From Sipunculus nudus (taxonomy: Eukaryota; Annelida; Sipuncula; Golfingiida; Sipunculidae): a stretch of DNA of 64,000 bases. Shown here one piece after another: positions 1 through 64,000 of the stretch. Within the stretch, counting starts at the first letter, position 1. Each line of letters starts with the position of its first letter. Where the stretch lies: positions 25,815,839-25,879,838 of the forward strand of contig CM049316.1 in the NCBI GenBank assembly GCA_026874595.1. The letters are read 5' to 3'. A program made the position numbers and the translations under genes. The notes beneath the pieces were generated by a model, which had not been told where the DNA came from, made no database searches, and saw nothing but the letters and a program-made list of their open reading frames with translations.

Positions 1-472
1 TATTAAAATGCTTTATAGAGATAAGAAGGATTATAGAAAATGCCCTTAAAAAATGCCCAGCTAGCAAGCTGAGTTTTTATTCCTTATGCCTTTTATTTAG
101 GAATAGCATTTTGCGGGATATTCAGCGATAAACGGCCAACATCTTGCTTGCCGGACATTCATTACCAAGCAAGCATCACAATAGGTTGCGTCCATCACCG
201 CGATCACGCGTTACTTGGGGGGTGAATGTTCTCGCAGAATCTCCTTACCTTCCTCCTAAGTATCTGAAGGCATTGACTGTCAGTGGCGGATCAAGAAATT
301 GGAGAAAGAGGAAGGGGTTGGCGGCTGACTGACGAGTATTATGAAAATCAAATTCTTAAATTGTGCATTTAATTTTTTTGTTTTATATATATATATATTT
401 ATATATATATATAGTTTCACGCCGTTGCCGGTATCGGCACCCGGGCGATCATCAGATAACAGTTATATATAT

Positions 473-1207
473 TATTACGGAACCTAATATAAACAGATCA
501 CGTATGCGTGATGAACACAAATTCTGTAACGCAGAAAAAAAATCAGATTCTGTAACACTTGGCAGCGGGAAATGTCTAGGGGAATGAATAAAGAAGTCAG
601 TGGTTTTTTGTTAACAAATAACTATAATTTATTCCTAAAACAACCCTAACAATACAATACACTAAATCAATACAATTATACAGTAAAAATAGCGTTATAC
701 CAACAAGTCAATATAATCACACAGAAAGATAATGGTACAGTACCTCGATACCAACCCCGTCACCACGATAGGCCCTTGGAATGTAAACTCTCGGAGAACG
801 ACAGTCCAGTGGAAAGTTCTTGCAACAACACAGAAAGTAAACTGAAGTCCAAATGTATAAAATCCAGGAGAAAATCTTTGAAAATGTATAATTGCTGCAT
901 TCGGTTTTAGAATCTGATACACGCTTCTGCGTCCGCTGGAATCTACTCTGCTGTCTGTCCCCTGGTTCTAAAAACAGCCCCTTCATACACCTTCACCCAA
1001 GCCGGGAACCTTCCACTTCCCGAACAGTCTATAAGGTCTTGCACAACATACGTTTAAGGAATTCTCTAGAAAGAACAGCGCTGTGTATCTCCACACACCA
1101 GGCTTATCACGTGACCCACGACCAGGCGTGAAAGCTCAAGGCTCACATGACAACGAGAGTTCACAACATGAGCTACGCCCGTGCCACACAATAAAAAGAG
1201 CACCTTT

Positions 1208-1211
<4 letters not shown>
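473..1211 (-). mobile_element. Solo LTR of a Ty3/Gypsy-type element (copy 1)
   Basis: On the minus strand this reads as an LTR starting TGTTAAAGG and ending GGTTCCGTAATA. It is related along its length to the LTRs at 11,914-12,648, 32,870-33,590 and 40,971-41,774. The last of these is attached to Gypsy coding sequence and a polypurine tract, which identifies the family. The shared 3' portion carries an AATAAA polyadenylation signal followed by a TTGTTAACA-rich segment. No internal region is attached, so it is a solo LTR. It is flanked on both sides by (TA)n. It is a passenger in the large direct repeat and therefore predates the LINE insertion. Confidence 0.85.

Positions 1212-1258
<47 letters not shown>
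1211..1258. repeat. (TA)n microsatellite
   Basis: An uninterrupted TA dinucleotide tract abuts the 5' end of the antisense LTR. The same tract, with a different length, occurs in the second copy at 12,649-12,697. Confidence 0.95.
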
Positions 1259-1261
<3 letters not shown>

Positions 1262-1997
1262 GCATAATATATTTCATGCTATGAAAATTATAAATATTTT
1301 TTTTTTATTAAAGTTAATAACAAGTGCATGGGGAAGGTAATGGAGCATATTGAGAAAATGTTTATAAGTGTAATGTAAACATGACATTTTTGTAGTACTC
1401 TTCACAAAAAGTATCAGGATTTTCGGTTCCTCAACCACTGTTCTCTTAAACATGTCTTAGCACAATGTAGTCAAACGTTAGAGGTTCAATATTTAATTTA
1501 GGATACAAGTTTCAATCGTTTGAAACATGTTGATGTTAATGGCGAAAACCCCGTCCACATTTATAACTTGCAAGATATATTCTTTCAAATATAATGCTCG
1601 CAGTAAAATAATTAATATACTGGAGTCCAATCTTAAACCGGCTTTTAACGACTTCTGTTGTTTAACCATGCAGCGCACAGAACTCTGACAGCAGAGCACA
1701 GTTCGGGTACTGGCAACTGGAACTGGGTTCCGGGTTTTTGGTACAGGGTTCGGGTACCATCTTTCAGCGGTCATTGTGACTTCATATAACTGTTAATGTA
1801 TGTTTAAAAACATGAGTAAATTTGTTTATCAGAATTTGATAAAGCAGAGTGTCTAATATATAAAATATATAATATAAAAGTTACCCGTGGACAAACTCTC
1901 AAGAATTCATAAAAACAGTCTAACTTTTGTATAGAGACACTTTCTCCGTTCATATAGTAGAGGCAACTGGTAGTGTATGTAGAACTTGGATAAACAG
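1259..1997. other. Host sequence inside the direct repeat, no gene seen
   Basis: The stretch between the (TA)n tract and the SINE is closely matched at 12,698-13,436. Short open frames occur on both copies, including a minus-strand 93-codon frame at 1493-1774. That frame resembles no family I know, and its conservation is explained by the recent duplication. Confidence 0.6.
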
Positions 1998-2186
1998 ACC
2001 GGCTTATGTGGACTCAAAGCCGGGAGATCGTGAGTTCGAATCTCAGCCGAGGCGATGAGATTTAACAGGGTCGGCCCTCTGCAGGCTCTGTGCAGGCTTT
2101 ATGGGAAGGCCGTGCCCAGTGGCCGTGTTTCACTCACAAACAGGGGATCCTCGCAGGGGATCTCGGTGGCCCAGTGATTGGGACGA
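1998..2186 (+). mobile_element. tRNA-derived SINE, 3' part removed by the LINE insertion
   Basis: The segment carries a tRNA-like head with a B-box-like GAGTTCGAATCTC sequence, followed by a GC-richer body. The same family is complete at 13,437-13,778 and occurs in antisense at 42,268-42,655 and 48,905-49,318. In those copies the sequence after gacgat continues with an ACACCC-type body and a 'ggaggcggctacct'-type tail. Here it stops at gacgat and LINE 5' sequence follows. The interruption marks the LINE 5' junction. Confidence 0.85.
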
Positions 2187-2299
2187 TTGGAACGAGTGCG
2201 CATGCGCGGACTGTGAGGACACGCTTGGTGAGAGCTCCAGCTCCTTGCGACTTAAAACAGTAAGTGCCGTCACCATATCTGGAATAAAACTAAAGAAAT

Positions 2300-3229
2300 A
2301 TGCCCAGAAGTAAGAGAAATAAAGAGAGCCAGAGAAGTGTAGACCAGTATTTGTCAAAAAAAGATAAGGACAGCCAACAAGACGACGAACAAGGGATAGC
2401 CGAACAAGACATGGCGGCGAGTGACACGTGTGACACAGGCACACAAGACGAGACTAGGCATTTATCGTTGGACAGTCATTTCAGAATTATGGAAGAAAAG
2501 ATGTGTCAACTGATAAACGAGTGCAGAGATACATTACAGAAAGAAATATCAGGACTAGAAGGAAAAATTGAGAGTATCAGAACAGTTACACAAGAACAAG
2601 AGGAAAAGATAAAGGAAATCAGAGAGAGTGTGGAATTCATTGATGGTCAGTACGACAACAACAACAGAAGGTTAGAACAGTTAGAGAAAGAAAACAATCA
2701 GCGACGCAAAGAAAACGAGACATTACGAAACAGTGAAACATTACTTACAGACAAAATAAAAGATATGGAAACTAACCTGAAAGAAAGGATAATCAACATG
2801 GAAAGATACACAAGAGAGTTTAATCTGAGACTGATAGGGGTGCCTGAAACACAAAATGAGGACTGTGTGGATATTGCAGCTAAATGGATTGTTGAACACA
2901 AACGTTTAGGAGCCGACTGTTCGGTAACGGACGTTAAGAAACATATCGAACAAGCACACAGAACAGGTAAAAAACAAACACAGGGGAAAGAACGCCACAT
3001 TATTTTAAGGTTTTACTCAAGACAAACCAGACATAACACTTTGAAGAACGCAAAGCTGAATAGAACAACGAACCAAACCCCATTCCTTACTGAGGACTTG
3101 ACCAAAGAAGATAACCTTTTGAAAAGACGTGCAATGGACCAAATCAGAGACGCATACAAAGACCACAAAAAAGCGAGATTTTGGCGGGGAATGTTAATAA
3201 TAGATGGCCAGCGAGTTGAAATAAACTAA
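2300..3229 (+). CDS. LINE ORF1 protein, L1 ORF1p-like nucleic-acid chaperone (309 aa)
   Basis: In L1 elements this protein binds element RNA as a trimer and acts as a nucleic-acid chaperone in the RNP. Visible here are a basic, charged N-terminus (residues 1-60), a long heptad-rich coiled coil (about 62-172), an RRM-like core with NLRLIGVPE (175-183, RNP2-like) and HIILRF (233-238, RNP1-like), and a C-terminal domain (about 261-309) with FLTEDLTKED and a basic RRAMDQIRDAYKDHKKARFW stretch. About 300 residues is normal for L1-type ORF1p. The ATG at 2300 is the first in the frame and follows the 5' UTR. The frame is fully open, in contrast to ORF2. The stop codon lies inside a 51-bp tandem duplication. 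Confidence 0.9.
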   Translation: MPRSKRNKESQRSVDQYLSKKDKDSQQDDEQGIAEQDMAASDTCDTGTQDETRHLSLDSHFRIMEEKMCQLINECRDTLQKEISGLEGKIESIRTVTQEQEEKIKEIRESVEFIDGQYDNNNRRLEQLEKENNQRRKENETLRNSETLLTDKIKDMETNLKERIINMERYTREFNLRLIGVPETQNEDCVDIAAKWIVEHKRLGADCSVTDVKKHIEQAHRTGKKQTQGKERHIILRFYSRQTRHNTLKNAKLNRTTNQTPFLTEDLTKEDNLLKRRAMDQIRDAYKDHKKARFWRGMLIIDGQRVEIN

Positions 3230-3280
3230 TTTTGGCGGGGAATGTTAATAATAGATGGCCAGCGAGTTGAAATAAGCTAA
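3179..3280 (+). repeat. 51-bp tandem duplication spanning the ORF1 stop
   Basis: 3179-3229 and 3230-3280 are adjacent direct copies differing at one base (aaac versus aagc just before the terminal TAA). The first copy encodes the last residues of ORF1 and the stop codon. The second copy is downstream of the stop and not translated in frame. It is a local duplication inside the element. Confidence 0.95.
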
Positions 3281-6200
3281 GTTGGAGGACAATCACAGCA
3301 CAAGGCAGTTTTCGCTACGGACTTATTTCTTTCAAAGACCACCAACTCAGCAGAGTTTGTTAATATTATATTTCACAAGACTTCCAGACAGGGGGCGACA
3401 CGTGCTTAATTAATGTTCCTTTTCCATTATCGCTCCTTCACTGACTCTGATATTGGTGCCGGACCAGATATACCCTGACGGAGTGTTCACCGGACTTTAT
3501 TCTACCGTATATATAATTGCAACTCATGGAATTATGATACAGTAATATCGACTTCAAATCAGGTACATAAAATGGTATGTTCTTACATTTAACGATGATT
3601 AATTTGATATTTTGTTTAATTTTATTATTGTAAAATGATAGGTCGTTTTATAACTGAACATATATTATTATTTTTTAAGGCAAATTCATAACGGAGTATG
3701 GTATAACTACTTCAATTATTTGTACTTATGAATACTTTACCGCATTTTTTATGCTCCATATTAAATCTTATATACCTTCTCCCAGCAGACCATATCAGAT
3801 CGAGCTAGAGGTTTGACTTTGTCACACAGATCCTAGAGACATAAGTAAACAGATAAGGTTTCCGTTTTCATCTTCTTTCATAATACGAAAAATGCAATAT
3901 AATTATTTTTTAATCTCAGTTGTGTAATTAATCGAAAGGTGTATTACATCGTCATATGTCTTTGCATTAATGTGGAATGTGGATAGAAGACGCAGGTTAA
4001 GTAATGGCAAAAGGGCGGATACACCCTGACAAGCTCACCTCTGAACTTGAAATGCTTATGCGCTACTATCGAAAGAAACATCATAAGCCAGACCTGCACA
4101 AATAATTTAAATATAAATAGCAATATCTTGATATGTCGGAAATATTCCTTTGACTGAAGGATTTTCTTTTCTTGGGTTCAGGTTTAGTTGAACAATATGA
4201 AATATTATAATAGTAAGTATGTCTCCAAAAGTTATAAAAAATACTTGGTATAGTTATAGATTTCTGTAGTAAACAGTTAAAATATTTTGAATCATAACAT
4301 TTGGAGCAACAATATAGATACATCTTATTGTATTCTTAACAATTAATGGAGAAAGTTCTGAACAATCAGTTTAACCACTTAGAAAATGAACAATATTGTT
4401 ATAAAAAGCTTTTGAAAAGGAAGGTATAAATGTGTACGTATATAGTAATGCATACGTTAGAGTAAATCCATATGTTTATGCTAAAGATAAGGCTTTTCTT
4501 AATACGGGAATATGGATACCCATCACATGACCAACTGAAATTAAGCAAACTGAAAGTAAACTAGGAGGGAGCTTGGGATAAGGAAAAACAGGCTTTTTGC
4601 TCTTTTTTTCCTTTATCTGATGTATTAGGGTGATGTTTTTAATAGGTATAGGTTTTTGGAGTCAAAGACAACCAGTGAAAATGGTTGTTATTTACGATGC
4701 AGATAATCTGGATTATTTATATCCATGAGGAACTCACATTTTTTTCTTTTAATCTGACATGTCAAGTTGATGTTATAAATAGACATAGGCCTTTATTGTC
4801 GAAGACCACCTGTGCAAATGGCTATTATTAATGATGCATATAATTTTGACTACTTATATCCATGAGGAACCCATTTTGATGTGTCATTTTCAGGTATTGT
4901 GTATAATTTTGTTATTTTTTTTCCAACTAAGACTTAGACTGGGAAGCTATTAAGTTTCGTATAAGTATGGATCACTGATCGTACAAAATGGAATGTACGA
5001 TATGTCATAATGTTTATGAGGGCTAGATTTATACTTTATAAATTATATTCCTATAGAACCGAAGAGAATACGTTACAGATGACGAAGCATGTCACCATTA
5101 ATTCTGATGTCATGTTAAATTCAATATTCATTGAATTTTTTGTTTAAATGTAGAGTTTTATATTAGTTTCTTTTTTGAACTGAAACACTAAGTCTGTTAT
5201 GTTAAAATAATATTGAATATGTACAACGCATTAATATCTTCCACACACCTGGATCGAATATAATGATTCTTTACCTTTAATTCTTTCCACTTAGGAAGAG
5301 AGGTTACACAGGGACCAGGAACATATTATTAGGGGAAAGTGAACTTATCTGGCTTCTTTTTTTTCCATTGCAACCACCAACCATTTTATGTATTTATATG
5401 AAATTGGAACGGCGTACAGATACACATGGGTTTTGAAATAGTATAACCATTGCAGAAAGATACTAGAACATTCATCTTTTACAAAAATTGATACTTGTAT
5501 TACAGATATTAATGGCAATCTATTAGACAGTTTCTAATGATCAAAGATTGTTCCTTTCTTAAAAAAAAAAAACTCCCATGTAATGTTTGAAGATTTCGTA
5601 TTATTATACAAGAAATAATTTATTTGTGACATTAAGTTAAATTTTGGTTATATTTAAAACATGTATAAAGTTATTGTTCACATTTAATGACCTCTGGTAC
5701 TGATGAATGTATAATGCTACTAAGTTGTAGCTTAGATATGTACAAATATTATTTTACTTATTTATTGTTTGGTTGTTAACAGTAACATTTATCTTCATAT
5801 GTGACGGGGCATTTATTGAAATTAATATACACAGGTATTATTCTGAAGAAAACAAGGTAAGAGAAGTATTTTTATCAAATATTGTAGCGATTTGGAATAT
5901 TTTGCTCTTACTTTTTTTATATAGAAACACATGTTAATGTTTTGGGTTTATGCATATGCATTTAGTATTATACCCTTCATTTTAGAGGTGTAAAGATCCT
6001 ACGGTAGAGTTAGTGGTATAACAATTTTTCCTAAAAAAAATGGTATTTTCGATATTGCTATGCATATTCAGTAGTATTTTAAAAAGGTATAAAAAAGTAG
6101 TTATCGTGAAAATAAGTCTCCACAGGCAGCTTCCTATATTTTGGTTTAATCGTATAAAACAAAGAAAAAAAAAATGCCAGGTGATAAATAGTGGAAGTTT

Positions 6201-6893
6201 TAAGATTATTTAAAAAAAATAAGTATCATATTAACATACCAGGAGGTCAGAAATGCATCTCTGTACTTAAGAAGAGAAAAAACAAGGTTAAATATTATAT
6301 GAAAAGAAACGGTTAAAATACAATGTGGTGTTAATTATAATCAACTTTAGGAGACAGAGAGCTACCAATCTCCCTGATTAGTACTTATAAGTTTGTGTAT
6401 CTTACATTTTTCGTGTTAGATAGACGTTATCAAATACTTATTAACCTCATTTCATATTAGGAAATCGGTAAATTAAGAAGTAATATAATACATGATTGAT
6501 AAATAATAAAAAAAAAAACTTCTTCATGCCAGGATACACATATAGTACATCTCAAAATTAAGGCGAGACTTACCTTACTTAAATGTTAAAGATATTCTGA
6601 TTCGGCACCAGGCAGGGTCTAACTTATATAACCAACTAAAATTATATTTTTATAGCCTTTTAGTCGTAAGTACAATAAGTATTAGTAAGTGAAAAGGAAC
6701 GAGTGATGTTAAATACTGTAGAAGCTGGAGTCTCGTTCAGCACTGATATACAGCAGTCTATTATGTTCAGTGCCAAGGAGCAGCATTTTTTGTATTTATG
6801 TCCTTACACACACGCACAAATGCACAATTTTTCTGTATGTTATGTGTATGCAGGTATTTATTCAATTGATACTCTTAGATTCTATTAATATAT
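3281..6893 (+). other. Long non-coding inter-ORF region of the LINE
   Basis: About 3.6 kb of strongly AT-rich sequence separates the ORF1 stop from the ORF2 ATG. L1-type elements usually have from a few bases to a few hundred here. No frame longer than about 80 codons is open, and none of the short ones is recognisable. It contains a diverged direct repeat at about 4617-4880. It may be a genuine long spacer, an intron-like segment, or an old insertion whose ends I cannot see. Confidence 0.55.
4617..4880 (+). repeat. Diverged tandem repeat, two units of about 130 bp
   Basis: Two neighbouring segments (about 4617-4750 and 4752-4880) share the order TCTGA..., a TTGATGTT-like block, a 'tttttgg/ctttatt' block, a GTGMAAATGGYTRTTATT block and TATATCCATGAGGAAC. 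They are clearly related but diverged, indicating an old tandem duplication within the inter-ORF region. Confidence 0.75.
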
Positions 6894-9800
6894 ATGTCTG
6901 AGATAGTTTCATTAAATGTACGGGGGCTTGGGGATAATATTAAAAGAAGAGAAACTTTTCATTGGCTACAATTGAGCAAAGCAAAAGTAATTCTACTACA
7001 GGAAACGCACAGCTCAGTAAAAGATGAAGAAAAATGGAAGGCAGAATGGGGTGGTCCAATATTTTTTTCACATGGTACTTATAATTCAAAAGGAGTTTGT
7101 ATTTTATTAAAAAATGATGTTAATTTTGAAATACATGATACTATTAAGAGCGAAAAAATGACAATTTTTAATACTAGACATTACGATAGAAGACATACAA
7201 ATGACATTGGTAAATATATATGGGCCTAATCAAGATAATCCAGATTTCTTTGAAACAATAATGGACCACATTGATTCTTTTTCAAATGATCATAGAATAT
7301 TAGCTGGAGATTTTAATTTAGTGCTAAAAATTAATCAAGATAAAAGAGGAGGTAATCCTACAACACACGTTAGAGCACAAGCGATAATTAATATGTGGTT
7401 TGATAATTTTGATCTAGCAGATATATGGCGAGAACAACATCCAGTACAAAAAAAATATACTTGGAGTAGAACGAGACCTACACAGATATTTTGTAGATTA
7501 GATTTTTTTCTTATATCTAAAGGATTGAGCGGAAAGGTTGAAAAATCCTATATTTCCCCAGGCTTTAAAACAGATCATTCAATGGTCGGGATTTAAATTG
7601 ATTTAAACCTAAAAAAAAGAGGACCGGGCTTTTGGAAATTTAATTGTAAATACTAAGAAAATTCAGATTATACTAAACTAGTTAGAGAAACAATTAAAGA
7701 AGCAAAACAATATAATAATAATGCAAACCCTGCTTTATTGTGGGACACAATTAAATGTAAGATTAGAGGGGCTACAATTGCATTCGCTTTCAAGCAAAAC
7801 AAAGAGAGAAAAGTTACACTGCAACAAATGGAAACTAGACTTGCTCAATTAGAGGATCAATATGGAAAGACATCTGATTTAAAAATTTTACAAGATATAC
7901 ATGAAATGAAACTAAAAATTGAGAAAATCATCCAGGAGAAAACAGCAGGCGCTAGGTTTAGATGTAGAACTAATTGGTATATGGATGGAGAAAAGCCATC
8001 AAAATATTTTCTAGGTTTGAAAAAAAGATTATATAACCGAAAAACTATTGTAAAATTAAGAAAAGGAGAAACTCTTGAAGAAACGAACAATCAGTATTTA
8101 ACGGATGAGAAAGATATATTGAAAGAAATTGAAACATTTTACACAAAATTATATTCATCAGAAATGTTAAAACCTTCCGATGAAAACTTGAATGAATTTT
8201 TCCCAGAAGATAATCCAAAAACCCTCTCAGAAGATGAAAAATTAAACTGTGATACAGAATTAACAGAAAAGGAACTTAAAGAATGTTTAAAATCATTTAA
8301 AAATGGCAAAACACCAGGCACAGATGGTTTGCCTGCAGAATTTTATAAATTTTTCTGGAAAGATATAAAAAATGATTTAATGGCCTCATATAGATATTCA
8401 TATTTAAATCACAGACTTAACATATCTCAACGACAAGGAGTTATAACATTGATCCCCCAAAAAAACAAGGACAACCTCTTATTGAAAAACTGGAGACCAA
8501 TTTCACTTTTGAACTTTGACTATAAATTATTAACAAAATGTATAGCTATTAGACTTCAAAAAGTTTTGCCGAATATTATCCATTCCGACCAAACGGGGTT
8601 TCTACAAAATAGATACATTGGAGAAAGCCTGTCGAGAATTTATAATTTAATCTCCTATTGCTGTAAAAATAAAATTAAAGCCAATTTAATGCTTATAGAT
8701 TTCCAGAAGGCTTTTGATTTATTAGAATGGTCATTTATTCAGAAAGCTCTTAAATATTATAATTTTGGAGATACTATTTGTCAATGGATAAAAGTCTTTT
8801 ATACAGATATAACAGCATGTGTTTTGAATAATGGTTGGTCTAAAAAATGTTTTAATATTTGTAGAGGTGTACGACAGGGATGTCCTCTGTCACCATATTT
8901 ATTTATTATATGTGCAGAACTATTGTCTACACGAATAAGAAATAATATAAAAATTAAAGGTATAGAGATAAAAAATGTAAAACACACAATTTCACAGTAT
9001 GCAGATGATACTTCATTATTCATAAGTGGCGGCAGAGATTCTATAAAAGAAACCATTGACCAATTTAATAGATTTTATCATGTCAGCGGGCTCAAAATTA
9101 ACTTAGAAAAGACTGTAGTGATGCCAATGGGAAACCATGAATACAGAAAAAATGATATTATAAATATGGGTCTACAGTGGACAACTGGACCAGAAACAAT
9201 ATTGGGTATTAAGATAAATAATAGACTACAAAATTTGTATGAACTCAATTTTGAACCAGTCCTAAGAAATATAAAGAATTTGTTAAGTGTATGGAAAAGA
9301 AGAAAGATGGCACCACTGGGGAGAATTACTGTGATTAAATCAGAATTAATTTCACAATTGCAGTATCTGTTCTCACTTTTGCCTAGTCCACCGTCATCTT
9401 TTCTCAAAGAGATAGAAGTTTTGTTTAGTAACTTTGTATGGAATAGTAAAGTAGATAAAATAAAAAGAACAACATTAATAGCGCCAAAAGATGATGGAGG
9501 ATTAGATATGGTAGACATCTGGTCCAAACTAAAAGCAACGAAAATCACATGGGTAAAAAGATTGTGAAAAGAAAATAGTAATTCAGGGTGGAGACAGTTA
9601 GTTAACATATGTTTAAAAAAACATTGCTAGTTAAATATTTACTTGTAATATAAAAATTAATGATGCAAAAGATGTCCCACTCTTTAAAAAATTAAATATA
9701 TTTTGGTTTGAAATAATTTTAGAGTGGTGTGGGTTTAACTTTTGCATACCTGAAAAAACTAATGAGTTTTTGAAACAATCTGTTTGGTATAATTCACATA

Positions 9801-10568
9801 TTAAAATAAATGGCAAAGTTCCTTTTTTATAAGAAATGGTATGATGCGGGCATTCGATATATACAGGACTTAACAAAGAAAGAAAACAACCATTATACTT
9901 TCTGTAATAAAGATGAATTACAGAATACATTTGGTATCAAAATAGACACAATGAAATATAATAGTATCATGCACGCTATACCTCAAAAATGGAGAAGAGA
10001 AATTAAACACAGATACAGTCAAGAAGAACCATATGTATATAAAATTGATAAATTATTACAACAAAAGAGACCCACAAACTATATATATAATATATTCATT
10101 GGAGTGAAATGTACACAGCTGGAAAATACCATCTTAATGTGGCAAAATGATATCCCAGAATGTACAAAAGATAATATAAATGAAGCATTCCATAACATTT
10201 ATATTATATCGATCTCTACTAAATTAAGATATTTTCAGTATAAAATTCTACATAGGATCCTGGCTTTAAACCCCTTCCTGGTTAAAGCTGGCATAACAGA
10301 TACTGATCTTTGTACATTCTGTAAAGAGGAGAAAGAAACTCTAATACATATATTTTATGACTGCATCCATATTAAAGAACTTTGGACAAAGGTATATAAT
10401 TGGCTTTTTGACCTTGGTATACCAATAATCTTTTCTGCAAAAATAATATACATGAACATGAGTTCAAATAGATTATTAGATAAAATTATACTTTTTTATA
10501 GTATTATATATATGTCACAAAGTGCAAAGGGAAAGTATTATCAATTGATGCAGTTAAAAGTTTTATAA
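6894..10568 (+). pseudogene. LINE ORF2, endonuclease plus reverse transcriptase, broken
   Basis: ORF2p nicks the target and reverse-transcribes element RNA. The apurinic-endonuclease-like domain opens at ATG 6894 with SLNVRGL and LLQETHSS. It then shifts frame near 7200 and continues with NIYGPN, GDFN, RLDFFLIS and TDHS. Two in-frame stops follow (7594-7596 and 7654-7656). The RT domain lies in the open stretch 7738-9567: GKTPGTDGLPAEF, NWRPISLLNFDYK, motif A LIDFQKAFD, motif B GVRQGCPLSP and catalytic QYADD with its two Asp intact. A stop at 9565-9567 and two further frame changes (near 9640 and 9825) precede the C-terminal piece 9810-10,568, which holds a C-x2-C...H-x4-C motif (CTFC...HIFYDC) typical of L1-type ORF2. 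Total length of about 1,225 codons is normal. At least three frameshifts and three stops make it a pseudogene. Confidence 0.92.
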
Positions 10569-10911
10569 AAAATTATTATCATGTTGAGAAAAAAGTTGCA
10601 AGGTGTAAAGATAAACTCGGTTACCACGAAATATTGTGGAAACCATTTATCAGCCAAATAACTTAATTGGTTAGCATACTACTAAATTTTACATAATTAG
10701 ACCATTAGAATATTTTTTTTTAATAGACAATTTTTATGGAAAACAACTTTAAATTACCTGAATGTTAATAAACACTACACCTGCGTTTTGTACTTGTCTT
10801 CTTGTATGTCATGTTTATATATTTTCTGTCATTGTATTTTTTTCTCCTGTATTTATATATGTATGAATGTATTTGTATTTGAACAATAAAACTTGTAAAA
10901 AAAAAAAAAAA
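10569..10911 (+). terminator. LINE 3' UTR, AATAAA and poly(A) tail
   Basis: The 3' UTR is AT-rich and non-coding. AATAAA at 10,885-10,890 is followed six bases later by 15 consecutive A (10,897-10,911). After this the sequence changes character, marking the 3' junction with host DNA. Confidence 0.85.
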
Positions 10912-11735
10912 TTGTCCATTTGCCATACCTTAATGAATTGTTTGGGGGAGTGGTGCCAAAACGCAAATTTGCAACAATACCATTGACCGGAATTCATTTA
11001 CAAAAGAAAATATCCATGAAAAAATAAGATTCTGTAGACTAATCTTGTTTTGTATGGCCTTAGTTTTGACTTGGTCTTGCAAACCTTACACACTCCGGCT
11101 GAGCTGAACCCCTTAATTTTATAATATGATTTTTATCTAATATTTGTCTTCTCGTTTAAATATTGATAATATTGTGTATTATCCTAAGCATGTACTGACC
11201 TTAGAAGGTTATTTATTGATATCACTGACAAAGTAGTTTGAATAATAGTTTTATTTTTCAAAATAGCCACAAATTTACCTTTTTTTCATTTTCTAACAAA
11301 ACTGGTTTTTAACCCCCGATCAATTTGAAAATCCGCGCTTTGTTGCACATTCTTATTAAAATGCTTTATAGAGATAAGAAGGATTATAGAAAATGCCCTT
11401 AAAAAATGCCCAGCTAGCAAGCTGAGTTTTTATTCCTTATGCCTTTTATTTAGGAATAGCATTTTGCGGGATATTCAGCGATAAACGGCCAACATCTTGC
11501 TTGCCGGACATTCATTACCAAGCAAGCATCACAATAGGTCGCGTCCATCACCGCGATCACGCGTTACTTGGGCGGTGAATGTTCTCACAGAATTTCCTTA
11601 CCTTCCTCCTAAGTATCTGAAGGCATTGACTGTCAGTGGCGGATCCAGAAAATCGAGAAAGGGGAAGGGGTTGGCGGCTGACTGACGAGTATTATGAAAA
11701 TCAAATTCTTAAATTGTGCATTTAATTGTTTGTTG

Positions 11736-11737
<2 letters not shown>

Positions 11738-11788
<51 letters not shown>
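11738..11788. repeat. (TA)n microsatellite
   Basis: A near-perfect TA tract with one or two interruptions, longer than the corresponding tract of the left copy (about 388-413). Confidence 0.9.
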
Positions 11789-11790
<2 letters not shown>

Positions 11791-11913
11791 TCCTAAACAG
11801 AGCAAGTTAACTAAACGTTATAAGCACGCTGGAGCATTGTGTTATCACTCGGAGTTTCACGCCGTTGCCGGTATCGGCACCCATGGCGATCATCAGATAA
11901 CAGTTATATATAT

Positions 11914-12643
11914 TGTTACGGAACCTAATATAAACAGATCACGTATGCGTGATGAACACAAATTCTGTAACGCAGAAAAAAAATCAGTTTCTGTAACACT
12001 AGGCAGCGGGAAATGTCTAGGGGAATGAATAAAGAAGTCAGTGGTTTTTTGTTAACAAATAACTATAATTTATTCCTAAATCAACCCTAACAATACAATA
12101 TACTAAATCAATACAATTATACAGTAAAATAGCGTTATACCAACAAGTCAATATAATCACACAGAAAGATAATGGTACAGTACCTCGATACCAACACCGT
12201 CACCACGATAAGCCCTTTGAATGTAAACTCTCGGAGAACGACAGTCCAGTGGAAAGTTCTTGCAACAACACAGAAAGTAAACTGAAGTCCAAATGTATAA
12301 AATCCAGGAGAAAATCTTTGAAAATGTATTCATCGGATAAGGTCTTAGAATCTGACACACGCTTCTGCGTCCGCTGGAATCTACTCTGCTGTCTGTCCCC
12401 TGGTTCTAAAAACAGCCCCTTCATACACCTTCACACCCCAAGCCGGGAACCTTCCACTTCCCGAACAGTCTATAAGGTCTTGCACAACATACGTTTAAGG
12501 AATTCTCTAGAAAGAACAGCGCTGTGTATCTCCACACACCAGGCTTATCACGTGACCCACGACCAGGCGTGAAAGCTCGAGGCTCACATGACAACGAGAG
12601 TTCACAACACTACGCCCGTGCCACACAATAAAAAGAGCACCTG

Positions 12644-12648
<5 letters not shown>
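11914..12648 (-). mobile_element. Solo LTR of the Gypsy-type family (copy 2, duplicated with its flank)
   Basis: This is the counterpart of the LTR at 473-1211 and was copied with the host segment. On the minus strand it runs from AGTTACAGGTG (family consensus TGTTACAGGTG) to GGTTCCGTAACA, the expected terminal bases. It has the same AATAAA-containing 3' part. (TA)n borders it at 12,649-12,697 and a TATATAT stretch lies at its other end. Confidence 0.85.

Positions 12649-12697
<49 letters not shown>
12649..12697. repeat. (TA)n microsatellite
   Basis: A TA dinucleotide tract beside the antisense LTR, equivalent to the tract at 1211-1258. Confidence 0.95.
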
Positions 12698-12700
<3 letters not shown>

Positions 12701-13436
12701 GCTTAATATATTTCATGCTATGAAAATTATAAATATTTGTTTTTTATTAAAGTTAATAACAAGTGCATGGGGAAGGTAATGGAGCATATTGAGAAAATGT
12801 TTATATGTGTAATGTAAACATGGCATTTTTGTAGTACTCTTCACAAAAAGTATCAGGATTTTCGGTTCCTCAACCACTGTCCTCTTAAACATGTCTTAGC
12901 ACAATGTAGGCAAACGTTAGAGGTTCAAATTTAATTTAGGATACAAGTTTCAATCGTTTTAAACATGTTGATGTTAATGGCGAAAACCCCGTCCACATTT
13001 ATAACTTGCAAGATATATTCTTTCAAATATAATGCTCGCAGTAAAATAATTAATATACTGGAGTCCAATCTTAAACCGGCATTTAACGGCTTCTGTGGTT
13101 TAACCATGCAGTGCACAGAACTCTGACAGCAGAGCACAGTTCGGGTACTGGCAACTGGAACTGGGTTCCGGGTTTTTGGTACAGGGTTCGGGTGCCATCT
13201 TTCAGCGGTCATTGTGACTTCATATAACTGTTAATGTATGTTTAAAAACATGAGTAAATTTGTTTATCAGAATTTGATAAAGCAGAGTGTCTAATATATA
13301 AAATGTATGATATAAAAGTTACCCGTGGACAGACTCTCAAGAATTCATAAAAACAGTCTAACTTTTGTATAGAGACACTTTCTCTGTTCATATAGTAGAG
13401 GCAACTGGTAGTGTATGTAGAACTTGGATAAACAGA

Positions 13437-13778
13437 CCGGCTTATGTGGACTCAAAGCCGGGAGATCGTGAGTTCGAATCTCAGCCGAGGCGATGCGATT
13501 TTACAGGGTCGGCCCTCTGCAGGCTCTGTGCAGGCTTAATGGGAAGGCCGTGCCCAGTGGCCGTGTTTCACTCACAAACAGGCGATCCTCGCAGGGGATC
13601 TCGGTGGCCCAGTGATTGGGACGATAATACACCCAGGCCACGCAGAAGAAATAGTCACCAGGCCTGATTAACACCAGAATATAGAATGAGAGGAAGCGTC
13701 TGATACTGTCCGAATGGAATTCTGCAGATGTAGATATACTTAGTTAAGCTGGCATTAAAATGGAGGCGGCTACCTCCA
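13437..13778 (+). mobile_element. Complete tRNA-derived SINE (family A)
   Basis: The head starts near ccggcttatgtgg and contains a B-box-like GAGTTCGAATCTC sequence. The body includes ctctgcaggctctgtgcagg and a gggacgataatacaccc block, and the tail is gcattaaaatggaggcggc followed by tacctcc. Antisense relatives at 42,268-42,655 and 48,905-49,318 share head, body and tail in the same order, which defines the limits. It belongs to the right flank of the LINE locus and preserves the sequence that the LINE interrupts at 2186. Confidence 0.85.
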
Positions 13779-16700
13779 ACAAATGAAATATTGAAAAAGG
13801 ATGATTAGCAATGATACTGCACGAGAGAATCATTTCCCAATAATGTTTTTTTTATTCGTCCAAATGTTTAACAAAAGGAAGATCCTGTGATCGGAATGTA
13901 CTATTTAAATGTATTATTTAAAAGCATTAGGTGGAAGGCATTCCAGACTTCTTTGTTACACTGCCAGTGGTTCCCAATAGCGTGACGTGACGTTTCAGTG
14001 CCGACGCTAAAATTAAGGAAAAGCGAATTTTTATTCATCTCCCAAACTAAAGAGTGACTAAAATAATGTTGATAATTTGGTTTAGACTTCAAAGGCAGAC
14101 GAGATGGGTTTATTATCAGCACAGAGGGACCGCCGCAGAAGACAATTGTAACCAAATGGTTCGGCTCAAAGTCTAATTAATCTGGCATTAATGGGATTAC
14201 AAAACCTCCAATTGCACCAGTAATTACTGCACCCTTCAAAGAGGCGCTCTATGTGGGTTCCAACTTGTCTCCGCATGTAAAATCCTTGCATGCAAGGATA
14301 TTTATTGGCTTGCATCCTGTCAAAAAAGGTTATATTGGCTATTTGCAAAGTGGATGTCGAAGTTTGAACTCAAATATGCCATGTTAGAAGTCCGGCTCCT
14401 GCTTTCAGACAAAACAGACACGACGATTCAAAATAATAAGTAACGGCAGAGAAATGATCGACTTTCGACTGTAGTACATCTTTAATTTTTAATGTACACA
14501 TAAAATAATTAAATAATAAGATATATTGCTTTTTAAATCATTAGGATAGAGATAACCATATATATTTTAAAATCAGTGATAGATAACCGTCACAACCAAC
14601 AATATTCTTCTATACGACCTACGGTCATGCAGTGATGTTCTCTTCCAACGTACGCTATTTTTAAACAAGAGTTTGCGATCATCAGAATGGTTGCAGGTCC
14701 CAAGAAATCAGCTTCTAGACACCCTTCGACAATGTTAAACGTCTGACTTCAAACTACGGACACCGGCACCCACAACTGGTATACAAAAGGACTACGGCAG
14801 GAAATCTTCGAAATTATTAAGACACCTGTCAGCTGTATAGATTCAATTGCTCTTTTGTCTTCAGTTTATGCTGCAGCTTTCAGACTCTTTGATTACATGA
14901 AGACATCGTATTGATGCTCACAGCATTATGCTGTATGCTATCTGTTTTGATTTAACGATAGGTTTAGATTTGATTGTTCGTTTGACATTCTGTTGAAAGA
15001 GAACGAGGGAGGTTATCCATACCAAAATTATTGACCAACGCTAACCACTAGACTTAGTCCTACCCCTGTATATACGTTTATTTATGCTGCCCTTGGACTT
15101 TGGTGATGGCGCATGACAAATCAGCACACTTTTTAGATACCAATTGCAGTTTGCGGATTGTTAAGTTAATTTTTGCAGTATACCTGCTACTTTGGTAATA
15201 TGGTAGAGGATCCTTACCAAAGAGATGATGTTGACTTTGCTTTCTTGTTGTTGTCTTTAAAAAAAGTCAATTGGTTACAAACGGCACACTATTTTTATAA
15301 TATAATATAAACCTTATCTATTTTATATGGTTAGTACAACTGGTAAAGGGTGGAGGAAACAGAAGAACTCGGAGAAGTCCACCGACCATAGATAAGCCAA
15401 TACAACAACTCTCATAAATGTAAAACTTGCACGTATAATTAGAAATAAGAAATATTTACTACGTTGATTTGTTATAATTTGTCCCCATTTGCACATGGTG
15501 CAATATTGTAGATGCCTCCGACCCATAAACTTACTGGACACTAATCAATCCAATACAGCTATGTATACAGTGTTATACTCATATGTAACTAAATGGGCAT
15601 TTACATGGACCCAACATTGCGTCAATAACTACAAAAAAGTAATTTATCCCATGCATTCGTATGAGATAAACTAATACTAGTTATCATAAATACATAATTT
15701 GTAAAACGCATACTGTGTACAGGTATGAATGAACAGACGCAGGACAAGACAGCTTTCAGTGCAATTCTCTTTCATGCTGAATAGCTGATACGCAAACATC
15801 CGTATTAAAACAGGAGGAAAACGCAGTGCTTTGTGGAACTTGGTCGAACACTGACACCCGTATCATCAAATATTTTATTCCGTTCCACTTTAATCTGAAT
15901 TAACAACAAGCCTTTAATGTTATTAATGTTAACATTATAACAGGTGTATTAGTGGTGCTCCCGTCTCATTGTAGAGATCCAGCCTCACTCATCAAGCAAT
16001 ATTAGCAGCCAGATAAAAGAGAGAGCAAAAATGCTTTAAAATGTTGATTTATTATATATCCCCGAACTCACACATGCAAATTTTCACTTACACTACGTCG
16101 GCTTCAAGTATAAGTTGATGTTACATCATGTTCACGTAATGCTCCTTATCTTGGCTGATCTTATCTCTATTCCGACTCTTGAGATAATGAATGCGGATAA
16201 ATATTGGACCTATGAAATAATATTAGTGACATTTCTCCATTTTAAGCATTGTTGGATCATGATTTTGAACAGGAGAGGATTTATGAAACGAGTTCTGCTG
16301 GGTGAAAATTTCAAGGGAGAAACTGATTGGACAGCACATCGTGAAATAAATATACTGTATTTGCAAACGCACAAACAAAAATTAATTTGGAGTTTTGGAA
16401 AGATTAAAATAAAAAAATCGATAGGCCAAAATTATGCTATAGAGCCAAGAATAAAGGTTGGGAGCTTTTTATTCACAGCAGGATGAAATCGAATAATGAT
16501 CATAATTGACAGAGTTTAAATGTGATTTTTTTAACGTCATGTCCAGATATGTATTTTATTGCCCAATTGGCATTAAAATGTAAAAGCTATTTTTCGAGAA
16601 CACTGGTCACTGTAAACTTCGCAAGTGAGTTAACTTTCACGTGCGCGTGGCATATTTGCGTTATTTTATCTGGGCATAGGGAGAGTCACTTAAAATATAT

Positions 16701-17127
16701 GAATATTTTGTATATGGAATAATAGTCAGTATTTCGGGGGATGAGGAGCACTTCCATTCTGGTTCAATGGATATGGGCAAAGTAAAAAAAATATTTGGGG
16801 AAAAATTGGGATAAATACTGAGAAAGAAACTTTAGTGTTAAAATTAATTAACTTGATCACAAATTCCGGAAAAATATAAAACAAATTACAAAAATGATGG
16901 CTGGGAAAAAAGATGAAATGTCTTTGACAGTCCATTGCCAAAATGAGAACTCGGCATTTCCTGTCACTTTGAATGCTAGGGGTTCCTTGAAAAATGGTGA
17001 CCAGGTGACACTTGTGTCCACCTCTGCATCCGCTATTGGTGTCACATGCACCCAGAATACTAAACACTCTTACAGGCAGATAGTATCGTATCATAATTTG
17101 CGTATGAGGACACGATAAAACCATGAC
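13779..17127. other. No gene or repeat recognised
   Basis: About 3.3 kb of apparently single-copy sequence of mixed composition. Short open frames (for example 16,115-16,486, 123 codons) show no recognisable domain and no codon pattern I would defend. No RNA gene seen. Confidence 0.5.
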
Positions 17128-17230
17128 CAACATATTTGAAACCCCTCATGGGGGCTGCCATTTTGAATAAAGACTAAAACCCGGATGTCGCAAGTCGCAA
17201 ATCGAAATTAAGATTTACTGCTAGTATAAT
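17128..17230 (+). repeat. Dispersed repeat fragment (ACTAAAACCCGGATGTC family)
   Basis: A short block around ctcatgggggctgccatttt, then gactaaaacccggatgtcgc and aagtcgcaaatcgaaatt. It recurs in diverged form at about 54,890-55,000 and 58,600-58,690. The three copies share the order of these sub-motifs but not their flanks, so this is a dispersed repeat of unknown class. Confidence 0.55.
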
Positions 17231-17544
17231 CAGATACATCAGACTTTACGGTGCATTTAATGGACTAGTGAGATATAGCAGGTGCGATATAAACAGAGGT
17301 GTTAAAATATAATCCATGACGGGCTCAGAATCATTTAACTTACTATTTCGTGACAATTCAAACTTGGTATTGTATGAATCAAGGGCTGTCGATGAAGGAG
17401 GTGTACAGGCGGACTTTGGATTACAAACTAGATAAAAGTTTATATATTGTTGTTTAAACACTAGAATTATCTGTATAAAGTTAAAGATCTGAAAAAAAAG
17501 TTGAAAAATGTCAGAACGTGTTTATAGAATGCTGTCTCTTGTCA

Positions 17545-17797
17545 TCTGTATAGCGCAGTAGTGACGTCAGAGTGCTACCCACTAAGACCCTGCATGATGC
17601 AGGAAAATTTGTGGCCTTATAGGGTGTGCCTCATATATCAAATAACAGATGTGCGAAGAGCAATGCTGGTTCATTGTATAGAGAAATGGAACATGAATAT
17701 ACATCAAAGTCGGTTTACTGACGATTGGTTTCGAACCCATGACCTTCTGGTTGCCGGTCGATTGCTATAGCCACTGAGCTACAACAGACCCCCGACC
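17545..17797 (-). mobile_element. tRNA-like SINE copy (family B), antisense
   Basis: The minus strand reads GTAGCTCAGTGGCTATAGC (A-box/D-arm-like) and then GGTTCGAAACC (B-box-like), within a tRNA-sized head at about 17,728-17,797. The remaining sequence to about 17,545 is a plausible body, but I cannot fix its 3' limit. It could also be an isolated tRNA pseudogene. Confidence 0.55.
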
Positions 17798-18359
17798 CCT
17801 CTCTGTGTTTGCATACTTTTAGGAACTGAGCTACTGTGACGTCACTTCGAAGGTTCACATAAAAATGTGCAAATACATTCACGTTTCATGTTTCGTTACT
17901 GTACACTTTCATCTGGTACCATTTATACACAGAGATAAATCTTTTCCGGTTACGTTATTTCTGAATCTGTCATAAGAGAACTAAGGAACTGAAGATAAGG
18001 AATCATGCATCCACTACTAATGATTAATAAGTTGATTGTTATAATTGTCATTTTTCACCAATTCCTAATTTCATTAATGCTGTGACACCTGTGTTTTAGT
18101 AATAAAAATCTTACAAGAATGTTGGAATTCTAGACTCCTTCTTCACAGAATCTAAACTTTTCTTGGATTTCATTCTCGACTGTCTCACACAAACATACAT
18201 TTTTATACACACACTCAATTTTTGTTAGCAGGTTCACAAATATAACCCATTTCGTTTACACACAGTGGTATATTGTTTCCATAACTGATTGGAAAGAGAA
18301 AGTGTGGTTTGTGTAAAAGCATGAAACGCCCAGTGACAGTAAGATCATATCGGGTCCCT
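17798..18359. other. No gene or repeat recognised
   Basis: AT-rich sequence without long open frames or clear repeats. Confidence 0.5.
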
Positions 18360-18599
18360 TAGTTGCATGGCGCTGTGCATAACAGGATTTGTACTGATCA
18401 GGCCCTCTACATTAATAATGAACGCTTGGTTCAAGTGGAGTAAATAAAGTATCCTCTGTATGATAGGTCAGGTTTACTACCACATTTTATATTTACATCA
18501 AATTCTTTTATTTTCATTTTCACGGATGTTGCATTTTGTATTTGCCGTGATAAATTTGTTTGATATTCACGAAACTTACTATCATTAAATATTAATAGA

Positions 18600-18900
18600 C
18601 TAGCTCGCCCGAGGTCGATTATGGGCAAATACCGCGCATAATTAATGAGGTCATTGATTCGCCAAGATAACTTTTCCGGAATATGGTGGATTTTGATGAA
18701 ACTCAAGTGAAATATTAACCAATATAATATTTCGCCCGAGTTTGATACCAGACAGAATTCATGCATATTCAATCCGGTCAGAAATCACGATGTCAGAAGT
18801 CATGATGGATTTTCATGAAAATCATAAATATTTAACAATACAATTTCTCACCTGAATTTTATTCTCGGCAAAATTTACTCAGATTGTTTAAGGTCTGAGG
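18600..18900. repeat. Diverged tandem repeat, unit about 120-130 bp
   Basis: Two and a part units start at about 18,600, 18,728 and 18,846. Each carries a TCGCCCGAG/TCACCTGAA-like start, a gatggattttcatgaaaatc-like block and an AAATATTAACCAATA-like end. The paralogous block at 35,590-35,640 lacks this segment. Confidence 0.65.
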
Positions 18901-19326
18901 TGACATGACATACGGCGTGCGTATTACGCACCTCTGCAATGCTCTTGTGAACATTATAACATCAGCTGAACAGAACCCATACCCTTGACATTGATTAATA
19001 GTTGCGTTCATCGGATCCGGAAACGCAATGGGAAGCCCTCACTTCCACGATGTCGTTGGCACTCACAAAAGTATCAAAAGAAGATATTGGGAGCTCATAT
19101 AACCTGTTCACCATTATCGCTCAGTTACGGGCGTCGTGGGCAGGCTTCCAGGAATCGCTCAGTGATAGCGTACACCTAGTCTGTTCTATTTTTGCTTACA
19201 CATAAATAAATTTAAGGCTACACTTTGATCTGAAAGGAGAAGCCATCCCACGTTTGAACACGTGTATGTATCCTGTTTATCTGTAAATGTATGTGATATT
19301 AACGTTGATATGTGTAACTAGCTTAA

Positions 19327-20118
19327 AGGGACATAATCATGAGCAATATTAGGCAAAAAATAGGTATGGTTCTCAGGCACTTTTTTCAGAAATCAGTTCA
19401 CGAAAGTTATTTATTTATTGGTTCGATTAAAATGTCATATGATCAGGGAAAAGCATGATAATAACATGCTTTATAACATCTCTAAACAGACAAAAGCACT
19501 ACATAACAAAGGAAATCTCATCCAAATTGTATTATTTAATATTCTTTGAAGAAATGTCCGAGCGGTTGGAGCTCCAAATTCGTAAGTTTCTATTAAAATT
19601 TTAAAAAAAATGATGTGGGGGTTAAAACTGACGCTCGTGGTGCCTGCGAACCATTATTTTGGGCCTTTTTCCCTATTTGTTCATACTTTCAGTTCAGTTT
19701 TGCTCTATTTGATGCAAAACCATCCAAGCACACGGTCCGAGTACCTTCCATTCAGCTTGTTATGGTTCTACGTGTCAGTAGACACAGTCCACGTGTGTAT
19801 ATGGCCATAAAAAGGCGTGTAACCAGAGGTTCAAATTTGCGCATGCGCAACAGATACCAAAATAGGGTAGTCTAAACATGAATCTACACGGTTGGGAAAC
19901 ACCGGTTGTCAGTCAGAATAGAAGACGGAAAACGCCGGTGTGTTCGCGCTATGTTTATCTTGTCGCCGGTGATCGCGCCCGGTCTGTTTTTTTTAACACT
20001 CGTGCACAGGAGTACGCCAACGGTTTCAGTACAATATTTTGGCAGGTACAATTTCATTTCAAAGCGAACATGTTATTATTCGTGTTAATTCGGCATCTTT
20101 TTACATGATTAGGTCCCT
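19327..20118. mobile_element. TTAA-flanked MITE-like element (792 bp)
   Basis: The left end agggacataatcatg and the right end, read in reverse as agggacctaatcatg, form 15-bp terminal inverted repeats with one mismatch. TTAA flanks both sides (19,323-19,326 and 20,119-20,122). The duplicated block at about 35,640-35,660 reads tgtaactagcttaagaac, the same flank with one TTAA and no element, which looks like the empty site. A TTAA duplication points to a piggyBac-like transposase as the mobiliser. No transposase is encoded, and the short open frames inside are not recognisable. Confidence 0.8.
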
Positions 20119-20674
20119 TTAAGAACATGATCTAAAATTTCTTAACCTAACGTCGAGGTATCGCAGGGAAAACATTGTTGATTATATTTTGCATTACGTC
20201 CCACATGTTTAATGTTGCTGAGACAAAAACACGGAAACAATGCACGATAATGGCAACCCTTTGTTTAACCGTGGCCTTACTCGAAGACTCACCGCAAAGT
20301 TAGCAATAAATGCGCACCCGGTTAGGGTGATTGGCCCAACAATTCGTCTTGAGGAAACAAAGCATAGAAAACTTGTGCCTTAGGAAACACAAAGTGTAGA
20401 CAAAATGGCATGCACCATTCTGTCTCTAAAGAGAATGATAGTGCCATGGTTGGACTATCATTATAAACAGTCTAAAAGTGACGGAGAAATCTTACTCAAG
20501 CATTGGAAAATCTATAGATAAAATGCTTATGTAAGCAACTCAGCGTTGGTAAACCTTTTTTATTCAGTGGAATATATTTACATAGCATAGAAAAGCATAC
20601 ACAAAGGTTAATCAAATTAAAATAATATCAGCAGCATGATTTACATTTTTTAGATAATTCAGCATTTACAAATG

Positions 20675-20855
20675 TACATTGGAACCTCTCCTTATGGACA
20701 CCTCTGTACTAAGGGCACCTTCTATTTACCGCCACTAAAGGGCAGTCTCTTTAAGGCAGGTCCCAAAATCTATAACCTCCCTATTAATTGCACCTCTGTA
20801 TTGCGGGCAAAATGTCCGACCCCGTCCGTGTTCGTGATTCGCAGGTTCTACTGTA
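20675..20855. mobile_element. pogo/Tigger-like MITE (181 bp)
   Basis: The left end is TACATTGGAACCTCTCC and the right end, reversed, TACAGTAGAACCTGC. These are imperfect terminal inverted repeats of the TACAGTGGAACC type seen in pogo/Tigger-derived MITEs, with TA at both ends. It is non-coding. Class assignment is from terminal motif only. Confidence 0.65.
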
Positions 20856-21497
20856 TATACAACAAGATATAAATATCTATGACCTTAATCATCGATAGCC
20901 CCTGATTAAAGCTAGGTACATTATACACAGTAATGGTGATTCTATTATCCATCCTGTTTTAAACATTTATTTTCAGATATCTGAAGTCGCAAGGATATGA
21001 AAAACAGTATGGCCAGTGAGACACAGCTTTCATGTATTTTCCGAAGGTGCTATTTATTAATATTTCATAGGATAATTTTATATACAAATATATGTTATAA
21101 TGATTTATATTATATTAAAACATGGAAATATAAATCATATAAATATATATTATATTATAAAATATCTTTGATATATTATTATATTTCAACCTTTTATTCC
21201 TGTATCCAGTATTCATGATGAATGGTCATAAATGACCAGAGTATTTACATCTATCGTAACAGGTGTATACTTACTGACTAAAATGGCTATTTTTTATGAT
21301 AATATTAATGGAAACCATTCCTTTATATAGGTAAGCTCTACAACTTTGATGTAAAACTGAAAATGTATAGTTAAAGTATATATCTTTTTGTTTAAATGAA
21401 AGGATACAAATGTGTCGATTTCATATACAAATTATATGCAAAATGTAAACTATATACAAATTTACGACATAAGAAGGGTCTTTTTTTGCAATTGAAA

Positions 21498-21682
21498 TAC
21501 AGTGGAACCCCACAATTACGACCTCCTTGGGGTCTTACCAAAGTGGTCGTAATTTGGGGGTGGTCGTATTTGTGGAACTTTAAGTTACGTGAATCGTATA
21601 TTCGGGACCAAGAAAAGTGGTCGTAATTGTGGGGGTGCATGGTCGCAGTTGCGGGATGGTCGCTAGGCAGGGTACAACTGTA
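21498..21682. mobile_element. pogo/Tigger-like MITE (185 bp)
   Basis: It begins TACAGTGGAACCCCAC and ends GGGTACAACTGTA, giving TACAGTGGAACCC-like termini on both strands. The interior has repeated gtggtcgtaattgtggggg-like blocks. It is the same general family as the element 0.8 kb upstream but a different subfamily. Confidence 0.7.
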
Positions 21683-22150
21683 CCATCACACCCAGGTATC
21701 ACGTGATAGTAGTGACAACTGAATCATTTGATACTGATCACCATTAAATCATTGTTTCACATAAAGTATGTAAAATGGAAGTCATCTCATTATTATGGTC
21801 CCATATAAGTACTTGTTCTAGTCTTCTTCTTTTCGAATACCTTAAATATTAGTTGATCTAATAAAATACATATGTTAATAATAATAAATGATGCGGTAAC
21901 TTCTCAAATAGCGTCCTCGAGGGAACTACACTGGAAAATTTATTCTAACTCGTCTTATTTAACCGTGTATGAACCTTAAAAAATTAAACAAATAAATAAA
22001 CAACATTAAAAATAAAACAATACATTTTTTTCAGATAACACTTAATCATTTTCTTAAACAACCCTTTCCGCTCTATTCTCTTTATCAAAACACAGATAAA
22101 TTGATCAAGATTTATCAAATCAAAATTGCCTTCTGTTAATTTTTGCGCAA

Positions 22151-25100
22151 TTGGTGGTCATCACATAATCATTGTCACAAACAGGTAACATGTGATGAAG
22201 GCCGTCATCACTTAATTATTGTCACACACAAGCCTCATGTGATAAAGCGGTCATAAAACCCTTTACTATGGTCACATACAGGTATCATGTGATGATGGTG
22301 GTCATCACTTTATTGATAATTGTCACACACAGGTATCATGTAATGATGGCGATCATTTCTTAATCACTTTCATCCACATGTAACATGTGTTGATTACGGT
22401 CATCACTTAATCATTGTCACACAGAGGTATCATGTGATGATGATAGTCATCACTTAATTATTGTCACACAGAGGTATCATGTGATGATGATTGTCATCAC
22501 TTAATTATTGTCACACAGAGGTATCATGTGATGATGATAGTCATCACTTAATTATTGTCACACAGAGGTATAATGTGATGATGATAAATTATTGTCACAC
22601 AGAGGTATCATGTGATGATGTTAGTCATCACTTAATTATTGTCACACAGAGGTGTCATGTGATGATGGTGGTCATCACTTTATTGATAATTGTCACACAC
22701 AGGTATCATGTAATGATGGCGATCATCTCTTAATCACTTTCATCCACATGTAACATGTGTTGATTACGGTCATCACTTATTATTGTCACACAGAGGTATC
22801 ATGTGATGATGATAGTCATAACTTAATTATTGTCACACAGAGGTATCATGTGATGATGATAGTCATCACTTAATTATTGTTACACAGAGGTATCATGTGA
22901 TGATGATAAATTATTGTCACACAGAGGTATCATGTGATGATGTTAGTCATCACTTAATTATTGTCACACAGAGGTATAATGTGATGATGGTGGTCATCAC
23001 TTTATTTATAATTGTCACACACAGGTATCATGTAATGATGGCGATCATCTTTTAATCACTTTCATCCACATGTAACATGTGTTTATTACGGTCATCACTT
23101 AATTATTGTCACACAGAGTTATCATGTGATGATGATAGTCATCACTTAATTATTGTCACACAGAGGTATCATGTGATGATGATAGTCATCACTTAATTAT
23201 TGTCACACAGAGGTATCATGTGATGATGATAGTCATCACTTAATTATTGTCACACAGAGGTATCATGTGATGATGATAGATATCACTTAATTATTGTCAC
23301 ACAGAGGTATCATGTGATGATGTTAGTCATCACTTAATTATTGTCACACAGAGGTATAATGTGATGATGGTGGTCATCACTTTATTTATAATTGTCACAC
23401 ACAGGTATCATGTAATGATGGCGATCATCTTTTAATTACTTTCATCCACATGTAACATGTGTTTATTACGGTCATCACTTAATTATTGTCACACAGAGTT
23501 ATCATGTGATGATGATAGTCATCACTTAATTATTGTCACACAGAGGTATCATGTGATGATGATAGTCATCACTTAATTATTGTCACACAGAGGTATCATG
23601 TGATGATGATAGATATCACTTAATTATTGTCACACAGAGGTATCATGTGATGATGATAGTTACACTTAATTATGGTCACACACATTTATCATCTGATGAT
23701 GGCAATAAAACACTTTACTTTAGTCACAAACAGGATGATGGTGGTCATCAATTAATTATTGTCACACACAAGCCTTATGTGATAAAGCGGTTATCACTCA
23801 ATACCTGATGCATACAAGTAAAATGTGATAATGGCTATTAAACCCTTTACTATGGTCACATACAGGTATCATGTGATGATGGTGGTCATCACTTTATTGA
23901 TAATTGTCACACACAGGTATAATGTAATGATGGCGATCATCTCTTAATCACTTTCATCCACATGTAACATGTGTTGATTACGGTAACACTTAATTATTGT
24001 CACACGGAGGTATCATGTGATGATGATAGTCATCACTTAATTATTGTCACACAGAGGTATCATGTGATGATTATAGTCATCACTTAGTTATTGTCACACA
24101 GAGGTATCATGTGATGATGATAGTCATCACTTAATTATTGTCACACAGAGGAATCATGTGATGATGATAGTCATCACTTAATTATTGTCACACAGAGGTA
24201 TCATGTGATGATGATAGTCATCACTTAATTATTGTCACACAAAGGTATCATGTGATGATGATAGATATCACTTAATTATTGTCACACAGAGGTATCATGT
24301 GATGATGATAGTTACACTTAATTATTGTCACACAGAGGTATCATGTGATGATGATAGTTACACTTAATTATGGTCACACAGAGGTATAATGTGATGATGG
24401 TGGTCATCACTTTATTTATAATTGTCACACACAGGTATCATGTAATGATGGCGATCATCTTTTAATTACTTTCATCCACATGTAACATGTGTTTATTACG
24501 GTCATCACTTAATTATTGTCACACAGAGTTATCATGTGATGATGATAGTCATCACTTAATTATTGTCACACAGAGGTATCATGTGATGATGATAGTCATC
24601 ACTTAATTATTGTCACACAGAGGTATCATGTGATGATGATAGTCATCACTTAATTATTGTCACACAGAGGTATCATGTGATGATGATAGATATCACTTAA
24701 TTATTGTCACACAGAGGTATCATGTGATGATGATAGTTACACTTAATTATGGTCACACACATTTATCATCTGATGATGGCAATAAAACACTTTACTTTAG
24801 TCACAAACAGGATGATGGTGGTCATCACTTTATTATTGTCACACACAAGCCTTATGTGATAAAGCGGTTATCACTCAATACCTGATGCATACAAGTAAAA
24901 TGTGATAATGGCTATTAAACCCTTTACTATGGTCACATACAGGTATCATGTGATGATGGTGGTCATCACTTTATTGATAATTGTCACACACAGGTATAAT
25001 GTAATGATGGCGATCATCTCTTAATCACTTTCATCCACATGTAACATGTGTTGATTACGGTAACACTTAATTATTGTCACACAGAGGTATCATGTGATGA

Positions 25101-26580
25101 TGATAGTCATCACTTAATTATTGTCACACAGAGGTATCATGTGATGATTATAGTCATCACTTAGTTATTGTCACACAGAGGTATCATGTGATGATGATAG
25201 TCATCACTTAATTATTGTCACACAGAGGTATCATGTGATGATGATAGTCATCACTTAATTATTGTCACACAGAGGAATCATGTGATGATGATAGTCATCA
25301 CTTAATTATTGTCACACAGAGGTATCATGTGATGATGATAGTCATCACTTAATTATTGTCACACAAAGGTATCGTGTGATGATGATAGATATCACTTAAT
25401 TATTGTCACACAAAGGTATCATGTGATGATGATAGATATCACTTAATTATTGTCACACACAGGTATCATCTGATGATGGCAATAAAACACTTTACTTTAG
25501 TCACAAACAGGATGATGGTGGTCATCACTTTATTATTGTCACACACAAGCCTTATGTGATAAAGCGGTTATCACTCAATACCTGATGCATACAGGTAAAA
25601 TGTGATTATGGCAATTAAACCCTTTACTATGGTCACATACAGGTATCATGTGATGATGGTGGTCATCACTTTATTGATAAATGTCACACACAGGTATCAT
25701 GTGAAGATGGCGATCATCTCTTAATTATTTTCATCCACATGTAACATGTGCTGATTCCGGTCATCACTTCATTATTTTCACACATATATCACACACACAT
25801 ATGATGATGGCGGTCTTCACTTAATTATTGTAACACACAGGTATCATGTGATGATGGCGATCATATCTTACTTATTTTCATCAACATGTAACATGTGTTG
25901 ATTACGGTCATCACTTAATTATTGTCAAACACAAGTATTATGTGATGATGGCGGTCACCACATAATTGTTGTCACATACAGGTATCACGTGATGATGGCG
26001 GTGATCACTTAATTATTATCACATACAGCTATTACGTGAAGATGGTGGTCATTGCTTAATTATTGTCACACACTGGTATCACGTGATGATGGCGGTCACC
26101 ACTTAATTATTGTTACATACAGGTATCACGTGATGATGGTTATCATCACTTAATTATTGTCACACGCAGATATCATCACGTGATGATGATGGGCATCACT
26201 TAATTTTTGTCAATCACAGGTATCATCATGTGATGATGGTGAGCATCACTTAATTTTTGTCATACACAGGTATCACGTGATCATGACCTAATTTTTATCA
26301 CACACAGGTTTCATGTGTAATGGTGGTCATCACTTTATTTGTCACATACAGGTATGATGTGATGTTGACGGCCATCACTTTATTATTGTCATACTGTATC
26401 ATTTGATGATGGCGGTCATCACTTAATTAATGTCACACAGAGGTATCATGTGATCATGGCGGTCATCATTTATTTATTTTTTTTTTCATCCACAAGTAGC
26501 ACGTGATCATTCCAGTTATCCCCAGGATATGAACATGCACAAGTAGCATGTGTTGATGATGGTAGTCATTGAAGTATTGA
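22151..26580. repeat. 47-bp minisatellite array with higher-order structure
   Basis: The basic unit of 47 bp runs from ttattgtcacacagaggtat through catgtgatgatgatagtcat to cacttaa. Each unit contains the palindrome-like TCATGTGA and an inverted pair GTGATGA...TCATCAC that could form a 7-bp stem. A variant unit carrying tcatccacatgtaacatgtg recurs at 22,371, 22,741, 23,063, 23,443, 23,955, 24,473, 25,032 and 25,732, at spacings near whole multiples of 47. A larger block recurs with catacaagta or catacaggta at 23,811, 24,888 and 25,588. Units become more diverged at both ends, and TCACGTGA replaces TCATGTGA near 25,980-26,280. Open frames here are artefacts of the repeat. Confidence 0.97.
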
Positions 26581-26639
26581 TATCTAGTATTAATTGATAA
26601 TATGAGGTGACTTTTCTGTATCTGAGAGTGGTGGTGAGA

Positions 26640-27682
26640 TCACATCCTTGTTTCCTGATCCGGTGAGCCTGGCATTACAGCGTCGACGCCGGGGCTGTTC
26701 CGCCCTCCTCCACTCCTACTACGAATCAGAAACGCAGTTTTCATCAGGTGGACAAACAGGGCACGTGCATCTTCCCGGAAAACTTTACTTCCAACATAAT
26801 ACAATAAAATATTTATTGCATAATGCAGTAACATTACTAGATGTGTTATGTAGTAAATGAAATGAACTATTTTTCCTCCTAAGATCCAGACCAATGTACA
26901 AGACACAGCGTGAGGGACATTTAAAATCACCGTTGTCAACGTAATTAACAAAACAAACTTGATTGCTCGATTGTTATTTTGGATTCTCCCTATATCAACA
27001 CTGGATGAACTCAGCTTGCCTAGGTTTCTCGAGGAACGCCGCAGATGTCTGATTAGCAACACAGATAGGGCAAGTATGATGTTGTTAATCACCATTGTCT
27101 TCATAAAAAGTAGAGTGCCCATTACCACCTCAAAAGAATATATAGAACAGCGTCCTTTGAAGTTTAAAAGGGGATATGTTGCAGCAGAAGCGACAAACGT
27201 AGCCAGTGACGTCATTGCGACCGTTAAGGCCATATTTCGGTATTTCAAAATCCGGAACCTTCTGAGAGGTCGGGATAGTGAAAGGTAGAGTGCCAAAGCG
27301 ATGAACATAATGATTATGTTTGACATTGTTACTCCCCAGGGTGATATGACCGTAAATATATAGCATAACACAGGGAAAGATAAGTGCGATCTACTTTGTC
27401 CAGACAGTTTAAAAATAATGTATCCGAAATTGTTAGGTAAATTAAAAGGAATCCTGTTACGGTGTTTCTGGTTTTACTGGATGAGAGCAAAATTATTAGT
27501 GCAGTACAATTCCCAACTGAGCCAAGCACAGCTATAACAACAAAAGCAATATCACGAGCACAGCGGCAGATACTTTGTAGGTAACTTAGGTACATATAGT
27601 AGTCCAAAAATATGTCATGTCGGAACAAATACGTCCCATTGATATGTGTCACGTTGTCAAGCGGGTCTCCACTCAAATTCAT
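26640..27682 (-). pseudogene. Intronless rhodopsin-family GPCR with one frameshift
   Basis: A seven-transmembrane receptor, probably of the peptide-receptor type; ligand unknown. The first frame (27,682 to about 27,400) gives an N-terminus with three N-glycosylation sequons (NLS, NVT, NGT), TM1 with GSVGN (Asn of position 1.50) and TM2 with SD (Asp 2.50). The second frame (about 27,400 to 26,640) gives TM3 to TM7, ending in NILLYY (NPxxY-like, Pro missing) and a FRE helix-8 start, then an Arg/Ser-rich tail. The frames join in extracellular loop 1 by a one-base shift, beyond which 'LNCL' should continue as 'SGQSRSHLSFPVLCYIF'. The DRY motif is ALY, so the key arginine 3.50 is leucine. TM6 lacks CWxP. 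No introns are visible. The frame break could be a real mutation or an assembly error; the otherwise open frame suggests recent or no decay. Confidence 0.85.
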
Positions 27683-27689
27683 CTTCGAC

Positions 27690-28190
27690 CTTTCAAGTCG
27701 ATCTTCCTAATCTGGCGCGATACTCATTGATTCTAGGAAAACACAAAGTGTAAATTCACGGAAGATTATTTTTTAGCAACTTTACAAGATTTCAGATTTG
27801 TGCAGAAATATCACTTCTAGTAATCCCCAAATCTCTTGTTGAACAAGAATCATGCATCATGGTTCAGCATTCTTTGACATGCTGGTGTATCAAATAGTCA
27901 GCATTTACACAGAAGAATTAGTTCACTGATCCTTACCTTTGTGTCACGACAGTCCAACTGTCCTTACCACAAAGGTCATCTAATGTATATTTTCTGTTTA
28001 TGATCATATGACACAGATGTATTGTTTATTTGTACGATTTCACAATTATACAATCCACAATTATACTGAAAGCGGACTTGAAGAAAAAGCAACCACAATT
28101 AACACCTCTCTCTCAAAGTAGCGTTTGTATGAGTATAAATATTTATAACCTATTATAATTAAGATAAAATTGAAAAAGGATTAATCGTTT
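27690..28190 (-). other. GPCR 5' flank, shared with a second block
   Basis: Non-coding sequence upstream of the GPCR start. The part at about 27,830-28,030, including gcatcatggttcagcattc and acagtccaactgtccttacc, is closely similar to 32,380-32,590. It may contain the promoter, but I can identify no specific element. Confidence 0.6.
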
Positions 28191-28267
28191 GGTGATATGG
28201 ACATAACTTTCATCTATGTCTTAAATCTTTCTGTTTCTTTCCCTCTCTGTCCTTCTCACTTTTTCTT

Positions 28268-28270
<3 letters not shown>

Positions 28271-28356
<86 letters not shown>
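28271..28356. repeat. (TA)n microsatellite, interrupted
   Basis: Two TA tracts are separated by a short aattatattta interruption. The surrounding open frame of Ile-Tyr repeats is not a gene. Confidence 0.95.
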
Positions 28357-28359
<3 letters not shown>

Positions 28360-28824
28360 GACAAATTACATTTGGCAGGCCTGAATGTGATTCTGTTCAT
28401 CATACTACCAAGGCCTGCAGGAACTGGTTAAGAAAATAATCATCTGTTTCCTGAAATATCAAAACCGTTCACGGTATTACAGTAGCCTACTAACGAATGC
28501 CTTCGATATTCACAGATCAGCGATCTCGAAGGCCATCAAATGCAACAACGGTCTGATCAGTTGCCTCTCGTAGTAACAATCATGCCAACACATCATGATT
28601 TAATATGCGACTTTAGTAAGTCCCGACACTTGAACGAAGGTATTTTCCTTCATAATTACATGGTTAGCCTTTGGGTATCCGCAAAAAATTACTTTGTAAT
28701 TCAATATATATGTCGCTTGCCCTTATTATATTTCGTATTACAATAAATTGGGGTATTTGGTAGCGTATCCCGATACTTATCGCGATAATTACTTTATATG
28801 GAGTTAATAGGAAATGAATGTGCT

Positions 28825-28863
<39 letters not shown>

Positions 28864-28879
28864 TATATGTATATATATA
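28357..28879. other. No gene seen; short (TA)n at 28,831-28,880
   Basis: Mixed sequence with no recognisable coding potential, ending in a TA-rich tract that runs into the (ATT)n tail of the adjacent LINE fragment. Confidence 0.5.
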
Positions 28880-29455
28880 TTATTGTTTTATTATCATTAT
28901 TATATTATAAAAATTTATATTCTTTATTATTATTATTTTTTATTATTATTATCATTATTATTATTCATAGTATCTTTACAGCGCTAAATCCAGAATAAAA
29001 TCCCGCGTACGTAAAGTGCTGTACAAAAAAAAGCATAAAAGCTACAGTAAAACGTACAATAATATGAAAAGTAAACATTATATGATAAAAAATAGTACAT
29101 GTAAGAGTTAAAATATAGTATAATTTACATTAATGCGTTTTTAAACGCAATTTAAAAGTAACTAAAGAAGCAGCATGTTTTACAATTTCAGGTAAACTGT
29201 TCCCAAGAGCCTTGGCAACTATCCTCAAACATATCACCCCGAACATAACAGAGCTGGCAATCGGTGTTGCCAGCAAGCACTTATTCGCAGAACGCAGGAA
29301 CCTTGATGGAATATATTGAACAAGCTGATCACATAGATATGATGGGTCTAGTCCGTTCATTGCTTTGCAGGTGTAAAGGAGAATCTGAAACCGAATCCGA
29401 CATTCAACCGGTAGCCAGTGAAGTTGTTTCAGTATTGGGGTAATATGGGCAAATA
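28880..29455 (-). mobile_element. 3' end of a CR1/Rex1-like LINE (ORF2 C-terminus plus 3' UTR)
   Basis: Read on the minus strand from about 29,455, the frame gives LKQLHWLPVECRIRFQILLY, then TCKAMNGLDPSYLCDQL, then IPSRFLRSANKCLLATP and finally NSLPEIVKHAASLVTFKLRL. This is the conserved C-terminal region after the RT in CR1/L2/Rex1-type LINE ORF2 proteins. A 3' UTR with GTACAGCACTTTACG and AGCGCTGTAAAG follows, ending in an (ATT)n-type tail at about 28,880-28,970. Short ATT-type tails are usual for this LINE group. Only the 3' end is present, a typical 5'-truncated copy. Confidence 0.8.
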
Positions 29456-30481
29456 TGTAAATACCTTCTACGTATAATCTTGGCGGGCGTATTTTGATGA
29501 GATTATACTAATGAGAGTATACCTGGCACTCCACAAAGTAACGCATTTCCTTAGTATAATCTAGAATAGACAAGTACAATTAAAAGTGTCTTGCAAGCAT
29601 CATCTGTGATATAACAACGGATTTTTTTTTCAATATTGCAAAATGGAAGTAACATGATTTTGAAATTGCATTAAGTTGGTCTCCGCAGAAAAATGGATAA
29701 ATATAATGACACAATAAACGTTTATTCAGATCAGTATATTTCAAGCACGAAAAATGGCAACAATACTTTCTAATGTACTGTTGACTGTGCCCAAAGAAAA
29801 ATTTAAAATCAAAGTTTGTTATGCCTTATATATGCTAATAACTTAACAACTTGTGAATTCTGGACTGTGGTTTAGTACAAAGAGGGAAAGATGGCGTCCA
29901 CAATTACAGCCGTGTATACCACATGGCAGGAACTGCTGTTCGTAAACAATAATACTGTTAAGTTGACACTTAATCTTCCTGCAGTTATAATGAGAATGAG
30001 AATGAGGAGAGAACATTAATGAATGGTTAATTAATATGACCGTGCTCAGCACTTCTTCTTTTTACGTATCAATATATTTCTCGTATACCAATAATAAGTC
30101 GAGCATACAACTTCCCTTTGACGGGCCTTTGATCTATGGTATATCAGGCCTACTGAAACATTCCATACTAAATGCCAAAAAGGCAGTAGGGGTCTTCACT
30201 TTATGCCCCTTATTGATCCAAACTCATTTAGATATATAAATTTGTAACAGAAACATTGATTTACTCAAGAGAATCAGTTTTAGGCACTTTAAAAAAATAT
30301 CGGGAAAATATCGATATTTGAAAAATGTATCGCAATACGCAATATGCGAATCACCGTATCACGATAATAATATCGCGCAGCCCTATTTATTATAGTAAAC
30401 ATAGCCATAAATGCTCCAATAAGTGCCCCGGAAAAGAATATATTCACAGAAAGGAATGCATTCATTATGTAAAAAATAAAT
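29456..30481. other. No gene or repeat recognised
   Basis: About 1 kb of AT-rich sequence with only short open frames. Confidence 0.5.
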
Positions 30482-31460
30482 CTGTCAAATAATGGTGGTC
30501 ATCGCTTAATTATCGTCTCACACATATATTGTAATGATACCTGGTATCACTTAACTGATGCCACACAAAGATATCATTCACCGCTTAGCAAATTCATCCA
30601 CATGTGTCACGTGATGAAAATGTTTGAGGGGACTATTCTTTATTTGTCATTGCAGTGAGGTCCCATCCTGTTTTCCTGTTCCGGTCAGTATGTCATTGCA
30701 GCTTCGACGCAGGGGGCTGCATGTTATCCCGACCCCATTCTTAATTTGAATCAGAGACGTTTTAACCACATGTAAATCACATTCATCGCGGTGATGGCGG
30801 TTGGCACCCTACACTTCTGGTTGCAATCCGTTGATCTTTGCAGTTTTATAAGTGATGTTTGTTCTCCTATCCTGTTTCCTGATCCAGGGATCTTTCTGAC
30901 CTTTCAGATATAATTTATTGTCACATTCAGATATGATGAGAGAATAGTTATAGTCTTTATTTATCTCCTGACCTTATCTTTGTGACATCACATCCTGGTC
31001 TCCTGGATAGGGGAGACTGGCGTTACAGCTTCGAGGTAACAACTGTTCTGCCCTCCATCCCTGAAACGATTTAGATATAAACATTTGATCACGCGGTTAT
31101 AAAACGCACGTGCATCTTACCAGAAAGCTTTACTTCCAACACAATATATAAGTAAGATAATCGCATAATTTAGTATCATTACCATATATGTTATATAAAA
31201 CATCACCTTATATAATAATTGCCTGGGGAAAATAAGGAAAGTACACCCCACAGCAACAGGATCATTTAAAATCAGTGAAAGTTCTGACAAATCTGATTGC
31301 TCTTCTGTTGTTGTAAAATTTTAGTTACTCAGCAGTGGATAAACTGGTGAAGTCACGCACAGAACATCACAGATGAAGAATCAGAAAAAGAAAGGCAAAG
31401 TATGATGTTGTTAATCACCAGTGTTTTTATATAAAGCAGTGTGCCGTACGTGAATCACCT
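30482..31460 (-). pseudogene. Degraded second copy: minisatellite remnant plus GPCR 3' fragments
   Basis: 30,482-30,620 carries minisatellite-like words (tggtggtcatcgcttaatta, gtcacgtgatg). The sequence matching the end of the GPCR gene (26,640-26,700) then appears three times, near 30,663, 30,869 and 30,985. From 30,985 to about 31,440 the match continues through sequence equivalent to 26,640-27,130, including gtatgatgttgttaatcacc (31,400-31,419). Many indels and stops remove any reading frame. It is a decayed paralogue of the receptor in the same orientation as the best copy. Confidence 0.75.
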
Positions 31461-32290
31461 AATAATAACAAGGCCATGTGCTACCAGGGTCCACCGTGCA
31501 CCCCCACCACAACTCAACAAAATTGATATTTTTGGAAAGCTTAGGACACCTACATATAGAATTCAAATGGTAACAGTGAAAATATTTGGACTCAATAGCA
31601 ATTACCAGTATATTTATAGCGTACCGTATAAAATCTTTCTTCTCGGTTTAGTAAAATCACATAAAGCGCAGTGGCATTTATCATTCAGTAAATCATATAG
31701 TTTCCGGAGGATTTGTACTTATTATATACCAAATGAAAGCTTATTAAATCGGAAATCATTGTGTAAGTTCATTTTAAACTGTATGCGTGATATATGCAGT
31801 GTTGTTTTAACATAACTCAATATATCCCTCGAGGAAGAAAATGTTAATGATATGTAATATTTGGTGTTCTGTTTTCTATGTTGTTACAGTTAAAGAACCC
31901 AACATATAACATGTTAGTACATACCAACAACAAGAGCAAAATCTCAGCTTTCAGCTGATATCAGTATGGTCTCTATTTATCAAATATTTCTAAAGATATT
32001 AAAGTTTGAAGAATACATACCATTGACCAATATTAGTGGGCTAGCCAAAGTTGATTCTGTCACTTTTAACAGCATTGCTTGTTAATAGCAGATATCCATG
32101 CTAGATCAATCAGCCATGGAGTGAAAAAAAGTGCGTGTGGATGCCAACTGAAATTTTGAATTTCAAGGCCATTTTCAAGGTCAAAATGAAAAATTGGCCA
32201 GCCAAGGTCGATTTTTAACTTTTGGGGTCATTGCTTGTTAATTATCAGGCTTCAATGCCAGTTCAGTGATGGCCTTTTGTTTTGACTTTG
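31461..32290. other. No gene recognised within the second block
   Basis: Unassigned sequence between the GPCR fragment and the copy of the GPCR 5' flank. A short diverged direct repeat (cattgcttgttaat, near 32,073 and 32,231) is visible. The 124-codon open frame at 31,441-31,815 starts in the pseudogene and is not convincing. Confidence 0.45.
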
Positions 32291-32299
32291 CCGAACTGA

Positions 32300-32760
32300 T
32301 TTCAAAATGCCGAAGCGTAGGGAATGGTGTAAATTGGTACTGGTTGCTCCGCCCGCGTAACAAATGTGCAGGAATATTACTTCTTGTAATCCCAAAATCT
32401 TTCGCTGAACATAAATCATGTATCATGGTTTAGCATTCCTATTAATGCAGCTGAATCAACTAGTCAGCATTTACACAGAATAATTCGTTCAACCGTTCCT
32501 TACCTTTGTGACATGACAGTCCAACTGTCCTTACCACAAAGATTATCTCATTTATATTTTCCGTTTTTGATCATACGACACCGATGTCCTATTAATTCCT
32601 ACCGACTATTCTCAGAATCCACAATTATACTGAAAGCGGACTAGATGGAAAAGCGACCAAACCCCTGTCGCAATACACTGAATGAACGATTATTAATATT
32701 AAAGAACTGTTATAATTCAGATGAAATTGAAAGAAAATACATTATTTGATGCTATGGGCA
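32300..32760 (-). repeat. Second copy of the GPCR 5' flank
   Basis: Matches about 27,820-28,190 in the same orientation, including gtcagcatttacacagaa and gacagtccaactgtccttac. The adjoining receptor coding 5' half is missing, so this block has lost the middle of the gene. Confidence 0.75.
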
Positions 32761-32801
32761 TCAATTTTAGTTCGCCTTAAAACATAATAAGTATGTTGAT
32801 C

Positions 32802-32810
<9 letters not shown>

Positions 32811-32849
<39 letters not shown>
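32811..32849. repeat. (CT)n microsatellite
   Basis: A pure CT tract of about 38 bp shortly upstream of the solo LTR. Confidence 0.95.
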
Positions 32850-32852
<3 letters not shown>

Positions 32853-32869
32853 ATTCTCTCTCTATATAT

Positions 32870-33590
32870 TGTTACATGTATCTGTTTATTATGCGCCTGG
32901 CGTTCTGATTTGTGTTAGGCTCAAGCCCTGGGCATTGCTATGGCGTTTAGAGACACAGCGTTCTTTGTTCTAGATGTTTCAGGTCTGTTTATGTGTGTGT
33001 GTATTGTTCTTTGGAATTTTCCATTTCTAGTATTTTCGGATAAAAAGCTATAAATGGGGGCTGCGTTTAGAGCGGGCAGTAAGAGAGAGAGAAAAAAAAA
33101 TTCAAGCGGACACGGAAGAGTGTGAGTTAGTTTTGGGACCTTTCCGATAATTGCAGAACTCATAGATATTCTTCGGACTTTGTAACAGATTTGATACAGT
33201 GTTCAGTTTGCTTTCAGATTACAGTACTTCACTTTTGGATTACAACAGATTGATTTTGGGAACTTTTCATCTTGAGTATTTATGTTTAAAGATTCTTGTA
33301 GAGCTGTGACAGTGGTGGTATCCAGATATCAAAGCCTAGGATCTTGACACTCTGGTACTGTACATTTTATTTGTTATACTGTGTAATTATATTGATTTAG
33401 TGTATTGTAATGTTAGGATTGTCGTAAGAATAAATTATAATTATTTGTTAACAAAAAACTATTGACTTCCTTATTCATTCCCCCAGACTTTTCACGCTGT
33501 CTAGTGTTACAGGATCTGATTTTTTTTATCTCCGGTACAAACTTTTTGCTCGTCACGACTACGTGAGCTGTTGTTATTAGGTTCCTTGCA
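32870..33590 (+). mobile_element. Solo LTR of the Gypsy-type family (copy 3)
   Basis: The LTR begins TGTTACATG and ends TTAGGTTCCTTGCA (TG...CA). A TATA box (TATAAATG, 33,049-33,056) lies about 380 bp before AATAAA (33,429-33,434), consistent with U3 and R-U5 parts. It is 721 bp, against 735-804 bp for the other copies. TATATAT sequence precedes it and ATATA follows, so it also went into a TA-rich site. No internal region is attached. Confidence 0.85.
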
Positions 33591-34084
33591 ATATACCAGT
33601 GTGACAATATACCAGTGTGGACCTGGTATGTATGGTTTACTAAATAAAGAAAAACGAGCCTATATAATCAGATTTGATTTTACACATGAACACACTGCTG
33701 GCTTTATTAAGAAAGACTTAAGGGCTTTTTTGTCCGGGATATGGTCACACAAAGTCTGTTTAGGACATACTGATTATTTATATAGATTAACACTGGGTTG
33801 AAGTGTCTGGACTGTATGACCTCCGAGGTTTAGGTAAACCACGTCAGTGTGCAATGAAAGAAACTGTGTGAACCAGCAGTTTGCAGTTTGTCAGTCTGAA
33901 TGATGGCGTAAGACCTATTAAAAAGTACTGAGACTACTTTCTGGCGCATTAAAATGTTTGTTAGGCAGGTACAATGCCGTCAATCATAATATCCATTAGT
34001 TTACGCGGGAAACAGTCAAGCTGTCCTGTATATACCAGAGGAAAAATTCGGTAAAACCACGAACTTGGAGTCTGTATTGTTGTA
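33591..34084. other. No gene recognised
   Basis: A short direct repeat (atataccagtgtg, 33,591 and 33,607) adjoins the LTR end. The remainder is unassigned. A 76-codon open frame at 33,571-33,801 overlaps the LTR and has no known domain. Confidence 0.45.
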
Positions 34085-34092
34085 TCTTGATG

Positions 34093-35165
34093 CAGTGATG
34101 TAGGACCCGAGTCCACTTTTCTAGTAACTCGAACTTCTCGAGGCTTCTAGACTCGGTCTTTGACTCGAAGCTTCAAGACCCTGACTTTGACTGGAGGCTC
34201 CTAGACTTGGCCTTTGACTGGAGGCTTCTAGACCCGGACTTTGACTCAAGGCTTCTAGACTCGGACTTTGACTCGAGGCTTCTATACTTAGACTTTGACT
34301 CGAGGCTTCTATACTTGGACTTTGACTCGAGGCTTTTAGACCCGGACTTTGACTGGAGGCTTCTAGACTTGGACTTGGACTGGAGGCTTCTAGACTTTGA
34401 CTTTGACTGGAGGCTTCTAGACTTTGACTTTGACTCGAGGCTTCTAGACTTGGACTTTGACTCGAGGCTTCTAGACTTGGACTTGGACTCCAGGCTACTA
34501 GACTTGGACTTTGACTCGATGCTTCTAGACTTGACTTTGACTCGAGGCTTCTAGACTTTGACTTGGACTCGAGGCATCTAGACTTTAACTTGGACTCGAG
34601 GCTTCAAGACTTGGACTTGGACTCGAGGCTTCTAGACTTGGACTTGGACTCGAGGCTTCTAGACTTGGAATTGGACTCGAGGCTTCTAGACTTGGACTTG
34701 GACCCGAGGCTTCTAGACTTGGACTTGGACTCGAGGCTTCTAGACTTGGACTTGGACTCGAGGTTTCTAGACTTGGACTTTGACTCCAGGCTTCTAGACT
34801 TGGACTTGGACTCGAGGCTTCTATAGAAAAAAAATATATGCCATTCACATACTATAAAGTATTATGTTATATACATCTACTTACATAACATTACAGGATA
34901 AGAAAGCTAAATATACAAAGTTCTGTATCTTTGAACTAAATTTTATTTACCGTTATTGTAAAAGCATGTTTAATCTCACTAATCAATGTACATGATATGG
35001 ATATTTGCATTGGACTGTGACTTGAACTTTGGTTCCTAACGACTCGAACTCAAAGAAGATGGACTAGGACTCGAACCTCAAGGACTCGGGCTTGGACTGG
35101 ACTCGAGTGCCCTGGACTCAAACTTGTACTCGAACATGGTTGGTATGAACTCGACTAAATCACTG
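34093..35165. mobile_element. hAT-like MITE with an internal 27-bp minisatellite (1,073 bp)
   Basis: The termini are CAGTGATGTAG on the left and CTAAATCACTG on the right, i.e. CAGTGATKTAG inverted repeats starting with the CAGTG typical of hAT transposons. The flanking octamers TCTTGATG (34,085-34,092) and TCTTGTTT (35,166-35,173) match at six of eight positions, consistent with an 8-bp hAT target duplication. From about 34,150 to 34,820 the interior is a 27-bp repeat (gacttggacttggactcgag followed by gcttcta). 34,820-35,020 is AT-rich, and degenerate repeat words return near 35,040-35,150. No transposase is encoded. Confidence 0.8.
34150..34822. repeat. 27-bp minisatellite inside the hAT-like MITE
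   Basis: About 24 units of a 27-bp repeat made of two or three ACTTGG/ACTTTG words plus CTCGAGGCTTCTAG. Because 27 is divisible by three, frames stay open: plus reads LLDLDLDSR repeats and minus reads EASSPSPSL repeats. XhoI-like CTCGAG recurs in most units. I do not regard either frame as a gene. Confidence 0.95.
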
Positions 35166-35886
35166 TCTTGTTTTAGTATGTCTATATCTATGGTACACTG
35201 CCAATAGGCAGTGTTTGGTTTGACTATGCCCGAAACATCAAAACAGCTTTAGCTATTTTCTTTCTATATTCTGTAGAAATACGCGGCAAAGGGCTTCGTG
35301 CATTTTTGTTTTATGAACATGAAATTAAAGAAAATGGTTTAAAAAATAAGAATATGCAGTGGTTTGTGAGTATACCTCTTACAAAATAAGGTAATTTGAT
35401 CATTTAGTAACCTCTTGTTTGTAAGGCTCTGTGCATGACAGGATTTGCGCTGAACAGACCGTCCACATTTATAATGAACGCTTGTTCCTAGTGGAGTAAA
35501 TCAGCTTTACTATCACACTTTATTATTACATCATTTTCTTTGATTTTAATTCTCTCGGATGTGGCATTTTGTATTTTGTAAAACAAGCAAAAAAGCAAAA
35601 TATTAATAGTTTCAAAGGGTAAAATAGACACTTCATATGTGTAACTAGCTTAAGAACAAACTTGGTTGATTATATTTTGCATTACGTCTGCCAATTTAAA
35701 TGTTTCTTAAAGGGAAACACGGGAACAACGTACGATCACCGAAAAATGACAACTCAATATACAATCGTGGCCAAAACATAACGTTACTTTCCTGAGGTGA
35801 TCGCAGACATAAACCAAAGTTAGCAATATATGTACACCCTCCTGCATTGAGATCATACTTCCCGGTCACAGCGGGTATCGAAAGTC

Positions 35887-36903
35887 GCGTTTAGATTGGT
35901 ACCCCGCTCTATAATGGCCCTAAGCCAAGCATAGAGACGGGCGTACAACACACTGCGTAGACTCGGACTCCCATGAGTACGCCACTGCTGTCAGGGGTTT
36001 GTTGAAGGCAAAATCTGACTCCAACAATGCACCGCGCGGCATCAACATGTACACTGACGGCGGAAATACACAAATGGTGAAAAGAAGCCAATGTAGTCCG
36101 TTAAATTTGCGTTGGATTTTGTGCAAAGTAGTTATACATCATGTAAAACGAATTCACTTTGCGACGCTTTTGCGTTATTTGTGCTGAAATACCGTGGATG
36201 GCGTCTTATCGGCACTGCTGGACAGTACATTCCTCCATGGTACACTTTCCATATCTATGGCTGCGTTTTATGTTTGTTAGACAACAGTGACGTCACAAAG
36301 ACGTCAGTTATCGGTCACGCGTCACCTTCAATTGACTGACGTCATAAGTTTGACTGGCTTTTTTATTATCTGTTCTCAGACTAGGAATAATTCGTAAACG
36401 CAGTAACTTGTTTTGTCACATTTTAGATTGTCTCATACAAATTCAAAACAAGGTAAGGCATTACTTTTTACGCAGGTAGTCGGCGGAATAGCTCCTGCAA
36501 CCTTTGGACAAGAAAGGTTAACAATGCTTTACCCTTATGAAAAATTATCCCAGAAAAAATGTGGACACGGGTAAACGGACGTACTATAGGTGCATAATAT
36601 ATACGGGGCTGAACTTCAGCTAGTTAAGGGAATCCACAATTTTAGCTCAGCTGACGTCTGACCATAAGCTGATAAGTTACCCGGTATATGTGCTGTAGTT
36701 ATGGTTCATCGTCCGTCCGTCCGTTAATATCCTGTTAAATAATTTAAGAGAATTTGGTACCAGGCTACACTGGTCAAGTAGTTCGGTCCTTCCCACAGTG
36801 CCTAAACAGAAGAGATTCGTTTTGAGTAGAAACGACCTCTGGCGGAAGGGTGGGGCGTACAACGCCATCTAAGGTATTTCCGGCAGACTGGTTCCAACTC
36901 AAG

Positions 36904-36962
<59 letters not shown>

Positions 36963-37842
36963 TAAAATAATTATTTCGTTTGCTCAGAAAGTTGCCAAAG
37001 TTAGCTGTACATTTCATGTGACATTAATGATTAGATTAATATATATTAATTATAAATCAATGCCACGAACAATGGAATATCAAACATTCAGTGTATCGTA
37101 TAATAAATATACACCCATCATTCAATATCTGTGCAACAACTCATTCTTCAACATTTTAAAACAAGAAATATTTAAAGAAAGTTATTATACAAGAACACTT
37201 CACGGATAATCAACCATGTTCGCATGAGTGTCCATGACAACCGGTTTGAGCGTGCAGGTTGGATTTGGAACCAGTCTAACGGTAAGTCAGGAGAAGCAAC
37301 TGGCAGTACCTAAGATGACGTTGTACGCCTGTCTCTATGGGTCACATAGTCTTATTTATGTACACGACCCGGGGTATAGAGTAGCGAAATAGAGAAATGA
37401 ATGTTCTGGCTCTCTCTGGTTGGCTCTAGCCATCATGTGATGGAGCATTAAAAACACCCCTTTGTTTGATTATTAAGTATGTTAAGCATAATCTCCATAA
37501 AATTGACAGTATTGGTCAATTATTTTAAAATCTGTGGCCAATCAAAGACGTGTTGTCCAAATCCTTATTTAGACCTGCTTGGAGGTTTTTTTGTGCTTCA
37601 CTGCATTCGGGTCAGGATGGTTAAAAAAGAAAATACACAAGCCCCCATTTTCTTGGTCTAGTTTAACTGATAAACCAACAATGTCTCAGGTAAAAAAGTT
37701 TAATATCAGAATTTATTTTTAAAGTTGTCCAAAAGAGGCAAAGACTTCAGGTGTTTTATAGATGTTATATAGGAAAAATACATACAGCCACGTGTCCTTT
37801 GCTTGGCTGAGGGCAATGATAGAGCGGGGTACTGGACTAAGT
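35887..37842. mobile_element. About 2-kb element with imperfect terminal inverted repeats
   Basis: The left end (gtaccccgctctataatggc and following) and the right end, read in reverse (gtaccccgctctatcattgc and following), are inverted copies over about 45-50 bp. The element falls exactly where block A has no corresponding sequence. A second inverted pair, tagagacgggcgtacaac (35,932) with gttgtacgcctgtctcta (37,321), suggests nesting or an internal rearrangement. There is a (TA)n tract at 36,905-36,958. No transposase is recognisable. Class unknown. Confidence 0.55.
36905..36958. repeat. (TA)n microsatellite
   Basis: A pure TA tract of about 54 bp inside the TIR-bounded segment. Confidence 0.95.
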
Positions 37843-38274
37843 CGCCTTTAGCAGCATGAGCAATCTGATTTGTCCAACATTTCGTCCAGCCCTCTTATGG
37901 CCAAACTGATTAAACAAAGTGTACTGTAGACAAAATGGCAAGCCTTCTGTCTCGAAAGATAATGGTAACCCATTGGTCTGTTATAAGCGCAGTCCAAAAG
38001 TGACCGCGTTATCTCACTCCAGGATGGTAGGATTTATATAGATAAATCGCTGTGTATTAAGATTGTTAGTTACCCATGCCAATGTATTTAAGCATGAGGG
38101 CTCTCGAAATTTTACATCCATTCCTTGTTAAAAAAAACTTCACAGCCATCGAAGCAAGATGGACTGAAATTTTGTATATTTGACCTGTATCTTAGACTAA
38201 GTCTGGTGTCTTTTTAAAATCAGTAACTTTTACGCCAAATCAGTGTTAAACTGCTAAAGCTCCTATAAGCACAA

Positions 38275-38875
38275 GTAGCGGTCATTACTTAATTCTTGTC
38301 ACACACAGGAATCATGTGATGATGGCGGCCATCAATTAATCATTGTCACACACAGGGATTATGTGATGATGGCGGTCATCACTTAATTATTGTCACACAC
38401 AGGTATCATGTGACGATGGTGGTCATGACTTAATTATTGTCGCACACAGGTATCATGTAATGATAGCGATCATCACTTAATTAATGTCACACACAGGTAT
38501 CATGTGACGATGGTGGTTATCAATTATTGTCACACACAGGTATCATATGATGATGGCGGTCATTACTTTATTATCGTCACACACAGGTATCATATGATGA
38601 TGGCGGTCATCACTTAATTATTGTCGCATACAGGTATCATGTGATGATGGAATTATTGTCACACACAGGGATCATATGATGATGGCGGTCATTACTTTAT
38701 TATCGTCACACACAGGTATCATATGATGATGGCGGTCATCAATTAATTATTGTCGCACACAGGTATCATGTAATGATGGTGGTTATGACTTAATAATTGT
38801 CACACACAGTTATGATGTGATGATCTCAGTCATTACTAAATTGTTGTCACACACATGCAGGTATCATTGATGAAG
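38275..38875. repeat. Minisatellite, third block
   Basis: About twelve units related to the 47-bp repeat of 22,151-26,580, most of the type ttattgtcacacacaggtat, catgtgatgatggcggtcat, cacttaa. Several units are shortened. The repeats lie on the same side of a GPCR fragment as in block A. Confidence 0.95.
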
Positions 38876-39089
38876 GCGATATTTTATGTATTCCATTGCC
38901 TTATACAGATACATAAAAAATATTCATGATATTGACGTCTTATTTTCACATGTATTCATCATTTTGTCATTCATCACTTAATTATTGTGAGGCACAGCGG
39001 TCAACAATACTTTTATCTCACATAAATTCCATCGACGACGCATTGATTTCACATTCTGTTCCCCTGAGTAAACGTGTCTGAACTAACAG

Positions 39090-39400
39090 CATGGGAACAG
39101 CGCGCGCGCATTTTCCCGGAAAGATTAACTTCCAACACAATATATAAGTATGTTTATCGCATAATTTAGTGACATCACAAGGTCTGTTATAAAAACATCA
39201 CCAGATTTTGGAAACTGCTGTTGTTAATAATTACTGTACAAGACACAGTATGCGGGACATTCAAAGTCACTGCTGTCATTGTAATTAACAAAAGTAATAT
39301 TATTGCTTATTGCTTGTTGCTTACCAACTCAGCACTGGATAAACTCACATTACCAATGCTACTCAAAACCGTTCCTGTAGTTTGATTAATTTTGATTAAT
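39090..39400 (-). pseudogene. GPCR pseudogene fragment, third block
   Basis: Equivalent to about 26,770-27,040 of the receptor, for example ttttcccggaaagattaact beside block A's cttcccggaaaactttactt, and acaagacacagtatgcggga beside acaagacacagcgtgaggga. The reading frame is destroyed by indels. Confidence 0.75.
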
Positions 39401-39800
39401 CAAGGTTAACAGGAGAAAATCCGTTTAACGGCTTTTCAGCATTTTATGTTGTGCGCGAAATATTCAAACGCTATATAACTCCCCGGGCCTTCTCAAACTA
39501 CAAAAGATTTTCTCTTAACATGAAACAAGTATCATGGTTAATTATTCTAAATACATGAGGCTTTATCAACTCCCTGTTAGTGTTCCCTCTGACGAAATAA
39601 TTTCATACATCCTCTCTACTGCGATCTAACACTGCTTGGCATAAATAGGATCAGGTTTATGTTGTCACATAGATGTCCTGTTTACAAGCACCGACTTAAC
39701 TCTTGATAGGGAATAGAGATTGGATTCACAGCGACAAGCGATGGAACGTTTTGCAAATTCACCATTATTATGTAATAGGATTGTTAGCCATGTTTGCATC

Positions 39801-39925
39801 TAACCGTAAAGTTGACGTGCTAAGGAGTCCGGCGTGCAAAAATACCATATTTCCTGTGAAATAAAAAAGAGCGTATTTATAGAGGGTTAGTTCACCTGGA
39901 GGAGTTAACATATAGGAACATAGGA
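39801..39925. other. Unassigned junction sequence
   Basis: Short stretch between the GPCR block and a TA-rich region; no feature seen. Confidence 0.4.
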
Positions 39926-39927
39926 CC

Positions 39928-39931
<4 letters not shown>

Positions 39932-39971
<40 letters not shown>

Positions 39972-39979
39972 ACATATAC

Positions 39980-40027
<48 letters not shown>

Positions 40028-40129
40028 ACGGGTGAAAATGGATACTGGGCCCGAATGTGGGTTCGAACCCGTAACTTGTGACACAAGCTTCACTAGCAAG
40101 GCCAGTAGGAACGCTTTTCTGTGTCCGGT

Positions 40130-40192
<63 letters not shown>
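39932..40192 (-). mobile_element. tRNA-like sequence between two (TA)n tracts with inverted ends
   Basis: TA tracts at about 39,932-40,024 and 40,133-40,192 enclose 40,024-40,137. The outer ends atatgtaacggg and ccggttacatat are inverted copies. On the minus strand the centre reads TGGCCTTGCTAGTG (A-box-like) and GGGTTCGAACCC (perfect B box), so it is a tRNA-related sequence, perhaps a small SINE. The inverted ends could make the whole unit fold back. Confidence 0.6.
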
Positions 40193-40200
<8 letters not shown>

Positions 40201-40970
40201 CTTACCGCACAACAACAGCAAGACCTCAAGAACCTGCTGCGGAATTATGAACATTTGTTTAATAACATTCCAACGAGAACTAACATATTGTGCCATGACG
40301 TCGATGTTGGCGAGGCTAGCGCAGTCAAGCAGCATCCTTATAGACTAAATCCAGAAAAGCAAAAGTATCTACAGGATGAGATTCAATATTTGCTGGGCAA
40401 TGATTTTATTGAACCAAGTAACAGTAACTGGAGTTCACCATGTATTCTTGTGCAAAAACCTTATGGAAGTTACCGTATGTGCACAGATTATCGAAAACTG
40501 AACTCTAACACCAAGACTGATACGTTCCGGATTCCGAGGAATGATGATTATATTGATTGAGTCGGTAGCTCCAGATATATTTTCCAAACCAGAAAATCTA
40601 CTCCACTATAAAAAAAGAATGTTTGGCTTTGATTTTGGCATTGCAACATTTTGAAGTTTATGTTACTTCATCAGTCAAGTCTATCATTGTCTTCAGTGAT
40701 CACAATCCCCGAACGTTAATGAACAAGTTGAAGTGTAAAAATCAAAGATTGTTGAGATGGAGTTTGTTCTTACAAGATTACAACCTTGAAATCAGACACA
40801 TTAAAGGGAAAGACAATGTACTTGCTGATTGCTTATCGATATGTTTATGAAATGTTGTATACAAGATGTTTATGTAAAGTTGTAAATAAGATGATTTTTG
40901 AGATGCTGTAAAAATTGAGTGATTTTGATCGCAGAAAAGAAAACTTTCTTTTTTCTTACAGGAGGAGGAG
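40201..40970 (+). pseudogene. Ty3/Gypsy pol remnant (RT N-terminus joined to RNase H) and polypurine tract
   Basis: The frame from 40,201 shows the region before and at the start of a Gypsy RT: KQHPYRLNPEKQ, then NDFIEPSNSNWSSPCILV and CTDYRKLN, ending in DDYID at a TGA (40,558-40,560). After about 30 bp the sequence jumps to the C-terminal RNase H/connection region (STIKKECLALILALQHFEVY, SDHNP, NQRLLRWSLFLQDYNLEI, RHIKGKDNVLADCLS), which stops at 40,848-40,850. The catalytic centre of RT and the first part of RNase H are deleted. Only about 120 bp, ending in the polypurine tract ggaggaggag (40,961-40,970), separate it from the LTR, and no integrase lies there. The 5' part of the element is lost at the (CA)n/(TA)n boundary. 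Confidence 0.9.
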
Positions 40971-41774
40971 TGTTACAGGTGTCCCTTTTATTGTGTGCAG
41001 CGGTCTTACAGATGATTGTTTTATTGTGCACACGGATGTTCCATGTGTTGTTGGCAATTGGTTCCTGTAGCACGCGTAGCTCGTTGCCTTGGCAGCATCA
41101 CCTGGCTGGGCCGGGCTGGCACACGTGTGAACCCTGACACGGCGTTCTCTGTTTGAGATGATTCCTGTAGCGTGTGTACTGTGTATTATGTATTGTTCTT
41201 TTCGATTGTTCGTGAAAGGGAATTTTCTAGAGTTTTCGGATGAAAGGTTATAAATAGGGGCTTTGTTTTTAGAGCCGAGAGAGAGGTGAGAGAATATCCC
41301 AGCGGACACAGAAGCGTGTATATCAGTTTGTGGGACCTATTCCGATAAGTGCGGCATTTATAGATTTTCTTCTGGATTTGTGACGGATCTTGTTTGGTCT
41401 TCAGTTTACTTTCGGGGTTGTTACAAGAGCTTTACATTGGACCGTTTTTCTCTGAGAAGATTTGTGTGAACTGTTCATCTGAATTATATGCTGTGACAGT
41501 GGTGGTATCCAGGTACTGTACCATTATCTTTCTGTGTGATTGCATTGACTTGTTGCTATAATGGTATTTTACTGTATAATTGTATTGATATAGTGTTTTG
41601 TAATGTTAGGGTCGTTTTAAGAATAAATTATAGTTACTTGTTAACAAAACAGCACTGACTTGTTTATTCATTCCCCTAGACATTTCACGCTGCCTAGTGT
41701 TACAGAATCTTCTCCATTACAAAATTTATGTTCATCACGCATACGTGATCTGTTGATATTAGGTTCCGGAACAA
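40971..41774 (+). mobile_element. 3' LTR of the Gypsy element (copy 4, 804 bp)
   Basis: The LTR starts TGTTACAGGTG directly after the polypurine tract and ends TTAGGTTCCGGAACA, so the ends are TGTT...AACA. A TATA box (TATAAATA) lies at 41,249-41,256 and AATAAA at 41,622-41,627. It is the family reference because pol sequence is attached. Minisatellite sequence of the GPCR block follows directly, so the element inserted in or beside that repeat. Confidence 0.9.
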
Positions 41775-42190
41775 TAGTTACACATAAATCATGTGATGAA
41801 AGCGGACATCACTTAACTGTTGTTACACTATAAAGTGATGAATGATTGTCACACAGAAATCACGTAATGATGGGGGTGTGGATGGCGGTCTTTACTTAAT
41901 TATAGTAACACATACATCATGTGATAAAAGCGGTCATCACTTAACTGTTGTCACACTGTAACGTGATGAATGATTGACTTTCAGAAGTCACGGGGTGATG
42001 GGGTTCTGATGGCATTCATCGATCACTTAATTATTGTCACACAGGGATAACATAGACAGAAACACACAATTAATGACACGCACAAGTGAAATGGAATGAT
42101 GGTGGTCGCCTGGTTATTATTGTCACACAGTTATCATGTAATGATGGACATCATTTTTCTCCGTTATTGTCACACTGAGCTGAGCTAATC
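41775..42190. repeat. Minisatellite remnant, fourth block
   Basis: Diverged units such as atcatgtgatgaaagcggac and tcacttaactgttgttacac, clearly of the same family as the 47-bp array. They precede a GPCR fragment, as in the other blocks. Confidence 0.85.
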
Positions 42191-42267
42191 ATCACTCAGA
42201 GCTGTTGCTAACAGGTATCATGCTTTTGATGTGGTCTCCACTAAATTATGACAAACCACAAACATAT

Positions 42268-42655
42268 CTTTTTAATATTCCTCTGTTGAAGGTGACCGCC
42301 CCCATTTCAATGCTAACATAACTAGGTATATGTACATCTGCAGAATTCTATGTAAATTCCACGTGCAAACTGTATAATATGGCAGTATCACACGCTTCAT
42401 ACTATTTCCTGGTGTTAGCCAGGTAACTACTGCACCTGCGGGACTTGGGTGTGTAATCGTCCCCATTGCTGGGACATACCATCGGGGAACCCCCGAAAGG
42501 CGACCTCGTTGTGAGTGAAAAGAGCCGTTTGGCACTGCTTTCACATTAAGCCTGCAGAGCGCCCGCCCTGGGTTGGGTTCGACTGTGAAAATCTCACCGC
42601 CATGCCTGTACTCACGACCTCCCGGTTTTGAGTCCTGTGCTAACCCCGTGTCACA
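42268..42655 (-). mobile_element. tRNA-derived SINE, family A, antisense
   Basis: On the minus strand the head lies near 42,600-42,650 (aaaaccgggaggtcgtgagt), the body includes gctctgcaggcttaatgtg and a gggacgattacacaccc block, and the tail is ggcggtcaccttcaac. It is complete in layout but diverged from the 13,437 copy, and its B box is weakened. It interrupts the fourth minisatellite-GPCR block. Confidence 0.8.
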
Positions 42656-42719
42656 GACGTTATGTTGTTAGTTGTTACATATGTTATGTTATGATAATGG
42701 GCAATTTGCTATTTATCTC

Positions 42720-42960
42720 TTGATGAAAGTGAATGTAGCAGTGTTACGCATAACCGGGAAAAGAAAACGTTTCTGCTGCACCGGCAAACATACACAGTGA
42801 CGTCCAACCGACCGCGCAGGCCATATTTCGGTATTATAAATCCAGAATCTCTTGAGTGATCAAGAAAACTGAAAAGCAGCGAGCATACGCGAAGAACAAA
42901 GTTACTAAATTTGACATTAATACTGCATCATTAAAAGGATCTAGCAAGACGGTGTAGAAG
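42720..42960 (-). pseudogene. GPCR pseudogene fragment, fourth block
   Basis: ggccatatttcggtattata and the following bases, with aaatttgacattaatactgc, correspond to about 27,180-27,330 of the receptor (TM3-TM4 region). No frame survives. Confidence 0.7.
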
Positions 42961-43665
42961 GATACCTAATTGCTCTGTTTATTGACCAAACGTGAAATTA
43001 GGTCTCTGTTACCCATACCCTTTGAGCTATGGTGCTTGTAATGACCCCCCCCCCCCCATCCTCAGAATAATTTAAAAAATGATACAAAAGCTCCAGTATC
43101 TGAATAACTATTTCACTGATCACCATTATTCTTTTTATACATGTTTATCATGGAGTGTTTTATCAGACTGGTGGCGCCACCTGTATTATTTTTGATTTTT
43201 TACGCATTTTTTTCCTCTATTTTCTGGGACCTTCAAATGGAGCGGTCTTCCGTTAATAGGGCACAAATCGTCTTCATTGGACCTAGAATCGACACTTGAT
43301 ATAAACCAGACCAATCGTTAGCATATTTATTATACTTTCCAACAAAGCCGATGATGAGAGAGAAACATTCCACAGTATCACAGTGGATACTGCTCGTGCA
43401 CCCGCTTCACTGTTACGTCACATTACTTCATATCCATATCCAAGAAGGATAAACAATGGTCACTTCTTGTGGACGCCATGAACCACGGATATGTATGGGA
43501 CATGTCAACCATGCCGTAAAGTGAATTATATTTATATTGTAAGCAGGTAGGGTACCAAAACTTACGCATTTTCCTTTTTCTACAATTAGTGACAATTTAT
43601 TTGGCATGTGGACAAGGATAGTTGATCGGATTATTCCAACGATGTTTAGTGACCTACATGTATGT
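42961..43665. other. No gene seen; (C)n at about 43,045-43,057
   Basis: Unassigned sequence with one C homopolymer of about 13 bases. Confidence 0.5.
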
Positions 43666-43667
43666 TT

Positions 43668-43795
43668 TGTCCATATGGTTGGTCCACAGGTATCAATATT
43701 TTGTCAATACAATCGGTCCACCGTTATCAATATTTTGTCTATATCATCGGTCCATAGGCATCAATAGTTTGTCTACATAATGAAACGGCAGCCTG
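43668..43795. repeat. Short tandem repeat, about 3.5 units of roughly 40 bp
   Basis: Units have the order ttttgtc, a variable middle, tcggtccac/tcggtccat, then a rgtatcaata-like end. Units are imperfect. Confidence 0.7.
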
Positions 43796-44510
43796 TCAAC
43801 CGAACGTTGATCTTGTATTCCGGAGACGCTGTGGTGGTACTCCAAGCTATACGGTTCGGATCAGTTCTCGTATATGTAGATTTCTGGCCGTACTTCGTCA
43901 TGTTTTTTTCCTGCTTGTAAACCTGTTAATTGCGCAATTTTGAAAAAAAAGTTACCACATTACTTATCAGGAAATAAAATTTTCACATCTCAAATATTTT
44001 CACATCTCAAGAAAACTTACACATTTTCATGCCGTGATAATTGATAACAAAAGCCTTTTTCATCACCAAATTCACCAAATATCACCTCATGAAACAAATC
44101 CTGTCGGAAACGGCATGCGAGACTGCCGTCTCCCAATAAGCTATAAATGTGTTTTCCAGGGCAACCAGAGGGACAGAGCTACTGTGCTGATGAGAACCGT
44201 GTGTATTCCTTATTTGTTAATTATCCAATAAAAGAAAGCACGCCGCATTTGAGACAATGCTAACATATTACGAGTAATTGCATTGGGATAGATCCAATCG
44301 ACTTCGTTCTTTTCCTCCTGCCGAAACCGAGCTCGGCTAGGTTGTTAATGAGTCGAGCTTTATAAATGTAGTTTATGACAGATGGAGCTGCGGTAGCCTC
44401 TTCGTGAAATAATGTCAAATTCTCAGGAAAATATGAAAAATGTCCATTTATCTGAATAACTAATGATAGTTTCTCATTTACGTTTACACACCCATCTTGA
44501 TATTAGTTAG
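43796..44510. other. No gene or repeat recognised
   Basis: Mixed sequence without a convincing open frame. Confidence 0.5.
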
Positions 44511-44512
44511 AA

Positions 44513-46259
44513 AACTAGATGTGTCGGAACGACACGAATGACCCCGCCTTGGGCAAATTAGAAACATTTGTTAAATTTTGTAAATTTTTTTAAGTTCAGG
44601 AGGTGTCGTATGGTCAAAAGTAGGTCAACGGGGACGAAACGCGAACTCGATCTGTAACTGGTCATTATCTGCCGACACATAAAAAATCAGGGTGGTATCT
44701 GCAGGCATTACGGAAAAATAGTCTGTACATGTGTATTTGGCATGAAAATTTCTATTTTTCATGAAATTTTCTATGTTCAGGAGCCGTAAAACGGTCAAAA
44801 ATAGGTCAACCGGGACGAAACGCAAACTGGATCTGTAACTGTTCATTATCTGCCCACAAACCAAAGATAAGGCCAACATCTGCAGCCATTGCGAAAAAAG
44901 TCCGTACATGTGTATTTGTCATGAAAATTTCTATTTTTCATGAAATTTTCTAAGTTTAGGAGCCGTAAAACGGTCAGAAGTAGGTCAACCGGGACGAAAC
45001 GCGAACTCGATCTGTAACTGTTTATTATCTGCCCACACACCAAAAATAAGGCCAATATCTGCAGCCATTGCGAAAAAAAGTCCGTACATGTGTATTTGTC
45101 ATGAAAATTTCTATTTTTTCATGAAATTTTCTAAGTTGAGGAGCCGTTAAACGGTCAGAAGTAGGTCAACCGGGACGAAACGCAAACTCGATCTGTAACT
45201 GTTTATTATCTGCCCACACACCAAAAAATAAGGCCAATATCTGCAGCCATTGCGAAAAAGGTCCGTACATGTGTATTTGTCATGAAAATTTCTATTTTTC
45301 ATGAAATTTTTTAAGTTTAGGAGCCGTAAAAGGGTCAAAAGTAGATCAACTGGGACGAAACGCGAACACGATCTGTAACTGGTCAATATCTGCCAACACA
45401 CCAAAAATCAGGCCAATATCTGCAGGCATTGCGAAAAAAGTCCGTACATATGTATTTGTCATGAAAATTTCTATTTTTCATGAAATTTTCTATGTTCAGG
45501 AGCCGTAAAACGGTCAAAAGTAGGTCAACCGGGACGAAACGCAAACTCGATCTGTAACTGTTCATTATCTGCCCACACACCAAAAATAAGGCCAATATCT
45601 GCAGCCATTGCGAAAAAAAGTCCGTACATGTGTATTTGTCATGAAAATTTTTATTTTTCATGAAATTTTCTAAGTTGAGGAGCCGTTAAACGGTCAGAAG
45701 TAGGTCAACCGGGACGAAACGCGAACTCGATCTGTAACTGTTTATTATCTGCCCATACACCAAAAATAAGGCCAATATCTGCAGCCATTGCGAAAAAAAG
45801 TCCGTACATGTGTATTTGTCATGAAAATTTCTATTTTTTCATGAAATTTTCTAAGTTTAGGAGCCGTAAAACGGTCAGAAGTAGGTCAACCGGGACGAAA
45901 CGCGAACTCGATCTGTAACTGTTTATTATCTGCCCACACACCAAAAATAAGGCCAATATCTGCAGCCATTGCGAAAAAAAGTCCGTACATGTGTATTTGT
46001 CATGAAAATTTCTATTTTTTCATGAAATTTTCTAAGTTGAGGAGCCGTAAAACGGTCAGAAGTAGGTCAACCGGGACGAAACGCGAACTTGATCTGTAAC
46101 TGGTCATTATCTGCCCACACACCAAAAATCAGGCCAATATCTGCAGGCATTGCGAAAAAAGTCCGTACAACTTATTGATTTCGGAACGACGGAATGACGG
46201 AAGGACGGACATGGGTAAAACTATATGCCCCGGCCACTTTGTGGCGGGGGCATAATTAG
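44513..46259. mobile_element. Helitron/'pearl'-like non-autonomous element with 180-bp tandem repeats
   Basis: The left end has a small inverted motif, GTGTCGgaaCGACAC (44,521-44,535), and a GAATGACCCCGCC block. The middle (about 44,600-46,170) consists of about nine tandem units with a 180-bp period; CCGTACA landmarks fall near 44,902, 45,082, 45,262, 45,442, 45,622, 45,802, 45,983 and 46,162. The right end carries a strong hairpin. A left flank, central tandem array and 3' hairpin is the layout of Helitron-related non-autonomous elements such as the molluscan 'pearl' elements. No protein is encoded; minus-strand open frames repeat with the units. Exact ends are uncertain by a few bases. Confidence 0.7.
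46224..46254. other. Terminal hairpin of the tandem-repeat element
   Basis: TATGCCCCGGCCAC, loop TTT, GTGGCGGGGGCATA: a 14-bp stem with one mismatch and a 3-nt loop. It sits a few bases from the right boundary. It is the most stable local fold I noticed in the window outside the dinucleotide tracts. Confidence 0.9.
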
Positions 46260-46913
46260 AGTTCAAATGCAGATGCATTTGCAAGAGCATTTGCTTTTTA
46301 ATAACTCTTATTAAATTTGCATTTGACAGTGTTTAATTGTTTGTGCACTTAACTGCTATTGCATTTGATTTATCTGAAACAGTTGCATTTGACTAAAATG
46401 CGCTGAGTTGCATTTGAATCTAGCCTTTGTATGTGTACAAGAAAACTAATTCTTTCAAGATACGACCCTCCAGTCAATGTATAATATTCCGAAGGCGTAT
46501 CAAACCCATCACATATGATTTATATGAACTACCACAGGACAATTTGAAATAAGGTCGCATCATGACCTTTATCCAACTTGTCCGATGGAAATGCAATCCA
46601 ATGAGCCATACGGGCAAATTAATCTCCCAGTCTGTCACTGTTTCGACGAAAAAGCGTGAAAACAAATGATGGTGGCGTATAAAGATTACCCATGACAGTA
46701 TTTTTTTAATATATGGGAACAATAAAGTATGCTGTTGGTTTGCAGCAATCAAATAAAAGCTGGCGTGTTTTTATTAAGCGTGTGTCATTGCACACCGTCG
46801 TGTGATTTATATGTCGCCGTGACAGAATGAGAATCAGTTTGGTCCTGCTGTAAGTCTTCATCCGCTGTCTGAATACAGAAGACGACTACTGTCGATTTGA
46901 TAAGGAAGATTTA
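46260..46913. other. No gene recognised; TGCATTTG-rich stretch at 46,260-46,425
   Basis: 46,265-46,420 repeats the word gcatttg in both irregular spacing and context (agatgcatttgcaagagcat and similar). The rest is unassigned. Confidence 0.5.
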
Positions 46914-47062
46914 AAGAGATTTGAGAGAGAAAGTTTGAGAGAGAGACAGAGAGAAAGAGAGAGAGAGAGAGTGATAGAAAGAAAGATCGAGAGAAACCTA
47001 GAGAGAGACAGAGGGAGAGACACAAATACAGACAGACAGACAAGCAGACAAAGAGAGACAAA

Positions 47063-47103
<41 letters not shown>
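46914..47103. repeat. (GA)n-rich tract
   Basis: Imperfect GAGA/GACA repeats ending in a pure (GA)n run at 47,067-47,101. The Arg-Glu and Ser-Leu open frames on the two strands are repeat artefacts. Confidence 0.95.
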
Positions 47104-47106
<3 letters not shown>

Positions 47107-47199
47107 AGGGCACATTTGATTAGGTGAAAGTTGAATACATAGTATAATATCAAACCTATAACGTGTACATTATAAATAAAGGTTTACGGGAAATTACAC

Positions 47200-47201
<2 letters not shown>

Positions 47202-47247
<46 letters not shown>

Positions 47248-47274
47248 GAGACACAGAGAGAGGTACAGAGACAA
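47202..47274. repeat. (GA)n microsatellite
   Basis: A pure (GA)n run followed by mixed GACA and GAGA words. Confidence 0.95.
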
Positions 47275-48324
47275 AGACAATATTCAAATTTTAGTTTCAT
47301 TCTAGACTCTACAGGGGTATCATATAGATTTTCTATGGTAGCAACATTAATATTCACCGACTAGAAATAAGCATTCTTTTATGAAGGACTCCGCCATGTG
47401 GGCGGTCCTTAAGAAGGGTTGCTCCCAAAAACCTGTTCAACCCCTAATGAAACTTTCATACATGCATAAGTGAATTTGCATTCATGAATATTCCTGAAAG
47501 TCCTTCCAAGATCTGGTTCATGAACTGGATCCACACCGAAATCTTATCTATTCTTTCTTGGCCAATTCCCGAAACTGGCTCCTGGCGGAGGCAATTACTC
47601 ACAGATGATGGGAACATATTCAAATATGTGGCAGAAACATCTGCCTATGGGCCTTGTTTCAGGGGACGGGGAGATGCAGTGGGATATGTTCTTCTCACTT
47701 TTAACTGATGGACTCAAAGTACCTTATGTCCCCTCACGTTTCCGGTGGTAAAACATAATATTTTTCATTTTTGGATACCTGTCTTTCAGTTTAAATTTTC
47801 AGGATGTTATCCTAACAAATCTGCAGAATGCATCTTAATTTGATATAGCTTCAATCAACTGTCTCCTTGAATTGTCATAAAGTAAGCCTATCGTATGTTG
47901 TAAACGATAAAATAATATAAATGAAACATATATTATCACTACTGTTTTGTTGAAAACTGACGACATATTATTCTCATACAAAGAAAACTAAATGTGTGGG
48001 TTGATTCTAATATTCCGGGAAAAGGCTTTTGTTCTACTTTTCACAAGGGACAGGGAGGGAGTTTCCAGGGAATTTGAGCAGGTGTCGTTATTTTCGGTGG
48101 GGGGGGGGGGGGAATTTCTGTCTATGCCCCTCAAGATTGTCCCTAACTCACGCTATTTATTTTCTCAACAAACCATAAAGTTTTCATCGACAATGTTAGT
48201 CTCATCCGACTTCAAATTTTTGTTTCATTTTTTTATATTGGATAGGTCCATGGCCTGTTGGTGGCATTTACTATTGAATGAGGATGAAGGTATATCCGTA
48301 TGATAAGAATGATATGTTATTATT
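47275..48324. other. No gene recognised; (G)n at about 48,100-48,112
   Basis: Unassigned sequence with a 13-base G homopolymer. The open frames 47,484-47,708 and 47,992-48,303 have no recognisable domain. Confidence 0.45.
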
Positions 48325-48531
48325 TAGCCTTCTGGATTTTCAGGTTTTACATGCACGGGGTCCTGCATAATCCAGAAGTCATAACCTGTTCGTTTAGACA
48401 CGAGAGCGAATCTCTGAGGTTCAATAACGGGATTTCATCATTGTGCCATTGAGGCACCGGCGGGGTTCGAACCGAGGACCTTCAGCTCTGATGTCCAACG
48501 CCTTAACCACTGGGCTACGTCCTATCCGACT
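48325..48531 (-). mobile_element. tRNA-derived SINE (family C), antisense
   Basis: The minus strand has an almost tRNA-perfect head: TAGCCCAGTGGTTAAGGCG (A box and D arm), an anticodon-stem-like region, and GGTTCGAACCCCGCC (B box). An unrelated body extends to about 48,325, ending with CCAGAAGGCT. The attached body, rather than a lone 73-nt cloverleaf, argues for a SINE and not a functional tRNA gene. Confidence 0.75.
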
Positions 48532-48540
48532 TCCAGTTCA

Positions 48541-48832
48541 CCTTCTTTCTCTTTCGGGCCTGTTCATTCTTGTAGCATTCCTTGGCTTCCTGGGGAGCAT
48601 GCAACCCTAGTTAGTACCGCAGCTAGAGCGTTATTCGTTCTACATTTGCCCGCCGCACATAGACCAGTATCCATTCACTTCTGGTATAGAGTGGTATGTG
48701 CACCCTTGTGTTAAAGACCTCCGCTAGGAGTCTTAATGCACACGATGGTTACCGCGGGTTGCGAACCCACAACCTTGCGGTCACAGATCCAGCGCCCTAA
48801 ATATTACGCTGCCAAGGACAAGACCATGCATG
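48541..48832 (-). mobile_element. tRNA-derived SINE (family D), antisense
   Basis: The minus-strand head includes TTGTGGGTTCGCAACCCGCG (B-box region) preceded by a degenerate A box. The body contains attaagactcctagcggagg and gcatgctccccaggaagcca. It abuts family C head-to-tail in the same orientation, so the two inserted next to each other or one targeted the other. Confidence 0.7.
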
Positions 48833-48904
48833 TGCTTGAAGAGTTTTATCAGAAGAAGGCATAACACATTTTTCAACATTGATTAAATATACTGTTACAC
48901 ATAT

Positions 48905-49318
48905 AACACATTTTTTTGGTAGAGGTAACCGCCTCCATTTTTTTAATGCTTACTTAACTACATATATGTACATCTACAGAATTCCATTCCGGTTTCGGAC
49001 TACGTGACAGGGCAGTTTCACACGCTTCGTCTCATTTTATATCCTGGCGTTAACCAGGCCCGGTGACTACTGCACCTGCGGGCCCTGGGTGTGTAATCGT
49101 CCCCATTGCTGTGTCATACCACCGAGGAGCCCCCGAAAGACGCACTCGTTTGTGAGTGAAACAGGGCCGCTGGGACGGCCTCCAAATTAAACCTGCAGAG
49201 CGCTCACCCTTGGTGGGGGCCGACGGTGAAAAATCTCACCACCTTGGCTGAGATTCGAACTCACGATTTCCCGGCTTTGAGTCCTGCCCTCTACCCCTGA
49301 GCCAAAGAAGCCGGTATA
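48905..49318 (-). mobile_element. tRNA-derived SINE (family A), antisense
   Basis: The minus strand runs from ccggcttctttggctcaggg (A-box-like GGCTCAGGGGTAGAGG) through GAGTTCGAATCTC (B box) and gctctgcaggtttaatttgg to the tail ggaggcggttacctctacca. It is full length and the best-preserved family A copy in the head. Confidence 0.85.
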
Positions 49319-50700
49319 ACACAATTTTTACTCTAAATATCCTATCCTTTTACAAAATGTGGTGCAAATAGATAAATCTTAATATTGGGAATGATCGTCA
49401 AATATTACAGATTTTTTTTTAATTATAGAGAATTATAAATTTTTTCTTAAAAAAGTGTAGGAAATAATTACTTAAGCCCATCTTTCTCTAAGTATAATAT
49501 CTTAATTCCACAGATAGAAGACCGATACTAAACTTCTTTAGAAAGAAAGATGTCCTAAAGATATTATGGAGTTAACAAAAATAAATTACAAATCTCTTTT
49601 TTGTAACGCATGACATATGTATCCCATATATGTTTGCTAATAAAGGTCAACTTCGTGACGCGTGTTTTATCCGACCTCTCTTCTCCGTGTGGTCGTAAAT
49701 GCAATCCGGGAGTTCTTGCTGTAAAATGCCGATTCGTGATAAATATGACCCGGACCATTATCGGAGGATTTTACGTGCCCTAGACATGCTGACTTGTATG
49801 GCGAATATTTACGGAATTAATGTAGTCGTGCTAGAAAGGTCGCTGAACGGAGTTTCAGAAGCTGCTCTCCGTCCAGCATATTCAAGAACGTAATTTTGAC
49901 CCATCATGTGGAGTTCAGGGGTCTTTATTAACCCGTTATTCCAATAACTTACTCTCGGTACAGATGTGTGAAGACGCCCTTACAGGATCGACCGCTTAGT
50001 TAAGGGCATGTATTCCACACTGATTGTGTAAAATTACTTACTCCCCGTTCTACACAGGCTGCATATCCTTAAGGAACCGCAGTAATATATCATGGTAGAG
50101 TTTAGTTGAAGGTTCCATGTTCCGTGACCAAAGTAGCACCCAAAACGTTATTGGAACGTCGGATAATTCGGTCTGTTAAATATGCAGGTTATATAATCCC
50201 TGGCATGCAGAAAGGTTACTCTCAGATTCTTTCTTATTAAATGGTTACCTTTACCCGTGTTAAAGGGCAGCGCCGTCCTAAAGCTAATGAAGTATTCTTA
50301 AAAAATACATACTCTAAAAATACATACATGGAGCATGGACAGTCGAGTCGTAAAATGGTCTCGACCTCCGGCTTAGCTATGAGAGTGGGTTTTATTTGTC
50401 GGTTGATAGTTGCCTCTGGGTCCTCCTTTTCCGCCACACCAACAGATTACCGAAGGCCACCATCCACCATGGAGAGTGACTTGCATTAGTTATTATAACT
50501 AGTTGTACGGTCCAGGTACAATGATTATTTTGATATTTAAACCTACATAATCCCTCTGTTCTATCCTATATTCGCATTTAAACAAAAAATGTTGTGTCGT
50601 CTTGCATTTTGGTAGTGCAATTTTAATACGCACACAGTTGATTTTTATCAGTTTAGCGAAGATATCTTTGCACTGCGTTACAAATTAAAACATATATTTA
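49319..50700. other. No gene recognised
   Basis: About 1.4 kb with several 60-80 codon open frames (for example 49,699-49,893 plus strand) but no recognisable domain or splice context I can defend. Confidence 0.45.
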
Positions 50701-50704
50701 TATC

Positions 50705-50772
<68 letters not shown>

Positions 50773-50775
50773 ACA
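50705..50775. repeat. (TA)n followed by (GA)n
   Basis: tatatata at 50,705-50,721 passes into a GA tract with one interruption, ending at about 50,772. Confidence 0.95.
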
Positions 50776-50809
50776 AGAAAGGGAGAGAGTGAGAACAAAA
50801 ATACACAGA

Positions 50810-50905
50810 CGAGTCGGTTCACTCCGTATGGGAATCGAACCCATGACCTTCCGATGGCCAGTCGTATGCTCTTCCTTTGAGATCCCCAACCTCTCCGGGA
50901 AGTGA
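50810..50905 (-). mobile_element. tRNA-like sequence / short SINE, antisense
   Basis: The minus strand carries GAGAGGTTGGGGATCTCAAA, then GAAGGTCATGGGTTCGATTCC with a perfect B box (GGTTCGATTCC), and 3' flanking CATACGGAG. The D-arm part is irregular, so a working tRNA is unlikely. (GA)n tracts lie on both sides. Confidence 0.6.
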
Positions 50906-52895
50906 CGTGTGTGTGTATATTTTTTTCGGAGAGAGAGAAAGAGAGACAGTGGGAACAAGGCTTTGCAGATATTACAGAAAAAAAAGCTCGGAAAAATCAC
51001 TTTATGGGCACTCTGAGCTAAATCTTGGTACCTTACGTTTGAGCAAACACCACCCGATAAGCCCATATATTCCGTTAATAAAATTGAGATTTCCCTCTTT
51101 TTTAATTTGTAAGTCAACGTTTCATTTCATTTTTTTTCAATCAACATATTTTATTTTGGATAGACAGTAGGTGGGTTTTGTAGGCAAATGGGGTATTAAA
51201 TTGAACTAAAAAAACTGTTAATATTTCATCATTAATTTACGATAAATGCAACAACTGATAAACACTGATATTCATCTGCAAGTTACTCCCAATCAAGACT
51301 GGGGTTGAGGACAACGACCAATCACTAATAGATTCATTTGGCACGCAGATTACTTTATTTGGCTCCCTGAATGTCGCCTTTAATTTTGTAAAACAGCGCT
51401 GCGGCGCCAATAGGTCCAGTATTTCTGATTTATTGCATCATTCACTTGTCAAGGATAGGGCTTCATACTGGAAATAAACAACACGGTGAGATAAATGAAG
51501 ATTTCTATTACGTTTTACTGTCCGTAGCCATCCCTGTCGCTCAAAAAAAGTCACTCCACCACATAGAAATGTACATTCATTTGTATATTAAGTAGATTCA
51601 CTAATCGATGTTTTTATTCCAGTTACTAGTAATCTGCATTCTAAGAAAAACAAGTCTTCGCAATGTGTATGTGTGTGTGTGTGGGGGGGGGGGGGGGTCG
51701 CTATTGTAGGATGCTCCCAAAAGCGTGTTTGCATTCAATTCTTCAACCCATGTTTACAGGTTCATTTGTGCATAAGTGACTCTACATTTGAAATATTCTT
51801 TGATTACGTTCATGTGCTGGATTCACACCAAAATCTAATCGATTCTTTATTCACACATTCCTAATAACCCCTTAACATTCCATGATATTTCGATCATGAT
51901 TATGTGAGATATGTTGTGAACAAACACACAAACACACACACGAACGGGGAAGGGTGCATTCCCTCCTGTCGGAAGAAAAAAATGAAGTTTGAAATTGACT
52001 AACAGATTAAAGATACGAAGTAGAGTTAAATAGGCCTAATCCGATATTTGGCGTGTATTAAATGGAGATAATCACTTGAATCTACCATATAAAAAACGAT
52101 CCCACGGTCGCACAAGCAACCCGTTTTGTTTACAACCACGTGTTTGAACACATGCGAGGGCCCGCCTACATGACCGTCTATCGTACCAGCAAGGCCATCT
52201 AGCGGCAGAGCAAGCGAACTAGATGCTTGAAAATGACAAAAGATCGTGTTGCTTCACATGTTGTAACTAAAAACAGCTATTGACAATCAAACACCATGGA
52301 TCACATTTTTCAGCTTGTAAACATTGGCACATACAAGTTTGTTTACCAACAACTTTTATATAAACAAGCTCATATGTGTCCGTCATTGGGGCGTTATATA
52401 CATGTATAAGAATTTTTTTCTCAGGAGGATTTCACTACAGTTCATTAATGTGTATCTGAAATAAGGCACAAGTCAAATAAATTCTACAGCTATAACATGT
52501 GAATAGCTGGCTTTAAGTTTGATTTACCAGAGGCCAGGACATAGCTAAATGACAAAGGCGTTGGATTTCGAAAAAGATCGTCCCTGGTTTTATCTCAATT
52601 AGTGCCTCACTGGCAGATAATTGAAATTTTGATAGAACCGCAGAGATTCGTTTCAAAGGCTTAACGACACGTTAAGAAATCCGGATTATTTGTGTCCCAT
52701 GCATGACTGATCCTTGATCCAGAAGGCTAAGAAATGATCATATCATTCTTCTCATCATTACCGTCATCATAATCTAACAGATAGTGCCACGCACAAACCA
52801 CAGACCTATCCTTTAGATAAAAGTTCGATTGACCTTTAAAGCCTATACATAAAATGTATAAGCCACGTCTTAAAATTAAGTGTTTAAATAAATGT
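50906..52895. other. No gene recognised; (G)n at 51,682-51,697
   Basis: Unassigned sequence with (GT)n plus a G homopolymer at 51,668-51,697 and a CACA-rich stretch near 51,921. Confidence 0.5.
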
Positions 52896-52904
52896 ATGGG
52901 GTCC

Positions 52905-53012
52905 TTAAATCATGAAGTATTCAAATAGACGTATATGGTCACACAATCATGAGGTATTCAAATTGGCGTATGAGGTCATAAGATTATGAAGTATTCAAAT
53001 AAGCATATGACG
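52905..53012. repeat. Short tandem repeat, three imperfect units of about 40 bp
   Basis: Each unit holds atcatgaagtattcaaat, then a variable agacgtat/tggcgtat/aagcatat and a ggtcac/ggtcat/cgtcat end. Units differ by several bases. Confidence 0.75.
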
Positions 53013-54885
53013 TCATCAATAAAGGTCAATGGAAAACTAACACGATGAACGAAATGTTTCAATAGGTCGGCAAAAACGCTTTAAGACTACGTTTTCATCG
53101 TTTATTTGATGGTTCAGACGGAATAAAAACCAAAAGCAAATTGCAAATTCAAGTTCAGTTTCTTGTGTAAATCCATTAACGACCTTTCCATATGGTTACA
53201 AATATATTACACAAATACACCTTATACAAATGAGATTAATATTTTCATTTTTCAGTTATAATCTTATCTTCAAGTTTCCATTAATGTTTGACCATGTCCA
53301 AAAATGATTAGCGGTGTACCTCTAATTCCGATATACGACTTGCGATATCCGGATTTTCGGGTGTAGGCAAAATGGTAGCCCCATGAGTGGCTTCGATATG
53401 TTTGCCAGGTTAGGGTTTGATAAGTGCACGAAAATACGTCCGAAAGATATTCTGAGGACAGTCTCAAGCTTGGAATTAATCTGCACAGAGAGTTTGGTGG
53501 CCTTTAGAACCGTAACTTTAAAGTACACTCCGCACACTCATCCGGAAATTGAATACACGTATATCATACTCACTCTGGTGATAACAGTTTCGCTTAGACA
53601 AAAAAGAGAAGCAAAATTGCTCATATTTTATTCAGTATTTGGTTACATGTCAATGACTTGTAGCCCACACTGTGCATTAATTAATAATTTTAACCATAAG
53701 AAAATTAAAGTGTTATTTTTTTTATGTGAAACGAGTCTTTGAACAAGCATTTTTATCAGGACACATCCATAGCATGTTGCCTGGACCGTGTATTGGATTT
53801 TGATAAAGTAGATTTGAATATGTGAAGAGAGTCCTGTGGTTTTATGTATATTTAAAAAAATTAAACTTTGCCGTTAATATACGTAAGTTTGTGTTTAAAC
53901 TTTTAAACAATATCAATTGACCAGGGATACACCGATTTTGAGGTTCCTATTTAAACAGATCGTTCAGCTGAAGGTGCAGAATAGGATGTCTGCAATAGAT
54001 CCGATTGACTGAGACTCCAAACTAACAAGGGGACCAAGGGGCTTATTTACATTGGGACCCCCCCCCCCCCCGGGCCATCTTTTTTAGGACCATTCAAATT
54101 CTGGAAAAAGTAGAATAATATACGCTTAGACCGGGGAAAGGCAGCGCCGGAGTTTGCGTCTGGTACCATTTTCTCATCTACAATTCTGCAAGCAAGAAGC
54201 ACCCTCGGCGATTATCCACCTGTTCCAAAGTATTGAGCCTGGCTGTACCCGCCCCCGGATACTATATCAGACTAGAGCGTGTGAGACCCGTGTCATATGG
54301 TGCATTCAAACCGGACTGGAGCCAGGTATTCAGGTTACACAGGTTCGTGTAATCCACAATATTGCTGTGAGTGAGACTAGTGTTTGTTCTCTCCTCCAGC
54401 TCAGTATGGGTTAATGGACCTCGAAACGTTTGTGTGATCTTGTATGTTTCGACAATCCCAATACTATATTCTCTACACGCAGGAGGGGAACGCTTGATTA
54501 CAGGGCGCGGGCAGGCTTTAAAGACGGGGGGTTCCAGCCCTGTGGTCAGTATATAAATGCATTTTATATAATACCCATTTTAGTTATATTATTTTGAATA
54601 GTGAACTCCCAAGCACTGAAAATGCCCAATGAAAATTGGGCAATGCATATAAACAAGAATGACATAAAGAAAATTAGAAAAGTAGCATCCGGGGAAAGAG
54701 AATTCTAATATAATTTCAGAATTTGGGCGTGGTCCAAAACTAACGTTACTCAACTCTCAACTTTGCCGATACACGTACGTCACCCCTAGCACCGAACCCT
54801 CTCCGCAGACAGATTCTGCCCTAGACGGTGTCTCGGAGTACATTCGTGTGTAAAAGCCATCTTTGTCGGTCCGTGATAGGTTTAT
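53013..54885. other. No gene recognised; (C)n at about 54,058-54,070
   Basis: Unassigned sequence. The open frame 53,383-53,742 (119 codons) has no domain I can recognise. One C homopolymer is present. Confidence 0.45.
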
Positions 54886-55005
54886 TTCTCCCAATTTCGT
54901 GGAGCCCCTGCAAGTAGCTGCGTACGCACTAAAACTCGGATGTCACAGGTCACATGTCGGAATTATGAATATACCGCGAGTTAAGAATAATTAGGAAAGG
55001 ATTCA
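54886..55005 (+). repeat. Dispersed repeat fragment (ACTAAAACCCGGATGTC family)
   Basis: gcactaaaactcggatgtca followed by caggtcacatgtcggaatta matches the order of motifs in 17,128-17,230 and 58,600-58,690. Confidence 0.6.
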
Positions 55006-58000
55006 AACAAATTACATGTTTGTTATTTGTAACTGCAGTATTACTTACAGTAAGGCCCTAATCGCTCAGTCCAGAACGTGCTCTGTGAAAAAAAAATAAT
55101 AAATAAATAAAAAAATTAAAAAAATAAATAAATATAATGGCTGTGATTTACAGTCTTTGGCAATTTATGTAAGCATAAACTATAACCCTCAGCCTGTCTT
55201 AAAAGATGTCAAATCTTCCAAATTAAAGTCCGCCTATAATGTTTCAGACATTTTTTTTCATAAATCTCAGCTAAATGCATTGGCCAAACTATAGTTGTAG
55301 TAATGGATATTATTATGAAACTATAAAATATAATAATGCACAGAGAATGAATCTGTAATGTTCTTTTACCCTAGAAGATTAGTAAACGTAGAGGCGGTGA
55401 AATGATTTTCCCAGCACATCTCCTCACATCACTAGTCCAATCTGTAACCGTTACCTCTATTCACTAAATGACACTTGTAATTTTTTTACAGTAATACACC
55501 AGAATGATATCGAAGTGACAACTTAACGGTATACGTCTAACACAAATTGCCTTTGCAGAAAGTCTCATGTTTTGGAGGAAAGCCATTCGGAGCTTCACGT
55601 AAAAACGGTGGTGTTGACTCTTTTTGGGGTTGGAAATTCTGTCTTAACAACTTAACAAGGTCTTGAAGAAGAGTAAATTACCATGAATCCGTTTGGTTAC
55701 CACCTCTGACCAATACAGGTTGCCAGAACTAATATTCCCGTAAGAGATAACTAGTCAGATAAAAATTAGGGTTTCTTTGTCACCATAAATGTAACACATT
55801 TGGCACCATAAAAGTGTCAAAAGTTAAAAATAGATGGCATAATTGTTCACTTACAAAGTCTAATCATGCATTTTATTTTCCTTCCAAAGAAACAATATTG
55901 ATTTTCTCCGAGCTTTACGGCAAAAGAAAAATTAGTAATATTTTATGAACGTTAACTGGTTAGGAAATTAATCGGGTGTGTTTGTGGGAACATTAATTTA
56001 ATCTTTAAAAATTAAGATGTGCATATAAATAGAGCTTTCTTAAAATTTGATAAAACAGCTAGGTTTTAATCAAAAGTTTAACGTAACTGTATCATAAGAA
56101 AATATACGATTGCCGAAGATGAGAGACTTAAGTTGGTAGTTAACACCTGCAAAGATTTAATCATTGATTGAGTGGGAAGTAAAAAGAGAAAGAATGTTCA
56201 TGTATTAATCTGGTAATTTATAGTAATGAACCAACGATACCCTGGTGGAAAGTATGTAGCTGAAATAAAATGCCCTGTTCTCCACCTTGGCTTGTTAGCT
56301 AGGCCACTTTGGTGATGTAATTACGTTGTACACAGAGAGTACGGGCTCTAGACATTCGAAACTGTCTAAAATTCCCTCCCCTCTGAAGATTTAATGTTTT
56401 CTGATTATTCAGCGAGCCGCTCTGGCGTCTATTTCACCAAAAATGAACTCATCCATTGTATCAATCAAATGGTTCGCGTACACTCGTTTTACGCGGACGT
56501 CTGATGCGATGTTTCGATCAAGCGTTTAACATTACCGGGAAGGCATAGCACATCTAAACAATTAAATATAGCCATATCAGCATGTCCAGTTTCTGGTACA
56601 GGTGTTTTTGTTCAGACGGCACGTGTTTTGCTTGTATTTTTGTTCGTTGGATTTATTTTGTTTGTTGGATTTAGGTTGTTATTTAGTCGCGATGTCAGCC
56701 GGAACACTTGCAGTCTTGTTCACTTTTTTTTCATGAAACAGACGAGAGGTTTACTGTATGGTTTGTGAAAGGGTAGCAGCCACAGACTTAGTAGTATGAA
56801 GTTGGATGTGTAATGCTTATAGGGACTAGTATACTGATTAACCAATCCTATTTTCAATCTTTACAAAAGTCCTCTGCCAAATGCACATGTTACTTTTATC
56901 TCATATACATATTAAAGGCTATCTACTTCCGTAGTAATATGCGCTGTTGCATCTCTAAATAACAATAAAATTACCATGTTAAGAGCAGGTTAGTTAACGG
57001 GTAACCTTCAAAATAAGAATAAAAACCAGCGCTGGAAAAAAAGTCCAAACTATATGGACCATTATGGAAGGTCTATCTTAAATGTCTTTTCACAAAAATA
57101 ATAATTTAAAAAAATACTTTAATCCTGCTATGTCTTTAATTTGGACAGCACTGAAAGAACAGCTGGACCGCTCCCAATAAAATTGGGCACCAGCCCTTGG
57201 GGATTAAACAGTCTTCTTTACTTCCGCTTTGCTGCAGAAATGCCGGAAGGTATCACGGATTACCAGAACACTTGGGGAACATTCGCGCAGCCCTCCTGTA
57301 CTACAAAAGCTCCTTATTAATCTAAATAATATTATCGGGAGACATTACGCACCACGCGTTGACTTAAACCCCGCATTCAACCCAGGCTATCACTTCTGAG
57401 ACCTCCCTGGTATTGTATATGCCTCTTTGAAGCAGAGTCTATTTACTTTAATAGTTGGTCTCAATCCTTTCCCTGAAGAAAAAAATAGAATTGGTCAATC
57501 GGTAACTGAATAAACCGGGTAGTTTTCTTCGGCAATTGTTTAGTCATGCTCAAAGGGAGAGAATTTGCAATTCTTTGCCCTGTGACGTGAAAGATATCTT
57601 TCGGTTGACACTTCTTTTGTTAGAATTTAGGAGCAAGCTCTCCCCTGGGTATACAAATATTGTTTTTTGTGGTCTTTGTTTGATCTTTCCCATTCAGTGC
57701 TCGGAAGCCTTATTGCCCAGCTCAACATTACCGTTGTGGTCTTTGATTAGCTTCTCAATTGAAAACGTCAATGAAGCAACGCAGCTTTATAAATTATACA
57801 GTATGAGGGTTGTTTTAAATAAAGCTGACTACCTTATTTAATTAATGTGCTTGTTTATTCATAATTGTGTCTATGCATGGACGGAATATTTAGTGGGTAA
57901 AAGTCAGCGGTTGGCAAAACATTACCAGAGACACTGATCTTATCTGGCAAATCCACCACTTACCAATCGTGATATATCCTATTCCTTTCCTCGACGTTTA

Positions 58001-58384
58001 AAATGAATATGATCAAACGCATTATATATTATAACAGAAAAATGTATGAGATATCGACCCCTATTGAGAACAAATGTATATTCTCCATGTAAATCTAACA
58101 TAACAAAATGATATATCGGGAATCAATGTCCCCTTCTTATGTTAAAATATTATTTAAATTCCCAGAGAAAGTACAGTTTCAAACAGAATTTGTAGAACAT
58201 AGGAGTAATGGACATCACCGTTGTCATCTTTCTTGGGTTAAACAAATAAAACATGAACGACGTTCGAAGCAACCAAGGCTTCATCATTAGATATATATTA
58301 GGAGGGTCATTAGTAAAAATAATTCAAAGATTTAACTAAAAACTGGTATAAGCAAAACATATATTCATATATTAATGAAAAATC
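55006..58384. other. No gene recognised
   Basis: About 3.4 kb of mixed AT-rich sequence, with an A-rich simple stretch at about 55,088-55,137. The 101-codon frame at 57,536-57,841 has no known domain. No RNA genes or arrays noticed. Confidence 0.45.
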
Positions 58385-58585
58385 CTATAGAGAAAAAATG
58401 ATACTGCTGTCGATTAGAAGAAGCTTCTCTTTTTTGGGAGTATCGAGATTAGGGGTCTGCAGGTACTTGAGCGTGTTTTTGTAACCGTTACCACCAAACA
58501 CCTTCAGCATATAGATTCTCTCATGAACTCTGTCCTGGTAGTGCTTACGTGTTGCACCCTCTTTGAAGCCTGACAGGCTAATTTC
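58385..58585 (-). other. Possible short coding exon, unrecognised
   Basis: A minus-strand frame closes at a TAG (58,385-58,387) and opens back to a TGA near 58,588. It reads GFKEGATRKHYQDRVHERIY, then MLKVFGGNGYKNTLKYLQTP and NLDTPKKEKLLL. Composition is protein-like, rich in charged residues and without low-complexity sequence. A CAG that could be a splice acceptor precedes GGCTTC at its start. I do not recognise the family. It could be a last exon, or chance. Confidence 0.25.
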
Positions 58586-58599
58586 TCAGAGTTTTGCTA

Positions 58600-58695
58600 T
58601 ACCGCTCATTGGAGCGGCCATTCTGGGTACACACTAAAACCTGGATGTCACAGATCGCATTCCAAAATGAAGGACATGTTAATTCTCAAAACGTT
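58600..58695 (+). repeat. Dispersed repeat fragment (ACTAAAACCCGGATGTC family)
   Basis: ctcattggagcggccattct, then cactaaaacctggatgtcac and agatcgcattcc, the third member of the family seen at 17,128 and 54,886. Confidence 0.6.
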
Positions 58696-58699
58696 TTTA

Positions 58700-60316
58700 T
58701 TTTGAAAACAGTAATTATAGACTATCACAGGTGTTATCGCTTGATGTTTACCTGAAATTATGTATTTTTACAGGTCCATACTGCACCATGCATGGATTTG
58801 AAACTGAAAAGATCCAAATGTCCTGGACTGTTTGTCAGCTTCTGTTTCCAGCACATTAGATTCCCAAATCCTATATCACAGGTTCGAAACCTAAGTACCT
58901 GAATGTATCTCACATACGAAAAAAATTGTAGTTAATTGTGTCACGCCACGCACGTAGTGGACATATATTTCCCTGGAACTTTCACGCAAGTCCAGAAAAA
59001 AAAAACATTCAACGTCTAGGGTACAACTAAACAGGTTGATTCTTATCACGTCCCAGAATTGGCCTTCATCGCCGTAGACTGGCTCCAATCTTACAATACA
59101 ATTCTTCAACAGTTCGGTGGTTTTTGACCATCGTTATCTGGTTCTAACTTAACAAACACAAGTCCACGAAGATTCAGAAGCCCTCCTCGGCCTATTAAAC
59201 ACTATCTACAAGGACCAAAAAATCGTCCCAACGCGGGACTTGAAATAACACATCGCTGGTGCGAATCTACATCTCACAACACTTGCCTTGTTGCAAAGAC
59301 ACTCTTAGACTTACTGACTCCCCGGCTGGACTGGGGAGCCAGCTTTTATATCAGGATTAAAACGAAAGTTCTCGTAACAAGTGTTCTACGTGGAAATTAC
59401 TAGCTAAGCCTCCCAGAAGCTTCTAGACCTTCACCATCTTCTGTCAGCTAATCATAACAACGGTAGTTTAGTAAGTTCCGCTACTTGATACATAATCAAA
59501 CCAATCTACTAACCAACACGACTCATGATTAACACATCATTATTAAATATTATTAACTTCGTATCCTGACTATATCTTATTATCCTATGTGGCTTTCATT
59601 TGAAATAACCTGACCATGTAAATACAGTTATGTCATGTTGTAATACATTGTTCTGGAATAGACATTAGAGGAGCCAAGGTTTCAAATAGAGCGGACTATT
59701 GCGCCCATGTTGCCAAAAAAGGCATATTACCAAAGCTGGTTTGTTGCATATATGTGCGGAAGTTTAAAGTTTTCTATAGATATAAATTGTTTTGAAAGAC
59801 CTCAGTGATACTTCATATTGTATACAAAAAAGTTTTACAAGGATGAGTTACCAAACCAGCCAATATCGATGACTGCCTGCAGTCTACTGACCTTTACTCA
59901 TAATTTTTAATGAGTAAATGACTTAACTTATCCATCACTCATATCAAGACTATATGCACCATATAATTGGCTCTGACACGAGTTTGCTAACATTCTGTGA
60001 TATTTCTCAGATAGCGTTATATAGTTTGTCACATTTTCATTTATTATTTATTCAGAATGTTTATATTGTACAGATAAGCTCTGTATACAAACTGAAATGG
60101 TTCACCGTTGTATCCGATGATCTTAGCACCTGGGCCTTCGACTGTGTTATTCCTCTAGGCCTCATTTTATGTATATGGGGAGTGCTTCATTACAAATTTG
60201 AGCATTTCTATATGGATACATACATTGGATTTAACATCTGTTAATAAACCTGTTTTTTTTAATGTTATACGAAGTTGTAATATCTCAAATATATTATGAT
60301 CCACAGACATGCTATA

Positions 60317-60361
<45 letters not shown>

Positions 60362-61070
60362 ATAATTTCCAAAAAAAAATCTCAATGAGTCAACCCATAA
60401 ACCCATGCAATTAGCAGCAAGCGACGCTGAAGGCCAATTCTCCCTTCTGGTTTCTTGTTTTGAATGTTTAAGGTTTTCATGTTTATTTTAGTTCTGTGGG
60501 CTTTCACTCCATCGTTCTTTATAATAAGATTATGACCAAAATCTTTCTTTGACAATTACTACAGCTTTTTTATTTTCTCAAAGACCTTCCTGTCTTCTAA
60601 CACATTAATTTCTTGAACCATGGTCCCAATAGTAAACGAATTGATGGTGCTTTGAGAAGAAATATCCCAATTTTTTTGCTTAAGATTGGCGTAATGGCGT
60701 CCTCAGTGGTACAGTCGGTTCCTGTGTTACATTATAATGAAATTGTCCTGTATTTGTCATTCAACCTGCACACAACTCCCCACCCGGTTTTCATGTTGCA
60801 AAATATGATATCACCCCAGACAATTGTTCCTGAATGTCTTTTAATGTTGTCAATACTATAGAGCTTTTCTTATTACGCGTGCTGTTTAGAAAATAAAAAG
60901 ATCCAGAAAATTGTTCTAGCTGGGAAAACAGATTGTGGGGAGCCTTTCCTACATTTCGCAGTGATTCTAATTGATTCTAAAGCCAACTTCTTCCAGGTGG
61001 GATTTGTGGGGACCACTTGTCTCAAATATAGAACTTCAGAATCAAATTAGTGTTCGAGGAAACATATGCG
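58700..61070. other. No gene recognised; (TA)n at 60,319-60,358
   Basis: Unassigned AT-rich sequence. A 40-bp TA tract is the only clear feature. Open frames here are short and without known domains. Confidence 0.5.
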
Positions 61071-61072
61071 CA

Positions 61073-61468
61073 TTGTTGCAACCACTATTGTATTAACGGT
61101 CACTATTGTAATAATTATTACAATACAGTTGCATCCATTATTGTAATATTTTTTTTATTACAATAGTGGTTGTTGTTTTCGGCAGAAATTTTTCTCAGTT
61201 TCGTTCAGATTCTTCCATACTTGTGCCATTTCCTGAAAAATTACACACAATTTATCCCCAATTTCCCACAAAGCATATATTTGTATATAGAAACGTTATT
61301 CAAGCTGGCAATTCAACCTGCACATAGTGGTCAGATAAAAGTGGCGGCTAGTTTCTTATTACAATAGTGACCGTTATTACAATAGTTGTTGGCAAAACCT
61401 GGCCTTAACCAACCACTGTTGTAATAAGTATTACAATAGTACACGTCATTACAATAGTGGCTGCGACA
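61073..61468. mobile_element. Fold-back (long-TIR) element built on ATTACAATAGTG
   Basis: The left end (gttgcaaccactattgtatt, then aacggtcactattgtaataa) and the right end, reversed (tgtcgcagccactattgtaa, then tgacgtgtactattgtaata), are inverted copies over about 60 bp. Internal copies of ACTATTGTAATA and TATTACAATAGTG in both orientations make further inverted pairs, for example 61,128-61,168. About nine copies of the core word occur in 400 bp. No coding sequence. Class unknown. Confidence 0.75.
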
Positions 61469-62925
61469 GCTCATGCTTATTTCATGCTTCATTCCTTGAA
61501 GGCCTTACCACATAAAACCGATGTTTAAGTTATTTGCCTTGAAACAATTCTAGTCTTACATATTTTGAAAAAAAATGGAGGAAAAGTTTATTCTGATAAC
61601 GATAGGGCCGCAAGCCCTTACAAAATCATTATACATATACATGTAAATAAAACAAACATTTACAATATTGCTTCCCATATAATCGGGGTATGTTCATCAA
61701 TAAAACAATGTTCACATACATAAACTCTAGAAAATAGTCTCCGAATATTTGTTATATGCAGAATCGATTAGAGTTGATGTGGATCCGGCAGATAATCAAG
61801 GAGTATTTGTAATGAATCCTCGTATTATATGTTTTTACGAGCAAACTTGGGCCAGAGCAAAACTATTTAGCGGAACAGTTTTCTCCGTCGTCGTCCAACG
61901 AAGTAATTTGAAACACTCAATTATTTATTTTCTTTATTTTACCTATTCTAACCCTACTCGTTCTCAGCGAACTACGACATTTCTGCGGTCTTTATTTATA
62001 TCATTTAACCTTAAGACCGAGTATTTCAATCCACATAGCACAAAAAAGGATTGCTGTGCCTATTTTAGATTGGAAAAGTTCACCGGCATTTGTTCCTATT
62101 TGCCTTTTAATAAATAATCTACAAATAGTTCTTGCTGCGACGTTAAACTTTGCGTCAGTACGGACCACTTCCCATATTAACATGATGCAAACAGTCAGAT
62201 GGTAAGAACAAATGTCCATTATATGTTTTACGGTAAAGTAAAATTCCTCTAAAACAGATAATTCAATCAATATTAAATCAAGTGTCTACACCCACTGGAG
62301 ATAATTTAAGACATGAACAAAAGCAAATTAGCTAAAAATTTCACAGCTCCTGATTAATTGAACGACTTAACATTTGATTTGCAGTTGGTTCTTTAATTGT
62401 CTTTAATCCTTTGTAAGATCATAAGCTACTTTAAGTTGCAGCCTCTTTCAAACTTCCAGTCACACAAAATGGTAATATGGAAAGGAAAGTCTGCAAAGAC
62501 CTTGTGTGATAAAGTTCCTCTGCGTTTTTTGTTGACTCGTGTCCCACCAGAAATGTCTTGAGTGTTTAAACCATGCGGTAAATCGCCAAGGACATTTGGA
62601 GTCTCCGGGGATATTGGACCGGTCTATCGAATTAGACTGGTTTCCTGACTGCAATGTGAGAACGCCTCGTCAAGCGTAATCCAAGTTATCCGTGCATGAT
62701 ACGCCTTTAAAATGCAGCTCTCACAATGCTAAGACTTCAAAAAGCAAGCGCCAGCGCTTCCCCTGTTGTGTTTTATTATGTTAAGCACGTATTTTGACTC
62801 CACTGACTTTTTTTACTTCTGTTTCTGTTGTTTTCTTTTTTTCAGCGATGACATTGAATAGATTTACGGATATGAGAATATATACTTTTAGGGATATTAT
62901 AAATTGATCAGCCGGCTCACTCTCC
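61469..62925. other. No gene recognised
   Basis: Unassigned sequence. The open frame 61,749-62,117 (122 codons, plus) has no known domain. Confidence 0.45.
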
Positions 62926-62959
62926 AGGTAAAAACTCTTGTTTATCTTGATTACCTGAC

Positions 62960-62998
62960 GAAGAAGCCTGTGCGCTTCGAAAGCTTGTGTGTTAATAA
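62960..62998 (+). ncRNA. Hammerhead-like core motif (tentative)
   Basis: CTGACGA is followed by A, a 5-bp stem GAAGC/GCTTC closed by CTGTGC, then GAAA. This resembles the conserved CUGANGA - stem II - GAAA core of hammerhead ribozymes, which occur in Penelope-like and related retroelements. One extra A precedes stem II, and I cannot find clear stems I and III or a cleavage triplet. It may only be a degenerate retroelement 3' end. Confidence 0.25.
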
Positions 62999-63062
62999 AC
63001 AATCTAAAAGGCATAACTCTTCTCTCTACCTACACTTCTACTTCAGACTAATACCCATACCA

Positions 63063-63066
<4 letters not shown>

Positions 63067-63123
<57 letters not shown>
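63067..63123. repeat. (TA)n microsatellite
   Basis: TA tract with one aaata interruption. Confidence 0.95.
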
Positions 63124-63127
<4 letters not shown>

Positions 63128-63735
63128 TATTTATTTATACAAAGTTCTCGCCGAACGACCACCTCGGTTTAGTGACTAAATAAACGGGATATTCTATAAA
63201 ATATAAAGGCAATATTTAGCCTGTTCTTTTACACTATCAGGTCAGTTTTTTTTTACAAAAGTTTCCCAGCAAAACCATCTCAGCACATAGTCTTAACTTT
63301 CTATATGGTTGTTTGGTTTAAACATATTTATTTAACCAGTGCTACATACAAAAATAGTTAGGCTAATGCACCTTGTTATTCTTCTGCGTTAAGAGTAAAC
63401 ACAGTTCACATGTATCTGTTCACCATAACCAGGCTGCGTGAACGGAAGTTTGATTTTGCGCATGCGGGACAGATCCTACACAAGGTCAAGACCAAACTGG
63501 TTCATACACATACATGGACCTTCATGTCCTTTGATATATCTCTGCCGGATAGGCATTCATGATTGAGCTTAGCGCAACAGATCTGTACAATAGGTCCAGG
63601 GGCCTCATCTTAAATGACACGCACAGTGTAAGTCCCAGAGTAATCGGGTCCCTAGCGCCCGATTTTTCAGCCAGTGGGAACATATATTTCATTTGTTTGT
63701 CCAAAGTCAGTGAGGATATTTCCTGATTCCTCAAG
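63124..63735. other. No gene recognised
   Basis: Unassigned sequence with short open frames only. Confidence 0.5.
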
Positions 63736-64000
63736 AGGATATCTCCTCAGTCCAAGTCCACTTTCTTCGAGTCTGAGTCAGTTGTTATCCTAGTCCAAGT
63801 CCGAGTCCGATGCACATTTCTTTATTAACAGAAATAAATAAAAAAAAACCTGAAATTTGAGATTATCGCGTGTGTATATTTATGTTAATTTAAACATATT
63901 TTTTTTATTTTAGTACTTGATTACATTTAGCCCCCGATGTAAAGCAATTTATATCTTTGTATCTACAGTTTTATTTCTTAAATTCATTATAGTATGTCAC
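63736..64000 (-). mobile_element. Fragment of the hAT-like MITE with ACTTGG repeat words (window-truncated)
   Basis: ctcagtccaagtccacttt and tagtccaagtccgagtccga are the reverse complement of the gacttggactcg words at 34,150-34,820. They are followed by an AT-rich segment that shares acatactata and tacaaag-type words with 34,840-34,910 in the matching order. The left TIR is not visible and the window ends inside the element. Confidence 0.55.

Follow-up and report, generated by a model that had tools for sequence, protein, structure and literature searches.

An L1-like LINE in Sipunculus nudus flanked by a 2.64-kb direct repeat that is very probably its target-site duplication

RESULTS

A full-length L1-like LINE with sister copies elsewhere

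The window analysed here is a 64,000-nucleotide stretch of the Sipunculus nudus genome (GCA_026874595.1, contig CM049316.1, positions 25,815,839 to 25,879,838 of the forward strand); the contig measures 79 Mb and the assembly 1.43 Gb. Negative coordinates denote bases upstream of the window, and all features described lie on the + strand. The window contains a full-length L1-like LINE of 8.7 kb (2194–10911) that ends in a tail of 15 A's. Its leader is short, ORF1 (2300–3229, 309 codons, open) beginning 106 bases in. Between ORF1 and ORF2 lies a stretch of 3.6 kb (3281–6896) with no ORF of at least 120 codons, parts of which are common to sister copies. The ORF2 region (6897–10568, its start read by eye) carries the endonuclease, reverse transcriptase and zf-RVT in several broken frames, with Pfam matches to PF14529 (just above the cut-off), RVT_1 and zf-RVT. 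The best PDB match of ORF2 was human L1 ORF2p (8c8j, 8uw3; E = 4.2e-69), the reverse transcriptase part being alike across 605 residues, while the best R2 protein reached 3.7e-15; the element differs from human L1 in its short leader and in the long-ORF-free stretch between the two ORFs. The element shows the features of an L1-type non-LTR retrotransposon: an ORF2 with an apurinic-type endonuclease and a reverse transcriptase of the L1 kind, a constant 3' end that closes in poly(A), and sister copies at other places. Six of eight sister 5' parts start at 2194–2196. Of the 22 sister 3' ends listed, 20 reach an A-rich tail at one common position, and the remaining two no longer have this end; because these starts and tails coincide with its ends, the copy in the window is regarded as complete. 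Two other ORFs in the window had no Pfam match.

A direct repeat extends from the LINE on both sides

When the window was compared with itself, positions 1–413 matched 11,354–11,765 (96.9% identity, E = 0) and positions 413–2,187 matched 11,853–13,625 (97.0%, E = 0). The preliminary description had given this repeat as 1–2186 against 11,353–13,625, and had predicted that the 441 bp just upstream of the window would match 10,912–11,352. The repeat itself stood, with its left copy ending at 2187 rather than 2186, and the prediction was borne out to within a few bases, as the fetched upstream DNA from -447 to 0 matched 10,912–11,353 with 95.8% identity. Therefore, the left copy (-452 to 2187, 1–2187 in the window; 2,640 bp), which begins at L009:9548, 452 bases before the window, opens at the same target point as the right copy (10912–13625; 2,714 bp). 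As aligned, the left copy runs from -447 to 2187 (2,635 bp, or 2,640 bp with the boundary bases AAATT) against 10,912–13,625, with substitutions at 66 of 2,620 sites and with 12 gaps, including one of 88 bp beside a TA run where sequence is missing from the left copy. The duplication carries an LTR-like repeat (about 470–1211 in the left copy) and most of a SINE (cut, about 2010–2187), as had been noted. A comparison of 84 kb for direct repeats (at least 250 bp, at least 93% identity) gave both rows of the LINE-flanking duplication and only two others, one from a 181-bp tandem array and one a 309-bp tandem pair upstream.

The two junctions of the LINE were then compared. At the 3' end, not a single base separates the LINE from the right copy: GGCACT/AAATTTTGTCC at the left boundary corresponds to A(15)TTGTCC where the LINE tail ends. 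The right copy had been said to start right after the poly(A), which was confirmed at 10,912, and the repeat stops at this junction. At the 5' end, the left copy had been described as ending exactly where the LINE begins; six extra bases (2188–2193) separate the two. The direct repeat thus opens behind the A tail and closes at the LINE 5' end, apart from these six bases. Positions 2186–2194 read ATTGGAACG and are identical at 8 of 9 bases to the adjacent target ATTGGGACG (2177–2185), and the six bases are possibly templated filler copied from the neighbouring target.

The two copies might also be two alleles, if the assembly had joined a haplotype carrying the LINE to one free of it. They differ by 2.5%, which is within the range of heterozygosity found in some marine invertebrates, and no empty allele was seen: among the 40 scored out of 1,189 candidates, the query 1275–1980 was covered only by the copies already known (at 100% and 98%), the remaining candidates being partial matches of 67–85% identity. 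However, such a join would have to land, gapless, no more than a few bases from where the LINE poly(A) stops, and the other copy would have to start there by chance; neither the window nor the 20 kb before it contains an N. The short 5'-junction duplication that this explanation supposes needs a priming site just before GGGACGAT, and none was seen by eye, whereas the far boundary has an A-rich site like the priming sites of the family. Nor does the explanation predict a divergence between the copies close to that of the LINE. Judging from the structure of the junctions, an assembly error is an unlikely source of the duplication, and we regard a join between two haplotypes as improbable.

The right copy and the priming site

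The SINE that the LINE splits continues without interruption across the right junction at 13,625/13,626 (13448–13760 as matched, the query ending at 13,760). All 38 other SINE places listed, which are the best-scored of 3,373 candidates and hence biased to long matches, cross the junction at 13,625; because they do so, the right copy is read as the intact, continuous target, and the earlier observation that the SINE is complete only at the far side holds. For the left boundary, no sequence spanning it at another place was found among the 40 scored out of 2,805 candidates. The flank to the left of this boundary is another repeat, which ends about 134 bp short of it.

The putative priming site, CACT/AAATTTTG at -452, is A-rich, like the sites of the sisters. 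The boundary reads TTTT in the left copy versus TT in the right copy, and the priming site is therefore read with a 2-bp change. In all 11 sisters with a clear duplication, it begins with two or more A's, and the base before these A's is T in 8, C in 2 and G in 1. The left boundary T/AAA fits this pattern of priming at endonuclease sites (n = 1), which is modest evidence because TAA and TAAA are common locally (2.8% and 1.0% of positions in the region, respectively).

Sister copies have short target-site duplications or none

We scanned 20 sister 3' ends besides the window copy, after leaving out L050 and L055, which have lost the 3' end, and the weaker matches L060–L066. For four (C15b, C6, C5 and C13) the locus contained no 5' end, and in C4, C10, C3, C12a and C12b the 5' and 3' ends, 5.5–10.9 kb apart on one contig, were taken as one element. 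Both flanks were readable in 16 sisters. Duplications of 9–19 bp were found in 11 (C15a, C4, C9, C3, C14, C12a, C10c, C12c, C11c, C12b and C13b), with one or two mismatches in four of them (C4, C14, C12a and C13b); that of C3 was read by eye at the junction, since the aligner chose a wrong match. Two (C6b and C9b) had weak 7-bp duplications set back 14–21 bp from the junction, and three (C10, C8b and C11b) had none. The duplication in the window is more than 100 times longer than those of most sister copies examined.

No long duplication was found in the 16 sisters when their flanks were compared with each other (up to 1.5 kb each, up to five matches per copy), while the same scan recovered the window LINE's own. 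The only flank matches were in C3 (a simple repeat), C10c (101 bp, 82%) and C11c (34–79 bp, 77–91%); they reach no junction, and all three elements have their own short duplications. The shortest 5' flank was 417 bp (C8b), so that the scan reaches duplications of 2–3 kb at most. Within these limits, a giant duplication as a habit of the family was rejected, and since the sisters are ordinary or lack a duplication, the window locus is taken as one exceptional event. As side observations, the C10 flank is itself a repeat and uninformative on duplication, and for the C8b flank no second copy was seen near its element among the 40 candidates scored.

The duplication and the LINE look equally old

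Comparing the divergence of the two copies with that of the LINE had been suggested, and the two values agreed. The substitution divergence between the target copies is 1.13–1.26% per copy (66/2620), and the terminal branch of the LINE, summed across four partial segments (4,771 bp) that range from 0.5% to 1.5%, is 1.17%, which is an upper bound on the age of the LINE. The 3' tree took in 13 of the 22 sister 3' loci, and copies of less than 85% identity or low coverage were dropped by script; C8 was removed from the spacer tree by hand, and C15b dropped out of the 8,403–9,850 tree. The ratio of LINE to copy divergence was 0.93 (95% range 0.64–1.32), or 1.04 (0.71–1.50) if one cluster of eight changes was counted once. 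Because the copy divergence is close to the terminal branch, the insertion and the duplication look to be of one age, with the branch as the upper bound for the LINE. Gene conversion between the copies was considered and rejected, as the longest substitution-free stretch, about 267 bp, was judged by hand not to be significant.

The same final product would result if a 2.64-kb tandem duplication had come first and the LINE had later inserted exactly at its inner junction, and tandem duplications are common. Against this order of events, an insertion within a few bases of the junction is improbable (on a rough estimate, of the order of 1 in thousands), a later LINE would have left its own short duplication, and the copies should predate the LINE, whereas they are not detectably older. 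We therefore consider a prior duplication extremely unlikely.

DISCUSSION

We propose that one endonuclease-primed LINE insertion very probably made the giant 2.64-kb target-site duplication, a reading based on a single case in one assembly. The preliminary description had raised it, and the upstream match, the poly(A) boundary and the matching divergences speak in its favour. The LINE endonuclease would have nicked the bottom strand at CACT/AAATTTTG (-452), and the position of the A tail and the sister-like A-rich site suggest that reverse transcription was primed there. The full-length cDNA would then have joined a break 2.64 kb downstream, at GACGAT/AATAC inside the SINE, whereas in most sisters the top-strand nick would lie about 15 bp away. 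This second end may have come from a nick far away in the same molecule or have been the 3' end of a sister-chromatid break; the sequence cannot distinguish the two. Joining would have left the few filler bases resembling the adjacent target, giving the order flank-A-LINE-A-flank, a 2.64-kb tandem duplication with the LINE in the middle, and both copies and the LINE would have diverged together since, by about 1.2% per copy.

The filler bases at the 5' junction also resemble end-joining, and repair of breaks yields large duplications (PMC2671141), as might be expected if a staggered or replication-associated break had been filled in and had captured a LINE cDNA independently of the endonuclease. 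However, the full-length element, its 15-A tail and the A-rich site where the tail meets the target are characteristic of target-primed reverse transcription, and such a capture seems very unlikely.

Target-site duplications are usually 5–30 bp, and kilobase ones are also on record (PMC5223499); the 2.64 kb found here lies outside the usual size, which is typical rather than strictly defining. In cells deficient in nucleotide-excision repair (NER), L1 duplications of 5 bp to 5.3 kb are given in the text, and 6,765 bp in a table row, of one report (PMC5223499), and in CSA-deficient cells they are reported to reach 29,902 bp, with a median that was the usual 12–13 bp (PMC5717806). In an oesophageal tumour, an L1 is described as bridging a tandem duplication of 22.6 Mb, with an endonuclease motif at the breakpoint on the L1 3' side (PMC7058536). 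The class of mechanism is thus already known from these reports (PMC5223499, PMC5717806, PMC7058536), which document giant LINE duplications mainly in cultured human cells and tumours; the authors of another know of only canonical sizes for L1 insertions outside HeLa cells, whether inherited, de novo or somatic (PMC4805530). A natural 2.64-kb case dated by two agreeing clocks suggests that the aberrant route works in the germline too. More tentatively, and with considerable doubt, giant LINE target-site duplications might be a permanent source of kilobase tandem duplications in animal germlines: the cDNA would reach across to a distant break, possibly one on the sister chromatid, and the resulting repeats would survive past 1% divergence per copy rather than recombine with each other and loop out. 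If so, the locus described here would be a natural, dated case in which an LTR and most of a SINE were duplicated as well. The locus is suited to testing whether a LINE between long direct repeats persists or is looped out.

Loss of NER was considered as a cause. An XPC/Rad4-type domain is encoded in the genome (two matches above the cut-off, in a search where 14 control genomes gave no match and which thus has no positive control), and the duplication is therefore not attributed to absence of that gene. The locus shares with human L1 in NER- and CSA-deficient cells, as described, the L1 type, 3' sites that are mostly those of the endonuclease, and direct duplication of the target from base pairs to kilobases (PMC5223499, PMC5717806); those insertions came from an engineered L1 in culture, whereas the copy here is natural and about 1.2% diverged per copy. 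The oesophageal tumour likewise has a tandem duplication with an L1 in the middle and an endonuclease motif at the 3' breakpoint, for which sister-chromatid bridging was proposed (PMC7058536). That event is somatic, of megabase scale and with a short L1, whereas the duplication here measures 2.64 kb and surrounds a full-length element.

A direct repeat of more than 2.6 kb brackets the LINE

The window locus is C11:25,815,839-25,879,838 in a 1.43-Gb eukaryote assembly. Self-comparison of the window revealed that the LINE (2194-10911) is bracketed by direct repeats at 1-2,187 and 11,354-13,625. In the preliminary description, the 441 bp preceding the window were predicted to match 10,912-11,352; when 20 kb of upstream DNA was fetched and compared, positions -447 to 0 (minus positions being upstream of the window start) matched 10,912-11,353 with 95.8% identity, and the similarity ended upstream of this segment. 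The left boundary reads GGCACT/AAATTTTGTCC, and the corresponding right boundary A(15)TTGTCC. Because the match stops upstream and the right boundary reads A(15)TTGTCC, the right copy starts at the end of the LINE tail. The description of copies abutting both LINE ends held on the right, but the left copy stops at 2187, six bases short of the position where sister LINEs (other genomic copies of the family) start. The left copy measures 2,635 bp (2,640 bp including the boundary bases AAATT) and the right copy 2,714 bp, with 66 substitutions over 2,620 sites (66 over 2,618 with a slightly shorter cut of the copies) and 12 gaps between them. The largest gap is one of 88 bp next to a TA run; these bases are present in the right copy only (412/413 versus approximately 11766-11853), perhaps because the left copy lost them after duplication. 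The observation of a LINE flanked by a giant direct repeat is thus confirmed in this assembly.

The LINE was also said to split a SINE that is whole on the far side, and this was borne out: in the right copy, the SINE is continuous across 13,625, and the equivalent of this junction was uninterrupted at 38 of 38 other genomic SINE places among the 40 best-scored of 3,373 candidates (41 rows, two from the window locus and one a second piece; the scored set favours long matches). Another SINE copy in the window (49,284-49,010 versus 13,448-13,711) also crosses it. These uninterrupted copies identify the right side as the undisturbed target, with the LINE breaking the left side. For the left boundary, no other spanning sequence was found among the 40 candidates scored out of 2,805.

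The LINE is of L1 type and full-length

The LINE carries endonuclease, RT and zf-RVT domains, and its closest solved structure is human L1 ORF2p (E = 4.2e-69), R2 proteins being far weaker, which identifies it, by similarity, as L1-type. Sister copies start at window 2194-2196 in six of eight 5' parts (exceptions: C4 from 2211, or 2194 in another comparison, and C10 from 2278), and an A-rich tail occupies a common 3' position in 20 of the 22 sister 3' ends printed. Because these positions coincide with its own ends, the window LINE is full-length. ORF1 is open (309 codons), with a 51-bp tandem pair (98%) at its end (3178-3280), and ORF2 is broken. Between them, 3281-6896 comprises 3.6 kb without an ORF of 120 codons and is partly common to the sisters; such a long-ORF-free stretch is unusual in an L1-type element.

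The duplication and the LINE are of similar age

If a single event produced both, the copies and the LINE are expected to be equally old, and the preliminary description had proposed comparing their divergences. The copies differ by 2.52%, or 2.25% with eight clustered changes counted as one, giving 1.13-1.26% per copy. In trees, the LINE terminal branch was 0.48% for the 5' segment (1,036 bp, 7 copies), 0.99% for the spacer (1,241 bp, 6 copies), 1.55% for 8,403-9,850 (6 copies) and 1.53% for the 3' segment (1,046 bp, 14 copies); pooled over these four partial segments (4,771 bp) it was 1.17%, an upper bound for age drawn from widely scattered segments. The LINE/copies ratio was 0.93 (95% range 0.64-1.32), and the two clocks agree.

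Sister copies have short target-site duplications

Among 16 sisters with both flanks readable, target-site duplications (TSDs) were 9-19 bp in 11, a weak 7 bp in two and absent in three. No long flank-to-flank repeat reaching a junction was found in these 16 within up to 1.5 kb of flank, by a scan that was positive on the window's own duplication. Given these short or absent TSDs, there was no sign of giant duplication as a habit of the family. The priming end opens with at least two A's in 11 of 11 sisters with a clear TSD, preceded by T in eight, C in two and G in one; the priming site of the window copy is T/AAA, the regional background being 1.0% of positions for TAAA and 2.8% for TAA.

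A probable mechanism and known cases

Production of the giant TSD by a single LINE insertion is supported by the sequence. Most likely, target-primed reverse transcription, started from the A-rich site at -452, copied the entire LINE, and the cDNA then joined a top-strand end 2.64 kb downstream, in place of one about 15 bp off. This end may belong to the same molecule or to the sister chromatid, both being compatible with the sequence. An unrelated, more distal nick when nucleotide-excision repair (NER) is missing (PMC5223499) has been proposed as the source of such a distant end, and so has bridging between sister chromatids (PMC7058536). The 5' junction (2186-2194, ATTGGAACG) suggests error-prone joining because it resembles the adjoining target (2177-2185, ATTGGGACG); the probability of at least 8 in-register matches out of 9 arising by chance is about 1e-4, uncorrected for the choice among registers.

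TSDs in NER-deficient human cells span 5 bp to 5.3 kb according to the text of the source (median 1,495 bp; one table row of 6,765 bp), versus at most 1.6 kb (median 14 bp) in complemented counterparts (PMC5223499). Those in CSA-deficient cells reach 29,902 bp and in complemented cells 3,450 bp, both medians being ordinary (PMC5717806), and a tumour carried a 22.6-Mb tandem duplication bridged by L1 (PMC7058536). An eLife paper describes non-HeLa TSDs as all of canonical size, to its authors' knowledge (PMC4805530). The open-licence papers listed in the literature searches gave no example of a kilobase duplication around a natural, inherited LINE copy. The window case is a natural example of an already known class, rare and not categorically new.

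Other features of the window and its flank

A 47-bp minisatellite forms two blocks, 22157-26478 (92 copies) and 38278-38855 (12.6 copies), about 80% alike and 12 kb apart. An ORF of 243 codons at 26640-27371 (minus strand) has many hydrophobic stretches and looks membrane-receptor-like by eye, and the later part of a 160-codon ORF at 40078-40560 resembles, also by eye, a piece of Ty3-type reverse transcriptase; neither had a Pfam match at 0.001. Tandem arrays occupy 34137-34823 (27-bp unit, a period divisible by three; 25.5 copies, 90%) and 44612-46169 (181-bp unit, 8.6 copies, 93% matches). In the fetched upstream locus, -9295 to -8690 is a tandem pair of approximately 309 bp with 99% identity.
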